Part shown: positions 1 to 64,000 of the stretch, in pieces
Position numbering within the stretch: the stretch's first letter is position 1
Layout of the letters: the number at the start of each line of letters is the position of its first letter
Made by a program: the position numbers and the translations under genes
Notes under the pieces: generated by a model
What the model was told of the DNA's origin: nothing
Database searches by the model: none
Seen by the model: only the letters and a program-made list of their open reading frames with translations
Assembly: GCF_029227915.1 (NCBI RefSeq)
Contig: NC_079883.1
Span: 4,960,001-5,024,000, forward strand
From: Hydractinia symbiolongicarpus
Lineage: Eukaryota; Cnidaria; Hydrozoa; Anthoathecata; Hydractiniidae
Length of the DNA: 64,000 bases
Direction of reading: 5' to 3'

Positions 1-1481
1 TGCTTTCAAATTGACTTGTTAATTAATAATAAATCACTCTAGTCGTGATAACTGGGCTGGGTTTTTCAGTTTTGTGCATGATAGGGCTATTTAGTGAAGG
101 CATGTTTTATTAACGATATTTAGTTTTTATGAAAATAATAATGGACGCATGGAGAAATTAACAAAAACGTAACAACTCCAGACAAATAAGAAAATCTTTT
201 TTCTTTTACGAAATAAAGTTTCATGAAGTTGAGCCAGTTCACCTCATGTAGTTGTAATAATACATACATGGCTGGTACGTCTGGTAAAATTGTCTGAAAA
301 TTTGAGATTTGTCTGGACAGTAAAAAAAGATGGAATTATTAGGAAGAAAAAAATTAAGTTTTTTGTTTTCAGATTTTGCATTTTTTGGACCAATTTTGGA
401 TGAATTTTCTTTATGGTATGGGAAAACGTATAGTCGTGAGTTGAGTGAGTTGCGAGTTATAAGTTCCAAGGCCAGTGAGTTGCTTTTTTTACGGACTTAA
501 AAAAATAAGTTATTTTTATGAACTTTTCTAAAGGCTGAGATACACTTAAAATTTTTATTTTGTCTGAAAAATTTTAAGAGTCCTGTCGCAGTCATCTTTA
601 TCTCAAAAAATTAACGTCAGAAAAATGCGCACCTATTGTCGGCACCTTTAAACTTCTTTCTTTCGAAATGTACATATCGATTTGCAGAATTTTCTTGTTC
701 TGAAAATATCACACCATGTCTCGAAATTTAATTCAGGGCAATTCGAAATACCTTTGAAATGTTTCAAAATATTTAGAAATATTGCTGAAATAAAAATTTG
801 GACAGTGTTGGAGTAAAAATTTCAAATATATATCGGCCCTAAAAATCTCAACATAAAATTCAAAATAAAACTCTTATTTAAATTATATTATACACAAAAA
901 CACGTCTCTTCAGAAATTCAATATGGCTACCTTGCTTTTTCATTCTTCTTCAGCTTAAAAAATGGTACGAGTTTTCTATTGACTTCAAAGGGGGTAAAAT
1001 TTTGATTTGTGGCGCAAACTCACTACTTTACTTCTTGAGCATGATTTGTATTGAATTTTTTGAACTTATTGCGATTGACAAAAAAGATTTCAGCCAATTT
1101 AAAAACTCTTATCAAAGAAATCAAGAATTTTAATTGTCCCATTTCTGCTCTGTTTCCAAGTAAAATTTCAATATTTAATCGTTTATAAAGAAACACCAGT
1201 GGTGGAGGCTACGCGCACTTGTCCATGGTAAGCAAAGTTATTTTTCCGGACATCGTTTTCCGTGAAATGAGGCAACTCACTAACACGGCAACTAATGACT
1301 AGACTCACGGAATTCACGACTCGAAGATTACCAATACCCTTTTTGTACTATTGTCTGAAAAGTCATATGCTTTTTCACTCTTATTTCTGTAAAGAATGTT
1401 GCAAATTTTACGGTCCTGTTTAATATAAATTCAATGAGTAAGTTAATTCCAGGAAAGTTTCTTTCGATTTAGAGAAAAATT

Positions 1482-1550
1482 CAACCTCGATTCCAGACCC
1501 TTTTTTCATCAAAAAGAGGAAAAAAAGCCCTGTGATCGAGGTTGGAGAAA
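1482..1550. repeat. Short foldback repeat with 'aacctcgat' arms
   Basis: The sequence reads aacctcgattcc at the left and gatcgaggttgg at the right, about 50 bases apart, so the ends form an inverted repeat. Similar ends (cctcgtt/ccctgggaatgaggtt) bound a second short unit at about 3932-4008, and related pieces occur near 2757, 12290, 15340-15355 and 15590-15610. This is consistent with a MITE-like family whose consensus ends contain CCTCG followed by a CCCAGG-type motif. No target duplication could be fixed. Confidence 0.5.
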
Positions 1551-2420
1551 AACTCGTAAAGATTCAAATCAATAGCTAACTCAAAGTGTACCCATTTAAG
1601 AACTTGGCTTTATTGTCAATATTGATTTATGTTTTGTACATATTATTTTTTATACGAACCTAGTTTACGACCTTGCCAAATATAAAGAACATATTAAGAA
1701 CGTACTCAAAGTTTATTTTTGATAAAGAGCAAAATAGCAATAATACTTCATCTCCAGTGAACATATGGGTTTTTCATCTCTCACTGGAAAAGTCGTCAAA
1801 ACTCAAAATCCTAGTGGTGTGCTAAAACATGTTATATACTGCAATAACGTACCCAGTTTTGACAACTTTAGTATACTCTCCACCGTATATTCAAATTTTG
1901 ATCTAGAACTCAAAGGTCCAAACCTATACTCAATAGAAACATTGCATCAATGCGTTTGTATTTATTTTCTGATAATGCGTAATGTTGTCCCTACGGACTA
2001 ACGTCACGTTGTATATATTTCGAATCTTGATGTAGAACTTTGCACTTGACAATGGCCGTTGTACGGCCAAAACGTTTTTAAAAATATATTTCACCTAAAA
2101 GAGTTGTTCTTCTTCATCCCCAGGTCTTTTTGTCTCTTGACCGGCGCTGGTTCGTCACTTGCACAGGCCCTGAGATTATGTCGGATTATTTTTAAAATAG
2201 TTTTAATTTCCTTTGAGCCGCTATACATGTTGCTAAGGGGGAGGGGTTACCTCAGGGATTCAAATCAATGACGCCTTAAAAAATTAATCCATTGCGCTCG
2301 CCATAAAGCATACAATTTTCTACCATTCATGGATTTCACAAATCTTAATGAAGGAAAGCTAAACAAGAAGCCCTGCGGCTTAAAGATTTCCGCCATTAGC
2401 AATAATCTGAAAAAAGATAT

Positions 2421-2446
2421 AAATCGTGACATACATGTCACGATTT
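2421..2446. repeat. Near-perfect 26-bp palindrome
   Basis: Two 12-base arms (aaatcgtgacat and its exact complement) are separated by two bases. It would form a tight hairpin. No gene lies beside it and no function can be assigned; it may be the remnant of a foldback element. Confidence 0.6.
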
Positions 2447-3931
2447 TATAGCTATAATACATTATCTTTCACCAAAAATATCCAGCCTCAACATTTCCTC
2501 TTTAAATTAAAATTCATTGATAATTAATTAGTTCTGCTGAATAAAGCTTTAGTCTACGTGCTTACAAAATTGTAGTACAGAAGGAAATGACGTAATTATA
2601 TAACATCAAAGATGGCGCCTTATAAGACGATCTTCATTATGCTACACTGCACAAGTTTTAACTTTCGATTATAAACTTTAAAAGAAAGTTATGTTCATTG
2701 GATAATAAAACAATTTGTTGCACTGTTAGGATTCTTATTGGCTTAAAACTCATTTTAGCCTCGTTCTCAGAAAAAAATCTGTCAAAACGAGGATTTCAGC
2801 TTTAGCCTGGATAAGTTTTAGGCGTCCAGGCTCAGGGCTGTCTCTATCTATCTCTCTCTCTATCTTCCCAGGCGATATTAAAGATTCCGCCTTCGCTGGC
2901 GGAAATCAATGATAAAAGCTTCTTACAAAATCTGTGTTCGAAAAGGTGACGTGGCAGGAACTTGACCTCCACTACAATACCACTCGAGGCAACAAATTAT
3001 TTTTTTCAGTTTTCTTGATTTATCCGCGGCTTCAATTTATCTGTTATTTTAGCCAATCAAATTTTGCTACTTCAATGCAACCTTCTTACAAAGGACATCC
3101 TTCATAACGGACCTCTTTATAGCGGACACTTTTCTCAGGGACAGATGGAATTACTTTCAAATTCTCGTTTCCCGGGTCCCCTGGCACCTTTTTTTATAAG
3201 AACAATGAGTCTCAACTTAAGAAGAAGGTTAGTGTTAGATTTTATATAGCGTCCATCGAATCACAACATAGCAAAACCAGTATAAATTTCTCTGCAGGGA
3301 AACCTAAGTGAAACAGACTTGTCGAAACATTCATGCTTAAATGTTTTCGTTTAACAATAGCCTATATCTTCAAAAAATTTAAATTTTTGCTTGTTTTTTG
3401 TAATGTTATTTCAGAGATGATATAACTACTTTCTTTCTCTTTTATTATTACAAAACTTTCCTACTTGACACTTTTGAAAGAACAAAGCATTTGTCCAAGG
3501 AAAACAGTCTATCACGTTTGTTGTGTTTGTTAAGACGTCACAAGAATAAGAATAATTAAGGCTCAAGTCATGGGAAAAAAATCATTGAAATTTATAACGG
3601 AACGGACCGCTTTCGAATTAATGCAAAATGCCCTGTTAAACTGTCATAAAACCTCTATGTGGACACTGATAAAACAATTTCTACGGGCAAGTTAGTCTAC
3701 TTTTTGGAATAAAAAATACCATGTGCACAGTATAAACACTGCGTTCGATTTTACCATAGTTCAGCGAAGACCTCCTGGACACTTGTCTCTATGGTGTCCA
3801 GGAGAGAGGTGTTACTCTAGTTTTCCATATAATTTTGAAATTTAGAACCACTAAACTATAAGTACGAGGATGTGATCTTATCAAACACATCTAGTTATCT
3901 AGTTTTCGGCATACAGGCAACCAACTTTAAC

Positions 3932-4008
3932 CTCGTTTTTAGCGCTTGTTGTCTCAGCCGTATCAATGTCAAAAAAGATTCAAGATGCCCTGGGAATGAG
4001 GTTGCACA
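3932..4008. repeat. Short foldback repeat, CCTCG family
   Basis: The unit starts with aacctcgtttttagcgc and ends with gccctgggaatgaggtt, giving imperfect inverted ends around a core of about 45 bases. It matches the pattern at 1482-1550 and is probably a very short non-autonomous DNA transposon remnant. Confidence 0.5.
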
Positions 4009-4588
4009 AACTTTACTACGTGTCTCATCTTTATCTTATATATAAATTTTTCCTGGGTTTGATTATTTATTATTGGATCAATGGAGATTCTAATATATAA
4101 AGTTAAGCACCTTTTTTCTCCCTTAAAAAATTAATATTTTAACTGCTCGGCAGTGATATGATTTGCCTTACAGTAATTTTATCCCTCGTTTTTCGAAAAG
4201 CGTTTTACCGCAAAAGGCTTCGCGTCTAGATGCAGCTGTATAAATAACATTCCTTTACAAGAGTTACAATCCATTGAGCTAATAATCTCCTCCTCTTTGC
4301 ATATTTTTTGCTTGTTCGTTACTTTTCTTTATAATAAGGTGCCCTCACCCTAGGTTATGGTTCTAACAAAAATTAGGGATTTGGCAAAGTTAAAAACTGA
4401 GATGTTCAAGGCCATAAAAATGATATAATTTCTAATTGCTTGTGGCGTGACATAACACAATTACGGAGTTTCATACTGCGCATAAATTTTCAGTTTGTTT
4501 TACTTTGCTTTGATAGCTCAAATAACTTTGATTCTGTTTTTGTGGAGATAAGCCAGCAAGCAAAACGAGCTGAGAGCAAGGGAACCCT

Positions 4589-4700
4589 CTTTGCCATTTA
4601 GGCGAGCAAAAATATTTCTTACTGAGGAACTTTTTGCGGAGCTAAGCCCATTTGCCATTTAAGAGGGAAAATATTTCTTACCAAGGAACTTTTTAAAAAG
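4589..4700. repeat. Imperfect tandem duplication, about 60-bp unit
   Basis: The phrase tttgccattta..gagcaaaaatatttcttac..aggaacttttt at about 4589-4635 recurs with small differences at about 4650-4697. The second copy has a shorter middle and different spacing. It is a local duplication with no coding content. Confidence 0.55.
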
Positions 4701-4769
4701 TTAGTCAGGTGTCAACTTATGACCTTTAGTCCATTTCCTTTGGCTGGCGTATTTCCAAGAAGAAATTTC

Positions 4770-5030
4770 TTGCGTACTGGGTCTGAAGTGACTTTTTGGC
4801 GGGAAATATACAAATCAAAATTGGAAATCGATTACGACGTTTAAAATTTCTTCTTTTAAAGAAGAGAAGGGAAAAAATAACCGTCAACAATAAAAACCGC
4901 TGAGAAAAGTTATAAAGTTTTGTATTATTTTCGCGTGTTTTGTAATGGCTCCTCGAATTAAGTTTAAAGAAATGCAGTTTGTGCTTTTAAAGAGGGAAAA
5001 AGGAGAAATGAACTCAGGTCTGTAACTTTA
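4770..5030 (+). repeat. Intact copy of a dispersed repeat (copy 1)
   Basis: This stretch is similar along its length to two blocks at about 6010-6099 and 7781-7985. Shared phrases include gtctgaagtgactttt, the aaccgc..gaaa..gttataaagt segment and gaattaagttta. The second copy is split by the TIR element at 6100-7780. Copy 1 contains a short open frame that begins with an ATG at about 4945 and runs to a possible splice donor near 5018, but the second copy has lost that ATG. I therefore read this as an old repeat rather than a gene. What family it belongs to is not clear. Confidence 0.5.
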
Positions 5031-5039
5031 TTACTTTTA

Positions 5040-6010
5040 CTTTCTTAGGTAAAGAACTAATTCTCTTCTAATTTTTCTTTTATATAGCTAGCTTACAAAT
5101 TTTTCCAACAAACTTCTGAACCTGCAATTTATTGTTCTACGGCTATAGCCGGTAGAACTTTAATATGGGCTTTACAAATTGGGCTTTAAAAGGGTACCAG
5201 TCTAGTGTAGCGGTACGTAATTTATTAGTTTTCGAGTGTTGATAACCTTGGAAACAGAACTACCCTGTTGAATGGTACAAAAGGTACAAAAACCTATTAC
5301 AAGTAAATCATTTTGAATCATTATTTTATGTTCAATTGGTTTCGCCAGTTTTACCAAGCTACAACGGTCAAATCTTATTTTTTTTTGTGATTCGAAATTT
5401 TATGAAGCTAGATTTGTATTCGCTTGCAAGGACTTTCAACAGGCTACAATTCTTTTTAAAAAACGGAATAAATCAAAATAGCTGTTTTTGTTGAATGTTA
5501 CGTTTCATCTAGTTTTCAAGAAATCAGTGTATACAAACTTGAACTCATTTTTCTTCTTTCGCATTTTTCTTTCGTCTTTTGCTGTGTGCCAGTTGAAAGT
5601 AATACACCGTAGAACTTCCTGCCGAAACGGCTGGTTTATTTCTCTTTACATTACAATAAAACCATGTCTTTTATATTTTAAGTTACCCAACAGTACCTAC
5701 AAAACGATGGCTATAGTAATAGATCTTTTAACAAAAATTGTAAAGAACTTTAAACATGCTTACCGGTAAAGATATGCTTAAAACTCTGTTTTCTTGTAAC
5801 CTTACTGTTATTAATTGATAACTGTCAACAGTCAACGCACGCAGGGTAGTTCAATGGTGTTCGCTATATCAGCTAAAAACATAAGAAAGAAATCAAACTC
5901 GAAACAATGTTTATTACTCCAGATTTAAAAGCATTTTATCTATTAGCGTGTTTCGAAGAAAATATTCTTTGATATATTGTATCTGCATTGATTCTGTGTA
6001 GCTACTGGGG
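5040..6010. other. Non-coding AT-rich spacer
   Basis: I see nothing gene-like. A frame of about 90 codons on the plus strand near 5490-5770 has low-complexity Phe/Leu/Lys-rich composition and no recognisable motif, so it is not called. Confidence 0.5.
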
Positions 6011-6099
6011 GCTGAAGTGACTTTTGGGCGCGAAATATCAAATAAAATTAAGAAATCGAACGACGTTCAACATTTTTCTCAAGAAAGAGAAGAGGTAAG

Positions 6100-7780
6100 T
6101 GGTTGTTCAAATGGTGCAAAATTCAATGAGGTTCATATTCAAGAGACATTTATTCATATGCAAGGAATCATGGTTCATATTCAAGAATTATCATGCATAT
6201 TCAAGGAAGGTTCGTTCAAATGCAAAATTTAAATTTATTCATCTGTAAAACAAACATGGTGTCTCAAATCTGGTCTGTTAATTTTATTCACTGGTCACTA
6301 AAATGTACCAACGAATTTCATTACAAGCAAAAAAAATCGCAAATTTTTGCATTATAACTTTTTTTTTGTGTGCATATTTTCGCGACTTAAACTTTCGCGT
6401 CTACTTCTAATTCGCGAAAATTCCTAATTGTCTATTTTGATGGGAGGATAGAATAAAACTAACATCATATTTTCTAATCTATCTTACTTTTTTCACATAC
6501 GTCCATGATGTCACATCATCTACACTTTTTGTTAAGAAACTTTACGGCATTAATTTGTGCGGGTAAGCAATGTAGTATGGGCGAATTAGGCTTAAAAACG
6601 GTGTTACCCGGAATTAATTCCAGATTTAAAGCATATTTGGTATCACTGGAAAGATAATTTTATGTAGATTAACAATATCTTATGCCTCCATACACTGGTG
6701 CTGAGCAATTTTTTTTTGGTTGATTTAAAAGGGGTATAGCTTTGACATCGGTGGAAAAGGGGGGAAATTTACTTCATTTTCAGAGAAAATCTTCAATTCA
6801 TTAAAAACTCTCAAAAAACTATATTGTTTTATATATTTGTTGTTGTAGTAGTACAAGTAGGGGTGGTACAGCATGTGGTAAAAAGTATGGAGGAAGTTGA
6901 GGTGGCACTTTTTGTTGTTGTTGCTGTTGGAGTCAGATCGGAATAATTTCTAGCAGCAGAACGTATAAGATGTTGCGTTCTGCTGAAAATAGACTGATGA
7001 CTGAATCCTTGACTTGTTCTTGCCGCTGCCTCCATCCCTTTCCTAACTATTCTTCGAACACGCGCTTCAGTATCTTCAGTATCCATCTTGTTGTATTGAT
7101 TTGTTACTACCATAATTACAAACGATTATAAAATTACAAACCCAATTACAAGAACTTTCCCGTAATTACAGGACCAGGGCTGCAGGGAACTTATTATTTT
7201 ACCACAAAATCATTTGTTTTGAATTTAGAATAAGAATTAAACGCCTTGCATATGCATATCGAATGCTTAAATATGAACATCATTGGTCTTGAATATAATC
7301 AAATGTTTCTTGCATAAGAATATGCGTGTCTTGAATATGAATACCAAGCGGGCACAAGACGTCTTTAAGACGTCTTAAGATGTCTTTTTTAAATCTTCTG
7401 TTAGAAAACGCTATTAAGATGTCTTTAATGCAATATAATATAATATAATTTAATATAATATAATATAATATAATATAATATAATATAATATAATATAATA
7501 TAATATAATATAATATAATATAATATAATATAATATAATATAATATAATATAATATAATATAATATAATATAATATAATATAATATAATATAATATAATA
7601 TAATATAATATAATATAATATAATATAATATAATATAATATAATATAATATAGTATAATATAATATAATATAAGTATACACGTGTCCGGCATGTGAATAT
7701 GTGTGTCTTGCATATGAACGAATTTTCCTTGAATATGCATGGAAATCACTTCTTGAATTTTGCACCATTTGAACAACCAT
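6100..7780. mobile_element. TIR DNA transposon, ~1.68 kb, likely non-autonomous
   Basis: The left end (tggttgttcaaatggtgc, continuing to about 6126) is matched exactly by its complement at about 7753-7779, giving perfect 27-bp terminal inverted repeats. The 9 bases agaggtaag occur just outside both ends (6091-6099 and 7781-7789), as expected of a target-site duplication. Inside each end a motif like catattcaag/catatgcaag is repeated several times, inverted between the two ends, so the element has repetitive subterminal regions. The insertion splits an older repeat whose halves lie at 6010-6099 and 7781-7985. A 9-bp duplication with long repetitive ends fits Mutator-like elements, but no transposase was recognised. 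A minus-strand frame of 94 codons at 6829-7113 (basic in its first third, Thr-rich tail) is the only candidate internal ORF. Confidence 0.75.
7431..7672. repeat. (ATAAT)n microsatellite
   Basis: About 240 bases of a 5-bp repeat with a single interruption near 7652. It lies inside the TIR element. Because the period is 5, all three frames on one strand give a repeated Ile/Leu/Tyr peptide and stay open for over 100 codons; those frames are artefacts and are not annotated as genes. Confidence 0.95.
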
Positions 7781-7989
7781 AGAGGTAAGAAGAGAAGCAT
7801 AAGAAAAGAAAACCGCAATAGAAAGTTATAAAGTAAAGTAATTTAATTAAAGGAAAATAAAATAATATAACGTTTAATATTTTTGTGTGTTTTATCATTG
7901 CCCTTGAATTAAGTTTATAGAAAAAAAGTCTGGTACTTTAAAGAGAGCAAAAATGAAATACTCAAATTCCTAAATCAAAAACACGGAAA

Positions 7990-10180
7990 ACGGAAAAAGC
8001 AATTACATAGGGGAAGGTTAGCAATTCTCTTAGTAGAATGGTTTTTATAATTTTTTTCTGCAATGATGCCGTTTTCAATTTCTAAAAAACAAATGCATTT
8101 AGGACTTACGATTTTTTAGAACTGGTACGGAACAGAATATCTACCCCTATTGTAAAAAGAAACCCTAAAGATCTGTAAACTGAATTAAAAATTTCTTTTT
8201 CTTGATTGCACCGTCGAGTACAACTTTTGTCTCCACTCCGCAACCCTTCAAAGTCAAAAATGCATAAATATGCCTCTCTGATGTTCCTTTTACTAATTTT
8301 ATGCATCATATTACCACGAATAAATGCCTAAAGCGAAGAAAAATTTAAATTATTGACTTTTGCTGAAAGCAAGCGAGGCAGTGTGTTCGAATTTGGTTTT
8401 AGCTGTATACTATAAGAATATCGAGACCGAGAAATGGATTAAAAATTAGTTATATCTTAAGAAAATACCCAGGCTCGGCCTTTTGTTTTAGTTACGAAAA
8501 TTTGTGCGACACACAAATTTTGATTAGGAGTTTAATTTCTTATATTGTATGTTCTTTCTTTAGGCATATTAAGAGTAATTAGCCATGTTAAGAATATTTT
8601 TAAAAATATTTGAGGCTGAGATTTGTCAAAATGTGAAGAATACTGAGGCTGAAACAAAAAAAAAACACTATTTATTCTTATATAAAAAAGCGTGTAGTCA
8701 AAATTGCTTCGCTAGTGCCCAGATCTGCGTTCTACAAAACTCCGTAATGATAAGTAATCTCTACTAAACAGGATATTAATTAATATACTGGGGCATTAAA
8801 GACAAGGCAGTTTTTTGAATTCTTTACAGTAATGCGTTTTTCTAAGATTGTGATCTGATTGGTAAGTTTTACAGTAAAATATTTCGCTGCTAAAAAGTAA
8901 AAACTGTTCCGACGTAACGGTGAAGCGAATTTTTCAAAATAAAATAAAAAAATTAAACTGCGCATGCTCAGATACATTTCGCCAGGGAATTTGACACCAA
9001 TACACCTCTCCCGAATTTCATAAATTATTATAATTATGACGTCATCCAAAATTTTATAATGGTTTCGTGGTCCTTCAAACAAGGATATTCAGATAATTAT
9101 CATGACAAAAATGAAGTTTTTTAGGCAATATAATATTCTGGTTGAATTTTATTTAGATTTAAAGAAAATTATTATTTTGAAAACGAGGCTATTCTTAGGA
9201 AGCTCGGCTATATGAAGGGTTTGACCGTAACTTCCAGCTTTGAATAGAGGTACTTAACGAACAGAAATATTTAAGAAATTAGGTAATCTGTTCTACCTTT
9301 TGCTAAGGAACTTAGGGATAAGAATCATTTTTAGTATCGACCTCTTTAATTGAGTTTGAAATAGTTAAGAAATTCGGGAAAGGTCTATTCGCTTTTTTAA
9401 CTCACTATCGTGCTTAAAGCGATTTATGTTTTCAAAAATGGTATTATGTTTCGTTGTTAGAGGTGATTTTAAAGCTAAAATGACTGACAAAATAAAAAAA
9501 AAAATAGAAGAAGGGTTGGCGTTCAGGGTGAAAGCTTTTCCCTGCTTTTATGACCAAAAGTTGCTTCCTGTTTCGTAATTTTGTTATTCCATTTCTTTCC
9601 AGGCTACGTCGTCTTTTTGGAAGTAGTAATATTAACAAGACTTATTTTCTATTTCTATTTTTCGTACTTTCTAGCATTAAATTCGGCCACGAAAGAGCTA
9701 TCGATGCACTGTAGTGTGACCCGCTGCTAAAAAATTAAAATCGGCTAACAAACACATTATGTAAACTATGGTTAGCCCAACGTTAGTCCATAGTGAGAAC
9801 CAAGCTTTACATTCAGTATTTTAAATTCGCTACATGCTGTTTCTCGTGACAACGAAAAAGATATTTCGCAGCTAATTTCCCGCCAAATTCGCCATTCACA
9901 ATTCGCATCATGAAAATTTCCCTTTCAGGTTTCAGTTTTGCAAGCAAAGCTAGTTAGTTATGAAATTAAAAACGAACCAAAACGAATCAAAATTACCCAA
10001 AACTAACTAAACAAACCACAACCACCCACAAAAAGCTAAAAACCATCCAGAGAAAAAAAACACTTGTGCAGAAGATGCGTTTGTTATTCTCTTTATTATG
10101 AATAAAAGTACAAGAAGCTAAGGTTAAGTCGCTCATAAAGTTGGAAGAAAAGTAAAAGGTACATTTAAATCATTTATAAC
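7990..10180. other. Non-coding AT-rich DNA
   Basis: No supported gene. Open frames of 60-100 codons exist on both strands (for example minus 8780-9082) but none shows domains, splice context or balanced composition. At about 9963-10045 the plus strand is strikingly rich in A and C and poor in G (runs such as accaaaacgaatc and accacccac), a local strand asymmetry with no evident role. Confidence 0.5.
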
Positions 10181-10184
10181 TTTT

Positions 10185-10545
10185 TTGAATACATCTTTAC
10201 GATAATTCAATTGTACATGCGTTCCTACGGCACTCCATCGTCCTACAATATCAGAAAAAAGGAGGTAAAAATCGTGTTTTTATGAGAGTTTGTTTGAGAC
10301 GAAAGCGTGTTTTCTCCAGTTTTTTAACTTCCGTCGTATCAATTTCTTTTAAATTTTCAGGAAACGTTAATAATAATAAGATACAACTTATGTGTACTTT
10401 TCATTAAAAACAAAACGCGGCAAGAAAAGTTATCACGAAAAAGTGTGTTTTCTCCTTAATAAACTCTTATAAAGTGTGATGCTCGCAAAATAAGCTGCGA
10501 TGGAGTGTTAGTTTTCCCGAATTATCGTAAAGGTGTATTATTTTG
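10185..10545. mobile_element. MITE-like element with imperfect inverted ends
   Basis: The left arm (gaatacatctttacgataattc ... cactccatcg, about 10187-10240) is matched in reverse complement by the right arm (cgatggagtg ... gaattatcgtaaaggtgtatt, about 10499-10541). The interior (10285-10410) and right arm are also present, in the opposite orientation and roughly 90% similar by eye, at 41300-41590. No coding capacity. It is best read as a non-autonomous DNA transposon with two copies in this window. Confidence 0.65.
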
Positions 10546-12540
10546 TTGAACTTTTTTAATAAAGCTAACTAAATAAATCACAACAAAAAACATAATAGGT
10601 TCCAAAAAACGTTGCAAAAAAAACGTAGTTGTCGAATACGCTCTGTAGTCCTATTTCTCCCCTTAGCAAAAAAATTCACCTTGTTGCAATGGGGAACTCC
10701 AGTGATAAAAGATTTTAAGACACAGGAGGTTCGAAGTCGTTTGACTGTAGCTTTGTAAAGCCTTTTTTTTCTTACTTTACAAGCCAATTTATTTTTATTT
10801 CAAAGTTCAACAAAATCATTTCTCCGCACCCGCTTTTTTGCACACAAATACAAACAACTTTTATGTAATTTTATAATTTCTCCGTGATGGAGAACCATTG
10901 AATTGCATGATCGAAAGATCGTTCGTGTCGTGATTAGTTGGTAAAACGGGGGTATTAATATTGCATGAATAAAAATCACTTTTCTTTTTTGAAAATTACA
11001 GAATGCCTTAAAAGTTAACGGGGTTTTTCAAAATTCACATAAATTTAATGACCGTTAATTGAATGCAGTGTTAAAGGCTATTAATTTTAAGACTAGTTAA
11101 TTTCATGACCGTTAATTTAAATCGCGTTAATTTCTTGACTTGTTAATTCCTTGAAATAAGGTAGAAACTGACGAGAAACTAGATAACATTTTTATCGGTG
11201 TTTGTATTGGAAATTGGTATAATGTTCTCCTATTTAATATAAAAAGTACAAAACATTTGGTTATGTTGTGTTGGTATAAGTACAAATAATGAAATAAAAA
11301 GAAATGAGAATCTTCAACCGTGTTGACTAGCTAAAAAAGCATTTTTACGTATTGGCAATATTTTATTGAACTTTATTTCCTAGAGTTCTCTTTTAAAAGA
11401 ACTATATGTGAAGTGCGAAGAACAAATATAAAATGTGGTCGGAAGTTAAGGCCACCTAGGATCGAAAAACTGCAACTATTGCTCAATGCTTATATAAAGT
11501 GATGTGCTGCCATGGTTGCTGCAAAGTACAAATCAATGATCAAGGCAGAGAATTCGTAAATGACATTTCTACAGAACTTCATAGCTTGATTGCAATAGAA
11601 ATTCTTATAGAAAAAATATAATTCATTCTGGTTTTACAGGTTCCTAATTACCCTCTTAGATCCTAATTAACCGGGAAATTAAAACCCGAAAAGTTTATTT
11701 TTCCCGGGAAATTAGGACTTAAAAGTCTTACTTTCTCGGGTCTAAATTTACCGCGACACCGGGTCCAATCCTAAATGAAATCGCGCCTGTCTGTTTTTTT
11801 ATGAGAAAAAAATCGAATATGCGAAGGCTAGTACAAAAATTTTAAAAAAGGAAAACAACTAAAGTAAGTTGTTTTTGATTTCTTATGCTTTTCTAAGTAC
11901 GTATCGAACAAAAAAGAAAAATGTGATTTTCACTGAAGTTCCCCTTTACATTCTTTCATGTGCTCTATCACATAAATGACAACTTTTGATACTTGAGGGT
12001 TATTCTACACACCTTACCCTTGGGGGTTAAAGTACTCAACGTTGTAATAATAACCGGTTGCGGCGTACTAGCAAAAGTGATACTGTTTCATCATTTTGAG
12101 AAATAGTTTCCAACGCCAATTTGCAAAATCAAAACTTAAAACGGTCAATTATGGTTTTGGGGCTGTACTTGTTTTATGTTTTTTATTGAATTAATTTAAT
12201 GCTGTTTACAAAAAAGTGTGTATGTGTATAACCGTCCTCGTCAACTTCTGTATTTTTGACTTAGCTAGGGTTTTTGTCCTTTTAAAACAGCCCTTGGAAC
12301 GAGATTGGTATCACTTTTACATAATGGTGTTTTAGTCTTTTTGTTCTTGAGTTTTAGTCAACATTAAATTTTGTCTAATACTAACGGTATTCTGTCTGTT
12401 TGTGCACGAAAGATCAGTTAGCTACGGTAACACGAAATGCGATATGCATAAGGACGGACGACCCCGTCGATTTATACACAGGCTACAGGCTAGTATTCTT
12501 ACATTACTATTTTGCAATAAGTATGTACAGATTTTTCTTT
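10546..12540. other. Non-coding region with degenerate TTAAT-rich repeats
   Basis: No gene supported. At about 11040-11155 short units such as ttaatttcatgaccg and ttaatttaaatcgcg follow one another at an irregular 15-19 bp spacing, a decayed minisatellite. At 11662-11713 the ends cctaattaaccggg and cccgggaaattagg form an inverted repeat. A low-complexity frame on the minus strand near 10578-10787 has no recognisable content. Confidence 0.5.
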
Positions 12541-12554
12541 AGATATTTCGAGGG

Positions 12555-13670
12555 ATGCATATCGAAGCAGCTTTTGTCGTATCGATTAGTTTATCGATAT
12601 TGTTCTTAACGATATTTGGGTGGCTTGTTGCCTGTAAATCTTGGCGAGAACGCGACGGGATATTGTTATATGATGCATTTATCATTGACAGCTTGTTTAT
12701 GCTGTGCACAATTCTTTTGTTTACTGGCACAAAGGGCGAAAAAATATTTACAAACATGTATGTATTCCTTTCTTTGATATCAGGAGCAAACCGTTCTCTC
12801 ATTGCCATAAACAGGTACATCGTAATCACGTATCCACTTCACTATGAAACAATTCTTAGTCGCTTAAATTTGAAAAGATTAGTTATTTTACTTTGGGTAT
12901 CAACTTCAAATTTTGCTGTTTTATCGTGTCTGTTCAGCAACTCATGGTTGCCACCATCACGTGACCTCCATCTTATGTTTTTCGCGCCTTGGTTAAAAAC
13001 GGGAGTTCTTGTCGCGGTTGTTGTGATGCATGGTATATTTGTCATTTTTATTACCGTTATGGAGTTCTTGTCGTGGCGAACAGATATGGGGTTCCAAAAC
13101 AAAGTTTGTTCCATCATCATTGGGCGAATGAGAACACTGTTTTGGAATCCCTACCAATCATTTGATGTGCATGTGCAAGATGAACATGAAACACGAGATC
13201 GTAAGTGTATAGGAACTACCAGCATGATACTTCTCCTGTTGCGCATTATAATCATCGCAACATTTCTTGGTACGCTGTCACACTTTTTGATCACAGGCAC
13301 AGACGTGTTCAGGGAAGCCCACTTTAAAGTGATATGTCCATTGTCAAACATTTTAATGACGTTGAAGCCACTGATAACTATTTTCGAAAACGTAAAATCA
13401 GAAGATTCTAAGGCGCTAAAACACTCACTGATTCAAGTTTGCTGTAGAAAGAATCAACAAGTGGATGCGTCGTTGCGGTTAACTCAAGTGACGTCAGAGT
13501 TTCCAGATCCTAGTCTTCTTGGGTTTAGTCCAGAGTTCGGAAGGATGACTTCTGAACATCGGGAAGAGATTCTTCAGTTGAGGCGAGATTGTCTTGAGTT
13601 TAGAAGGAAAAAACAGCTTAGGTCATTTAAGCATTTGGAATGCCCTTTATCCATGGAAACAGTTCTTTAG
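12555..13670 (+). CDS. Rhodopsin-like (class A) GPCR, orphan
   Basis: A 371-residue single-exon frame with seven hydrophobic segments: roughly residues 5-27, 37-59, 66-90, 107-127, 145-170, 220-246 and 258-277. The third segment ends in SLIAINRYIVITYPLHY, a variant of the class-A DRY motif (here NRY) followed by the usual Pro-Leu. The C-terminal tail is long, charged and Leu/Arg-rich. Departures from the class are clear: no Cys at the top of segment three, no long N-terminus, and the seventh segment has LKPLITIF where NPxxY is expected. A splice acceptor (ctttag) lies just before the ATG and an in-frame stop precedes it, so an upstream exon with a longer N-terminus is possible. By family knowledge it would sit in the plasma membrane and signal through G proteins; the ligand cannot be inferred. 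It is intact and intronless, as many lineage-expanded cnidarian GPCRs are. Confidence 0.85.
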   Translation: MHIEAAFVVSISLSILFLTIFGWLVACKSWRERDGILLYDAFIIDSLFMLCTILLFTGTKGEKIFTNMYVFLSLISGANRSLIAINRYIVITYPLHYETILSRLNLKRLVILLWVSTSNFAVLSCLFSNSWLPPSRDLHLMFFAPWLKTGVLVAVVVMHGIFVIFITVMEFLSWRTDMGFQNKVCSIIIGRMRTLFWNPYQSFDVHVQDEHETRDRKCIGTTSMILLLLRIIIIATFLGTLSHFLITGTDVFREAHFKVICPLSNILMTLKPLITIFENVKSEDSKALKHSLIQVCCRKNQQVDASLRLTQVTSEFPDPSLLGFSPEFGRMTSEHREEILQLRRDCLEFRRKKQLRSFKHLECPLSMETVL

Positions 13671-15295
13671 GTATAATCTCGATCTGTGGATGATTTCTTT
13701 TTGAGAACATTTATTTTTGTAAATGTTTTAATGTTTTTAAATTTAAACTTTCCCAGTTAGTGGTAATAGGGGTGGAGAAAAATTTTTATTACGCCCAATA
13801 ACTTTTTTTTAAAAAGCTTTAACTTGATAGGTAAACATATACTATGTCTGTATACCTAAAACTAACTTTTTACAGGTGTTACAAAATACGGAGGATATTT
13901 TACTATAGGGCAGGTAAATCAAATGTACATTGAAGAAATACGTTTGTTTGCGGGGTTGAAGGCGTAACCACGCTAATTGCTCCATGAAAGGTGCCAATTT
14001 TAATGTAAATAGACTTTGTAAAAATATTTTCCTAAATAAGTTAGAACACTGAAAAGTTTACGAACTTTTTAACGTGCACAAAATTCATCCCTGACCACCC
14101 GTTAATGCCGCATGTTTTGTTTTTTTAATAGATTATACGGTTACATAATTTTGTTCACGAATTTGCGTTAGCTATATTATGCAGCTCTTTTTGTTCGAAT
14201 TGTTTTTTGTGATAAATAAAATATCGATATATGGAAGAAAATCTTTTTTCCTTCTTTTTCACGACATTTCGCGAGATCAAATAAACTCTACCGCTCTTCA
14301 AGTATCTAACGTCAATTGAATAGCTCTAACATTTTTTAATCCAACGGATTCACAAAACAATCACCTAATTTTCAACCATAAATCGATGTTTAAACTGAAT
14401 TACCGAATGTTTATGCTTTCCATCTAACTTGAGCAGATTTAGTGTTTCTACTGCTTAGAAATCTCTTTAGGTGTAATGTGACAATTGCTTTTCGGTAGTT
14501 ACCAGGTAGAAAATAAAAAAAGAAAGGAGAAAATATAACTTTTTTCTTATAAAAAAAACGTGTATACATTATGTGTAGAAAAAATATGTACAAACGTAGA
14601 AAACGTTGTTTATCTGTTACAGCCACAGTCTAAAATAAAGACAATTAAATAAGTCCAATTTAGAATAAAAGGTTTTTAAGAAATTTTTTAGCCTCAATTT
14701 AAAAAAATTAAGAAATATCCAAGACTCAAATTATTAATCAAACAATGTTTAACCAAATGATGTGAATTTAAGTTTTCCTCGTATTCAAAAGAGGAGATTG
14801 AAGCTATCTCCTAATTATTCTTTTTTTATTGAAATAATCTCAACTTTCAGGCTTTAGATATTAGCTATAACTTGAAACTACCTCTAAAAACCCCTACGAA
14901 ATCCTTATATTCGGGAAAGTATAATAACTTTCCTTAGGATCATCGTTAGATGTTGAAACTTAATCGTTCTGAGAACTTTGGTCACGTGGTTAATCTGATT
15001 ACCCAATTTTTTAGGATTTCGCTAAAAAAGTCGAGGAAAAACGGATTTTCGGGCAATTTTTGGCCTTTATTCGTGCGAACTATGTAAAAACCTGAAAATA
15101 TGTTAAATAACGTTTTTTTAACTGTCAGAAATTTTAAATATAATGTAAAAATTCGCTATAGAACGTAAAAAATTGAATTCTAAGGATTCAAAGAGCTCTG
15201 GGGACGAGAATGGAGAAAATCGGTATAGTTAAGGTGAGAAAAATTACGTATCTAAAAAAACTCATTTTACTATCCCCATTCGAAGAAAGCTTAGT
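13671..15295. other. Non-coding DNA downstream of the GPCR
   Basis: No exon recognised on either strand. An AATAAA at about 14215-14220 is a possible polyadenylation signal for the GPCR transcript, but it is some 550 bases from the stop. The rest is AT-rich spacer. Confidence 0.45.
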
Positions 15296-15342
15296 TCAAC
15301 CTTGTCCCACAGCATCTTGTGTATATTATGAGACAAGGTTGA
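15296..15342. repeat. Small inverted repeat, 11-bp arms
   Basis: The arms tcaaccttgtc (15296-15306) and gacaaggttga (15332-15342) are exact complements. The right arm runs straight into caacctcgatcccagg, the end motif of the CCTCG foldback family seen at 1482 and 3932, so this is probably another fragment of that repeat type. Confidence 0.55.
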
Positions 15343-15645
15343 GCAACCTCGATCCCAGGACTGAGAGATAAAAAGCCATGGAAACAAGAAGGTTAGAGGT
15401 TGAGTCAAGTTAACTAACCCTGGGGTGTTTTTGCGGAGCTAAGCGAGCGCGTATTATTTTTTTCTATTTTTAACTATACAGCGGGAGGAAATCAAATTTT
15501 TAAAAAATTTTTGACGAAGGTGTCACTTTTTTCAGTCGATAAGTCAAATCCCCTCAGTCTCGGTTATCCCAATTTTTTTTCTGCTTACTCTAACGCTCTG
15601 GGAACGAGGTCGCTATTTTTAAGAACACCGTCCCATTCGAAAATA

Positions 15646-15874
15646 TCTCTATAATAATAAGCCAGTTCCGTGTTTTTAAATTTTAGATTTTAAGAACTTT
15701 TTTGTTAAATTATGACTTATATACTTTCTTTTTATGCATTTTCAGATTATTTTTTTTAGTAAAAGGCATATTCAATATACTGAAATATTTGCTGATGTCA
15801 TCAAAATTCAAATAACAGAACTTTTCAATTGTTTTTCTGCCTAAGTGGATTTTTCCACGGGCCTAATCAACTAG
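15646..15874 (+). mobile_element. Helitron-like element, copy 1 of a tandem pair
   Basis: It starts with tctctataataataagccag after an A and ends with the hairpin gtggatttttccac, then a short spacer and CTAG (15871-15874). A 5' TC, a short hairpin a few bases before a 3' CTRR, no terminal inverted repeats and insertion between A and T are the structural marks of Helitrons. It has no coding capacity, so it is non-autonomous. Its CTAG end is followed directly by the TC start of copy 2, with no bases between. Confidence 0.7.
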
Positions 15875-16597
15875 TCTATATAATAATACGCCAGTTCCGT
15901 GTGTCTGTCTGTCACTTTTGCAAAGTGGATAAAATTTCTTTGATAAAGTCTATAAAACATCGTCTATAAATTTGTTCTGTAAATTACCAAACTTTGACGT
16001 TAAAGCAATATTGACGTCAAAGGAAAGTATATTAAGATTAGTGAAGCCATTACATTGCACTTTTAAATTTAAGGCTTAATAACTTGGAAACGGGTGGAAA
16101 TAACTGACGTCATCTCCTGTGTGAGTAACTAGGGACTACCTGGGACCAATTTGGGTAGGTTTTACAAACCTGGGTCACCGAATCCGTTTCGGAAGAGACG
16201 GGTTAATGACGTCATCAAAAACTTTTAAACCCTAATATCTCCTCATCTGTTTGTCGAAAGTACACGACCCTATACATTTTCTTGATCAGCGTTTCAAGAT
16301 CTATACGATGAAGGCAGCAGGTGTACAAATTTCTAAATAAAAATTTTGGGGGGGTTTGACTGACGTCATCAAAATTTTAAAACCCTTATATCTCATTAAC
16401 TGCTTATCAAAAAGACATGATCATATACATTTTCTTGGTCAGCGTTTAAATCTCTGCACAGTACAGGCAACGAATAAACTAAATTTCGCCAAAAATTTTT
16501 GTAATTGCACTGCTGATGTCAGCAAAAAATTTAAAACAACCTATTTTTCCATTGTCCTTCTGCCTAAGTGGATTTTTCCACGGGCCTTATCGACTAG
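15875..16597 (+). mobile_element. Helitron-like element, copy 2 of a tandem pair
   Basis: Begins TCTATATAATAATACGCCAG and ends with the same hairpin (gtggatttttccac, near 16568-16581) and CTAG at 16594-16597, followed by T. The interior carries its own direct duplication: a block starting gacgtcatcaaaa at about 16210 recurs at about 16362, including the phrases tatacattttcttg and tcagcgtt. Related copies in the opposite orientation lie at 50892-51295. Non-coding; transposition would need proteins from an autonomous partner not seen here. Confidence 0.7.
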
Positions 16598-17066
16598 TCA
16601 TTCAAATAAAACTGAAAAAACAAAAAAAAACTAAAAACTTGCGTTGTTCAGAGTTACGTAAGTTAAGAAGTTTGTGTTAGGTAGCAACAACAGCTCATGT
16701 GATGCGTCACAAAGAACAACAAATGATTGGAATTATATAGCATCATCTCAAAATAAATGTTAAATAAGGTTAGTAGTTTGAATAAAGTTTGATTAATCTT
16801 TGCACAGGCAACGTTAGCTAAAAGTTTTTTACACGAGCCGGAAAGATAGCTAGCTAGCTTTAAAATTTGATATACAGCTTTTTGTAATTTCTGATAAGTA
16901 TGAAATAACTAGATAAATGAATTGAGTTTTTTTACGATTTTCTTTCGACTTTTGTGATACGAATAAAACAGCGAAGATAAAAAAAAATCATCCTTACCCA
17001 GAAAAGCATATTGACTTGAACTTTTTCTGTAAACAATCGTCCGATCTTACTATTTCTTCTTTTGTG

Positions 17067-17090
17067 ACTCATAAATATATATTTATGAGT
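17067..17090. repeat. Perfect 24-bp palindrome
   Basis: actcataaatat and its exact complement meet without a loop. It lies just outside the DIRS-like element's first gene; it could be part of that element's terminal region, but this cannot be shown. Confidence 0.5.
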
Positions 17091-17354
17091 GTTTAAATGC
17101 ACACATATATAGATCTTCTTCCTACAGTACTCTGGTTTGTATTGCCCATAGTTAGTTCACCATTTACCTATGTGCTTTTTCTGGTCAGCAGCATATATTT
17201 TGGTCAGCAGTCTTGCTAGTATTTAAGCTGCAGTTGCCTCATGGTTTTCCTTTTCAGTTCTTGCAGTTTTTCTTATGCTTATGTCTGCTGCTTATTAATC
17301 CACTTATATCTAATCAATCATTTTGCAATCAAACCAATCTTTGGTTAAATAAAC

Positions 17355-18752
17355 ATGAATTTATCACCTATATGGATGCTGTTATACTTTATCTCACCTG
17401 CTCAAACGCCAGATGGCTCAGAAGATGAAGATTCAACTTCACAAACCTTCCAATCTGCTGCAAAGTCTGTCGCTCTTGAGGATTCGTCCACACTCAAAAA
17501 GAAACGTATCCCAAAATGTCCTGGTTGCAGGGAACTTCTGGCTCTACACGACTTTGGTAATCCCAGTCGTCACTGTCCAGGTCGTCGTTCTAGCGCTACC
17601 AACACTGTCACATCAGCTGCTTCAACACTTTCCTCAACTATCGCTAATAACCCAATGTCTTCAATCCAAAGATCTTTGCCTCTGCAGTCTCACCTAAACA
17701 ACTCAAACAAATCTTCTTCGCCGTCTCAGCTAGCTGCTCTTCGAAATCAGCTGGCTGTCTTAGAACAGGAAGAGCTATCCCTAAGGGAAAGTTTACAAAC
17801 AGAAGAGCAACACCTTCTCAATCAGATTGCTGCTCGACAATCAGAATTAGCTAGGCTTCGCTCCGCTTCTTCCAGAAATGCCCGTCCAGCACAAATTTTA
17901 AGCACTTCACCGTTGCAGCAAACTGTAAATCCAACCAATCGTGTCAAAGACAATCTCCGCCCTTCACCTCTTGACGTACAACCGCCATCTTGTTTTGCTT
18001 CCTTGCTTGCTCCGCAACATTCCGCCAATTTGTTGACCAATCGCACTGTATCGTCACAACAACAAACACGCTCCCTATCGGATGTTTTTCGCCAGCAAGA
18101 AGACCGTAGTTCAGAATTGTTTCTGCGCCCTGCACTTCCTTCCAACACTGGAAATCGTAAGCCACTTCGTATTGTCGATTTTGTGTCTCGTCTTCGTCCT
18201 GTGAAGCAGGAGAAGGTTATTTCTACTGATCCTGGTTCGCAAACTACGCTAATGTTGGCCATTGGAAATAAGAAGCCAAGACTGGAATCTCTTTCCATGG
18301 AACAATATAACATAGCTAATTTCAGAATTTTTTATGAATTATTGTCTTCTGCCAGATTGCCAACCTCGTCCGATTTACGTGACTATTTGTCTTATTCCAT
18401 TAAGATCTTAGAGTTGGCTAGAAAGTATGACGATGAATATCGAATTCTTCAGCACACTTATGGCTATCCATGGAGCTTTGACAATAGCCATTTGCATGAA
18501 GTGATGCTTATACCTCGTTGGGCCTCCCCTCCTGTCTCTAACGCTTCCAGTACCTTAAGTAAGGGAAATTCAGGTTCACCTGCCTCAGAATCGTCTTCAG
18601 GGTTTCCTACACATACTTCTTCCGGTGTGGAAATATGTCGTAATTTTAACCGCCAAAAAGGTTGCCAGGAAACAGAATGTAAATTCACCCACGTCTGGTA
18701 ATCAGGCTTGTGGCAAACCTCATTCTGGACAAAACCACAATTCTGACAACTG
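17355..18752 (+). pseudogene. Gag-like protein of the DIRS/Ngaro element
   Basis: A frame of 448 codons runs to 18701. It has a Cys-rich stretch near residues 50-75 (CPGC ... HCPG), a Gln/Glu/Leu-rich probable coiled coil at about residues 130-168, a Ser/Pro/Thr-rich middle, and at the C-terminus a CCCH-type finger, CRNFNRQKGCQETECKFTH. Just after that finger the reading shifts by one base near 18695: the next frame continues with a second Cys/His cluster (CGKPH) until a TGA at 18750-18752. Gag proteins of this class bind the element RNA through such fingers. The start used here (the ATG at 17355) is uncertain because the first 20 residues look unlike the rest. Confidence 0.7.
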
Positions 18753-20240
18753 ACTACCCTCAGAATTTCGCACTCCTTTTAATGTTGACTTATGGACCAA
18801 TGAACTGGCTGAAGACCCAGATCGTGACTTCCTCCTTAATGGAATTCACTGTGGTTTTCAGCTTCTTCCTAAGGACTCTGATTTATTGCCTGCCGAAATG
18901 AATAACTACTTTTCTGTTACCAATCCTACAGCTCATATGAAAGTAGAAGCTACTCTGCTGGATGAACTCAAAACTGGTAACTATATTCTTACTCAATGTA
19001 AACCTACCATTGTCAGTGCTCTTGGGGCTGTCCGCAAACCTGACTCTGACGAGTTACGCATTATACATGACTGTTCCATGCCAGTTGGAAAGGGTGTCAA
19101 TACGTACATTGATATTGAAAAACAAAAATTTCAAACTATCTATGATGCCTGTGCTATGATCAAACAGGGATATTTTATGGCCAAGGTTGATCTACTCCAT
19201 GCATATCGGTCAGTACCTGTTCATCCATCAAACTATGCTGTGCTTGGTCTAAAATGGCGGTTTTCTGGAAGCACTCGATACTCATATCTTGTCGATACTC
19301 GACTTCCTTTTGGAGGTCGAAGTGCTCCTGGAATATTTCATCGCCTTACACAATCTGTTTGTCGTATGATGCTAAGACGAGGTTTTACTCTCGTTATTAT
19401 CTACCTAGATGATTTTCTTGTTATTGGCCGAACACAGACTGAATGTTATGAGGCCTATAACACACTCTGTAAATTACTTGTTGCACTAGGGTTTCACCTT
19501 AGCCCTGCTAAGTTGGTTCCTAACTTACTTTTCTTGGAATTCTGCTTGACACTGTGTCACTTACCCTTTCTCTTTCACCTACTAAACTGGATGCATTAAG
19601 GGAAGTAGTGTCACATTTTTTAACCAAGCAGAGAGCCTCTAAGAAAGAGTTGCAACGTCTTGCTGGTCGCCTAAATTGGGCTTGTGAAGTCGTGTATGGT
19701 GGTAGAACGTTCTTGAGACGTGTCCTGAATCTGATGAACACCTTGTCTTCCCCTGCCTCGAAGTGTCGCTTGACGCTCGAATTTCACAGGGATATAGCTT
19801 GGTGGGATAAGTTCTTGGGTGTGTTTAATGGACAATACGATTTCTATGACCAAAGACCTATTACCAGTCTGCAAACTGATGCTTGCTCTGAGGCTGTTGG
19901 TGCCTTTTTTGAGGGTGATTGGTTCTATTCTCATCTATGGGTAGACCATTCCCCTCTTGCTTCTTTGCATATTAATTTTAAGGAACCCTGTGTGTAGTTC
20001 TTTCTGCTATTTGCTGGGCTCCCACTTGGAAGAACAAAACTATTCATGTCTTCTGCGATAATACTGCTGCTGTTGCTATGCTTAATAAAGGAACTACCCA
20101 TCACCCTGTTATGATGGACTATTTACGTCAGTTGTTTTGGTTATCGGCTACCTTCAATTTTCGTTTGAAGGCTTTCCATGTAGCTGGTGCTCAGAATTTC
20201 CTTGCTGACAATATATCACGTCTTCATTCAAAACAACACT
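18753..20240 (+). pseudogene. Reverse transcriptase-RNase H of the DIRS/Ngaro element
   Basis: The RT domain occupies about 18780-19530. Visible motifs are RIIHDCSMP, the palm Asp in AKVDLLHAYRSVPVH, LPFGGRSAPGIF, and the catalytic YLDDFLVIG at about 19410. RNase H follows: RLAGRLNWACEVVYGG, an Asp in LQTDACSEAVGA, and after a break CDNTAAVAMLNKG and a C-terminal DNISRLHS. The frame shifts by one base near 19525, between RT and RNase H, and again near 19990 within RNase H. The frame is open upstream of 18886 back to about 18753, just after the TGA that ends gag. In an active element it would copy the RNA into cDNA; this copy cannot make a full protein. Confidence 0.8.
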
Positions 20241-20379
20241 TATTATCATTTTTGCATTTTTTGCAGCTCAGCTCACTGACTTCAGTCTGTGATTTGGTTG
20301 GCATCAATCATATGTCTGCCTATTCTTATTATTTTCTCATTGGTAAGTATACCATCTGTGGTAGCTAATTTTTGTATTC

Positions 20380-21346
20380 TCCTTCCTCTAGAGTTGCCCC
20401 CCTTCGTTCCAGAGTTGGTGCACGACGTTGTCCTTTTTCGGCAGGCCACCTATGCTGAGAATACAAAAAAGAGCTATCGCACGCATCGCAAGGCTTATGA
20501 ATGTTTTTGTAGCCAGATGTCTTCGCCACTTGTGCCTGCCTCCACAGATTTTTTATGCCTATATATTGCCCATTTGGCTAGGTTTTTACTACCACAATCA
20601 GTTTGTAGGTATCTAAATTTTGTTGGCCTTCTACATCTTGAGATGGGATATGCTAATCCTCTAACCAACATGAAGCGTATGCTTGGTGTTCCGGCCAAGC
20701 CACGTCTTCCTATTACCACTGCTCTTCTTTTTGGTATTCGTTCTCGCCTTAACCTAAATTGTATCTTTCATGCTTCATTTTGGGCTGTTTGTTTAGTTTC
20801 ATTTTTTGGTCTGTTTCATAAGTCACATTTATTGCCGGCATCTTCTACGATATTTAATCCGCTCAAACAACTAGTTCGGTCTGATTTTACTTTTCATGAT
20901 GACCATATTCTCGTTCTAGTTAGATGGAGTAAGACTATCCAACTGGGACAGCGCAGAATTACTGTTCCACTGGTGGCTATTCCTTCTTCTCCTCTTTGTC
21001 CAGTTCGGGCTATTTTGCATGCTTTTTCTCTCACTCCAGGTGTTCTACCTGATGCTCCAGCCTTTTGTTGGCGCAAATCCTCGATGCTACCCAACACTCT
21101 ATTGACATATCGGACTTTCATGTCCGTTATGAAAAAAGTGTTGACAGATTTAGGGTGTTCTACCTCCCAATATGGTACCCACTCGTTTCGCCGTGGGGGG
21201 GCACCTTCGCTTTAGAGGCAGGTGTTCCCCTGGATGTCATATCCTTATTGGAGGACTGGAAATCTGATAGTATGTTTCTTTACCTTCACATGCCCCTTGC
21301 TCAGCGGTTTTCTGCCCAACGACTTATGGCATCACACCTTGGATGA
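20380..21346 (+). pseudogene. Tyrosine recombinase of the DIRS/Ngaro element
   Basis: N-terminal SAM-like helices (RQATYAENTKKSYRTHRKAY and on) precede the catalytic core. Box II is intact as HSFRRGG at about 21180. The box I Arg, expected in an FFGLFRKS-type motif, is His here (FGLFHKSHLL, near 20815), a change explained by one G-to-A step at a CpG. A G-run at about 21196 then breaks the frame; the other frame carries the rest, with the nucleophile Tyr in LYLHMPL at about 21285. These enzymes integrate a circular cDNA. With the Arg lost and the frame broken, this copy is dead. Confidence 0.8.
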
Positions 21347-21459
21347 CATATTTTATTTTCTACTACTACTTGGGATTTGGACTCTATGTTTTCACATATT
21401 TTACGTTGTAAGCTATGCTATGTATATATATATTTTGTTCACGCTTATTAATATTATAT

Positions 21460-22185
21460 AGAGATGTGTGATTACCTTGGCTTTGTTGTTGCTTATATCA
21501 TATATGTGTTCTACTTTTATTTCATGCTTGTATATATTTTCAGTTATTACTATATATAAATGTTTTGTAACCTTTGTCCTATCTACAGCAATAGAACTGT
21601 ACTCTACAATGATGAGTTTTTATGTGTGAGTTTAAGTACCTATTTTACAGATTGCACAACCTGAACAAAACGGTGAACTTTGTTTTGGAAAAGAATAGTC
21701 CACGTAAAATTTTTTTAACTGCAACATCAGGTGTTAGGAAAGGAACTTTATTTTTGTTATTGTAAAATTTAAACACATCCTTTTTGTATGTTTATTCAGT
21801 TTTTTTATAAATTAACTCGGATAATGAAAGATTCAAACTGTAAAAAAATAATGATGTTGTTTTTACTGTTTGTACAACAAGAAAAAAGCTCCTAATCCCA
21901 AAAGAAATATAAGGGAGTCAAAATAAACCGGGAGAGTTATTATTGCCTAGAAAATGTTGACTCTAGGGGGCAACAATTTACTAGTTTATTGTGACTGGGG
22001 AGTCATTATTTAGGGGAGTTAAAAATTCCGGTGACATTATCCGTATTACCCGCCTAAGCGATTGGGGTGTCACAATTGCTAAACTGTTCCTTGTTGCTGA
22101 ATGACGTAATCCATCGTACATATTACGGTTAAATTGGAAACAGCCTAAACTTGTTAAAATTTATGAACAAGTCAGGTATTTTGGT
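21460..22185. other. Non-coding DNA after the DIRS element
   Basis: No exon recognised. It may include the untranslated 3' part of the DIRS-like element. The missing 5' exon(s) of the gene at 23348 could lie in this area or further left, but I found no splice-consistent candidate. Confidence 0.4.
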
Positions 22186-22187
22186 GA

Positions 22188-22497
22188 GTTTAAAATTCGT
22201 AAAAATATCACTGGTCATCAATCAGTTTAATAAAATTAGAATATAGATGTAATACTTTTTCCGACTTACGGGTACATTTGACAGTGATTGATGTTTCACA
22301 ACAGCTTAAGCATACAAAAGCCTGTAATATCCGTTCATTACGAAAAGGAAAAGACGTTTATTTTGGTAAATGAGATGAAATTTAAGTTGGGACCTGCAAA
22401 TAAAGTTTAAAATTCTTAAAAATATCACTGGTCATCAATCAGTTTAATAAAATTAGAATATAGATGTAATACTTTTTCCGACTTACGGGTACATTTG
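22188..22497. repeat. Two near-identical 93-bp direct repeats, 217 bp apart
   Basis: The segment beginning gtttaaaattc and ending cttacgggtacatttg occurs at 22188-22280 and 22405-22497 with a single visible mismatch. The flanks also show weaker similarity (an attgatgtttc/atttatgtttcc tail). The near identity suggests a recent local duplication. Confidence 0.8.
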
Positions 22498-22499
22498 CT

Positions 22500-23321
<822 letters not shown>

Positions 23322-23347
23322 GCATATTTATTATTTTATTGTTTCAG

Positions 23348-26300
23348 TGCACTAACACTTCACGAATTTGAAGCTTTATGTCACAAATTTGTTCCTTTGG
23401 TGCATAAAATTTTTACTGGGAAGGTATAAAATTTTTGTTGTTACTTTGATCATGTATAATATTGGTATCCAGGATTTTGTATATACTCTATATACATTTA
23501 TTTAGGATCCATCTTGTCATAGACATCAAATGTACAACATGGGCGGGAAAAAAAAGGGTAATATTTCTATTGTTTTTCTTTTTTTTTTTAAATAATATTA
23601 TCGAAACATTCTATTTTAATTTTTGTCATGTATCTCTAGCACAACTTCGAAACTTTAATGCATCCAATGTGTTTACTGATGAGCAACATGAAATGGTAGC
23701 AAGCATCCTTGTCAACAAGTACTGCAGTGAGCATTCAAAAGTAAGAACAAATGTTCTTTGAAAAAAAAATTGCACCTACAGGTTCAATCAAGTTTAAATA
23801 ATCTGAACATATACTCATTTTTTTAGTACTTTGATTATGTATTTAAAGTTATGATCCCAGAACTTGAGAAAAGAATAGTAATGGAAGTTTTTAAAGTTTT
23901 TCCTGAGCAGGTGGGTATTGTGAATTTATTATTTTGACCAGAAATGCTTTTCTTACACCAGAATTTCTCTCTTAAGCTCTGTACCTTTTTTGGTTTTAGG
24001 CTGAAGACATTTTGAATCATGGCAAAGAGATGCTAGAATATATGTTGAATGATGTAAGGGTAGTGTAAAAATATTGAAGTTAATTGTACGCCTCAAATTC
24101 ACATATTACTGCCAATCTTTTAGAAAATATGTCAGTGTAAAATCATATTTCTCAATGACGAAGATAAAGAGCTGATGTGGATAAAGGAGTACATTCCAAG
24201 GTAATAATTTTTAGAAAATTTTAACCCTACTTGATCTGAAAGTATTTGAACATACTAGTAGGCTCTGCAGCAGAATCTACATAGACAATGTCATAATGAG
24301 GAAATGGTACACTACTTGCCTTTTAATTTTAAGTACTTTCTTTGTAGGTGTTATTTCAAACTGTAGAGAAATGATTAAAGTATTTCTGATTTATAATTAT
24401 AGTGAACCAGTACAGCAATCGTTTGACGTAGCAAATAAAGATGTGTCGGAAACTTCACAGTTAACAAGGTGAATTAACATAATAGTAGCCATGTCATCAA
24501 CCAATTTTAGATAATTTGCAGTACTTTCTCTGTAGGTGCTATTCCTGCCTGTAGAGAAATGGTTAAAGTATTTCTGATTAGTAATTATAGTGAACCAGTT
24601 AAGCAATCAATTGACGTAGCAAATGAAAATGTGTCGGAAACTTCACAGTTAACAAGGTAAATTAACATAATAGTACCCATGTTATCAGCTAATTTTGGAG
24701 ATTTTGCAGTACTTTCTCTGTAGGTGTTATTTCTGTCTGTAAAGAAATGGTTAAAGTACTTCTGATTAATAATTATAGTGAACCAGTACAGCAATCGTTT
24801 GACGTAGCAAATAAAGATGTGTCGGAAACTTCACAGTTAACAAGGTGAATTAACATAATAGTAGCCATGTTATCAGCTAATTTTGGAGATTTTGCAGTAC
24901 TTTCTCTGTAGGTGTTATTTCTGTCTGTAAAGAAATGGTTAAAGTACTTCTGATTAATAATTATAGTGAGCCAGTTCAGCAATCTATTGACGTAGCAAAT
25001 AAAGATGTGTCTGAAACGTCACAGTTAACAAGGTAAATTAACATAATAGTAGCCATGTCATCAACTAATTTTGGAGATTTTGCAGTACTTTCTCTGTAGG
25101 TGTTATTTCTGTCTGTAAAGAAATGGTTAAAGTACTTCTGATTAATAATTATAGTGAACCAGTACAGCAATCGTTTGACGTAGCAAATAAAGATGTGTCG
25201 GAAACTTCACAGTTAACAAGGTGAATTAACATAATAGTAGCCATGTTATCAGCTAATTTTGGAGATTTTGCAGTACTTTCTCTGTAGGTGTTATTTCTGT
25301 CTGTAAAGAAATGGTTAAAGTACTTCTGATTAATAATTATAGTGAGCCAGTTCAGCAATCTATTGACGTAGCAAATAAAGATGTGTCTGAAACGTCACAG
25401 TTAACAAGGTAAATTAACATAATAGTAGCCATGTCATCAACTAATTTTGGAGATTTTGCAGTACTTTCTCTGTAGGTGTTATTTCTGTCTGTAAAGAAAT
25501 GGTTAAAGTACTTCTGATTAATAATTATAGTGAGCCAGTTAAGCAATCTATTGACGTAGAAAATAAAGATGTGTCTGAAACGTCACAGTTAACAAGGTAA
25601 ATTAACATAATAGTAGCCATGTTATCAGCTAATTTTGGAGATTTTGCAGTACTTTCTCTGTAGGTGTTATTTCTGTCTGTAAAGAAATGGTTAAAGTACT
25701 TCTGATTAATAATTATAGTGAGCCAGTTCAGCAATCTATTGACGTAGCAAATAAAGATGTGTCTGAAACGTCACAGTTAACAAGGTAAATTAACATAATA
25801 GTAGCCATGTTATCAGCTAATTTTGGAGATTTTGCAGTACTTTCTCTGTAGGTGTTATTTCTGTCTGTAAAGAAATGGTTAAAGTACTTCTGATTAATAA
25901 TTATAGTGAGCCAGTTCAGCAATCTATTGACGTAGCAAATAAAGATGTGTCTGAAACGTCACGGTTAACAAGGTAAATTAACATAATAGTAGCCATGTCA
26001 TCAACTAATTTTGGAGATTTGGCAGTACTTTCTCTGTAGGTGTTATTTCTGTCTGTAAAGAAATGGTTAAAGTACTTCTGATTAATAATTATAGTGAGCC
26101 ATTTCAGCAATCTATTGACGTAGCAAATAAAGATGTGTCTGAAACGTCACAGTTAACAAGGTAAATTAACATAATAGTAGCCATGTTATCAGCTAATTTT
26201 GGAGATTTTGCAGTACTTTCTCTGTAGGCGTTATTTCTGTCTGTAAAGAAATGGTTAAAGTACTTCTGATTAATAATTATAGTGAGCCAGTTCAGCAATC

Positions 26301-29175
26301 TATTGACGTAGCAAATAAAGATGTGTCGAAAACTTCACAGTTAACAAGGTAAAGTAATCCAAAAGTCACCTTGTAGTAATCAAAAAAAAGTTAGCTTAAT
26401 TTTTTAATTCTAAACAAGAAGTTATTCCTGTAATTATGATGAGGTATAGCAACCCCGCAATAAGCAATAATAATACTTGTATTTGTGAACTTCTGTATAA
26501 GAATTAATTTAATTAAAACACGCTTTATTAGTTATTTTATGAGAACTTAGACAACTTTACATTTCAGTGCACAAGTAGCATTGCTTAACGCAATTAACAA
26601 TCACAACATTGGAGCAGCGAAAAAAGTAAGTAAATAGCGTAACTTCTCTACATCGTTAAATATGCCAGATTGCACTGTCTGCACTGTCACCGATTGCACT
26701 GTCACCGACTAAATCTAACCTGTATTTAACCTGTATCTTAATCGCTTAAATTCAAGTAAGACAAAATTGAATGTCTTCCATATCTAGGCTTTGAAGACTT
26801 GGGAACAAGAAGATATAGAAAAACATGTTGCTGCAGCTCCTTCTGCACGTAGAAAAGTTGTCTGTCCTGTCTGCAGTCGGTAAGTTTTTTCGCCTGGTAA
26901 ATATTTGAACTGGATATTCTAGGGACTAATAAAGTTAGCAGATTTTAAGTTACTTCTTCTTTTTCTTCTTAGTGAGGTTGTGAACTTAAAAGTTCATTTG
27001 ATGTCTCGAAAACATTTATGGACAAAAGAGAAAGCTGAGAGTGCCCGCATTAACTTCAAATTAAATCTGGAGAGGAAACCGCTTGAGTCTTCTATTCGAA
27101 AATCTAAACAACGTTTTCATGTTCGCCAAATATGCCCGCTTTCTCATTGCATGAAAGAAGTGAAAAGACTAGGAAACCATTTGCGGCAATTTCACAAAAT
27201 AACTCCTTCCAAAGTTGTACAACACGTGAAAAATGCTCAAAAAGTGTTGTCAAGTGAAGACGAATCTTCGGCGTCTGAAAGGGCAACTTCTGACGAGGAA
27301 GAATATACTTCAAAGGTGAAAAAACTTTATAGTAAAGACTTGTTCCATCGTGGAGTAGGCATGCACGAAGAATGCGACTCAGATGATTCTGATTGGCTTT
27401 TATCTACGTTTGGGGATATTCACGGCTCACGAATATTGACCAGCAACAAAAATGAAAACGCCAAATGTTCTGACAACGTAGATTTTGAAAACCACGGGAA
27501 TTTATCCACAGACAATGACTCTGACAACTCCTCCAAGTCAAACTCTGCCTTAGATGCTGAATGTACGGAGCTATCGGATTATGAAGACACGGAGGACAAA
27601 TTCTATGTCACTTCACAAGCAGATGACATTGTGCTTGAAAGTTTTAAGTCTTGGTTGATTAGTGCTGATGGTGGTTACAGACCTGAAAGGACAAGTAAGC
27701 AACACAAAAATGTTATTCTCGCTATTCTTAATCACCGAAGTAATATTGAACCACTGAAATTTTCAAATCTAGTAGAAAAGGAATTCCTTGAAAGCTGGAT
27801 CCAGATTTGTGATAAATCGAAACAACCTGGGACAATAAAAACATACCTTTGCTCTGTTTTATGTTTTTACGATTATTGTGAAGTGACAGGTTGTGGCTTA
27901 TTACCATCTGAACTTATAGGTAGAATGAGAACAGTAATAAGGAAGTGGGGTCACAATCTAATAAAAAAGATCCAAGTAAGATCGTACGAAAAACAGCTAA
28001 ATGACTTGAATCGTTTGCCTACGCCTGAAGAACTGCGAAAGTATGATTGCTCAAAAGTGGTTCAGTATTCCAAAGCATTATTAAAAAATGCTACATGCAA
28101 AGACTCCTGGACAAGGAAAGAATTTTGTGCAATTCGAGACTACCTGATATCTACTTTAATTATGGACAATGCTAGCAGATCAGGTGCAATTGCCAACATG
28201 TTGTTAGAAGAAGTAGGAAATACCAATAACTCGGACGGGGGATGCACAATTGCAGTGAAGAAACACAAAACAGGCTACAAAGGACCTGCTTTCATTACAA
28301 TGACTATTGAAACTTTTAAGAACTTAAAAAATTACATCCGTTATGTCAGGAATTCTTTACAAGGAATCAATTCTGGCGGTAAAGAACCTGTATTTGTTAG
28401 CTGGGCTGGAAACAAAATGGCTTCTTCCATGGTCACTGGGCAACTCTCAAGCTTTTGGGCTCAAGCTCTTGGCCGTGATTGTGGCGATTTGACCACAACC
28501 TTAGTTCGAAAATATGCTACCACAACGATTCATAAAAATCAACCGGAATTAAAGCAAGCCACTGCTAATCTTTTATGTCATGCTGAACGAACGGCATCAA
28601 TGTCATATAACTTAATTGATAAACAGAGAAGAGCCTTTCAGACAAGTCAGCAAGTTAGGGAGGCTATGAGGACAGATTTCGATACGAATGAAATAAATTT
28701 GGACTTACAAGTCAACGACCTTAAAGAAATATTTTCTTCTGAAATCAACGATGGTTTTGTGTCGACCGAGATTATACGGGATAGAATTTCCTCAGACGCA
28801 AGGTTAAGCGATTTAAATGGGAACGAGAAGAAGGAAAAGGCACTGCTAGATTCTGTGCGGTATATTATAAAAAAAGAAGGAACTCATACCAAATCTGCTG
28901 ATGAAAGGGTTACCGAGAAGGTACCTGATACTCCTTCGGCGAAATGTATTAGCATGTCCAGACAACGTAAAAAGTATACCGATTCTGATAACACGATAAT
29001 TTGGAAATGTTTAGGTGATCAGATCAGAGATACGAATAATGCGATATCTCGAGCAGAATGCACTGAAATTATCAAAAATACTCCTATGATGGCACAATTG
29101 GTGTCAAAATTTGGCATGCACTCACTTATTATTAAAATAAGAACTGAAAGAGCTAAGTTTTTAAATGAAACCTAG
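23348..29175 (+). CDS. Zinc-finger/Crypton-type tyrosine recombinase protein, 5' incomplete
   Basis: Exons joined by phase: 23348-23423, 23506-23557, 23640-23740, 23827-23910, 24000-24053, 24124-24200, eleven 66-bp exons (24403-26348), 26568-26625, 26788-26879 and 26973-29175. Together they encode about 1170 residues; the start codon lies upstream and was not found. The N-terminal part matches nothing I recognise. A C2H2 finger (CPVCS ... HLMSRKH) spans the last intron, a second follows (CPLSHC ... HLRQFH), then an acidic Ser-rich linker. A recombinase core comes next: SAM-like region ([19 protein letters not shown]), box I Arg in [11 protein letters not shown], Lys in [30 protein letters not shown] and Tyr in SMSYNLID. 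The core resembles Crypton-type YR domains common in cnidarian genomes. Arg, Lys, Arg, His and Tyr are all present, though Thr replaces the first His of HxxR. Spliced exons, intact frame and zinc fingers suggest a host-domesticated gene; an active element is the alternative. Confidence 0.75.
24330..26348 (+). repeat. Tandem array of eleven 66-bp exons, 188-bp period
   Basis: Exons lie at 24403, 24591, 24779, 24967, 25155, 25343, 25531, 25719, 25907, 26095 and 26283 (each 66 bp), exactly 188 bp apart. Each is preceded by ataattatag (ttataattatag/gtaattatag in the first two) and followed by GTGAAT or GTAAAT (GTAAAG after the last). All begin with one base completing a codon and end with two, so any number can be joined in frame; none has a stop. 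Each adds 22 residues, typified by [19 protein letters not shown]. The intron part is as conserved as the exon, so the whole 188-bp unit has been copied recently or homogenised. Changes are few, for example Ala to Glu in exon 7 and Gln to Arg in exon 9. Confidence 0.9.
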
Positions 29176-29406
29176 TGGATATGGTCGATGACGAAATTTT
29201 ATCAAGAGAATTGTTTTGTTATTTTTATCGTTTTTTTTTGTTATTCAGTTTTCATTGTGTTTCATATGCACGGTCATAAAATAGCGTTTTGTTTTCATGC
29301 TTCGTACAACAAGGTAGGAATCCGTAACTATAAAGAAATTTACTTACTTTTCTTTACGATAAAACTATAAAATGCAATGGATGTAATGTGATAATTAAGT
29401 TGTTAA

Positions 29407-29412
29407 AATAAA
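29407..29412 (+). promoter_or_regulatory. Likely polyadenylation signal (AATAAA)
   Basis: AATAAA lies 232 bases after the stop codon of the recombinase-domain gene, in an AT-rich 3' region, at a reasonable distance for its poly(A) signal. Other matches in AT-rich DNA would arise by chance. Confidence 0.4.
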
Positions 29413-31390
29413 CCTGGTGGAATATAAGCTATGGTGTGTTTTTGTTAGAAGCAAAAGTTTTTATGGACTTTTTTTAATTCTTGTATTTAATCTATACGGC
29501 TTTATTCTTTGGCAGAAAATGCTAGATTCGTTTGACGGTTTGTTTTTCTATGCTGCGTAAAAAAACGATATCTACAGAAATTATGTTTTTTTCTTCCTTT
29601 ATATGAGTTTGTCAACCTTTTTAGAGTTGATTTACAGTTGAAAGAATTTTGCGCTTTATTTAATCGTCTTTTATTCCCTGATCTCTAAAAACCCTTGTTG
29701 ACAGTGCTTGTGTGACAAACGAATCAAAAAAATCGAAACTCGTAAGGCATAAGACAATCAAACGCACTACGAAATAAGAGATGTTTGCTGACTGGTTAGA
29801 CAACTTCCGCTACTATGATTTCTTATCGCCACGAACCGATGGATGTCATTGTGTTAAGGTTTCTTTGGCCCTATCCGGTCTGAGGGCGGGTGGATAAGAA
29901 ACCCAGGACCGAATAGGATTAGGTAGTTCTGTTCGCAAAGCAAGGTATGAAAATTCCAAAGATCCTGGCAATATGCAAGTTCGAAGGTTTTCACAGAAGT
30001 ACAGAAACATATAAGGAAGCATGGGTGAAGGCATGGATATTTTAACGGATTACCAAAATTACAGTGTTGCTATTTTCTATGCCTTTTTTCAAAAAAAACC
30101 TGGCGCAATTTGTTATTACTTTCTCAGACATACAGAATGCACAAATAGTATTGCGAAAAACATGTACGATGGGTGAATTCCTGCCACGTTCACAACGGGC
30201 TAGGAACCGGTCTTTTAAACCAATATGTTTTGCTTGTAACGGTATTAGGACGGCTAGTTCGCGTAAAGTGTGCACAAAATAGCAATACCCGGGATTAAGC
30301 CGTTTGAAAAATAATCTAAAGATAGGAATAACTAAAACAGAACAAATTGTGAATATTTCAGTGCCATCAATTTTTCTACGAACCTAGAGAAGGAGTTTCA
30401 AGGATGAAATATTGCCGATGAATTAAGTAAAGGTGCATAGTTGTCAAAGGACAAATATCTTTAAATTGGATACTCCGTAGAAACTAAAACACTTCATGTA
30501 AAGTATTATAAGGCGACTTCTGGTTTTCGTGCATCTGCAAAATTAACAATTTATCAATTAAATCCTAAATTTATTACCCCTAATTGAGAATTTGGGGGCA
30601 AAGCAAAATGGAAAAATTACATTGGCCCTCATGTTACGTTAACAGAATCCTATATATACACCCAAGTATTAAATACGAGTTTCTCACAATTGCGTAGTGT
30701 ATAGAGTATCAAAAGACAATTTTAATGACATAAACACAGTTTTTAGAAATCCAACACATTTTCCTAAAACGCTAGCACAATATTTGCAAAAATGCACCCT
30801 TATGTTAATTTCCGTTAATAATTAATACCTGGATTTCTTGCAAGCGGTAATTTTTTTCATAAAGTAATAAGGTATGTCAGAACAGAAACTGTGAGAGGAA
30901 CAACATGACGAAGTCTTTAAATTTAACTTAACCGATGCCTGTTGTGAATATCATATTATAATATTCTGCGCTCTCGACGATAATTTTTAGTTTTCACAAA
31001 CATACCCGATGTTATGTTGTAGGTGAATGACTCGCCTTTCAGTGCATCGATTTTTTTCCAATTTTCGCGTAAGTAAGGAACCCTTTGGATGAAAATCTAA
31101 TATGTCTATGTCATTTTGGAGGGAATAAGATAACTGAAAACTGTATTTAAGGTTATTTTGGTACAATCATAGGAACACAGCGAAAGTGCCCTTAGCCCCT
31201 ATGTGGACTATTTTTACTTACGAAATACCTTTTTGACGCAAGAATCAACCAATATTTGACAAATTAATCACAGCATGCGTGGCGATCATGCAGTTGCGTA
31301 AAAACACAAGTCATTCCTAGTCTGAATGTTTAGATTACTTATATATTGCTACATTTTACCTTAAGCATGGGGGCACAAATTGCCTAAAAA
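29413..31390. other. Non-coding spacer between the recombinase gene and LINE
   Basis: No supported gene. Overlapping frames of 60-77 codons on both strands at 29846-30282 mirror one another and have no domains. Near 29868-29925 the phrases cctatccggtctgaggg and acccaggaccgaatagg suggest another small imperfect foldback. Elsewhere the stretch is plain AT-rich DNA. Confidence 0.5.
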
Positions 31391-31399
31391 CCTAAATTA

Positions 31400-33499
31400 A
31401 GTAAGTAAGATACGATAGAATATACTCAAGTGATTTTACATCAAAACCGTAAGCATGAAGTTTGGCTATAAGTAGATCGTGGGGGACACAGTCAAAAGCT
31501 TTTGATAAGTCCATTAATATTGAACCAACCACATAATTCAGATCCAGTTTTTTTTCCAATCCTCTAATAGGCGTATCAATACGTGATTGGTGCTATAGTT
31601 TTTCCTGTAAGCAGATAAGTACACAGAAAGTTTTTTTTCCATGAAAGACATTATTTGCTCTTTGATTTTTATTTCATAAAACTTAGAGAAAAAATTTAAT
31701 ACACTAATAGGTCTAAAATTATTGAGACTGTACTTTTCCTTGCTTCCCTTGTCAATTGGTGTAACAACCGCACGCTTAGCTTTAGTTGGGAAAAAACTGG
31801 CACGGATGCTACTATTTAAGGCATTTTTGAGGGGCAATATTAAGTGCTCACTAGCTAGTTTTGCAAGTTTTGGCGGTATCTTATCTTCGTCTGCAGACGC
31901 TTTAGTGTTTATTTCTTTAAATACTTTTTTGATTTCTTCATCACCTATTTCCTTAAATTGAAAATTTTCAGACACATTTTCAATATTTTCTTTTATCTTT
32001 AGGATACTTGGATGATTTTTATAGGTTTTTAAAATTTTCTCAATCAACTTTTTCTTATCTGTAAATGATTTAAAATCAATAGAGGTAGGTTTAATACCAC
32101 TGCTATTTTCAACAATATTTATGAAGTGGCTATTCAATGTTGTTGCCACTTCATTTTCATCTGTAATCAAATTATCGTTTTGGATTATCGTAATATTTGC
32201 ATTACTTAAGCAATTTTTATTGGTTACAAAAGGTTTCATAACTTTCCAAAAATTTTTATTTTCGACTGCTCCGGCCTGGGTTATTTTTTTGAAATATTCC
32301 TTAACACCTATATTTCGTAATTTTACGCATTTGTTTCTTTGTCTTTTATAATTGGCATTGTTTTCCTCAGTTTTATCATTGTTATATTTATTTTTAAACC
32401 TTGACCTAGAGTATATAGCCTTTCTTAATTCTTTATTCATGAAGGGAGCATCGTTTCCACGCAATGTTTTCTGTATCAAAGGAGCATGTTTATCTACAAT
32501 ATTTCTAAAAATTACTTGAAGATTTTCATAGTTCAAATCAGGATCGGCAGTGTCACAACAAAAGTCAGCAGCTTTTACATCAGCCAAAAACGTCTTTTCA
32601 TCGAAATTTTTATAGTTTCTATAGAATATTTTCTTTGGCTGTAAACGGGCTAGATGCATTTTTAAAAATGTAGTTATCATTAGATGATGGTCACTTAACC
32701 CTGTTTCAAACGCTGAACTATTTTGAAAAGACCTATATCTGTTTGTCAATAAGACATCAATTGAAGAGCCTTCTGTTCCTGCAAAGCATGTTTTATCTTT
32801 AATGAGGTTTTTGAGATTGAAAATATCACAAAGTGACTGCATCTGCCCATAGCCACTATCACTTGGATTATAAAAATCTATATTAATATCACCCAGAACA
32901 ATAATATTGTCACATTTAGAAAGAGCATTGTTTAGAATTTTTTCCAATTCATAGAAAAATTGTGTTAAGTTCAAATATGAAGGTGGCCGATAAATGCTAA
33001 TTATAATCCATTTTTTATTTCTAATAGTAATTTCAGAACAGATAATTTCATTCTCTACAATTCCAATATTGTGTAACTGTTTACAAATGACCCCTTTCCC
33101 AACATACTCAATTAAACCTCCTCCATGTATGTTTCTGTCCTTTCGGGTTCTAATTTCATATCCGTCAATATTAAATTGAGCAGTTGGAAAAGATTCATCC
33201 AGTTTAGTTTCTGCAAGTACGAAATAGTCAGGAGAAAATTTAGACATGATCTCTCTGACGTCGACAATTTTATTTCTCAGACTGTTTATATTTAAGTAAC
33301 CTAAAAGAGGATTATCGGGATTAGCAACTCTAAGTTTACAGATACTATCGAGCGGGCTATCAGGTTCGGAATTTGAATTATGTGTTTGGTTAAGATCATC
33401 AATTTCATTTTGTAATAACAAAGGGTTATTTTGTGTTTCACTTGAATCTGAAAAAACTTGTGCCTCTTGTGGTGTCTGAGTGCAAGGACCTATACCCAA
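31400..33499 (-). pseudogene. LINE ORF2: AP endonuclease and truncated reverse transcriptase
   Basis: The frame runs 653 codons from 33499 to 31538. The endonuclease is complete by motif: GYLNINSLRNKI, LAETKLDESFP, IYRPPS, GDINIDF, SSIDVLLTNR and GLSDHHLM, which cover the metal-binding and catalytic Asn, Glu, Asp and His positions of the family. The RT begins with FRPISVLNFFSKFYE and YSTNHVLIRLLEDW. A single-base change in an A/T homopolymer near 31548 then gives a stop. The next frame continues with the Asp of LMDLSKAFDCVPH until about 31400, where similarity ends, so the YxDD core is absent. The listed start is a TTG within the overlap with ORF1; no ATG start is evident. Confidence 0.8.
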
Positions 33500-34473
33500 G
33501 ACTGGAAGTGCATGTTGTGGTATAAAAAATGATTAAGATAATATAAATAATTTTTCGCTAACATAGTCTTACCATCGTCTGTAACGTGGATTCCATCTTT
33601 CCAAAAAGAAGAGCTTTTTATGTTGTCATTATCAATAAAAGTAACATCTAAAGCCTCGCATCTTTTCTTTAACAATCGGTTAATTTCATCGATTCGACTT
33701 TCGTCAACTCGTGAACACGTTATCAAGCTGGATATAAAAACCTTTTCCACACCAGAGTTTGTACATTTTTCTGCAATTTCAATTAATCCGTTCACTATTT
33801 CGACATTAGATGCTGCACTTAGATTTTTTGACAGCAAATTATTGATACCGCCATGAATGATTACAATGTCTGGTTGTTCCTCTTCTAGTGTTGGGGTTGA
33901 ATAATAGTTTAAATGTTGTATGCTGGCACCCGGAAAACATTTCATTCGCGCATAGCCATTATTGAGTACACGGTTGAATTCTTTCAATCTTATCCCCTTT
34001 GGAATACTATCGGATATTATTCTGACGACTTTACTCTTTTTATCTTTAAATTTTTTCTGATTATCGTTCCGATTTTGGTTACCAAAGAAATCTTCCCGCT
34101 CCGGGTAAGGATTGATGACAGGATTCGGACGTCGACTATTTTTGTTTTGAAATTCATTTTTGTTAGTGTTATTAAATCTACAATTTTCTTTGTCATAATC
34201 GTTGACTTGAGGATTCGGGTCTTCGTTGTAAAGACTTTTAAAACGATTATCTACATTAATTTCGCTTCTTGTATGCAAAACCCCCGAAGGACCTTTTCTA
34301 ATACTTTTCCATTTATCAGAGGTGTTTGACGGTTTTGGATCACTTGACTGCTTTTTATTAATATTGTTAAATATATCTCGAACAAGACATCGTAGATCTT
34401 TGAGTTCGTCTTTCAGAAAACTATTTTCCTCTTTCAAACGATCAACGAGAAAACTCGATTCCTTTGCTCTCAA
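33490..34473 (-). CDS. LINE ORF1 with SGNH/GDSL hydrolase domain
   Basis: About 327 codons, open further upstream. Residues 8-35 (DRLKEENSFLKDELKDLRC) form a likely coiled coil, followed by a long Asn/Lys/Asp-rich low-complexity linker. From about residue 150 the SGNH fold is seen: block I VRIISDSIPKGI (SDS where GDS is usual), block III HGGINNL, and block V DGIHVTDDGK with the catalytic Asp-x-x-His. CR1-type ORF1 proteins carry such an esterase domain and are thought to coat and chaperone the RNA, possibly at membranes. It overlaps the start of ORF2 by about 10 bases. The frame is intact, but the element as a whole is broken. Confidence 0.75.
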   Translation of the reverse strand: MRAKESSFLVDRLKEENSFLKDELKDLRCLVRDIFNNINKKQSSDPKPSNTSDKWKSIRKGPSGVLHTRSEINVDNRFKSLYNEDPNPQVNDYDKENCRFNNTNKNEFQNKNSRRPNPVINPYPEREDFFGNQNRNDNQKKFKDKKSKVVRIISDSIPKGIRLKEFNRVLNNGYARMKCFPGASIQHLNYYSTPTLEEEQPDIVIIHGGINNLLSKNLSAASNVEIVNGLIEIAEKCTNSGVEKVFISSLITCSRVDESRIDEINRLLKKRCEALDVTFIDNDNIKSSSFWKDGIHVTDDGKTMLAKNYLYYLNHFLYHNMHFQSWV

Positions 34474-34721
34474 TTTATTTACCTCGTATCCAATATACTC
34501 CTTTAAGTCGTTCGTGGCATGTTGGGTATGTCAATATAGAAGTCTTCATTCTGGTTGATGGTTGATGGAGTATGACTTATTTGCACCCTCTGTCTCCTAC
34601 CTTTCATACCCAGAATTTACTTGGACTAGTATGGTTCCAAACGCATTCATATTTTATTATAGGAGGAAAAATGTTGTAAATAAATATTATTTTATTCAGT
34701 ATTCACACCGGAGGAAGATAT

Positions 34722-35048
34722 TGGTAAGCATGATGATAAGGGTGACAAAGAGGATACCCAACAATCGACCAACTCCTCGGAACATCCGGGACCTCAACGC
34801 CAGGACCGCAGCAGGGAGGTGCGCGTAGGCGATTGGGGTTGGGTACGGAGTCGCCAAAGACTGTGATATTTCATTCAAAATTTGATAGCCTGTACACCAA
34901 ACTTAGAGACGGACTTGGTATGACACCCAATGCAATGCATTATGACAGGTTCCGAATGGCGGATGGTAGTGAACGTATTATGAAAAGGGTTGTAACGGGA
35001 AAAAGACCCTTACCGGAAGTAGTACTGTCATGGCTTATATTCTCTTGA
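34722..35048 (+). pseudogene. Unidentified virus-like frame(s), plus strand
   Basis: Two overlapping pieces: a short basic peptide frame from the ATG at 34722 to a TAG at 34826-34828 (Arg/Asn/Pro-rich, RIPNNRPTPRNIRDLNAR), then a frame from about 34833 to 35048 without a good ATG (FHSKFDSLYTKLRDGLG and on). They look like genuine protein in composition but match nothing I can name. The second frame ends at about the point where the opposing minus-strand frame loses its protein character, as if two elements were joined there. Confidence 0.3.
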
Positions 35049-35610
35049 CGTTGAACCATGGCCTCGAACTTCTGTACCAAGATCTGCCTTGCTGTATAAT
35101 TATCGGCATCGGTTCCAATCAGGGATGCTTTGGACCCTGCTTGTGATTCCAGTAACAAGACCACGTAAACCTTGATACTCTCACTCAGCTTGATCAGACC
35201 CTCCAATGTTAGGCCTTGGCTTGTCGACATGATAAATTTGGCCCAGTCGCCGTCAACTTAGGACCACCATCTACCATCTGTCAACGACGACATGACGGCT
35301 TTAAACTTGTACAGGCTATTGGAATCTGCACCGTATTCCCTACATACCTGTGCATACCTGGAGCTGCTATAAGGGTTTTACACTGTGAGAAGCCATCATC
35401 GTACGGCATGGGGACCATCAATCTTGCCAGGATGCGACGCATGTGGTAGTACACATGGAATTTGAAATGGAGTTGATGAGGGGAATACCACAGAAATATG
35501 CGAATCTGTACTCACGTAGAGATCCTGATGCTCCAAATTTGTAACACCGAGTGGCCATTCCCCCTGTTACTTTTGTACTTTGCAGAGTGGTTGTATTGGT
35601 ATATGTTCAT
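35040..35610 (-). pseudogene. Virus-like structural-type protein, broken
   Basis: Starts with an ATG at 35610. Two in-frame stops occur (TGA near 35512, another near 35291), and a frame change precedes the segment that begins MSTSQGLTLEGLIKL at 35230. Protein-like composition continues to about 35040. The distribution of short recognisable stretches (HMRRILARLM, VPMPYDDGFS, LLLESQAGSKASL) suggests one original gene. I associate it with the neighbouring minor-capsid-like gene by position only: their start codons face away from each other with 18 bases between. Function not assigned. Confidence 0.45.
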
Positions 35611-35628
35611 TTCTTAAAACAAAAGGAG

Positions 35629-36328
35629 ATGAAGCAACTGTACATCACCGATATCGACAAACCTACCATATTCGAAGACTAACTTGGACAGGACACACGT
35701 ACAGCTTTAAAATCCATCAGCATTAGACCCGGATGGCTGAACATATATAACAACAACGATATTGCGATCAGGGAAGTAGGACCTGATCAGAGGGTGACTC
35801 GTATCGAGATTATGAATGACTTGTACAAAATCGAGGATATCACGGCTATTGTCAACAGCCATGCGGAAGATAAAATCAAACTGTTTGTTTTGAAAAATGG
35901 GTACTGTAGGCTCCGTGTCAACGATGGCTATACGGTAGTGATTGGCAGGCAATTGCAGGAGCTTTTGGGACTACCCTATGACCCAGCAAATAAGTATTAT
36001 ACAAAGGGTGACTACGATGTCATATATAGAACCGATATTTACCATAGGCTTAGGCTCGTTTGCCCGCAATTGGATGAAGACGACTGTCTTTTGGATAGCA
36101 AAAAATCCAAGGTTCTGGCTTTGTTTCCCATCAAGGAGCTAAACGCCTGGGGGGATATGTATGACCATTGACAGTCCTGTATACCTTCCACTAAAGGGGT
36201 CCACGGACGTCTTCCACCATGAGAGGAACGTTTTTCAATATAAACGTGTGCATTCTCATAGAATAATAAATGAGCGATATCAACAAACTTTATCCGAGTT
36301 TGCCGAGTGCACCTGCGCAAGGCTGTGA
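35629..36328 (+). pseudogene. Minor-capsid-like protein of the Polinton-like island
   Basis: Begins ATGAAGCAACTG at 35629. A TAA at 35680-35682 interrupts it, the same frame then runs open to a TGA at 36169-36171, and a one-base shift lets the C-terminal part (VYLPLKG and on) continue to a TGA at 36326-36328. The longest open piece, 35794-36171, is 125 codons with stretches such as RIEIMNDLYKIEDI, LLGLPYDPAN and KKSKVLALFPIKEL. The pattern of a beta-rich domain followed by a KKSKVLA-type segment resembles minor capsid (penton-like) proteins of cnidarian Polinton-like elements. This is recognition from memory of the family, not a search. It is broken at two places and would not give a full protein. 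Confidence 0.5.
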
Positions 36329-36350
36329 TCAGGATGAGGGACAAGTTTTC

Positions 36351-36828
36351 AGATGTAAAAAATAGAGGAGATAGAACAATATCTCCAGGATGAAATAAAG
36401 GAGCGGAATAAATTGACGAAAAAATTCAAGATGCATAATACATAGGTCAGGATGTGCGACCATGGTCTGCTTGGCGTGAGTGTGATTACGTCAGGGCTTG
36501 GGATAGGAGCCATGGCCTCAGGTTTGGGAGTACCCCTAGCTTGTGCCATAGGGGGGGGGGGGGGCTCGATTGCTGCCGGAATAAGGCAAGCCGGTCTTCG
36601 AAACGCTTCAAAACGTCTACGTGTTAAATCCAAAAACATGAGGGTATAAGGCTACTCGCAGGGGCGAAACTAAACTCGATTGTAGATCTTATTTCAAAAG
36701 CAATGGAAAATGGTTTAATCAGCGACCATGAGTATAGTCCAATTAGCCGTGAAAAAGAAAGGTATATGTTGTTGAAGGAACAAATGCAGCAGAGGTTTAA
36801 CAGGATTGTAAATGTACCCTCATCGTAG
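36351..36828 (+). pseudogene. Hydrophobic Gly-rich protein with acidic tail, broken
   Basis: An N-terminal charged helix (KIEEIEQYLQDEIKERNKL) is followed by a TAG near 36438, then a hydrophobic Gly-rich stretch (VITSGLGIGAMASGLGVPLA) around 36480-36545. A run of 14 G's at about 36551-36564 follows, then a basic segment. After a frame break near 36650 an acidic, helical C-terminal part (LNSIVDLISKAMENG and on) continues to TAG at 36826-36828. This order of charged helix, glycine-rich membrane-like segment and acidic tail is seen in a widespread but uncharacterised cnidarian protein family linked to Polinton-like elements. It may interact with membranes. The copy has a stop, a homopolymer expansion and a shift. 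Confidence 0.5.
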
Positions 36829-36829
36829 G

Positions 36830-37046
36830 GTACCGGCACACCATAGAATTTAGTTGTGATTGCATCCTTGTAATACTTAAGCTTAGCGTTCACATAACGA
36901 TCCTTTTTTGCAGGCTCTGTCGTTAATTGCTCGGATATTAGCTCTTCAATCTTGGACCAGATTTGACAATATTTAGCAATCCAATCGGGGTACTCCTCAA
37001 AATCTAGACTCATTGCCGGTGATGCATTAGCGTTGTACCGGCTCAC
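36830..37046 (-). pseudogene. Small acidic protein, 3' end lost at a junction
   Basis: From an ATG at 37046 the frame reads about 72 residues of clear protein character (LDFEEYPDWIAKYCQIWSKI ... LKYYKDAITTKFYG, then VPYD), rich in Glu, Lys and Tyr. Past about 36830 the frame stays open to 36624 but its content is the complement of the plus-strand gene that ends at 36828. So the original C-terminus seems to have been cut off at the junction. It belongs with the virus-like island by position and by resemblance to small acidic proteins found beside such genes in cnidarians. Function unknown. Confidence 0.45.
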
Positions 37047-37218
37047 TCCATTTTCGGTGTTTTTACCCTCAAGGCCACCACGAGATCCTGTGTATGGTAG
37101 TCTATAATGTACCTTTGATCCTTACCTCCATCGGCAGGCATGGGATCTCATACCGTTAAGTTGATATCTGTGAAGGTAGCGGCAAATGAGTAGAATAGTT
37201 GGGTTGACAAGCTCATTC

Positions 37219-37428
37219 TCAAATTCCAGCATTCTGTTTATTATATATTTCGAACGACTGCAGAGAATTACATGTCATCGTACATACGCAACCACCCCCA
37301 TTGTACGTAATATATTCATGGCAACAGTACCAGCATAACATTTTACCGCTTACAACAAACATACGTCCGCAGGTACATTTGTCATATGCATCGAGTACCC
37401 TTTCACAGTCGTCACAATGCTCATTCAT
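37219..37428 (-). CDS. Small Cys-rich, probably zinc-binding protein
   Basis: A 69-codon intact frame with CDDC, CTCG, CWYCCH and CVC motifs in the first 50 residues, a spacing that would suit one or two zinc ribbons. The start ATG overlaps the stop of the preceding minus-strand frame (ATGAATGA at 37421-37428), a compact arrangement typical of viral genomes and rare in animal DNA. It is one of the few unbroken frames in the island. No family recognised; function unknown. Confidence 0.45.
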   Translation of the reverse strand: MNEHCDDCERVLDAYDKCTCGRMFVVSGKMLCWYCCHEYITYNGGGCVCTMTCNSLQSFEIYNKQNAGI

Positions 37429-37563
37429 TTATTAGGATGTCAAGGCAGGCCTCTAGGTCTTTAATCCTCCGTTCATTGGACCCCCCTTCTCCTCCTGTAC
37501 ACATGCCAGGGTTACAAGTGGTAGGGATAGACCGATGGCAGTAAGTAAGGTCATGAATAACAT
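37421..37563 (-). pseudogene. Short membrane or signal-peptide protein, frameshifted
   Basis: From an ATG at 37563 the first 20 residues (LFMTLLTAIGLSLPLVTLAC) are a hydrophobic segment that could be a signal peptide or membrane anchor. A one-base shift soon after is needed to join the charged C-terminal part (ERRIKDLEACLDILINE), which ends with a TGA at 37421-37423 overlapping the start of the Cys-rich gene. Small proteins of this kind are frequent in virus-like elements; nothing more specific can be said. Confidence 0.4.
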
Positions 37564-37600
37564 ACTTTTCAAGCTATAATGACAGTTAATGCACATTTTA

Positions 37601-37892
37601 TTATAGGTTACACATATTGGAGTACCTCAGGATTCTTTTCAACGGCTTTGTTGCACATGTCCCGCGTCTTGAAATGGCCCGGTACATATTCGAGCAAAAG
37701 GGGATTCTTTTCAACAACCCCATTACACATTTCCTGCGTTTTAAACCTATCTGGTATATGTATGATTTGCCAGTGATCTTTTTCAACAATTTTATTACAC
37801 CTGTCTCGCATCTTGATATGATCCGGTACATACTTCAGCAGCCATGGCTTCTTTTCAACAGCCTTATTACATGTCTTGCGTCTTGAAATTCA
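37601..37892 (-). pseudogene. 24-residue-repeat protein, second degenerate copy
   Basis: The minus strand carries four units of the same 24-residue repeat found in the larger neighbour, beginning near an ATG at about 37889. The first unit is broken by what looks like a two-base deletion near 37876; the following three (DRCNKIVEK, EMCNGVVEK, DMCNKAVEK) are in frame to 37608. It resembles the start of the gene at 38665 and is probably a duplicated and decayed partial copy. Confidence 0.6.
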
Positions 37893-37940
37893 TCTTTATT
37901 AGTAGTATTTATGTTGGAGCATTTGCTGCAAGATAACGTT

Positions 37941-38665
37941 TCAGGCTTGCCTCCACAATTGTTCAAGATCTGCCCTTTCATCCTCCGAAAAGCACCAATC
38001 CATGACCCTACCCGGATGCCAGGCTATCGGAGCTAGCTCCTCTTTAATCCTAGCCTTTTCGGCTTTCCTCTGGCGATAGGCAGAGAGTAGTTCGGGCCTA
38101 GTATTTATAATTATGTTATTATTAAATTCCGGGTGACAAAACATTCCGGCATATACTCGAACATATCTTCATCCCTTATAACAGCCCATTTACACATGTA
38201 CTGTGTCTTGAGCCGATCCGGCACATATTCGAGCGCCCAGGGATACCTTAAAACGGCCTTGTTACACATGTCTTGAGTCTTGAACCTGTCCGGTACATAT
38301 TCGAGCATGTCGGCATACTCCTCAACAACCCTGTTACACATTTCCTGGGTCGTAAAACGATCTGGCACATACTCGATTTTATAGGGATTTCCTTCAATCA
38401 GTCGGTTGTACATGTCCTGCGTTTTGAATTTTGACGGCACAAAATCGAGCATCCGGGGCCCCTCCCCAACAGCCTTGTTACACATGTCTTGCGTCTTGAA
38501 TTTTGAAGGTACATGCATGAGTGCATATGGATTCTCCTCAACGGCCTTATTACACATTTCCTGCGTTTTGAATTGATCTGGTATGCGTCTGAACATGTGG
38601 GGCTTCTTTTCGAATGCCTCGTTGCACATGTCCTGTGTCTTTAAAACGATGCTTCTCCTGCCCAT
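37941..38665 (-). pseudogene. 24-residue-repeat protein (KTQDMCNKAV type), frameshifted
   Basis: From an ATG at 38665 seven consecutive 24-residue units follow, each on the pattern FKTQ[DE]MCNKAV-x3-P-x2-L-x2-VP[DS][RK]. The frame ends at 38111. A second frame that overlaps it (38144-37941) carries what reads as the C-terminal domain (ELAPIAWHPGRVMDWCFSED), so one frame shift near 38120-38140 separates repeat and tail. Repeats of this type occur in cnidarian proteins and resemble the DUF4116-like repeats of giant viruses; they should form paired helices in a solenoid. Their role is unknown. The gene sits at the outer end of the virus-like island. Confidence 0.6.
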
Positions 38666-39580
38666 CTTTATATAGAATTTTTTTGTTTTGTTGGAAGATT
38701 TTATTCTGCTCGACCTAGCGTGTCTTTACTGCGCATGCGTTTATATTTTGATGAATATAAGGGAAAGTCTCTTTTTACTCATTTGCTGTATACTTTGATG
38801 TGCGATGATTTTTAGGGAAATGCGCTATAAAATATTGGACCTTTTATTCAGATGACGTCATCTGAATGTAGATTAGTATGAAATGGTATCGGATGGTGAT
38901 GGATTAATAGGGACTAGACAGGGTATGGTGCTGGCATTGTAGGGATTTGCTGTGACGTCTGTGGACGTGCGCGACAACGCTAGAACATACATTTCTCTAT
39001 CTCTATGGCCATCGACAGAAAATATATGTATTTGTTATGAAGGCGATAGAGAGAGTATTATCAGGGTATTATGCAGTATTTTACGATATTACGTTGGTTA
39101 TGGCCTATCGTTAGAAAAATATGTATTTGTTATGTAGCGATAGAAAGGAAGTCGGATAATGAGGGTTCATCTGTCGGGTCCATTTGGTTGGAGTACCCTC
39201 AATGAACGTATGTCGGACTTTTTATGTCGATAAAGTGTGAAGGGGTGCTAATTATGTTTACGTCGTGTGTCGACCCATTAGCACGGTGCTAAATAGAGTC
39301 GTAGCCCCCATTTTTAAGCCGAAAATTCGTGCTTCCCTTACATGAATTCAACTAACCGTGCGTAATCGTGGACCAAAGTACCTTTCTCCCCCATCATCAC
39401 AACCAGAGATCTTTTCTTCTTTTGTAATTCCCTCTACTTGAGCTTCAACTCCTTTAATATCTCACACCTGTTATTTACCTCGGGGTGCCCCACCTCTGCT
39501 GTCATATCTCCATTATCAGCGTACATTTGTTTGTTTAAATCTCTGCTGTCATTTCGTTATTTCTGTTTTCACCCCTCTCT
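38666..39580. other. Spacer between the virus-like island and LINE tail
   Basis: No gene seen. Base composition is still less AT-rich than average, so this may be the flank or terminal region of the virus-like element. It contains an imperfect direct repeat of about 50 bases (ctatggcc ... ggcgatagag at 39001-39052 and ttatggcc ... agcgatagaa at about 39098-39145). An inverted repeat gtgctaat/attagcac (39245-39252 and 39277-39284) is followed by a further copy of ggtgcta. Confidence 0.5.
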
Positions 39581-39581
39581 C

Positions 39582-39614
<33 letters not shown>

Positions 39615-41100
39615 TTTAAAGTGGCTAGCCCAGAAAATCACAAAAACCTATAGTTAGTGGATTGTTTCCACTGGGGGCCACTAGAACAAAAAAGAAACAA
39701 AAAATGATAAACCTTAGACTGCCTCAGCTCAATCAAACATAGTAACATTTATAATCTGTGAAAATTGAAAAGAAAAAGAATAAAAAACAAAAATTAAAAA
39801 ATTCAAAAGTGATCTCCATTAGAATTTGCCAAATACATTAGAGATGGAAGTCTTAAACGAAAGCAGACTTCCATCACAGGTCACTTGGTCTGGAAGATTA
39901 TTCCACACTTTTGCAGCTCTAAATGGGAAGGCTTTTTTGCCAAATTCCGTGTTGACCAAGGGAAGTGTGAACCTGTTTTTTGAAGCTCCTCTTGTTTGAT
40001 GATTATGACAGTTTTTTGTCAAAAGGAATTTTGAGCGCATGTAATCAGGAGCAATGTGATTCATGGCTTTGAAAACTAATATGGCATCGTTTTTGATGAG
40101 TAAATTATTCATTGAATATTCCCTCTCTTTCCCAAGAAAGGTACGGACACATTTTAATCGTTTTTCTAGTTTTCCCAATCTACCTTGGGTGGCACAAGCC
40201 CATGCCGAGGAGCAGTAGTTGAAATATGGCATGACAAGTGCATTAATTAAAAGGTTTTTTGTGTGAGGTGTTAAACAGGATGCAATGGTTCTAATTTTAG
40301 AATATTTAATTAGTATTTTTCTATTTATGTCATTAATGTGCTTTTCCCATTGCATTTTTTGATCAAATGTTACCCCAAGATATTTAACTTTTTCGCTCCT
40401 CTTCAAAGGAATACCCATATAGTTGATAGTTTTGTTCTCAACTTTTTTTAACTGGCTGTGGTTGCCGAAAAAGATTGTTTCAGTTTTGTCCGTATTAATA
40501 GTCATTTTGTTATTATTCAGCCAGAGGTCGACTTGCGAAAGTTCTAACTTGACCTGGGAGACAAGGGTATCCAAGTTTTTATGAGACGAAATAATTATTG
40601 TATCATCCGCATATAGATGGTGGTAGTTTGAATTGATGACAGATTTTAAGTCATCAATATACAAAAGAAAGAGCAGGGGCCCCAACACAGATCCCTGCGG
40701 CACCCCAAAAGCGTCTTCATGAAGCAGATCTGATCCTGTGTCGTTTACAAGAGTCAGCTGCATTCGGTCCGTTAAGTAGGACTCGAACCAGTCAAAGGCA
40801 GCATCTCTGATGCCAAAACACAAAATTTTATGATCAACAGTGTCAAAAGCTTTTTTAAGGTCAATGAGCACAGCACAAACAAAGTTATGTTGGTCGAGCT
40901 CAGTAAGAATAAAATCAGAGACATCGACTACTGCAGTTTCTGTGGAAAAGAGTTTTCGAAATCCGGACTGTCTGTCATTCAGGAAGTTGTGCTCAGAAAT
41001 AAAATGAGACATTTGCTCATGCACTAACTTTTCAAAAATTTTCATAGGAATTGGCAAAATGGAGATAGGCCGATAATTAGTAGGAGGAGGAGGGGTTAAA
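39581..41100 (-). mobile_element. L2/CR1-like LINE, 5'-truncated, with (TAA)n tail
   Basis: The 3' part of a non-LTR retrotransposon on the minus strand. It starts abruptly near 41100 at the first RT motif (TNYRPISI) and ends in about ten copies of a 3-bp repeat at 39583-39613 (TAA on the plus strand, TTA in element orientation). A short hairpin-rich 3' untranslated part lies before the repeat (39620-39690). Abrupt 5' truncation with a short-repeat tail is the normal mark of target-primed insertion, in contrast to the LINE at 31.4-34.5 kb. No target-site duplication was found by eye. Confidence 0.85.
39819..41094 (-). pseudogene. LINE reverse transcriptase, C-terminal 412+ codons
   Basis: Open from the truncation point to a stop at 39819. 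Motifs in order: NYRPISI just upstream of 41057, HNFLNDRQSGFRKLFSTETA, the palm Asp in AVLIDLKKAFDTVDHKIL, VPQGSVLGPLLFLLYIDD, HLYADDTIIIS (catalytic YADD), TDKTETIFFG, VKYLGVTFDQ and a thumb/C-terminal domain to NVFGKF. About seven residues seem to be missing between HKIL and GIRDAAFDWF compared with related elements, an in-frame deletion. The catalytic Asp residues are present, but the endonuclease and ORF1 are absent, so the copy cannot transpose. Confidence 0.85.
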
Positions 41101-41299
41101 GGCGCACATATACATTTCTCCTCTAGAAAAGCCAGTCAACTGAAGCAAGCATGTATTGCTAAGGAGACTCTCCAAATTAAGAGTAGATGGGGTAGACTAA
41201 ATTATTTGGCACTTTTTACAGAAACGGATATTTCCAAATCGAGAAATTATTTCTTGCTAGCTAGCTAGTTATAGATGACTTGTTTTTATTTTTTTGGCA

Positions 41300-41590
41300 G
41301 GCAAAATAAAGCAATACACCTTTACGATAATTTGGGAAAACTAACACTCCATCGCAGCTTATTAGCGATCGGAGGAGGTAAACACACTTTTGTAAGAGTT
41401 TATTTACAGTTTACACGTTTTTTCGTGATAAATTTTCTTGACTCGTTTTGTTCTTAATGCAAAGTACACATAAGTTGTATCTTATTATTATTAACGTTTT
41501 CTGAAGATTTGAAAGAAATTGATACGACAGAAGTTAAAAAACTGGAGAAAACACGCTTTCGTTTCTAACAAACTCTCATAAAAACACAAT
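41300..41590 (-). mobile_element. MITE copy related to the one at 10.2-10.5 kb
   Basis: The sequence from aatacacctttacgataat (41313) through aagtacacataagttgtatc (41462) to ctggagaaaacacgctttcg (41545) matches the complement of 10285-10541, with small indels. The outer arm on the right side is missing or has diverged. No coding capacity. Confidence 0.65.
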
Positions 41591-41599
41591 TTCAAAATT

Positions 41600-42600
41600 T
41601 CATTGCTTTGACCCCTTAGCTATAGTGTCAATGTTTAGAGTAGCTATATGAATGTCTCTGTTTACCTTTTTGCCAGTAAATCTTTTATCATGATCTCGCA
41701 TAATGGTTACCATCTTTAAATACTTTAAATACAATTTTAAACATAACATCAAATTGGAACAAAAATTTTATACTTGAATGCCCTTTTTGACTTTTAACAC
41801 TCCACTTCCTGAGACACTACATCTTCAATGACAACGATCACAAAACCTGGTACTAGAAGAACCACGACAACCCGCAAATACCTGATACTGTACAGCAGAG
41901 GGATTCGACCATGCTGTAGTCCTCTCTAAAAGAACTTTTTGTCAAAAAAGGTTCAGCCAGTTCAGACAGGAGTTGAGTGACCAGAGCATGAAGACTAGTC
42001 ACCCAATGTTTTTGCACATACAGTTGTAAAACCATATACTCAACCTCCAATGCTTAATCTGTAAATCCTGCAGTTACAGGTTACCCTGGTTTCTTCTCTT
42101 TGCTAAATATGAGTTTTCATAGAATCATACTTAAGAATGTGTGATATTACCAGTCAGCAACAATTTCATTTATATAAGCTATTCTGCTCAAACCTAATGG
42201 TTTATATTTTTATAGCTTTAGCTTTAATTTGAAATGTGGTTGCATATACAAATTTAGCCCCTTGTAGATAACTTTTTCATATTAAAACATATTTACACAG
42301 TGAAAAACCTTTCAACTTAAATAAACATTGCTACCGACAGGTGCCCTTTTTAAAACAAAAATATCCAAATTTTAACTTTTTAATATATTAAAAAAATAAG
42401 GTAGAAAAAATGGCTATAGCAAAAAATTTGCATGGGCCAGAAAGAAATGCTGGCAGGGAGAATAACATGCAGTAAGGAATTGTAGTATATAAGTTAACTG
42501 AAGAATACTTAAAACAAACTAGTGAATTTTTTTCTGAACACTCACTTTAAATTTACCAGTGTGTGCAGTGCTGTAAATTTTTGCTGTTATTATTCTTTAA
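41600..42600. other. Upstream region of MRPS18B
   Basis: No exon recognised. The promoter of the following gene and possibly a 5' non-coding exon must lie here: a splice acceptor (tttatttctag) ends at 42618, just before the gene's ATG, which suggests that the 5' untranslated region is spliced. No promoter motif can be named. Confidence 0.4.
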
Positions 42601-42631
42601 ACTTATCTTTATTTCTAGGTTTTCAAAAATT

Positions 42632-43372
42632 ATGACTGCTGTATTTGCATCAAAATTGATTTTCAGAAAATGCTTAAAAACTGTCAGTCCAGCCTGCGTT
42701 AACTATCTGCATGTGTCAGTTAAAAAAGTTGGCACGCATGATTATGATGCTATTGATTACGCTGTTCCAGCTAACAGTATGCAAGATTTTATTAGAAGTC
42801 CAAGTATTTTAAATGAAATTCGAAAGAACACAGGAGCAGTAGTGAGACCCAAAGATCTAGATGAAAGTAATTTATTAATTGTAGGCAGTGCAGTGCAAGT
42901 TAAAATAGCCACACAACAAATCAAGGCACTCATTGATGGGACAAATCCTCCGAAATCTGAAGACATGTTTAGCGAACAGAATAAAAAATTAATTTGGCAC
43001 GGTTACAAACGTAATTTCAAAGGTCAATACCCACCTGCTAAGCCTCGTAAGAAATGCATTAGATGTGGTGGTAAAATGATATCTGGAAATCCCTGCCCTC
43101 TATGTCAGTTAAAACTTAAATCCAACTATGACATACACTATACTGATGTTGAAATATTAAATCATTTTATTTGTCCACATACATGGAATATACTTGATCC
43201 ATTTATTACAGGCGTTTGCAAAAGGCAACAAACTATTGTGGAAGCTGCAATAGCAAAAGCTCGTTTGTACGGTTTACTTCCATTTACATTGCCACTTCCA
43301 AGTGACGAGCCTACCAAACATAAACCTGCTGGCGTCCCAACTGATCGAAAAATTAAAGTTAAAATGCACTAA
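42632..43372 (+). CDS. MRPS18B: Mitochondrial ribosomal protein S18B (mS40)
   Basis: A 246-residue frame in one coding exon. The first 40 residues are basic and hydroxylated (ASKLIFRKCLKTVSPACVNY), as expected of a mitochondrial targeting sequence. The core from about residue 110 is diagnostic of the S18B branch: LIWHGYKRNFKGQYPPAKPR, KKCIRCGGKMISGNPCPLC with two CxxC pairs that bind a metal centre in this family, then ILNHFICPHTWNILDPFITG and KARLYGLLPFTLP. S18B is one of three S18 paralogues in animal mitoribosomes and sits in the small subunit. I chose the ATG at 42632; the frame is open upstream to 42563, but that part crosses a splice acceptor at 42618. A poly(A) signal AATAAA lies at 43509-43514. 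Confidence 0.9.
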   Translation: MTAVFASKLIFRKCLKTVSPACVNYLHVSVKKVGTHDYDAIDYAVPANSMQDFIRSPSILNEIRKNTGAVVRPKDLDESNLLIVGSAVQVKIATQQIKALIDGTNPPKSEDMFSEQNKKLIWHGYKRNFKGQYPPAKPRKKCIRCGGKMISGNPCPLCQLKLKSNYDIHYTDVEILNHFICPHTWNILDPFITGVCKRQQTIVEAAIAKARLYGLLPFTLPLPSDEPTKHKPAGVPTDRKIKVKMH

Positions 43373-43508
43373 CTGTATTTTACTGGCTTGTTTAAAAGAG
43401 AGACAACAAATTGTAAAATTTTACGCCTTTTCTACTAAATAATTATAATGTAGATATTGGACCTAATAATCTATCTTTTGGTTATTTATGATATTTCTGA
43501 GGTGGTTA

Positions 43509-43514
43509 AATAAA
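43509..43514 (+). promoter_or_regulatory. Polyadenylation signal for MRPS18B
   Basis: AATAAA 137 bases after the MRPS18B stop codon, in a T-rich 3' region. Position and context suit a poly(A) signal. Confidence 0.55.
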
Positions 43515-43519
43515 AGAAG

Positions 43520-44362
43520 TTATAAAAATGTTCCTACTGTCTTATACTTTAGTCTAGGTATTACCAGTTTTATTTTGTGAAAAGCAATTTACTTATTCTA
43601 TATCTAGATGAGATGACATATTTTTAAAATATTCCGCTTTTGCAAATAATTTGTCTTTTACATAATACTTTAGAAGTTTGCTCTTTAGATTAAAGTAACT
43701 AATGCAGAAAGTGGGAAAATTTCGACGCTTTCTTGCTCTGCATAACAACAAGATTTTAATATGTACTGGCACCATTACAATTTGTGGTCAACTCTTAGTT
43801 ATCAGACGAAGTCAAAAAGATGAAGGCAACTTTCACAAACGCAAGTAGTTTGTTATTTTATTATTTCAACACTAGGTGTCTAAACATCATTTTTACATTC
43901 TTTATTAATTTCCTAACTCTGACAGCCTGTGAAATTTTAGATTCATAAACTAGATTTTACCTTTAGTGGGTTGTGTGAATATGATTCCCTTTAAAGTGTG
44001 TAAAAATTATTTTTTGATAAGTAAAAGTTAATAAGTATAGAAAATGTTGTTATACCAAGTCATCACCTCAAGTTTTACAAAGTTAGCAAGTTTTGGTATT
44101 TCTTAAGAATTAAACGTGACATTTTTGTTCCCATGCATATATAAAGACTTATTTTGCGAAATCATCAACTAATAGTCAGTTTCGCAATTAATTTTCACAA
44201 AATTTACAAAAGCTTAATTCTTTTGTAATTTCTAGAAAGAAGGTCTGTTTTGTTTTCTAATTTTGACTTGAAGTAAAAAGTACTGTAGTTTCTGTTAGGT
44301 TTGAATAAATGGTGTCTATTATGCTCAAACCAAAATTCCAAAGTTAATGTTTTCTTTATTAG
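43520..44362. other. Spacer; may hold upstream exons of the next gene
   Basis: No exon could be joined in phase to the exon at 44363. The 60-codon minus-strand frame at 43593-43775 has no recognisable features. Confidence 0.4.
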
Positions 44363-45680
44363 TAACTCCTGAAGACGTCGAATCGGGCCGTGTGTGGATG
44401 GAAGGAATGCAACGATGGAAAGAAGAGTATCTTGAGTTCAAGGTTTCATTTTTTTTTGCGTATTTGTTTTATTAAAAAGCACTTTTAGATGCCAAAATGG
44501 TAGACAACAAAATCATTGATTAGGTGAATTTATATCACCAGTCTGGGAGACAGAGAAAGAAAGAAGGGTTGGTATTTATAGCATTGAAGATGTTATCCAG
44601 ATGAAAAGATTAATTTGGTTGAGATGCTTAAAAAACATGGAGGCAGCTAATGAGACAAGAAAGTGTAGAGGCTGGGTAGTTCCTGGTGCAAAGTCCAGTA
44701 GCCGACTGGGAAAGACTTGTTACAAATGAATTTGAGTGTAGAAATAACATAAATAATGATGGTAATGTTGATGTTATGGTGATAATATTGATGATGGTGA
44801 TGATATTACCCCAAAGAAACAAAAACAATTTTTCCACATTGACGGGTGAATTTTACCAGCAAAATAAGATATCTCTTAAACTGTAATTTCTGTCTGAATT
44901 AGATTTTTTTATATGCCTCACAACTAGTATGTGCTAGTATTGTATTTCAAGCGTGGGTTGTGTGAACAGCAGTTTAAATCAGTTGTAGGTTTTGAGAAAT
45001 TACATTTTCTTTCCTTTAAAACTTTTTTATCAGTTAGTATTTAATTTTTATAGGGTATATTACTTGAGAAAATTTCATCACTCTTTGGAAAGAGATAATA
45101 CTGGTAATTTCTGCTTGTTACTGATTTTTTTAACTGTAAAATGTTAATGTGTAATCTGATTGATGTGTAATTGATTTCTGGTGGGTGGAGGGTGTGGTGT
45201 AAGCATACTATCTTATCAATGTGTCGATTTTTTTGTTTGCTTGCTTCTATGTGGACACAACTAGAATTTATGAAGTGCTTTTTTCAGGTAGAACGTTTCT
45301 CTTTATATAGAATTGTGTTAGGGTGTTGCATAATGTTCAGAAAATTTGTAAACCGTAACAAACTAGTCACTCTTAGCATAAATTTTTTTGCGATGTGTGG
45401 GTGTGTGTCTCCTGATTATGCCTACATTAGGCAGAGTGAGAGTTTAAAAAAAATTCTTACAAAATGTGTCATAGCATGAGGGGAGGAGTAAGGAGGTGTT
45501 TTAAAAAGCATCCCAATGTTGTTTTTTATGAAAATTGTTTCATTTTTTTTATTTTGGTTAAAAAAATATGCTACCAAATATTGAATGGTATAGGAAAATC
45601 AAATTAAACATTTTTTGTTATCACTAAAATAAAGTTTTATTTTATAGGTTCAAAATGAGTACGCATGGAAGTTATTTTGA
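44363..45680 (+). CDS. Last two exons of an unidentified gene
   Basis: Exon 44363-44442 (80 bp) follows tttctttattag and ends before GTTTCA; it reads TPEDVESGRVWMEGMQRWKE and on for 26 residues, highly charged and helical. Exon 45648-45680 follows tttataggt-type acceptor sequence, starts in the same phase and gives ten residues ending WKLF before a TGA. Composition and phase make this a believable gene end. The first exon needs one base from an earlier exon that I could not find. It could encode a short helical protein; I do not recognise the family. Confidence 0.5.
44571..44735 (+). pseudogene. Possible LINE C-terminal relic within an intron
   Basis: A frame starting near 44601 reads MKRLIWLRCLKNMEAANETR and on through GWVVPGAKSSSRLGKT before a stop. 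The order of an Arg-Leu-x-Trp segment, a Met-Glu segment and a basic Gly/Ser/Arg-rich end resembles the C-terminal tail of some LINE ORF2 proteins. It is short and diverged, so this is tentative. Confidence 0.35.
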
Positions 45681-45689
45681 GTAGCCAGG

Positions 45690-46625
45690 TAAATTTGTTT
45701 TCGTTATTTAATGTGGAGTTTATAAAAATGGAAAATGGGAGGGGTAAATTATGCATCATTGTTTTATTTTTTAGAGTATCTACAAAATTTATTAATTTAC
45801 AAAATTTATTTAGCAACATTGGTAACGATGGCAGTGGTTGATCACTATGCGATAAATATTTCATGACAAAGAAGGTTGTTTGGAAATGTATTTATAAGAA
45901 TTTCGCATATGTCCAATGGAGTTGAAAAAATGTTTGTAATCTGTTTGGAATTTTATAAAGTAATATTGCTGGCAAAGTTTACATTATGTCTTGTGTGTAT
46001 TTGTCTGTTGGAACTTTTTTGCAATTTTGTCATTAACGTAGTGGAGAATTTCACCAACTGACTATCTGCTTTATGTTATTTAAGTAATGTTTACATATGC
46101 ATTTCAAGTCGCTTTGTTTAAAGGCTTTGTTTGTTTGACTATACTCCGTTGAAGCAAAATTAACTTAGGTCCGGATTTGACTTCAGTCTTTTCTTAACGG
46201 AAATAAAATTTCACTAATAATGTAAAAACCTCATGTAAGCAGACAAAACTCTGAGGAAGTAAGTGTAGTTAAATGGTTGATTTAACATTGGGTTCGGCTC
46301 AAAATTTTTCCTCACTTTGGCAAAGTAAAACCTTATTAGCAGTAATTCACATGAGTTTAAAATTTGTTTTATGTTAGATGTAATAGCATTTTATAGAATA
46401 CATTGTAATAAAAAAATGAGATTATATGAAGGATAATAGATAAAAGTGATTTATAATTTTTTTTATATACTGCAGGCAAATAATTTTGGACTGACAATAT
46501 CAATCCTTTTATTGGGCCACCAAATTGTTAGGAATATTATTTTTTATCATTAGATTAGATATACACATTAAAGGTGTACACCATATTTCTACAAAGCATT
46601 TTCAATTGTTTGCAATGTTGGAATT
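45690..46625. other. Intergenic region upstream of codanin-1
   Basis: No coding exon seen. The promoter of codanin-1 presumably lies in this AT-rich stretch. No motif can be singled out. Confidence 0.4.
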
Positions 46626-46630
46626 TCAAG

Positions 46631-49600
46631 ATGGCTGAACAGCTGTTGTCTCAGTTGCTTAATGGTGAAATTAATCATGATGTAATTTTGGATGCAATAA
46701 CAAGAAACATCTCAATTTCTGTAAGAATGTTCAGCTTTTACTAAAATCAAAGAAGAATTAATTTAATTTTGGGTTTTTTTTTTCTAAAGTCAAATCAAGA
46801 TTAAAGCGTATCTATCTTTTATTACTTAGAAACTTTTAAAGCCTTTTAAAAAGAGTTTTGCAAAAAGTTAAGTAAAATCACATAAAAGGCGCATATTCAA
46901 TGAATATCGGGCTCTTTGAGAAACGTTTATAAAACTTCTTGTGTTAATTTTTTACACTTAAACTTACACTTACAGTCATGTCTTTTGTCATTCTTCTTAA
47001 TGTTTTTATTTATATCAATATATGTCCACCATGTTGGATTTTTTTAAACGAGACATGACATGTGTTTAGTGTGCCAAGTGACACTATGATTAGGACAATT
47101 TTCATTTCTTCTATGGTGCTAAATTCAGGAGTTTTTAAACTGTATTTATTTCCAATGTTTATTTTTAGTCTCGGAAGACATGTGTTGCACTTTCTGACTT
47201 CATTCCACACTTTCTGTCGTATATTCGGGAACAATTAACCCCTGCAGTAGATCCTCGATCATTATACTATTCACCTCGTCAAATTAAAGAACGGAAAGAC
47301 AGAATACAAAAGAAGAAAGAAACAAATAATAAGAAAACTGCAAGGATTAGTCTAAAATATGCCAGCTCTCCATCGCAGAAATGTTTACCAGATGCTACAA
47401 ACAACGATATAAATGGCATTTCACCCATAAAAACAACTAAGGTGGTTAAAACAACACGTATTACATCACCTGCTATAATTTCGACTCCAAAATTTGAATT
47501 GAGTAGTTTCGAAGACTTTCCTTCAATGACAGGGACACCTCCTTCAAAGAAGTAGGTGCTTTCTCACCTCTAGTGAATTCCAGATATTTTTATTTTCAGA
47601 TATATATTGCTTTTCACTGCTATCGTATTTAGAATGTTATGGCAGAAATTTGTCTGTGATTCTACAAAGTTCACAGAGTAAGCCTTTAGGGAAGAACATA
47701 TTTCTTTAGCAAATCTTTAACGTCACTTATGTGAGAAATTATAAATTGCTTCAGACAATAAATTTTCCACAAGTTCTAAATTGGTTGTAAAAAATACCAA
47801 TTAACCCAATTACTTAAAAGCAATTTTTGTCTCTCTGGCGAGAGAAGATTGTTTCATTATTGTATTTGTAAAGAAACAGAAAAATTTTTAGGGAACAGGG
47901 GATATATCAGTTACAAACACTGAGGGGATGGTATAAAAAGTTAGGGTTTTTTGTGTGAAATGATTTGCTCAATTTTATCATATTTTAGTCCTCGCAGAAT
48001 TACTGCTACTCCTGTTAGTGTGGGCGATGCATCTCTACATGTTAGTAAAAACGAAATTTCTGATAATGTATTTCTGTTAGAGGAATCCAGTTTTGAAGCA
48101 CAAAATGCTGATTGTACCTTGAATCAGCTATTTTTTGACGATAAAAGATTTACAAAGAAGCAGATAAACGATTTAAATGTTTCAGCTTCGTACGAACGTA
48201 AAATAAATGGATTTGATAACAGTTTAACGAATGATGTTATGTCAAATATAAAAACTCCTACAAAACGTCATGAAGAAATGGAGGTGAAAGATCGAGTACT
48301 TCTTAACATCCTTGTTGATATATATTCGTGCATTTGTTTACACAATCATATTTCAAATCATACGCTGGAACTATATTTTTTATTCACAACCTTAACTTGT
48401 CCCAGTGATCGGCAGTATAAAGATCAAGCTTCGCCATTTTTAAATGTGGAATGTTGTATTTATTTTGCCGCCAAATGTTTAGAAAATTTTTTTCACATGT
48501 TAGTCTTACTTGATATTAAATCAATGCAGCTGTTACATGATAACATAAGGCTGAGGAAATATGTAAACAGTTTGTGTTTTGAGCAATTGCACCATGCCAT
48601 AACAGATGACTTGAACATTAGCAAGAAAGAATCTTTGGTAGTAAAATCGCCAATGACTGGAATCCCTTTCCAAGTTGAATCTGATAATCGTAAAAGCTTT
48701 CTTTCAGATCGACATTTTTATTCGTTTTCAAAGAAACGAGATGCGTTTTATGCGTTAGTTCGAGAATGGCAGGAAAAGAATTTAGACTCTGATTGGAACG
48801 TGAAAAGCTTTATGTTGTTAAAAGTACCTGAATTAATGAAGTGTAACGACGAAATTTATAATCACTATCCTTTTGCTCGATTATTTGTTGCCCAGTTACT
48901 TGAAATGTGCCGAAATAGTGTGGGTAGTCAAGGAGGTGAACCAAACACGTCTGATAGTGTTTTGGTGGAGCTCAAAAAATGCAATCCAACGAAATTTCAA
49001 AGTTTGCATGAACGATTGACCAGACCATCAGCGAGTCATGATTTGTGTCCCAAGCCAAGTTTTTCAAAGGTGGAGGAGTTTTTTAAAGAGTTTATCTCCA
49101 TCGCAGATGGTTATTGTTTTAGCAGATTTCTTCTGCATGTTTTGTTGTCATATATTACTGATATAAATTCAAACTCATTTGGTCTGGACGGTCAAATTAA
49201 CAACAAATTGAATAAGTCGGATTTTGCTGAAAGTCTATGGCAAGATATTAAGTTAGCCATAGCAGAGTTGAGGCTGTTGTCAAAATTTCTAAGTTATGTT
49301 GTGTTTCTACCATACAACTCGGCAAGAAACGAGGAAGCCCTGTTGAAAAGCCGTCATCTTGTTTCTGAACCACTGGATATATATGCACATTTGCGCGCGT
49401 CATTTGTTAAAAAGAGATTACTCATCACGGTACCGTGGGTTGTTGACTTTTTTAGCATGGCTGATACTCAAGCCTTTGAACTCTATGAATATAAGAGATC
49501 GCTAAACTTTCTTGTGTTTTTACTTAAAGAACTCAAAATCGCTCGAGATGGCTTTTCTTTGCTGGAGTTTTCACTGATCCTACACATTGGTTGGTTGCTT

Positions 49601-52600
49601 GAACTTCCGCACATTCAAAACATGAACTTCTTCTTAGAGAGTGAGACTATTGAAACGAAAGAAATTGGAATTGATGACATCGTTAGCGTAGATAAACAGT
49701 TTTTATACACTCTATGCCCATACCTCAGTGACATTAAAAAACCCTTGCTGGAATTTTCTAAAGGCACTGGAGCAAGTCCGTCTGGTATGTATAATACACG
49801 TTGTTAAGATTAAATTATATCTACTAACTCGTTACAAAAATCGTTGAAAAGGTTTTGCAGTTAAATTAGTAAGATTTGTTTGCGATCTTATTCTTTGTAT
49901 CCATTTTGTTTAGGTTCATTCCGTAAAATAACACCAGTAAGGGCAAGTGACGCATTTTCAGTTGACGTGAAAAGCAATTTGAAGGTTAGTTTGTCCAGGG
50001 ATACCAAGACATTTGATCAACAATGTCATTGCTCTTGCTACATTCGTGTTTTTTTATTTCCAGATTCAGCTGCTGGATAATTTTATGAAATATCTTCCGA
50101 CTCATGTAAAGGATTGCATGAAATTTGTGACAGAAAGGTAATGTTATTGTATGGTACTTCTTTAATTGCAGTCATAGCTCATAGCGTTTGTTTTTCTTTT
50201 CTATCCATGGTTTCACTGCAAACTTTAGATAAAGTGTCATGAGGATATTTTTAGACATTTCATGAATATCAAGCATCATATTTCTTCTGGTGTGATAACG
50301 TCACAATTTGGAAGTGTTATCGAGAAAGTTAAAGAAGGCTTCAAGTAAGTTTTTGGTTCTAATAATATGCTTGTTTATGTCGAAAGGTTTTTAATACCTT
50401 ACTGTGTTACCTATTAAAGGTTCTCTCTTTCAAACGCCTTCCTTACACGTTCTTGAAAGGGATTCTATATCTATGGCCGTTTTAAGTATGTTATCAGCTA
50501 AGTTAGATTAATTATTTGCCAGATTATTCTTTGCAAAATTTCCGTAGTATTAAACATAAATCTCCGCGGTAAACCTACGAAAAAATCTAATACTTCGTAA
50601 TAATTTTTACGCTAGCTTCTGCGTTAAAAAGTTTGTTTTCGGGCAATAGCTTTTTAAGGGTTTTACGCGCGAAAATATGTTTATATTGCTTTCGCGCGAA
50701 ATATAGCGTGTATTAAATCCTGGTATTCGAATGTGTATATGGCTGATGTTCGAGTATATGTATCATTCATTTATGTTGTTTTAGAACATGTGAAGATGAG
50801 GATGAAGTAACACCTGAAAAATTAAAAGTAGGCTAGTTATAATTTATAAACATTTCATCCAACTTTTCCAAATGATTTTAAGTGGTTTACACTAGTCGTT
50901 AGCCCGTGGAAAAATTTATACCGCATCACGTGCGTCTTGCTACTTGCGCAGCTAAGCCGCTATTTCAAACAGACAGACAGACGTATACGGGTGTTATAAT
51001 ATAGACTAGTCGTTGCCCGTGGAAAAATCCACGGGATAGCCCGTCCTTTATATTAATCCGCTGCAACAAAGTGGATAAAATTATATCGCATTTGATATTC
51101 GTGTTTCCGTAACATCATTTTCTAACTCAGCGGGGGGTCCGCGCAGAGACGGACGGAATACGGCTATTATTAAAGAGAAGTCGTTAGCCAGTGGAAAAAT
51201 ACACGGGCCCGTCCTTTATATATCACATTTCGTGTTTCCATTACGAATCGCGGTAACCCTTTTGAACAGACAAAATACGGCTATTATTAAAGAGATTTCA
51301 TCAAACTTTTGCAAATGATTTTAAGTGGTATTTCCCAAACCCCCCAAAATGGCCAATTTAAGCATTTGACCATTTTTTATATCCCAATTATTTGTAGATA
51401 TAAAAATAATTCTTGAAGTGTTCTTATTTCACTTTTCCATGTGCTTTCGAATTAACCAAACCGCTTCAAAATAAAACCAATTTAAATTTCTAATTTTTCA
51501 GAGGTCCATAAAAAGTTGCTCGAAGGGCATAGACGTAATATTTTATGTTATTTTACATAAACTTTCTCTTTTAACAGTACAAAATAAACTATGCGTTGGT
51601 TAATGCCACCTCTGCCAACGAAAGTAAAAGTCAATTAAAATTAATATTTCTTGTCTTTTTAGTCTCTTAACCACACTGTTTACATCAAATGCACAGAACA
51701 AGGTCGAAAAGAAGTCGAAACTGAAAGTCAAATATACCTTCAAAGGTAAATCACTAAAGCTTTTGATGGATGAGTTGCTAACCTCATATGTATCTAAAGT
51801 ATTGTTCCGATTTTATTTTATTTCATTCTTTCTATCATATTTTTTTAGTTATCTCGACGAGAAAGTAATTGCAAGTCTGGAAACGTTGCTACCAGAATCT
51901 ACAAATTCAAAGGTATTTCACGGGTACTTAATTTCGCGAATTTGGGTAAAATCGCAAAACTTAGTAGAGAAAATTAGTCACTTTTTGCTACAACATGCTA
52001 ACTTTTTTACCATATTACCACAAATATTAATGCAAACTAAAGAATTATATTTTCTGGGTGCATCTTTTCTAATTCAATTTTTTCACGTCAGCGAAATATG
52101 TTGTATGTTATTTGCCTGTCTGTTTTCTTAACATGTCGGCATTCGAGTCGACAATTGCCGTGTGCGGGTGGTTATTAGAAGTGTGTTTTCAACCTGGATT
52201 TTGTTTTACAGTGTATATCTTTGTTTAGATCTTAGAAGTTTCGTCCAAAGTTGTGAAGCACAACATTCGATTAAAAGTTCAAGAATGGATGACAGCCAAC
52301 AGTAAGATTTTATCTCCTTGTGCTTTCTTCATTCCTTCCCTTTATTCTCAATCAGCGCGATAGTTTATTGACAGATCACGCTGATTTAATTGTTATTGAA
52401 TAATTTTATTTAGCAGAGAGCGATAATAAATAAATTTGGCGGGAATTTAATCTAGTAGAAGCGCAAATTAAGAAATTGGGCGTAAATTTATACCTCAATT
52501 TTATACCTTTCGCCGAATTATATTTATAGTTTGGGTAAATTTCCCTTTTCTCCATTGTGAACGTATTTCTTTCCCAGCGTATTGTAACATTCCATTTTTT

Positions 52601-52700
52601 TTCTCTAGAAGAGTTGTATATAGGTGGAATAGAAGCTGCTTATAACCGTTTCGTTATGAATATTATAAAAACTTCAAAGAAAGAGAAATCAGTTATATAA
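46631..52700 (+). CDS. CDAN1: Codanin-1 (CDAN1), short C-terminus
   Basis: Eleven exons join in phase: 46631-46720, 47169-47551, 47989-49784, 49914-49984, 50064-50137, 50255-50344, 50785-50827, 51663-51745, 51849-51912, 52229-52301 and 52609-52700. The large third exon has the codanin signature: VESDNRKSFLSDRHFYSF, KKRDAFYALVREWQEK, PWVVDFFSMAD and DKQFLYTLCPYLSDIKK, then SFRKITPVRAS across the next splice. Across the exon 2/3 junction lies PRRITATP, matching the B-domain-like motif by which codanin-1 binds the histone chaperone ASF1. In animals codanin-1 holds ASF1 in the cytoplasm with its partner CDIN1 and is needed for normal erythroid chromatin in vertebrates. The protein is about 935 residues and ends shortly after the segment LYIGGIEAAYNRFVMNIIKT, so it lacks roughly the last quarter of the vertebrate protein. 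A Helitron array occupies intron 7. Confidence 0.9.
50851..51331. repeat. 37-bp direct repeat flanking the Helitron array
   Basis: tttcatccaacttttccaaa and its continuation to agtggttt (50851-50887) recur as a close copy at 51295-51331 with about three differences. The copies sit just outside the two ends of the Helitron array. Helitrons make no target duplication, so this needs another explanation (see findings). Confidence 0.8.
50892..51295 (-). mobile_element. Array of three Helitron-like units in CDAN1 intron 7
   Basis: On the minus strand each unit starts TCT.. (units at 51295-51179, 51178-51006 and 51005-50892) and ends with a GTGGA..TCCAC-type hairpin and CTAG or a worn version of it. 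Two of the three show the hairpin well (cccgtggaaaaatccacggg at 51017-51036). The outer bases are A on the left (50891) and T on the right (51296), the AT target of Helitrons. The units are 114-173 bp, much shorter than the copy at 15875-16597, with which they share both ends and the agacagacagac-type segment. Non-coding. Confidence 0.7.
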
Positions 52701-54713
52701 TATGTAATTAGAGAATTTATTTATACTATATTAACTAATTTTAATTCGAATTATTACCGAATATAATATTACATTTGTTTTTATCTACGGAAATCGTTTG
52801 GAAGGCTGGCATTTTTCACCACAAGTGAGAATTCCGATAGGATTAAGAACCTATTTGCTTTGGAGGCGTAAAAAATTAACGCTACAATGCCCGTAAAATT
52901 TTTGCAAAAGGATGTTTTTCAGCTCTTTCTGGAAATGGCCTACAGCAACACTTGGCCAGTAGTTTGACAGGCCGACCAACCAACTTAAAAAAATACGCTA
53001 GTTGCACTTACCATTACAGAACAATCTGATCCACGACCTGGAAAGGTGCGGAAAATCCAGGAATCCGGGCGTGCTGACGATAGCAAAAATTGATACTCTG
53101 AGATTTTAGATCTGACCAAAGTTCTGCCTTTTTAATAAAGAAAAGTCAGCAAAAAAAGTCAACAAAATTAGGCATAATGTAGTCACATTTTGCCGATTAA
53201 TTTCCGCATCGAAAATGACCACAAAAGTTTGAATTTTTAAGCTTCTTTTCTTTTAATAAACTTAAACAAGTCGACAATGAAAAAAAAATCTGTTAATTTC
53301 TATAATTAGTTGTTCTTCTCTTTCATTTGAACATTTTCTCTGTCTTGGTACTCAATTTCTGCTTCATTCTTTTCTCGACTCTCTTTTTTTTGCTAAGCTT
53401 AATGAAACCGTAAATATTAACTTTTATAGGGTCTGGTAAGACAAGGGAGGGGGGGGGGATAGAAGTAGACGATGACGTAATTTTGCGACGGGGTCAACCA
53501 AATGATTACGACTGTACACCCTGGGGTACACACTTTTATATAAAGCCTACTAACTGCAGAAAGAAATTTAAGAAACGATGACTTTATAACATATTCACTA
53601 AACTCGCGATAAAAGAATAACAACGACGATCAAATGCGCTGCGAGTTTGTTATCTCTTTCTTCCTCTTTCTTCAACCTTCCATGTATAGCATATATAGTT
53701 TGCGGACTTTGGAAGCGGGTACTTCGTTGTTCATACGTATACCTGCACTGATTTCTGTTTGTTAGTTTTGCTCATTTCTCTTACTTGGCTTTGCTGATTC
53801 TTTCAAGAAGGTATGGTCCGAGACATGCACAAAAATCGAGGCTTTACGTCATGAAAGACTTTCATCTTTTACAGGCTAGTGTTAATTTATTGCGTGTATT
53901 CATCAATCCAATACCATATATGTTTCTTAACAAATTCGTCAGGACGTTCGATAAGCAGTTGTGCATGATTGTTTATATCGTCTATTTGTGGGGAGGTATA
54001 AACACGGATAGTAGTCGGTGATTTGCTAAAAATATAAACACAATAAATATAACCTTGGAGACGCTATAACCTTCTTAACGAGTGGGCTTCAAAGACTTTA
54101 TGATCCGAGAACTACTGTACAAAATATGCTGACAAATAATTTGGGTACATACAGCGCAAGTTGGAACAAGTAAAAAACAACCAAAGTTGGTATTTTTTGA
54201 ACGCCTTAAAACTGAATATATCGTTTCCCTCACTTACTAACATAAAAAACTGATCAAAGAACCTGAGTAAAAAATAGGAGTACACAGAGAGCGGTATTCA
54301 GAATACCTTTATAGCGCTTTTTTTCGCGGTTGTTTACTTTAGCGATTTGCAAGGATTTTGACCAAATTTGCAAAATATTCTTAAAAATTTATTACACGCG
54401 AAGAAAGAAAAAAAAAAGCGTCATATCAAAGCAAAAGATCAGTACGTGTGTATTTTATAAATGTTTTAATGAGAAAAAGAATTTCTTTCGGAAATAATTT
54501 TTCTCCGTCAATCACGAAAAGCAATATTTTCCGACTCATCAAGGTAGCAACAGGTTTTACCTTGCACAACAGCCTGCACATGGTGACGTCACTGCAACTT
54601 TTACCCACAATCCTTTGTGTTGTGTAACAAACGATAACTTGGATATTTTATTTGAAGCACACCTCTCATATGTTGCATAATACTTCATAAGCTTGTCTTG
54701 ATGAAATTCAACC
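52701..54713. other. Intergenic DNA after codanin-1
   Basis: No gene supported. A G-rich run occurs at about 53446-53458 and several T/C-rich tracts at 53640-53780. Frames of 60-78 codons on either strand show no recognisable features. AATAAA at about 53130 is a possible but distant poly(A) signal for codanin-1. Confidence 0.45.
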
Positions 54714-55040
54714 ATGCCGGAGCAAAGTGGACAATATTCGCGAAAGGATAAATTCGTAAATAATTTTGACGTCATCGATAATGAAGGAGGCGAAGCTGTA
54801 GAAAATAAAACAGAAATCGATTGAATTTTAATCCAAGGTGTTTGCTTTAGACAAATTTTACCAAAACAATAAATTTATGTATGGCGACATATTTAAAAAA
54901 CAAATTTCTTTCACTCATGTGAATTTTAGTCAATAGAATACTATGATGGAACCGATACATACTATGCAAGAACAGACACAATGAAAAAATACACCGCTAA
55001 AGACTACAGACATTTCACTCCTGAGCACTTCCAGAACTAA
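54714..55040 (+). CDS. Small two-exon gene, 50-65 residues, unidentified
   Basis: Exon 1 starts at the ATG at 54714 (MPEQSGQYSRKDKF) and has two possible donors, GTAAAT at 54756 or GTAGAA at 54798, both leaving phase 0. Exon 2 follows gtgaattttag and runs 54930-55040: SIEYYDGTDTYYARTDTMKK and on to HFTPEHFQN and a TAA. The second exon has strong protein character, being rich in Tyr, Thr and charged residues. The product is 50 or 64 residues with no signal peptide or membrane segment. I do not recognise the family; without expression data it remains a prediction. Confidence 0.5.
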
Positions 55041-58000
55041 AAACACAATTTTATTTGAAGTACAAGAAAATATTCATTGGCGATTTCAACAGAGTCCGCC
55101 AAGTCAGAACAAACACACTGTTTTTGTCTAATGATACGGACAGTTCGGACGGTTTGGCATCCTAAGTTGAAAATCTATGCTTTCAAAAAATGATGTTTAA
55201 CAATCAGTTTCCAATAGCATCTTAAGATGAAAACATTGACAACGATACACGGGCTAATGTCACTTCACACATTGTTTCTCGAGCAGAAATATTTCGCAAA
55301 TAAATCCAAAAAAGTCGTGCTCTGTTCCATGAAAATATAAAGAATAAAAACAATGTTACCGTCATCACGCGACTGTTCGAAATTGTTAATTTTCATATAA
55401 ATTCTTCTCAACGTGTTGTTTTGATTTGTTTCATCTAAAAAAATATTATAGCAATTATAATATTTCCACATTTGCTTCAAATCGCTTTATTGGCTTTTGT
55501 AGGTGAACTTGTAACATTAGAGCTTACCTTGCAACAAATTGCTTTCATATAAAAGACCTTGAAAAGTTGTCTATGGATTTTGTTATTGTTCGAAAACATT
55601 TCTCACACGGTTCTCACAATTTTCGATTTAGAAGTTTTGATGATTATGTAATTAACTCGTAACAACATGTATATTTGATATAAATGAGGTGCTGTATTCA
55701 TCAAGGTCACATACCGTGATAGATACAGCAGACAATGATGTAAATGTATTCACCTATCTAGTTTGATATTTTAATCATATTTACATGATTAATAGTTATA
55801 ATGATTATCACTCACACCAGCAATTGTTTTCCACTTCAAGAAAATTTTCCGCGAAACGGAACAAGAACAGAAAATTTTCTGCTGTTAATTTCCATTTCAT
55901 ATTCAATACAGAAAGTAAACACACTGCGCGATACTAACAAAATAAAATAATCTGATTGGCTAACTAATTTTCTATCTGTTGTTTCCGCACAGAATGCTAA
56001 ATAAAGTTGAACTAGATTGTACCCTCTCCAGAACAGAACGAAAAGGAAAAATTTTCCACTCACGTGATGCAGACATTCGAAGTACGCACGCTCAGAAGTA
56101 TTTCTGTTTCTGTCCGTTTCGTTCCGCGGAAAATTTTCTTGAGGTCGAATACAGCCTTAACCTATGGTGTCCTAATTTCACATAATTAACTAACTTTCAA
56201 GATTTTCCCAAAAAATAAAATGTTTCGCCAACTTTTCGAACTCTTTCATATGAGCTTAACTTGCTTTTTCGCAAGAGGTAACAGTTAATATGAAAAATAC
56301 TAAAAAAACTTTTTTACCATACCTTTCCCAAAGAGGTAAAGAACATCTTTCTGTATCGTGTTTTCCCTATTCGATAAATATTTTTGACATCTCGTTTCAA
56401 CATCCTTTTTCAGTGTCGCCAGAATACGTTCCCTAAATCAACTATCTAAGAATTAAATTTTTTTATAAGAAAACACACATTCTCACTAAAGATTTTGAAA
56501 AGGAACACTAAACTAAGCATTTTTTAGGAACACCACGTTGAGGTTAACCTTGATTGTCCCGTTTAAAGAATTGATTTATATTTATATTTTTAAGATTATT
56601 GTTTAAATTCCTATCGAGGATTTTTATACTTTCACGATATCCCTGAAGTCACAAAAAGAATTTTGTCTATGTGTCCGCGAAAGCCGCGTCCCTTAACGGA
56701 AACACGAAATTTTTAAAATGCGCACCAATACCAAATGCCATATATTTTTTTTCTATAAATATAACTTATATTTTTAGTAACAATCCTGAACTTGAAATCT
56801 GAACGTCGGTTTGCAATAAAATTTGGTAGTTATAAAATGGTCTGACAAAATTTCATTACAAATTAAAATGCATATCTCAACTTAGGTCGTGAGCAAATAT
56901 GTAAGGACGAGGAACGAGTAAATGAGTGTCATCTCTCATATTGTTTCGAGTTCGCACGAGTTAAATACATTACCAGTACTCAATCAGTTGTTAAGTTAGT
57001 TTTTTATTGTTGCCACCTCTTCCAAATAAAAATAAAAATACACCAAGGGTGTCTTATGACTAAAACTTTGGGAATGATTTTTCTTGCAGAACGTTTTTTA
57101 AATAATCTTACTTTGGGAGGAGGGGCATGTGTCATTAAGATTTCTTACAATTCTAACCATGACAGAGTATTGCAAGCATAAAAGTTAGTAACCAGACAAG
57201 CTCTTGGAAAAGTGAGACACCTGGTTATAGTGGACACTTTTCCAAGGAACCGCAGGTGACCGCTATAGACAGGTTTGACTGAAACTCAAATTTTTTGCAT
57301 TCCGGTCGGTACATGGTACCATTCTGATGTAATTCACCTTAAAATTGGCACCTGATCACAAACAAACAATAACTTATACCTAGCCACCTCTTCATTTTGT
57401 GGTAATTGATCATAATATAAAGTTGGTTGATCATCTTCAACGTCATTTAAATGGATGTCCAACTTTTCTTTTTGACATGATAAATATTGTTCAACATTTC
57501 TCTATATAAAATAGCATGGGTTAATTTAAAACATGGGATACCCAGATTGGGGTAGCGTTAGGGGTAGTGGTTGAGTTAGCTAATTTTAATATTCGAAGCG
57601 TAAATTTTGTAAATATTCATTACAGATTCAATTTTACTCTCAGCACGCTTAAAATTCTGAATTGCGCACTCATTTCTTTAAAACCCATTTTCACTTTCAC
57701 CTTTTTCAATGCATAATACTGCCTTATTTAAATTATGCATATAATTTACAGACCAGATGTCTGAGCCACTGAACTGTTTCTTGCGAAACCAAGCCGCTGT
57801 GTGAAGTTGATCACTTTGTACGAAGATGGGTAATGCTGTACAGTGACATTCCTATAGGATGGTTGCCACATGTATGATACAACCAATTTTTCATAGCTAT
57901 AAAGATTTAACTGTACATAGTGTGGCGTAGTAAGATTTTATACATCTATAACTTCGTAATCATGTTGCTTCATCATTGTAAAGACAACTTTATAAAAGAA

Positions 58001-58681
58001 ACTTTGACATAAGAATCTTTCCAGGGAAAAGCCTCCTTTCCAGCTTATTTACATTTTAAGAATTATGGCTAGCCTTGTTTCCATGTTATTTTGTTATTGA
58101 CAAGTTATTTATATTGAAATCTTATAGGACCAGTACCAGTATATGGAGGTCAACGACAAAGGTTAGCAAATAATAATCTAGTCAGTACAACAATACTCCA
58201 ATGCAAACATAACCCCAAACACTACCCCATGTTTTTAAGTAACCGAAATAACAATAAAAAAATAACATTAATGTTTGCATTTTTCTAAAAATACCATTCT
58301 AAAAAGGGCCTTTTACATATTGGATAGTTTTACAGCATACATAAAAGATTTACTATTCCATCCATCTCAAAAAAGCTTAAACGATAAAACTTTTTAACAA
58401 ATATAATACTTACGTACCGTATCCATGACTTTATGTCATTTTCTCAAGTTCCTGACAGTTTATCAATTTGCTACATATACTTGATCTACGACTAAAAGAT
58501 AAGTACTAAACAATTTATATTAACACAAGCAGAATTTTTAGTTAGAAAACAAAGAATTAAGAAAACCTATATATTTTTCTATGATAATATTTACATATTC
58601 TCTTTGTTTTATAAATTAAAAAGGAAGTACAACTTGAAGTGTTCCACTTAAATGTTCTTGCGATAAAATTATACTAATAAA
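55041..58681. other. Long intergenic stretch with repeat remnants
   Basis: No gene supported. At about 57190-57285 the phrases ggttatagtggacactttt and gaccgctatagacaggtttg resemble the repeat pieces near 3.1 and 3.6 kb, so this is probably the end of a dispersed DNA transposon family. Two facing frames near 55836-56185 are complementary to each other and not convincing. A 35-bp exon-like segment at 58127-58161 has no partner exons. Confidence 0.45.
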
Positions 58682-61600
58682 CTACTCTTTTAAAATACCG
58701 TTCACTGTGACAGTATCAGATTTACTTGTTGTTGCTGACTCGCTTGTAAATTCAACACTATTCTGAGGGAAAGTAATGTGTTGACTGTCTGGCACTGAGG
58801 TCACCAGTTGCTGTGTAGTTATAGGTACATTTAGTGGGGTTTGTAGAGATAATACTTGGCTAACGATTGGAATAGCCACAAAATTTGATTCGTCCTCACA
58901 TTTGTTTCCATTTTCACTTTTATTTAAATCTTCCTCTGTTGTATCTTCTTCAGACTGACCGCCTGAGGGATCATGGGTAACTTGAATGTACTGCACCTGA
59001 ACAGTGCTGGTACCAGCATATTGCTGAAGTTGTTGAACGTTGGCAGCATCTTGCAACGCCTGCATGTTCTCTTGAGAGCCTTTCGAACTGTTCTGTAACA
59101 ACTCCACATCTGGTTTTGCTTGCTCTATATCATTTCTTGATTTAAAATCTGTTAAATGCTTAGTTAAATGGCGATTAAGTGAGTCTTTTGTTTTAAAATT
59201 CATGCCACATACCTCGCAGGGAAAATTTATATTTGAATGTTTTGAAATCACATGTTTCTTGAGACCTGATGGGTCAGTGTAACCCTTTCCACAATAATTA
59301 CAAATATATCGCCTATCCCCTGTATGTATTCTGACATGTCTGCTCAAATTCTCTTTTCTATCGAACCGTTTACCACAGGAGTCACAGGCAAATGGTTTTG
59401 CTCCAGGGTGATTGTCGCTATAATGGCGGCGTACAGCTGCAACCATATCAAACTCTTCACCGCAAAGATGACAGACAATGACATCACGTTTTCTTTGTAT
59501 ATGTTTTCTTTTAATCTCTGTATTTTGATGCCAGTCAAAGTCTTTGTTTTCCCCCATTTCATCGTCAACACCTTCATCTCCTATGATATGAAAAAACATT
59601 GCTGACAAATACACTTGGTAAAGACTCTTTTTACTTCATTGTAAACTAAACTCAGCAAACTCTTGCATAAGACAAATTTATAAAGAGTTGTACCAGTTGA
59701 TAAACAAATGCAGTTGGGATTCACCTAAAATACCATAGTGGTTGCCACATGAGGGTTTGGCACCCAAATTAAAAAAAAATGTAAAAAAGATAAAATACCT
59801 AACATACAAAGATAAAAAATAAAGAAGCTCAAAATGTTGGAAAATACATTTTTCCTAAAGAATGGTTAAATTACATTATTTTTCTTTCTTTACAAATTTA
59901 AATGTGTACCTGAAAAAACAGGTGATAAAGTAAAAACAAAAACAAATTATCTAACCAAGCATCAATTCAGTTTCAATGTTGACACTGCAATTATTGGTAT
60001 TGTTTGTAGCATTATCACTCATAACTATTACAGTTAAATCTTTTGTGTCCTTTCCTGATACTTTAACTTTCCCATCAGCATTTCTCTTCCGCAACTGAAA
60101 ATAAAAGTTGGAAAATGACAATTGCTCTGTAGTTGCAGAATGTAAGAAATGTCTTTAAAAATTCCATGACAGTTCACAATACATGTTTTTTGTTCTTTAG
60201 ACCTAAATTAAAGGAACACAGTAATTTTATGTCACAAAAATGCGTTTTTTGACATGCTACTATCCCATATTGAAGTATAGTTATTCCTACTTCCCTGTTA
60301 AAATATGGAAAAAATTGCAAAAAGAAAATTGTTTTCAGAGGTTTTAGAAAGACTTATGGTACATAATCATCTTCCCACCCAATCTGGGGTGGGCGATATT
60401 TCTACAAAGAATGCTTACATTTCTTTTTTCTCTGTTTTCTGGTTGTTGCTTCCAAAATTGTTCGATTAAATCATTGCAGTCAAACAAGTGATCTTCGTAC
60501 ACCCAACTATCCTTCCACTGTACCTTATAACATCGTCTTCCATTCTAATGTAAAAATAACAAATATTGAGAATGCCAACATATTTTCTATGGGAATTGAT
60601 TTTAGAATCAATAGACTTGCATAACTAACTTATTGGCAAATACGTAATTCTACAGATAACTACAGAGATTTCTTGTTTATATTCTATTTACAAGGATGTA
60701 TATACGTCCGTCAGAAATTATTCACTTTTTTAAAAGCTAACATGTCAGATTTTTTTGCCAATCTTCTGAAACTGTCAGCTAGTTTGGTAGCATAGGGAAA
60801 ATAATTTGCAAATTAAATCCTCTAGATTTTGGACAATGTACTTTCACATACTTTACAAACCGTCATAGATCTCATATCTAAGGCCATAGAGACTACAAAT
60901 GAATGGTGACTACAAATTCAGTTTGATTATACAGGCAAAAAAGCGCTATATAATATTAAAGCAACAGCGGATAAAGCGCATAGTGAACAACATTGATAAG
61001 AAAGAGCGTACAAGGCTGGTTTGTTTAAAGAACATCAAACGATCAGTTTTTTGTATAAAAAATTTACACCTAATCACACTCTTCAAAAACAAATTCGGAT
61101 TCAAATAGTTTGATGAATTCCATAAATCTATTCAACAAATTGGGTTTGGGTATTTCCCAATTATTTTTGAACACAAATCATGAGTTGCTTGCTTGACAAG
61201 CTGCTCCACTAAATGTGTGGCAAACAATTTTTTTATCTTGACAACACAGTTTTTTACATAATATTTACATCACCATTACCATCTTTGGTATTTAAGTTAT
61301 ACAAAAAGCTGTACCAACATCAACCATATTTTTATTTATTTTTTTGAGATATTTTAGTAGTTTTTAAAAAAATCTTCTTACTTAACATTTGCGTTAAATT
61401 TCCATAAAACTCAACAATTGCATTGTTTCGAATACCAGGACATTCAATCAAATAAGTACAATAATCAATAAAAACAAATAAATCAATGTTTAAGTATGGG
61501 GCGACAGTTAGCTTTTTTCAATGTGAGATCCACTGGAATTATTTTGTAAATAAAATGGTGGCAATACTTGGTGACTTGTCTCAGATGGAGGTAGTGGCTT

Positions 61601-63996
61601 CTTGAAACATTGGCATGTATCTTTTTCTGATGTTTAAAAAACAGACGTGACATTAGGAAAACTTGTTGACGCAAATTGCCAAAGGGGATCTGTGGCCAGG
61701 AGCACACATGGTAATAAAAATTTTTTCTTAAAAATATTCTCCAGCCTGTCTAGTTTCATAATAATATAGGTTTGTTTGGTATTTAATGAATGATTACAAA
61801 GATATAACAATAGATTAAAATGTCATATTCCCACTGCACAAACATTTTTTGTATCTGTTCTGTAAAGGGCACAAGTTTTGGTGCCAATAAAAATGGTAAT
61901 ATGGTACACCATGGGCGTAAGGCTCAGGATATCGTGTCATAGCCGGCCATTATTGTCAGTGAAAAGAGTAAGTTACCAAGAAAGGTGAAATTACAGAATT
62001 ACGACATTCACAGAATTTGGGTACCCCTTGTTTTCAATTAGCTAACCCACTTACTATTGACCATGCTGTTGGAGTATATAATACAGCTAACTAGCTATAT
62101 ATACTATTGTTTATTAAGAAATTATTATGTTGCACTCAGCAGCGTTTGCCAGGAATCTTAATTTTGTAAGATGCCAACTTAACTTACTGGTAAGCTGATA
62201 CAACCCAATCTGGTGTCAAATTTTGATCAAACTGTAGACACATTATACACCTCTGCTGCACAGTGTAAATTTATTAACAGCCCTAATTCTGAGCATGCAT
62301 GATGCTAAAGTGGTCTTCAAACAACAACAAGAATTCAGAATTTAGAAGCATAAGAATCTGATAACTTTTATTGCACATTTTTACTTTGTCTCAAAGGTGC
62401 GTAATCACCCTGTTTTTTGAGGTGCCTATTTTATTGTAAAAATTGAAAGATATAGATGAGAAAATAAATATACTTAAAATTTTATTGAAAACTGACAACC
62501 AAAACATGTTCAAATGTTTTAAAGAAATAACAAACTCACCCCAATTTCTCTTTGCCAACAGAACCGCAATTTCATTGCATGAATCATGCAATAATAAATG
62601 CACAGCATAATCGATCACATGGTTGCTGGATTCATGCCATTACAGAAAAATAATAAATGAAGGAAAGCATCTGTTGCTGCGTTCCATCGTAATGCTTTTA
62701 TAAATGTGTATCCGACCATGATAAATCAGATAAATCAAACAAAGTTTTTGTGTTATTCTTTAATATTTAAACGTTTTAATTTACTGAAATCAGACTTCTT
62801 TGCAAAATCGACCTCTTTTTGTTGTTGTTAGCTAGTTGTCTTACTTTTTAATTATTTTTCTTTGTTCAAGCAGTTAGTTGTCTCCTTATGGACACAGTAT
62901 CAGATCTAGACAATTAAAATATCTAAGAATTTCCCCTTTAATGCTCTAAATTTAATTATCTCCATAGTGCTTCAACTATCTTCAACTATCACAATAAGCA
63001 TTCTCCCCCGTTAGGTTTTTTTGCTTATAATATGCAATAATCCCAGTCATGCTAATAAAAAAAGAAAGAGCATGATAAGCACTAATTATCATCATTAATA
63101 ACCACAAGACAATGCTGTGATTACTTCTTTCTTTCTTTTTTTTTTGTCTGGTCTCCAAAAACAATGGCAAATAGAATAAAGAGAAAATTAAACTAAGTGG
63201 AGAAAGTGACACAGATTTTTTTACCAGCCTCCACTTATTTAAACAGAACCAAAAGGAAAAACGCAGCGAAGGAAATATATAATAATATATAATAAATCTT
63301 CGTAGACGGAGCCTACCAAAATGGCGATTTTATTGAACTCTATCTCAGCGCTCATTTAAAATTAAGGCTGTTTGTTTACCTACGGTCTTACACAAACATT
63401 TTGCGATAAGGCCCGATTATTAGACGGGAAAAAGAGATCATTAAATATAGTGGTTAAAAAAAAAAAATTCAAGATATTAAAGTACTATTATTTCTATTTT
63501 TTAGTAAGTTTTATATATATCCTCAAGTTTTTAGGAAAGTCGTAACTCTGTTTGAACTTTGAAATAAACAAAAATATGTTAATTTTTTCTAGCTACAGGG
63601 GTGATTTACACAGGCCTTGAAACGGCTCTTTAAATTGCCATTGAATAAATGTCAAACTTAAAAATCTGTACACCCACAAACGTCAAATTGACGTTTCTCA
63701 GTGCAATTTGAGTCTGGACGCTGTCCCTAAAGCATGGATGCTAAAATGCGAATCAACAGTTCACACACACACAGTTTTCACCTATTTCCTTTTTGTAAAA
63801 AATGCCCTACCTCGCCAAAACTCGCAGCAACTATGTCCATAACATCCATAAATGCCAGTGCAGCCCTAGGCCTTGCCTGAGGTATTTCAGCATCGCCTGA
63901 ATTTTGAAAATCGATGCTGCCATCTATCAGGGATAGGGAAGGGAACTCTGCCTGATCTGTACCATTATTCTCCATTTCAGCCTCCAATCCCGCCAT
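58682..63996 (-). CDS. Chromo-like/C2H2 zinc-finger protein, exons incomplete
   Basis: Minus-strand exons read by phase: 63996-63782 (start ATG, acidic), 62625-62540, a probable one at 61511-61382, then 60544-60419, 60094-59956 and 59580-58682. The 60544 exon encodes a chromo-like segment (RRCYKVQWKDSWVYEDHL, then DLIEQFWKQ), with the aromatic and acidic pattern of chromodomains. The last exon has four C2H2 fingers: CHLCGEEF..H, CDSCGKRF..H (HVRIHTGD linker), CNYCGKGY..H and CEVCGMNF..H, then a Gln/Thr/Ser-rich acidic tail likely to activate transcription. The last three exons join perfectly; the first two join to each other, but the phase between 62540 and 60544 does not close. At least one exon is missed, or two genes are present. 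A nuclear DNA-binding regulator is likely; the target is unknown. Confidence 0.65.
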
Positions 63997-64000
63997 TTTT

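Follow-up and report, generated by a model that had tools for sequence, protein, structure and literature searches.

A predicted gene in the window, i.e. the whole 64-kb stretch of Hydractinia symbiolongicarpus DNA that was analysed (on contig C9), contains eleven short, nearly identical exons in a tandem array. In our preferred reading, to which we assign a probability of roughly two in three, this gene joins an RTC4-like N-terminal region, a linker rich in Ser/Thr and acidic residues, C2H2-like fingers and a tyrosine-recombinase-like C-terminus, and the array supplies its in-frame 66-bp exons, the number of which changes. The exon borders are intact, their phases agree, the reading frame is open, and a second copy on contig C2, only 0.24% diverged, carries 9 units instead of 11. 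As a mechanism, near-identical units may exchange unequally or slip in replication, and this would add or remove whole exons and leave the frame untouched. The array exons would be spliced into the mRNA, and the part of the protein that varies would be a disordered linker or spacer, the length of which would change by 22 residues per unit.

Tandem Repeats Finder, together with border inspection, placed the 188-bp array of 11 exon cassettes at 24332-26357 on the forward strand, with a period of 188, 10.8 copies, 95% match and 0% indels. The cassettes themselves span 24403-26348. All 11 are 66 bp long at a spacing of exactly 188 bp, have AG before and GT after, and are free of stops in the model frame, which reads T/GAA...ACA AG; the arrangement described in the original prediction was thus verified in every cassette. 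On the forward strand, array exons 1 to 11 lie at 24403-24468, 24591-24656, 24779-24844, 24967-25032, 25155-25220, 25343-25408, 25531-25596, 25719-25784, 25907-25972, 26095-26160 and 26283-26348, the last with the donor GTAAAG. One genomic unit of 188 bp consists of exon plus intron and is present in 11 copies; the ten introns between neighbouring array exons measure 122 bp each. The expectation that each exon adds the same 22-residue unit holds as far as near-identity is concerned, but not strictly, as the 11 units encode seven distinct 21-residue peptides. Units 3 and 5 are the same over the full 188 bp, as are units 4 and 6, and at lag 376 exact matching extends over at most 469 bp (24689-25157, forward strand, repeated exactly 376 bp downstream), a trace of the latest two-unit duplication.

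With 66 bp and equal phase at both ends, the array exon is frame-neutral. Because all borders share one phase, any subset of units keeps the frame, as had been proposed: translation confirmed an open frame with 11 or 0 units, and the other subsets follow from the phase. A retained array intron leads to a stop one codon past the exon in 11/11 units. Therefore, the repeat can code only by splicing, and coding by read-through of the minisatellite was ruled out. With strict thresholds, which were taken from the real unit and are hence post hoc, a cassette was found in 0 of 3000 dinucleotide shuffles and in 0 of 924 background segments of 188 bp, cut with overlap from the window. When the codon score was dropped, strong splice sites plus an open frame were present in 1.5% of the shuffles and 0.8% of the background pieces, and with lenient thresholds 82% of the shuffles passed as a cassette. 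It is important to add that the 11 intact borders are not 11 independent proofs, because all copies share one ancestor. Rfam at gathering cutoffs gave no match, and hits of the repeats to Umbravirus and other Pfam families were weak and taken as chance. An SQ motif, which we take to be a possible ATM/ATR-type site, occurs in 10 of the 11 units; SQ or TQ is also present in 66% of shuffled units. It is speculation that the count of such possible sites scales with unit number.

Around the array, further exons on the forward strand were read from splice borders, six of them upstream (23348-24200) and three downstream (26568-29175). The upstream exons u1 to u6 lie at 23348-23423, 23506-23557, 23640-23740, 23827-23910, 24000-24053 and 24124-24200; u1 has an acceptor phase compatible with the start exon described below for C2, and u6 ends in CCA AG, with the same phase into the array exons or into d1. 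Downstream, d1 (26568-26625) is followed by d2 (26788-26879), with a C2H2-like motif across d2 and d3, and by the last exon d3 (26973-29175, 2203 bp), which holds C2H2-like motifs and the recombinase-like domain and ends at the stop TAG. An AATAAA is present downstream of the stop codon (29407-29412, forward strand). Joined with 11 units, the model runs for 1173 codons before the stop, with the start exon missing, and for 931 without the array. The RTC4-like Pfam match covers residues 71-115 of the upstream part and lies just below the cutoff (E 1.2e-4, 22.6 bits versus 23.7). As this match runs across the three exons u3-u5, it supports their joins. The zf-Di19 match on the finger motif of d2/d3 was likewise below the cutoff (E 0.0012).

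The host genome (480.9 Mb, 76 contigs) was searched for other copies. The last exon has at least 66 matches (60 of 260 candidates were scored), and the matches listed include the C2 copy at about 100% identity, a fragment on C10 at 98%, fragments on C7 at 83-88% and more distant relatives. A search with units 3-4 as query found array DNA at three places, on C9, C2 and C7. The window and C2 have in common an 8-kb block (23314-31408, forward strand), the match to C2 beginning in a GA microsatellite at about 23297; the microsatellite as a whole, (TA)100 plus (AG)22 at 23074-23317 on the same strand, marks the end of homology to the C2 copy. The divergence of 0.24% holds over 23314-31196, with 18 substitutions in 7496 aligned bases and gaps of 376, 9 and 2 bp. 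For the last 217 bp of the block (31192-31408), the C2 match resumes past a nested insertion.

The C2 copy has the same exons and a reading frame that is open to the stop. Its 9 units differ from the 11 of the window by one exact 376-bp step of two units, as counted in one assembly. Taken in order, C2 units 1-8 correspond to units 1, 2, 3 (or 5), 4 (or 6), 7, 8, 9 and 10 of the window, with 0 or 1 differences each, C2 units 4, 5 and 7 being tied with other window units; the last C2 unit shows 0 differences from window unit 11. The C7 copy is decayed and retains two units plus a stub. Altogether, the array length appears to change by whole exons, in agreement with the copy-number change that the original prediction had envisaged. 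Two further observations concern these copies. The C10 fragment (17810900-17813147), 98% identical to window 28290-30424, has about 115 extra bases at window 30055, where C7 has an extra stretch of equal length and the window and C2 have none. The insertion nested in the C2 block is a 5.8-kb element (C2 18255013-18249239) with the inverted ends CACGGCTGTTTCAG...CTGAAACAGCCGTG and the target duplication TTAG. One scan each of viral contigs (3 pattern stretches) and of bacterial and archaeal contigs (32 pattern stretches) confirmed no relatives.

One alternative concerns the status of the window copy. Upstream of the microsatellite, C2 and C7 have four further blocks in common, of 152-430 bp and 75-87% identity, which are distributed along about 1.9 kb of C2 (18264527-18262599). 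One of these blocks contains the start exon ATGAATAGCAGTAATAGTAT, followed by the donor GTAAGT (C2 18262943-18262924), which encodes MNSSNS, is in phase with u1 and has a counterpart kept in C7. Four of the listed candidates had a higher raw score, and it was picked for its donor, its phase and its occurrence in C7. Including this exon, the gene on C2 encodes 1136 aa from ATG to stop, and C2 holds the complete copy among those seen. The start exon was not found in the 64-kb window on either strand with up to 4 mismatches, nor did the window yield a match to the upstream block of C2. Since both are absent, the window copy, which the original prediction had treated as a working gene, looks 5'-truncated and is probably a recent duplicate that lacks the start-codon exon. 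The array in the window could accordingly be that of an inert duplicate, a pseudogene that lost its start exon and promoter and whose minisatellite drifts freely. We rate this as just short of an even chance. The coding changes that postdate the duplication, 6 of them nonsynonymous and 0 synonymous, point in the same direction as the absent start exon. However, modelled exons, splice dinucleotides and frame are all intact, which at 0.24% divergence is expected either way, and in-frame ATGs in u2, found by reading, are possible alternative starts.

Synonymous and nonsynonymous changes were also counted among the array units and between the two copies; a dN/dS comparison across copies had been put forward with the original prediction. 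The array cores hold 8 nonsynonymous and 6 synonymous changes, with p 0.07-0.18 for synonymous excess, depending on the transition weight; read as 135-bp exons, the units would hold 19 nonsynonymous and 8 synonymous changes (p 0.25-0.51). Between the window and C2, the 6 coding changes fall in about 3390 aligned coding sites, and 12 changes fall in 4106 other sites. Purifying selection at the protein level is thus not clear, either among the array cores or between the window and C2. Regarding homogenisation, the proportion of variable columns in the core versus the 122-bp intron depends on the units that are included: 12/66 versus 16/122 for units 1-10 (p 0.39), 12/66 versus 6/122 for units 2-10 (p 0.0075), 10/66 versus 5/122 for units 3-10 (p 0.011) and 4/66 versus 4/122 for units 7-10 (p 0.45). 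Units 1 and 3 have the same core sequence but 14 differences in their 122-bp flanks (p 0.0025; four pairs were examined, of which this is one); local gene conversion would explain this pattern.

The last exon raises a different question, namely whether the gene belongs to a mobile element. Five motifs in d3 (28168-28620, forward strand), NASR, VKKHK, TLVR, CHAE and SYNL, were assigned by eye as candidate tyrosine-recombinase catalytic positions, R402, K432, R512, H536 and Y545. When four relatives at 33% identity were aligned with it, H431-K432, T509-x-x-R512, H536 and Y545 did not vary, and 4 of 5 rows kept R402; the His usual before the second Arg appears as Thr509. Because the four relatives are almost the same in sequence, this amounts to a comparison of two families. 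Pfam gave no match to d3 as a whole and only Dynein_C (E 0.039) on a 346-aa piece of it. The sole NCBIfam match, XerD (TIGR02225), was weak, with E 0.0035 on the 346-aa piece and 0.071 on the whole of d3, and the relative L005 had no XerD match. Neither single-sequence nor profile searches of the PDB found a recombinase; hits to seryl-tRNA ligase were taken as chance. Structure prediction without an alignment gave a mean pLDDT of 35.3 for d3 and 34.1 for the recombinase-like part. The recombinase label of the original prediction comes down to one weak match and the motif spacing.

In a tentative reading, which we place somewhat below even odds, the block is a Crypton-type transposon or another mobile element with a tyrosine recombinase, the array is a feature of the element's gene, and transposition produced the copies. 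Copies or fragments are found on C9, C2, C7 and C10, the last exon has the many genomic matches given above, and the motif spacing is kept in one related family. C2 and C7 both cease matching the window at 31408-31409, and outside the block no flanking sequence was seen to match the window, apart from microsatellites and a dispersed repeat. Cryptons have also been reported from a sea anemone, in the part of the report considered here (PMC3212892). On the other hand, no Pfam family covers the whole last exon, the XerD match is weak and the PDB profile search returned no recombinase. For a transposon, so many introns and so few copies of the array part would be unusual. At its left end, the window copy differs from C2 and C7, and a target-site duplication for the block was not established. 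More doubtful still is the extended proposal of a dispersed recombinase-encoding element that carries its own length dial, an in-frame exon minisatellite that would gain or lose units as the copies diverge, so that the linker between the N-terminal region and the finger and recombinase-like part would differ in length per copy.

The surroundings of the gene contain several other elements. Directly upstream of the gene block lies a DIRS-like retroelement (window 17349-21215), the reverse transcriptase of which was recognised by Pfam; its last ORF has a weak integrase-type match (E 0.072), and a comparison of the gene with the recombinase-like ORF of this retroelement gave no match. A dispersed repeat at window about 16121-16598 shares about 81% identity with part of the C7 copy's upstream region, and a related stretch lies near C2 18244000. 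A 94-bp direct repeat (window 22187-22280 and 22404-22497) is 99% identical between its two copies, which are 217 bp apart. Further downstream, an ORF at 38111-38725 contains about seven degenerate repeats (FKTQDMCNKAV...) in a stretch of higher G+C, a ribosomal protein S18 family member with a weak KH match lies at 42551-43369, and a Codanin-1 homologue at 47945-49804 (PDB match, E 5.6e-63). Three-frame PDB searches of 43300-58001 for more splice sites found only the large codanin exon.

Returning to the gene with its array of 66-bp exons, we also considered that the array exon might be 135 bp long (45 codons), with the acceptor GATTTTGCAG upstream, an intron of 53 bp and 495 residues added by the array. 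Exon 1 would then include a 69-bp 5' extension at 24334-24402 (forward strand), repeated every 188 bp in each unit. By eye this longer exon was at first favoured: the added 69 bp are open in frame in 11/11 window units, the array start given by Tandem Repeats Finder falls exactly at this AG in unit 1, and a CTAAT branch-like site can be read upstream in most units. However, 69-bp background windows are open by chance in 23% of cases, and the 69 bp score like background, with 0.009 bits per codon in 8 of the 11 units and 0.025, 0.08 and, in unit 1, -0.084 in the other three. The 69 bp hold 11 nonsynonymous and 2 synonymous changes. A 2-bp deletion within the 69 bp of C2 unit 1 breaks the frame while the AG at the 66-bp border remains, and in the second C7 unit the AG of the longer exon is lost. 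An acceptor matrix built from nine sites likewise favours the 66-bp acceptor in 11/11 units. Codon scores, acceptor scores and the C2 deletion thus speak against the 135-bp exon, which we consider unlikely, and the 66-bp exon is favoured.

In the case of the 66-bp cores, the coding score reaches 0.344-0.435 bits per codon. Among 4353 open background windows, none reaches a typical core and 0.07% reach unit 1. This signal persists in the same order with a model trained without this gene and lies in the amino-acid composition; by synonymous codon choice alone, the tested cores were indistinguishable from background. The same acceptor matrix, which comprises only nine sites from this gene, ranks a frame-breaking third acceptor at the top in 10 of 11 units, above the 66-bp acceptor. 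In each unit, TACTTTCTYTGTAG/G forms a strong acceptor-like site 55 bp ahead of the 66-bp exon. Its use would, as read by eye, shift the frame and lead to a premature stop, so that it could be a poison splice site.

That the array, or at least the difference of 11 versus 9, is an assembly artefact appears very improbable: an error in the unit count is conceivable because the two additional units repeat their neighbours exactly (units 5-6 are identical to units 3-4), but units 1, 2, 7, 9, 10 and 11 carry private changes and an independent locus holds the same ordered units.

Exon arrays of this kind are already known, so that the rarity assumed in the original prediction is not supported. In the parts of the SmPoMuc report considered here, a 27-bp exon of these Schistosoma mansoni mucin genes, together with its flanking introns, forms tandem genomic repeats of up to 20, the number of which varies between loci of the gene family; concerted evolution is described, with homogenisation of the intronic part while exon types stay different (PMC2576457). 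As in SmPoMuc, a short frame-neutral exon plus intron forms the tandem unit here and the unit number varies between gene copies. However, the unit is 188 bp here and about 1 kb there, as far as that account goes, and the SmPoMuc genes encode polymorphic mucins with demonstrated cDNA length variants, whereas here we have a gene model only, with finger and recombinase-like motifs. The same authors name a spider silk gene as a parallel, citing Hayashi and Lewis 2000; in their brief description, its protein repeats correspond to tandem genomic repeats of exon plus intron under concerted evolution, with the introns more homogenised (PMC2576457). The correspondence between protein repeats and tandem exon-intron repeats in this modular gene is, so far described, the same as in our array. 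The silk protein is reportedly structural and built from larger units.

In teleost piccolo b, according to the sections considered, one same-frame exon was amplified 8 to 16 times, possibly by unequal crossover as proposed there; changes in exon number are described as rare events, and the zebrafish exons are 702-1350 bp long, diverged and each contain parts of folded zinc-finger domains (PMC3484663). The amplified exon thus begins and ends in the same frame in both cases, but the array exon here, at 66 bp, is unlike those large, diverged exons with their zinc-finger parts. Schistosoma micro-exon genes have many short exons, mostly multiples of three, and in the portion of the literature consulted the micro-exons make up most of the gene, with long introns and secreted products (PMC10526429). 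Our gene resembles them, at that level of description, in having many short exons, most of them a multiple of three in length. A micro-exon gene has most of its coding sequence in exons of 6-81 bp, and the last exon here alone measures 2203 bp. To our knowledge, the exons of micro-exon genes are not copies of one unit. Finally, the Crypton-derived DUF3504 genes (ZMYM2-4, QRICH1, WOC) join, in the passages considered, a tyrosine-recombinase-derived domain to other nuclear-type domains (PMC3212892). Our gene likewise appears to join a recombinase-type domain to such domains; the DUF3504 genes, as described there, lost the catalytic tyrosine and the second arginine, whereas the candidates Y545 and R512 are kept here. 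Pfam gave no match linking the two. A literature search did not find this gene, which is no proof of its being unpublished.

While the exon-array architecture is known from systems such as SmPoMuc, as far as described in PMC2576457, what is unusual here is the compact unit, the recombinase-like gene and the dispersed copies that differ by whole units. As a caution, an exon array may look striking and yet belong to a truncated duplicate, the complete gene lying elsewhere. With copies that are 0.24% diverged and two exons apart, a change in exon number has been caught close to the event. As the array is short enough for one long read, the rate of whole-exon gain and loss is testable, and the effect of linker length in a recombinase-like protein becomes testable as well.
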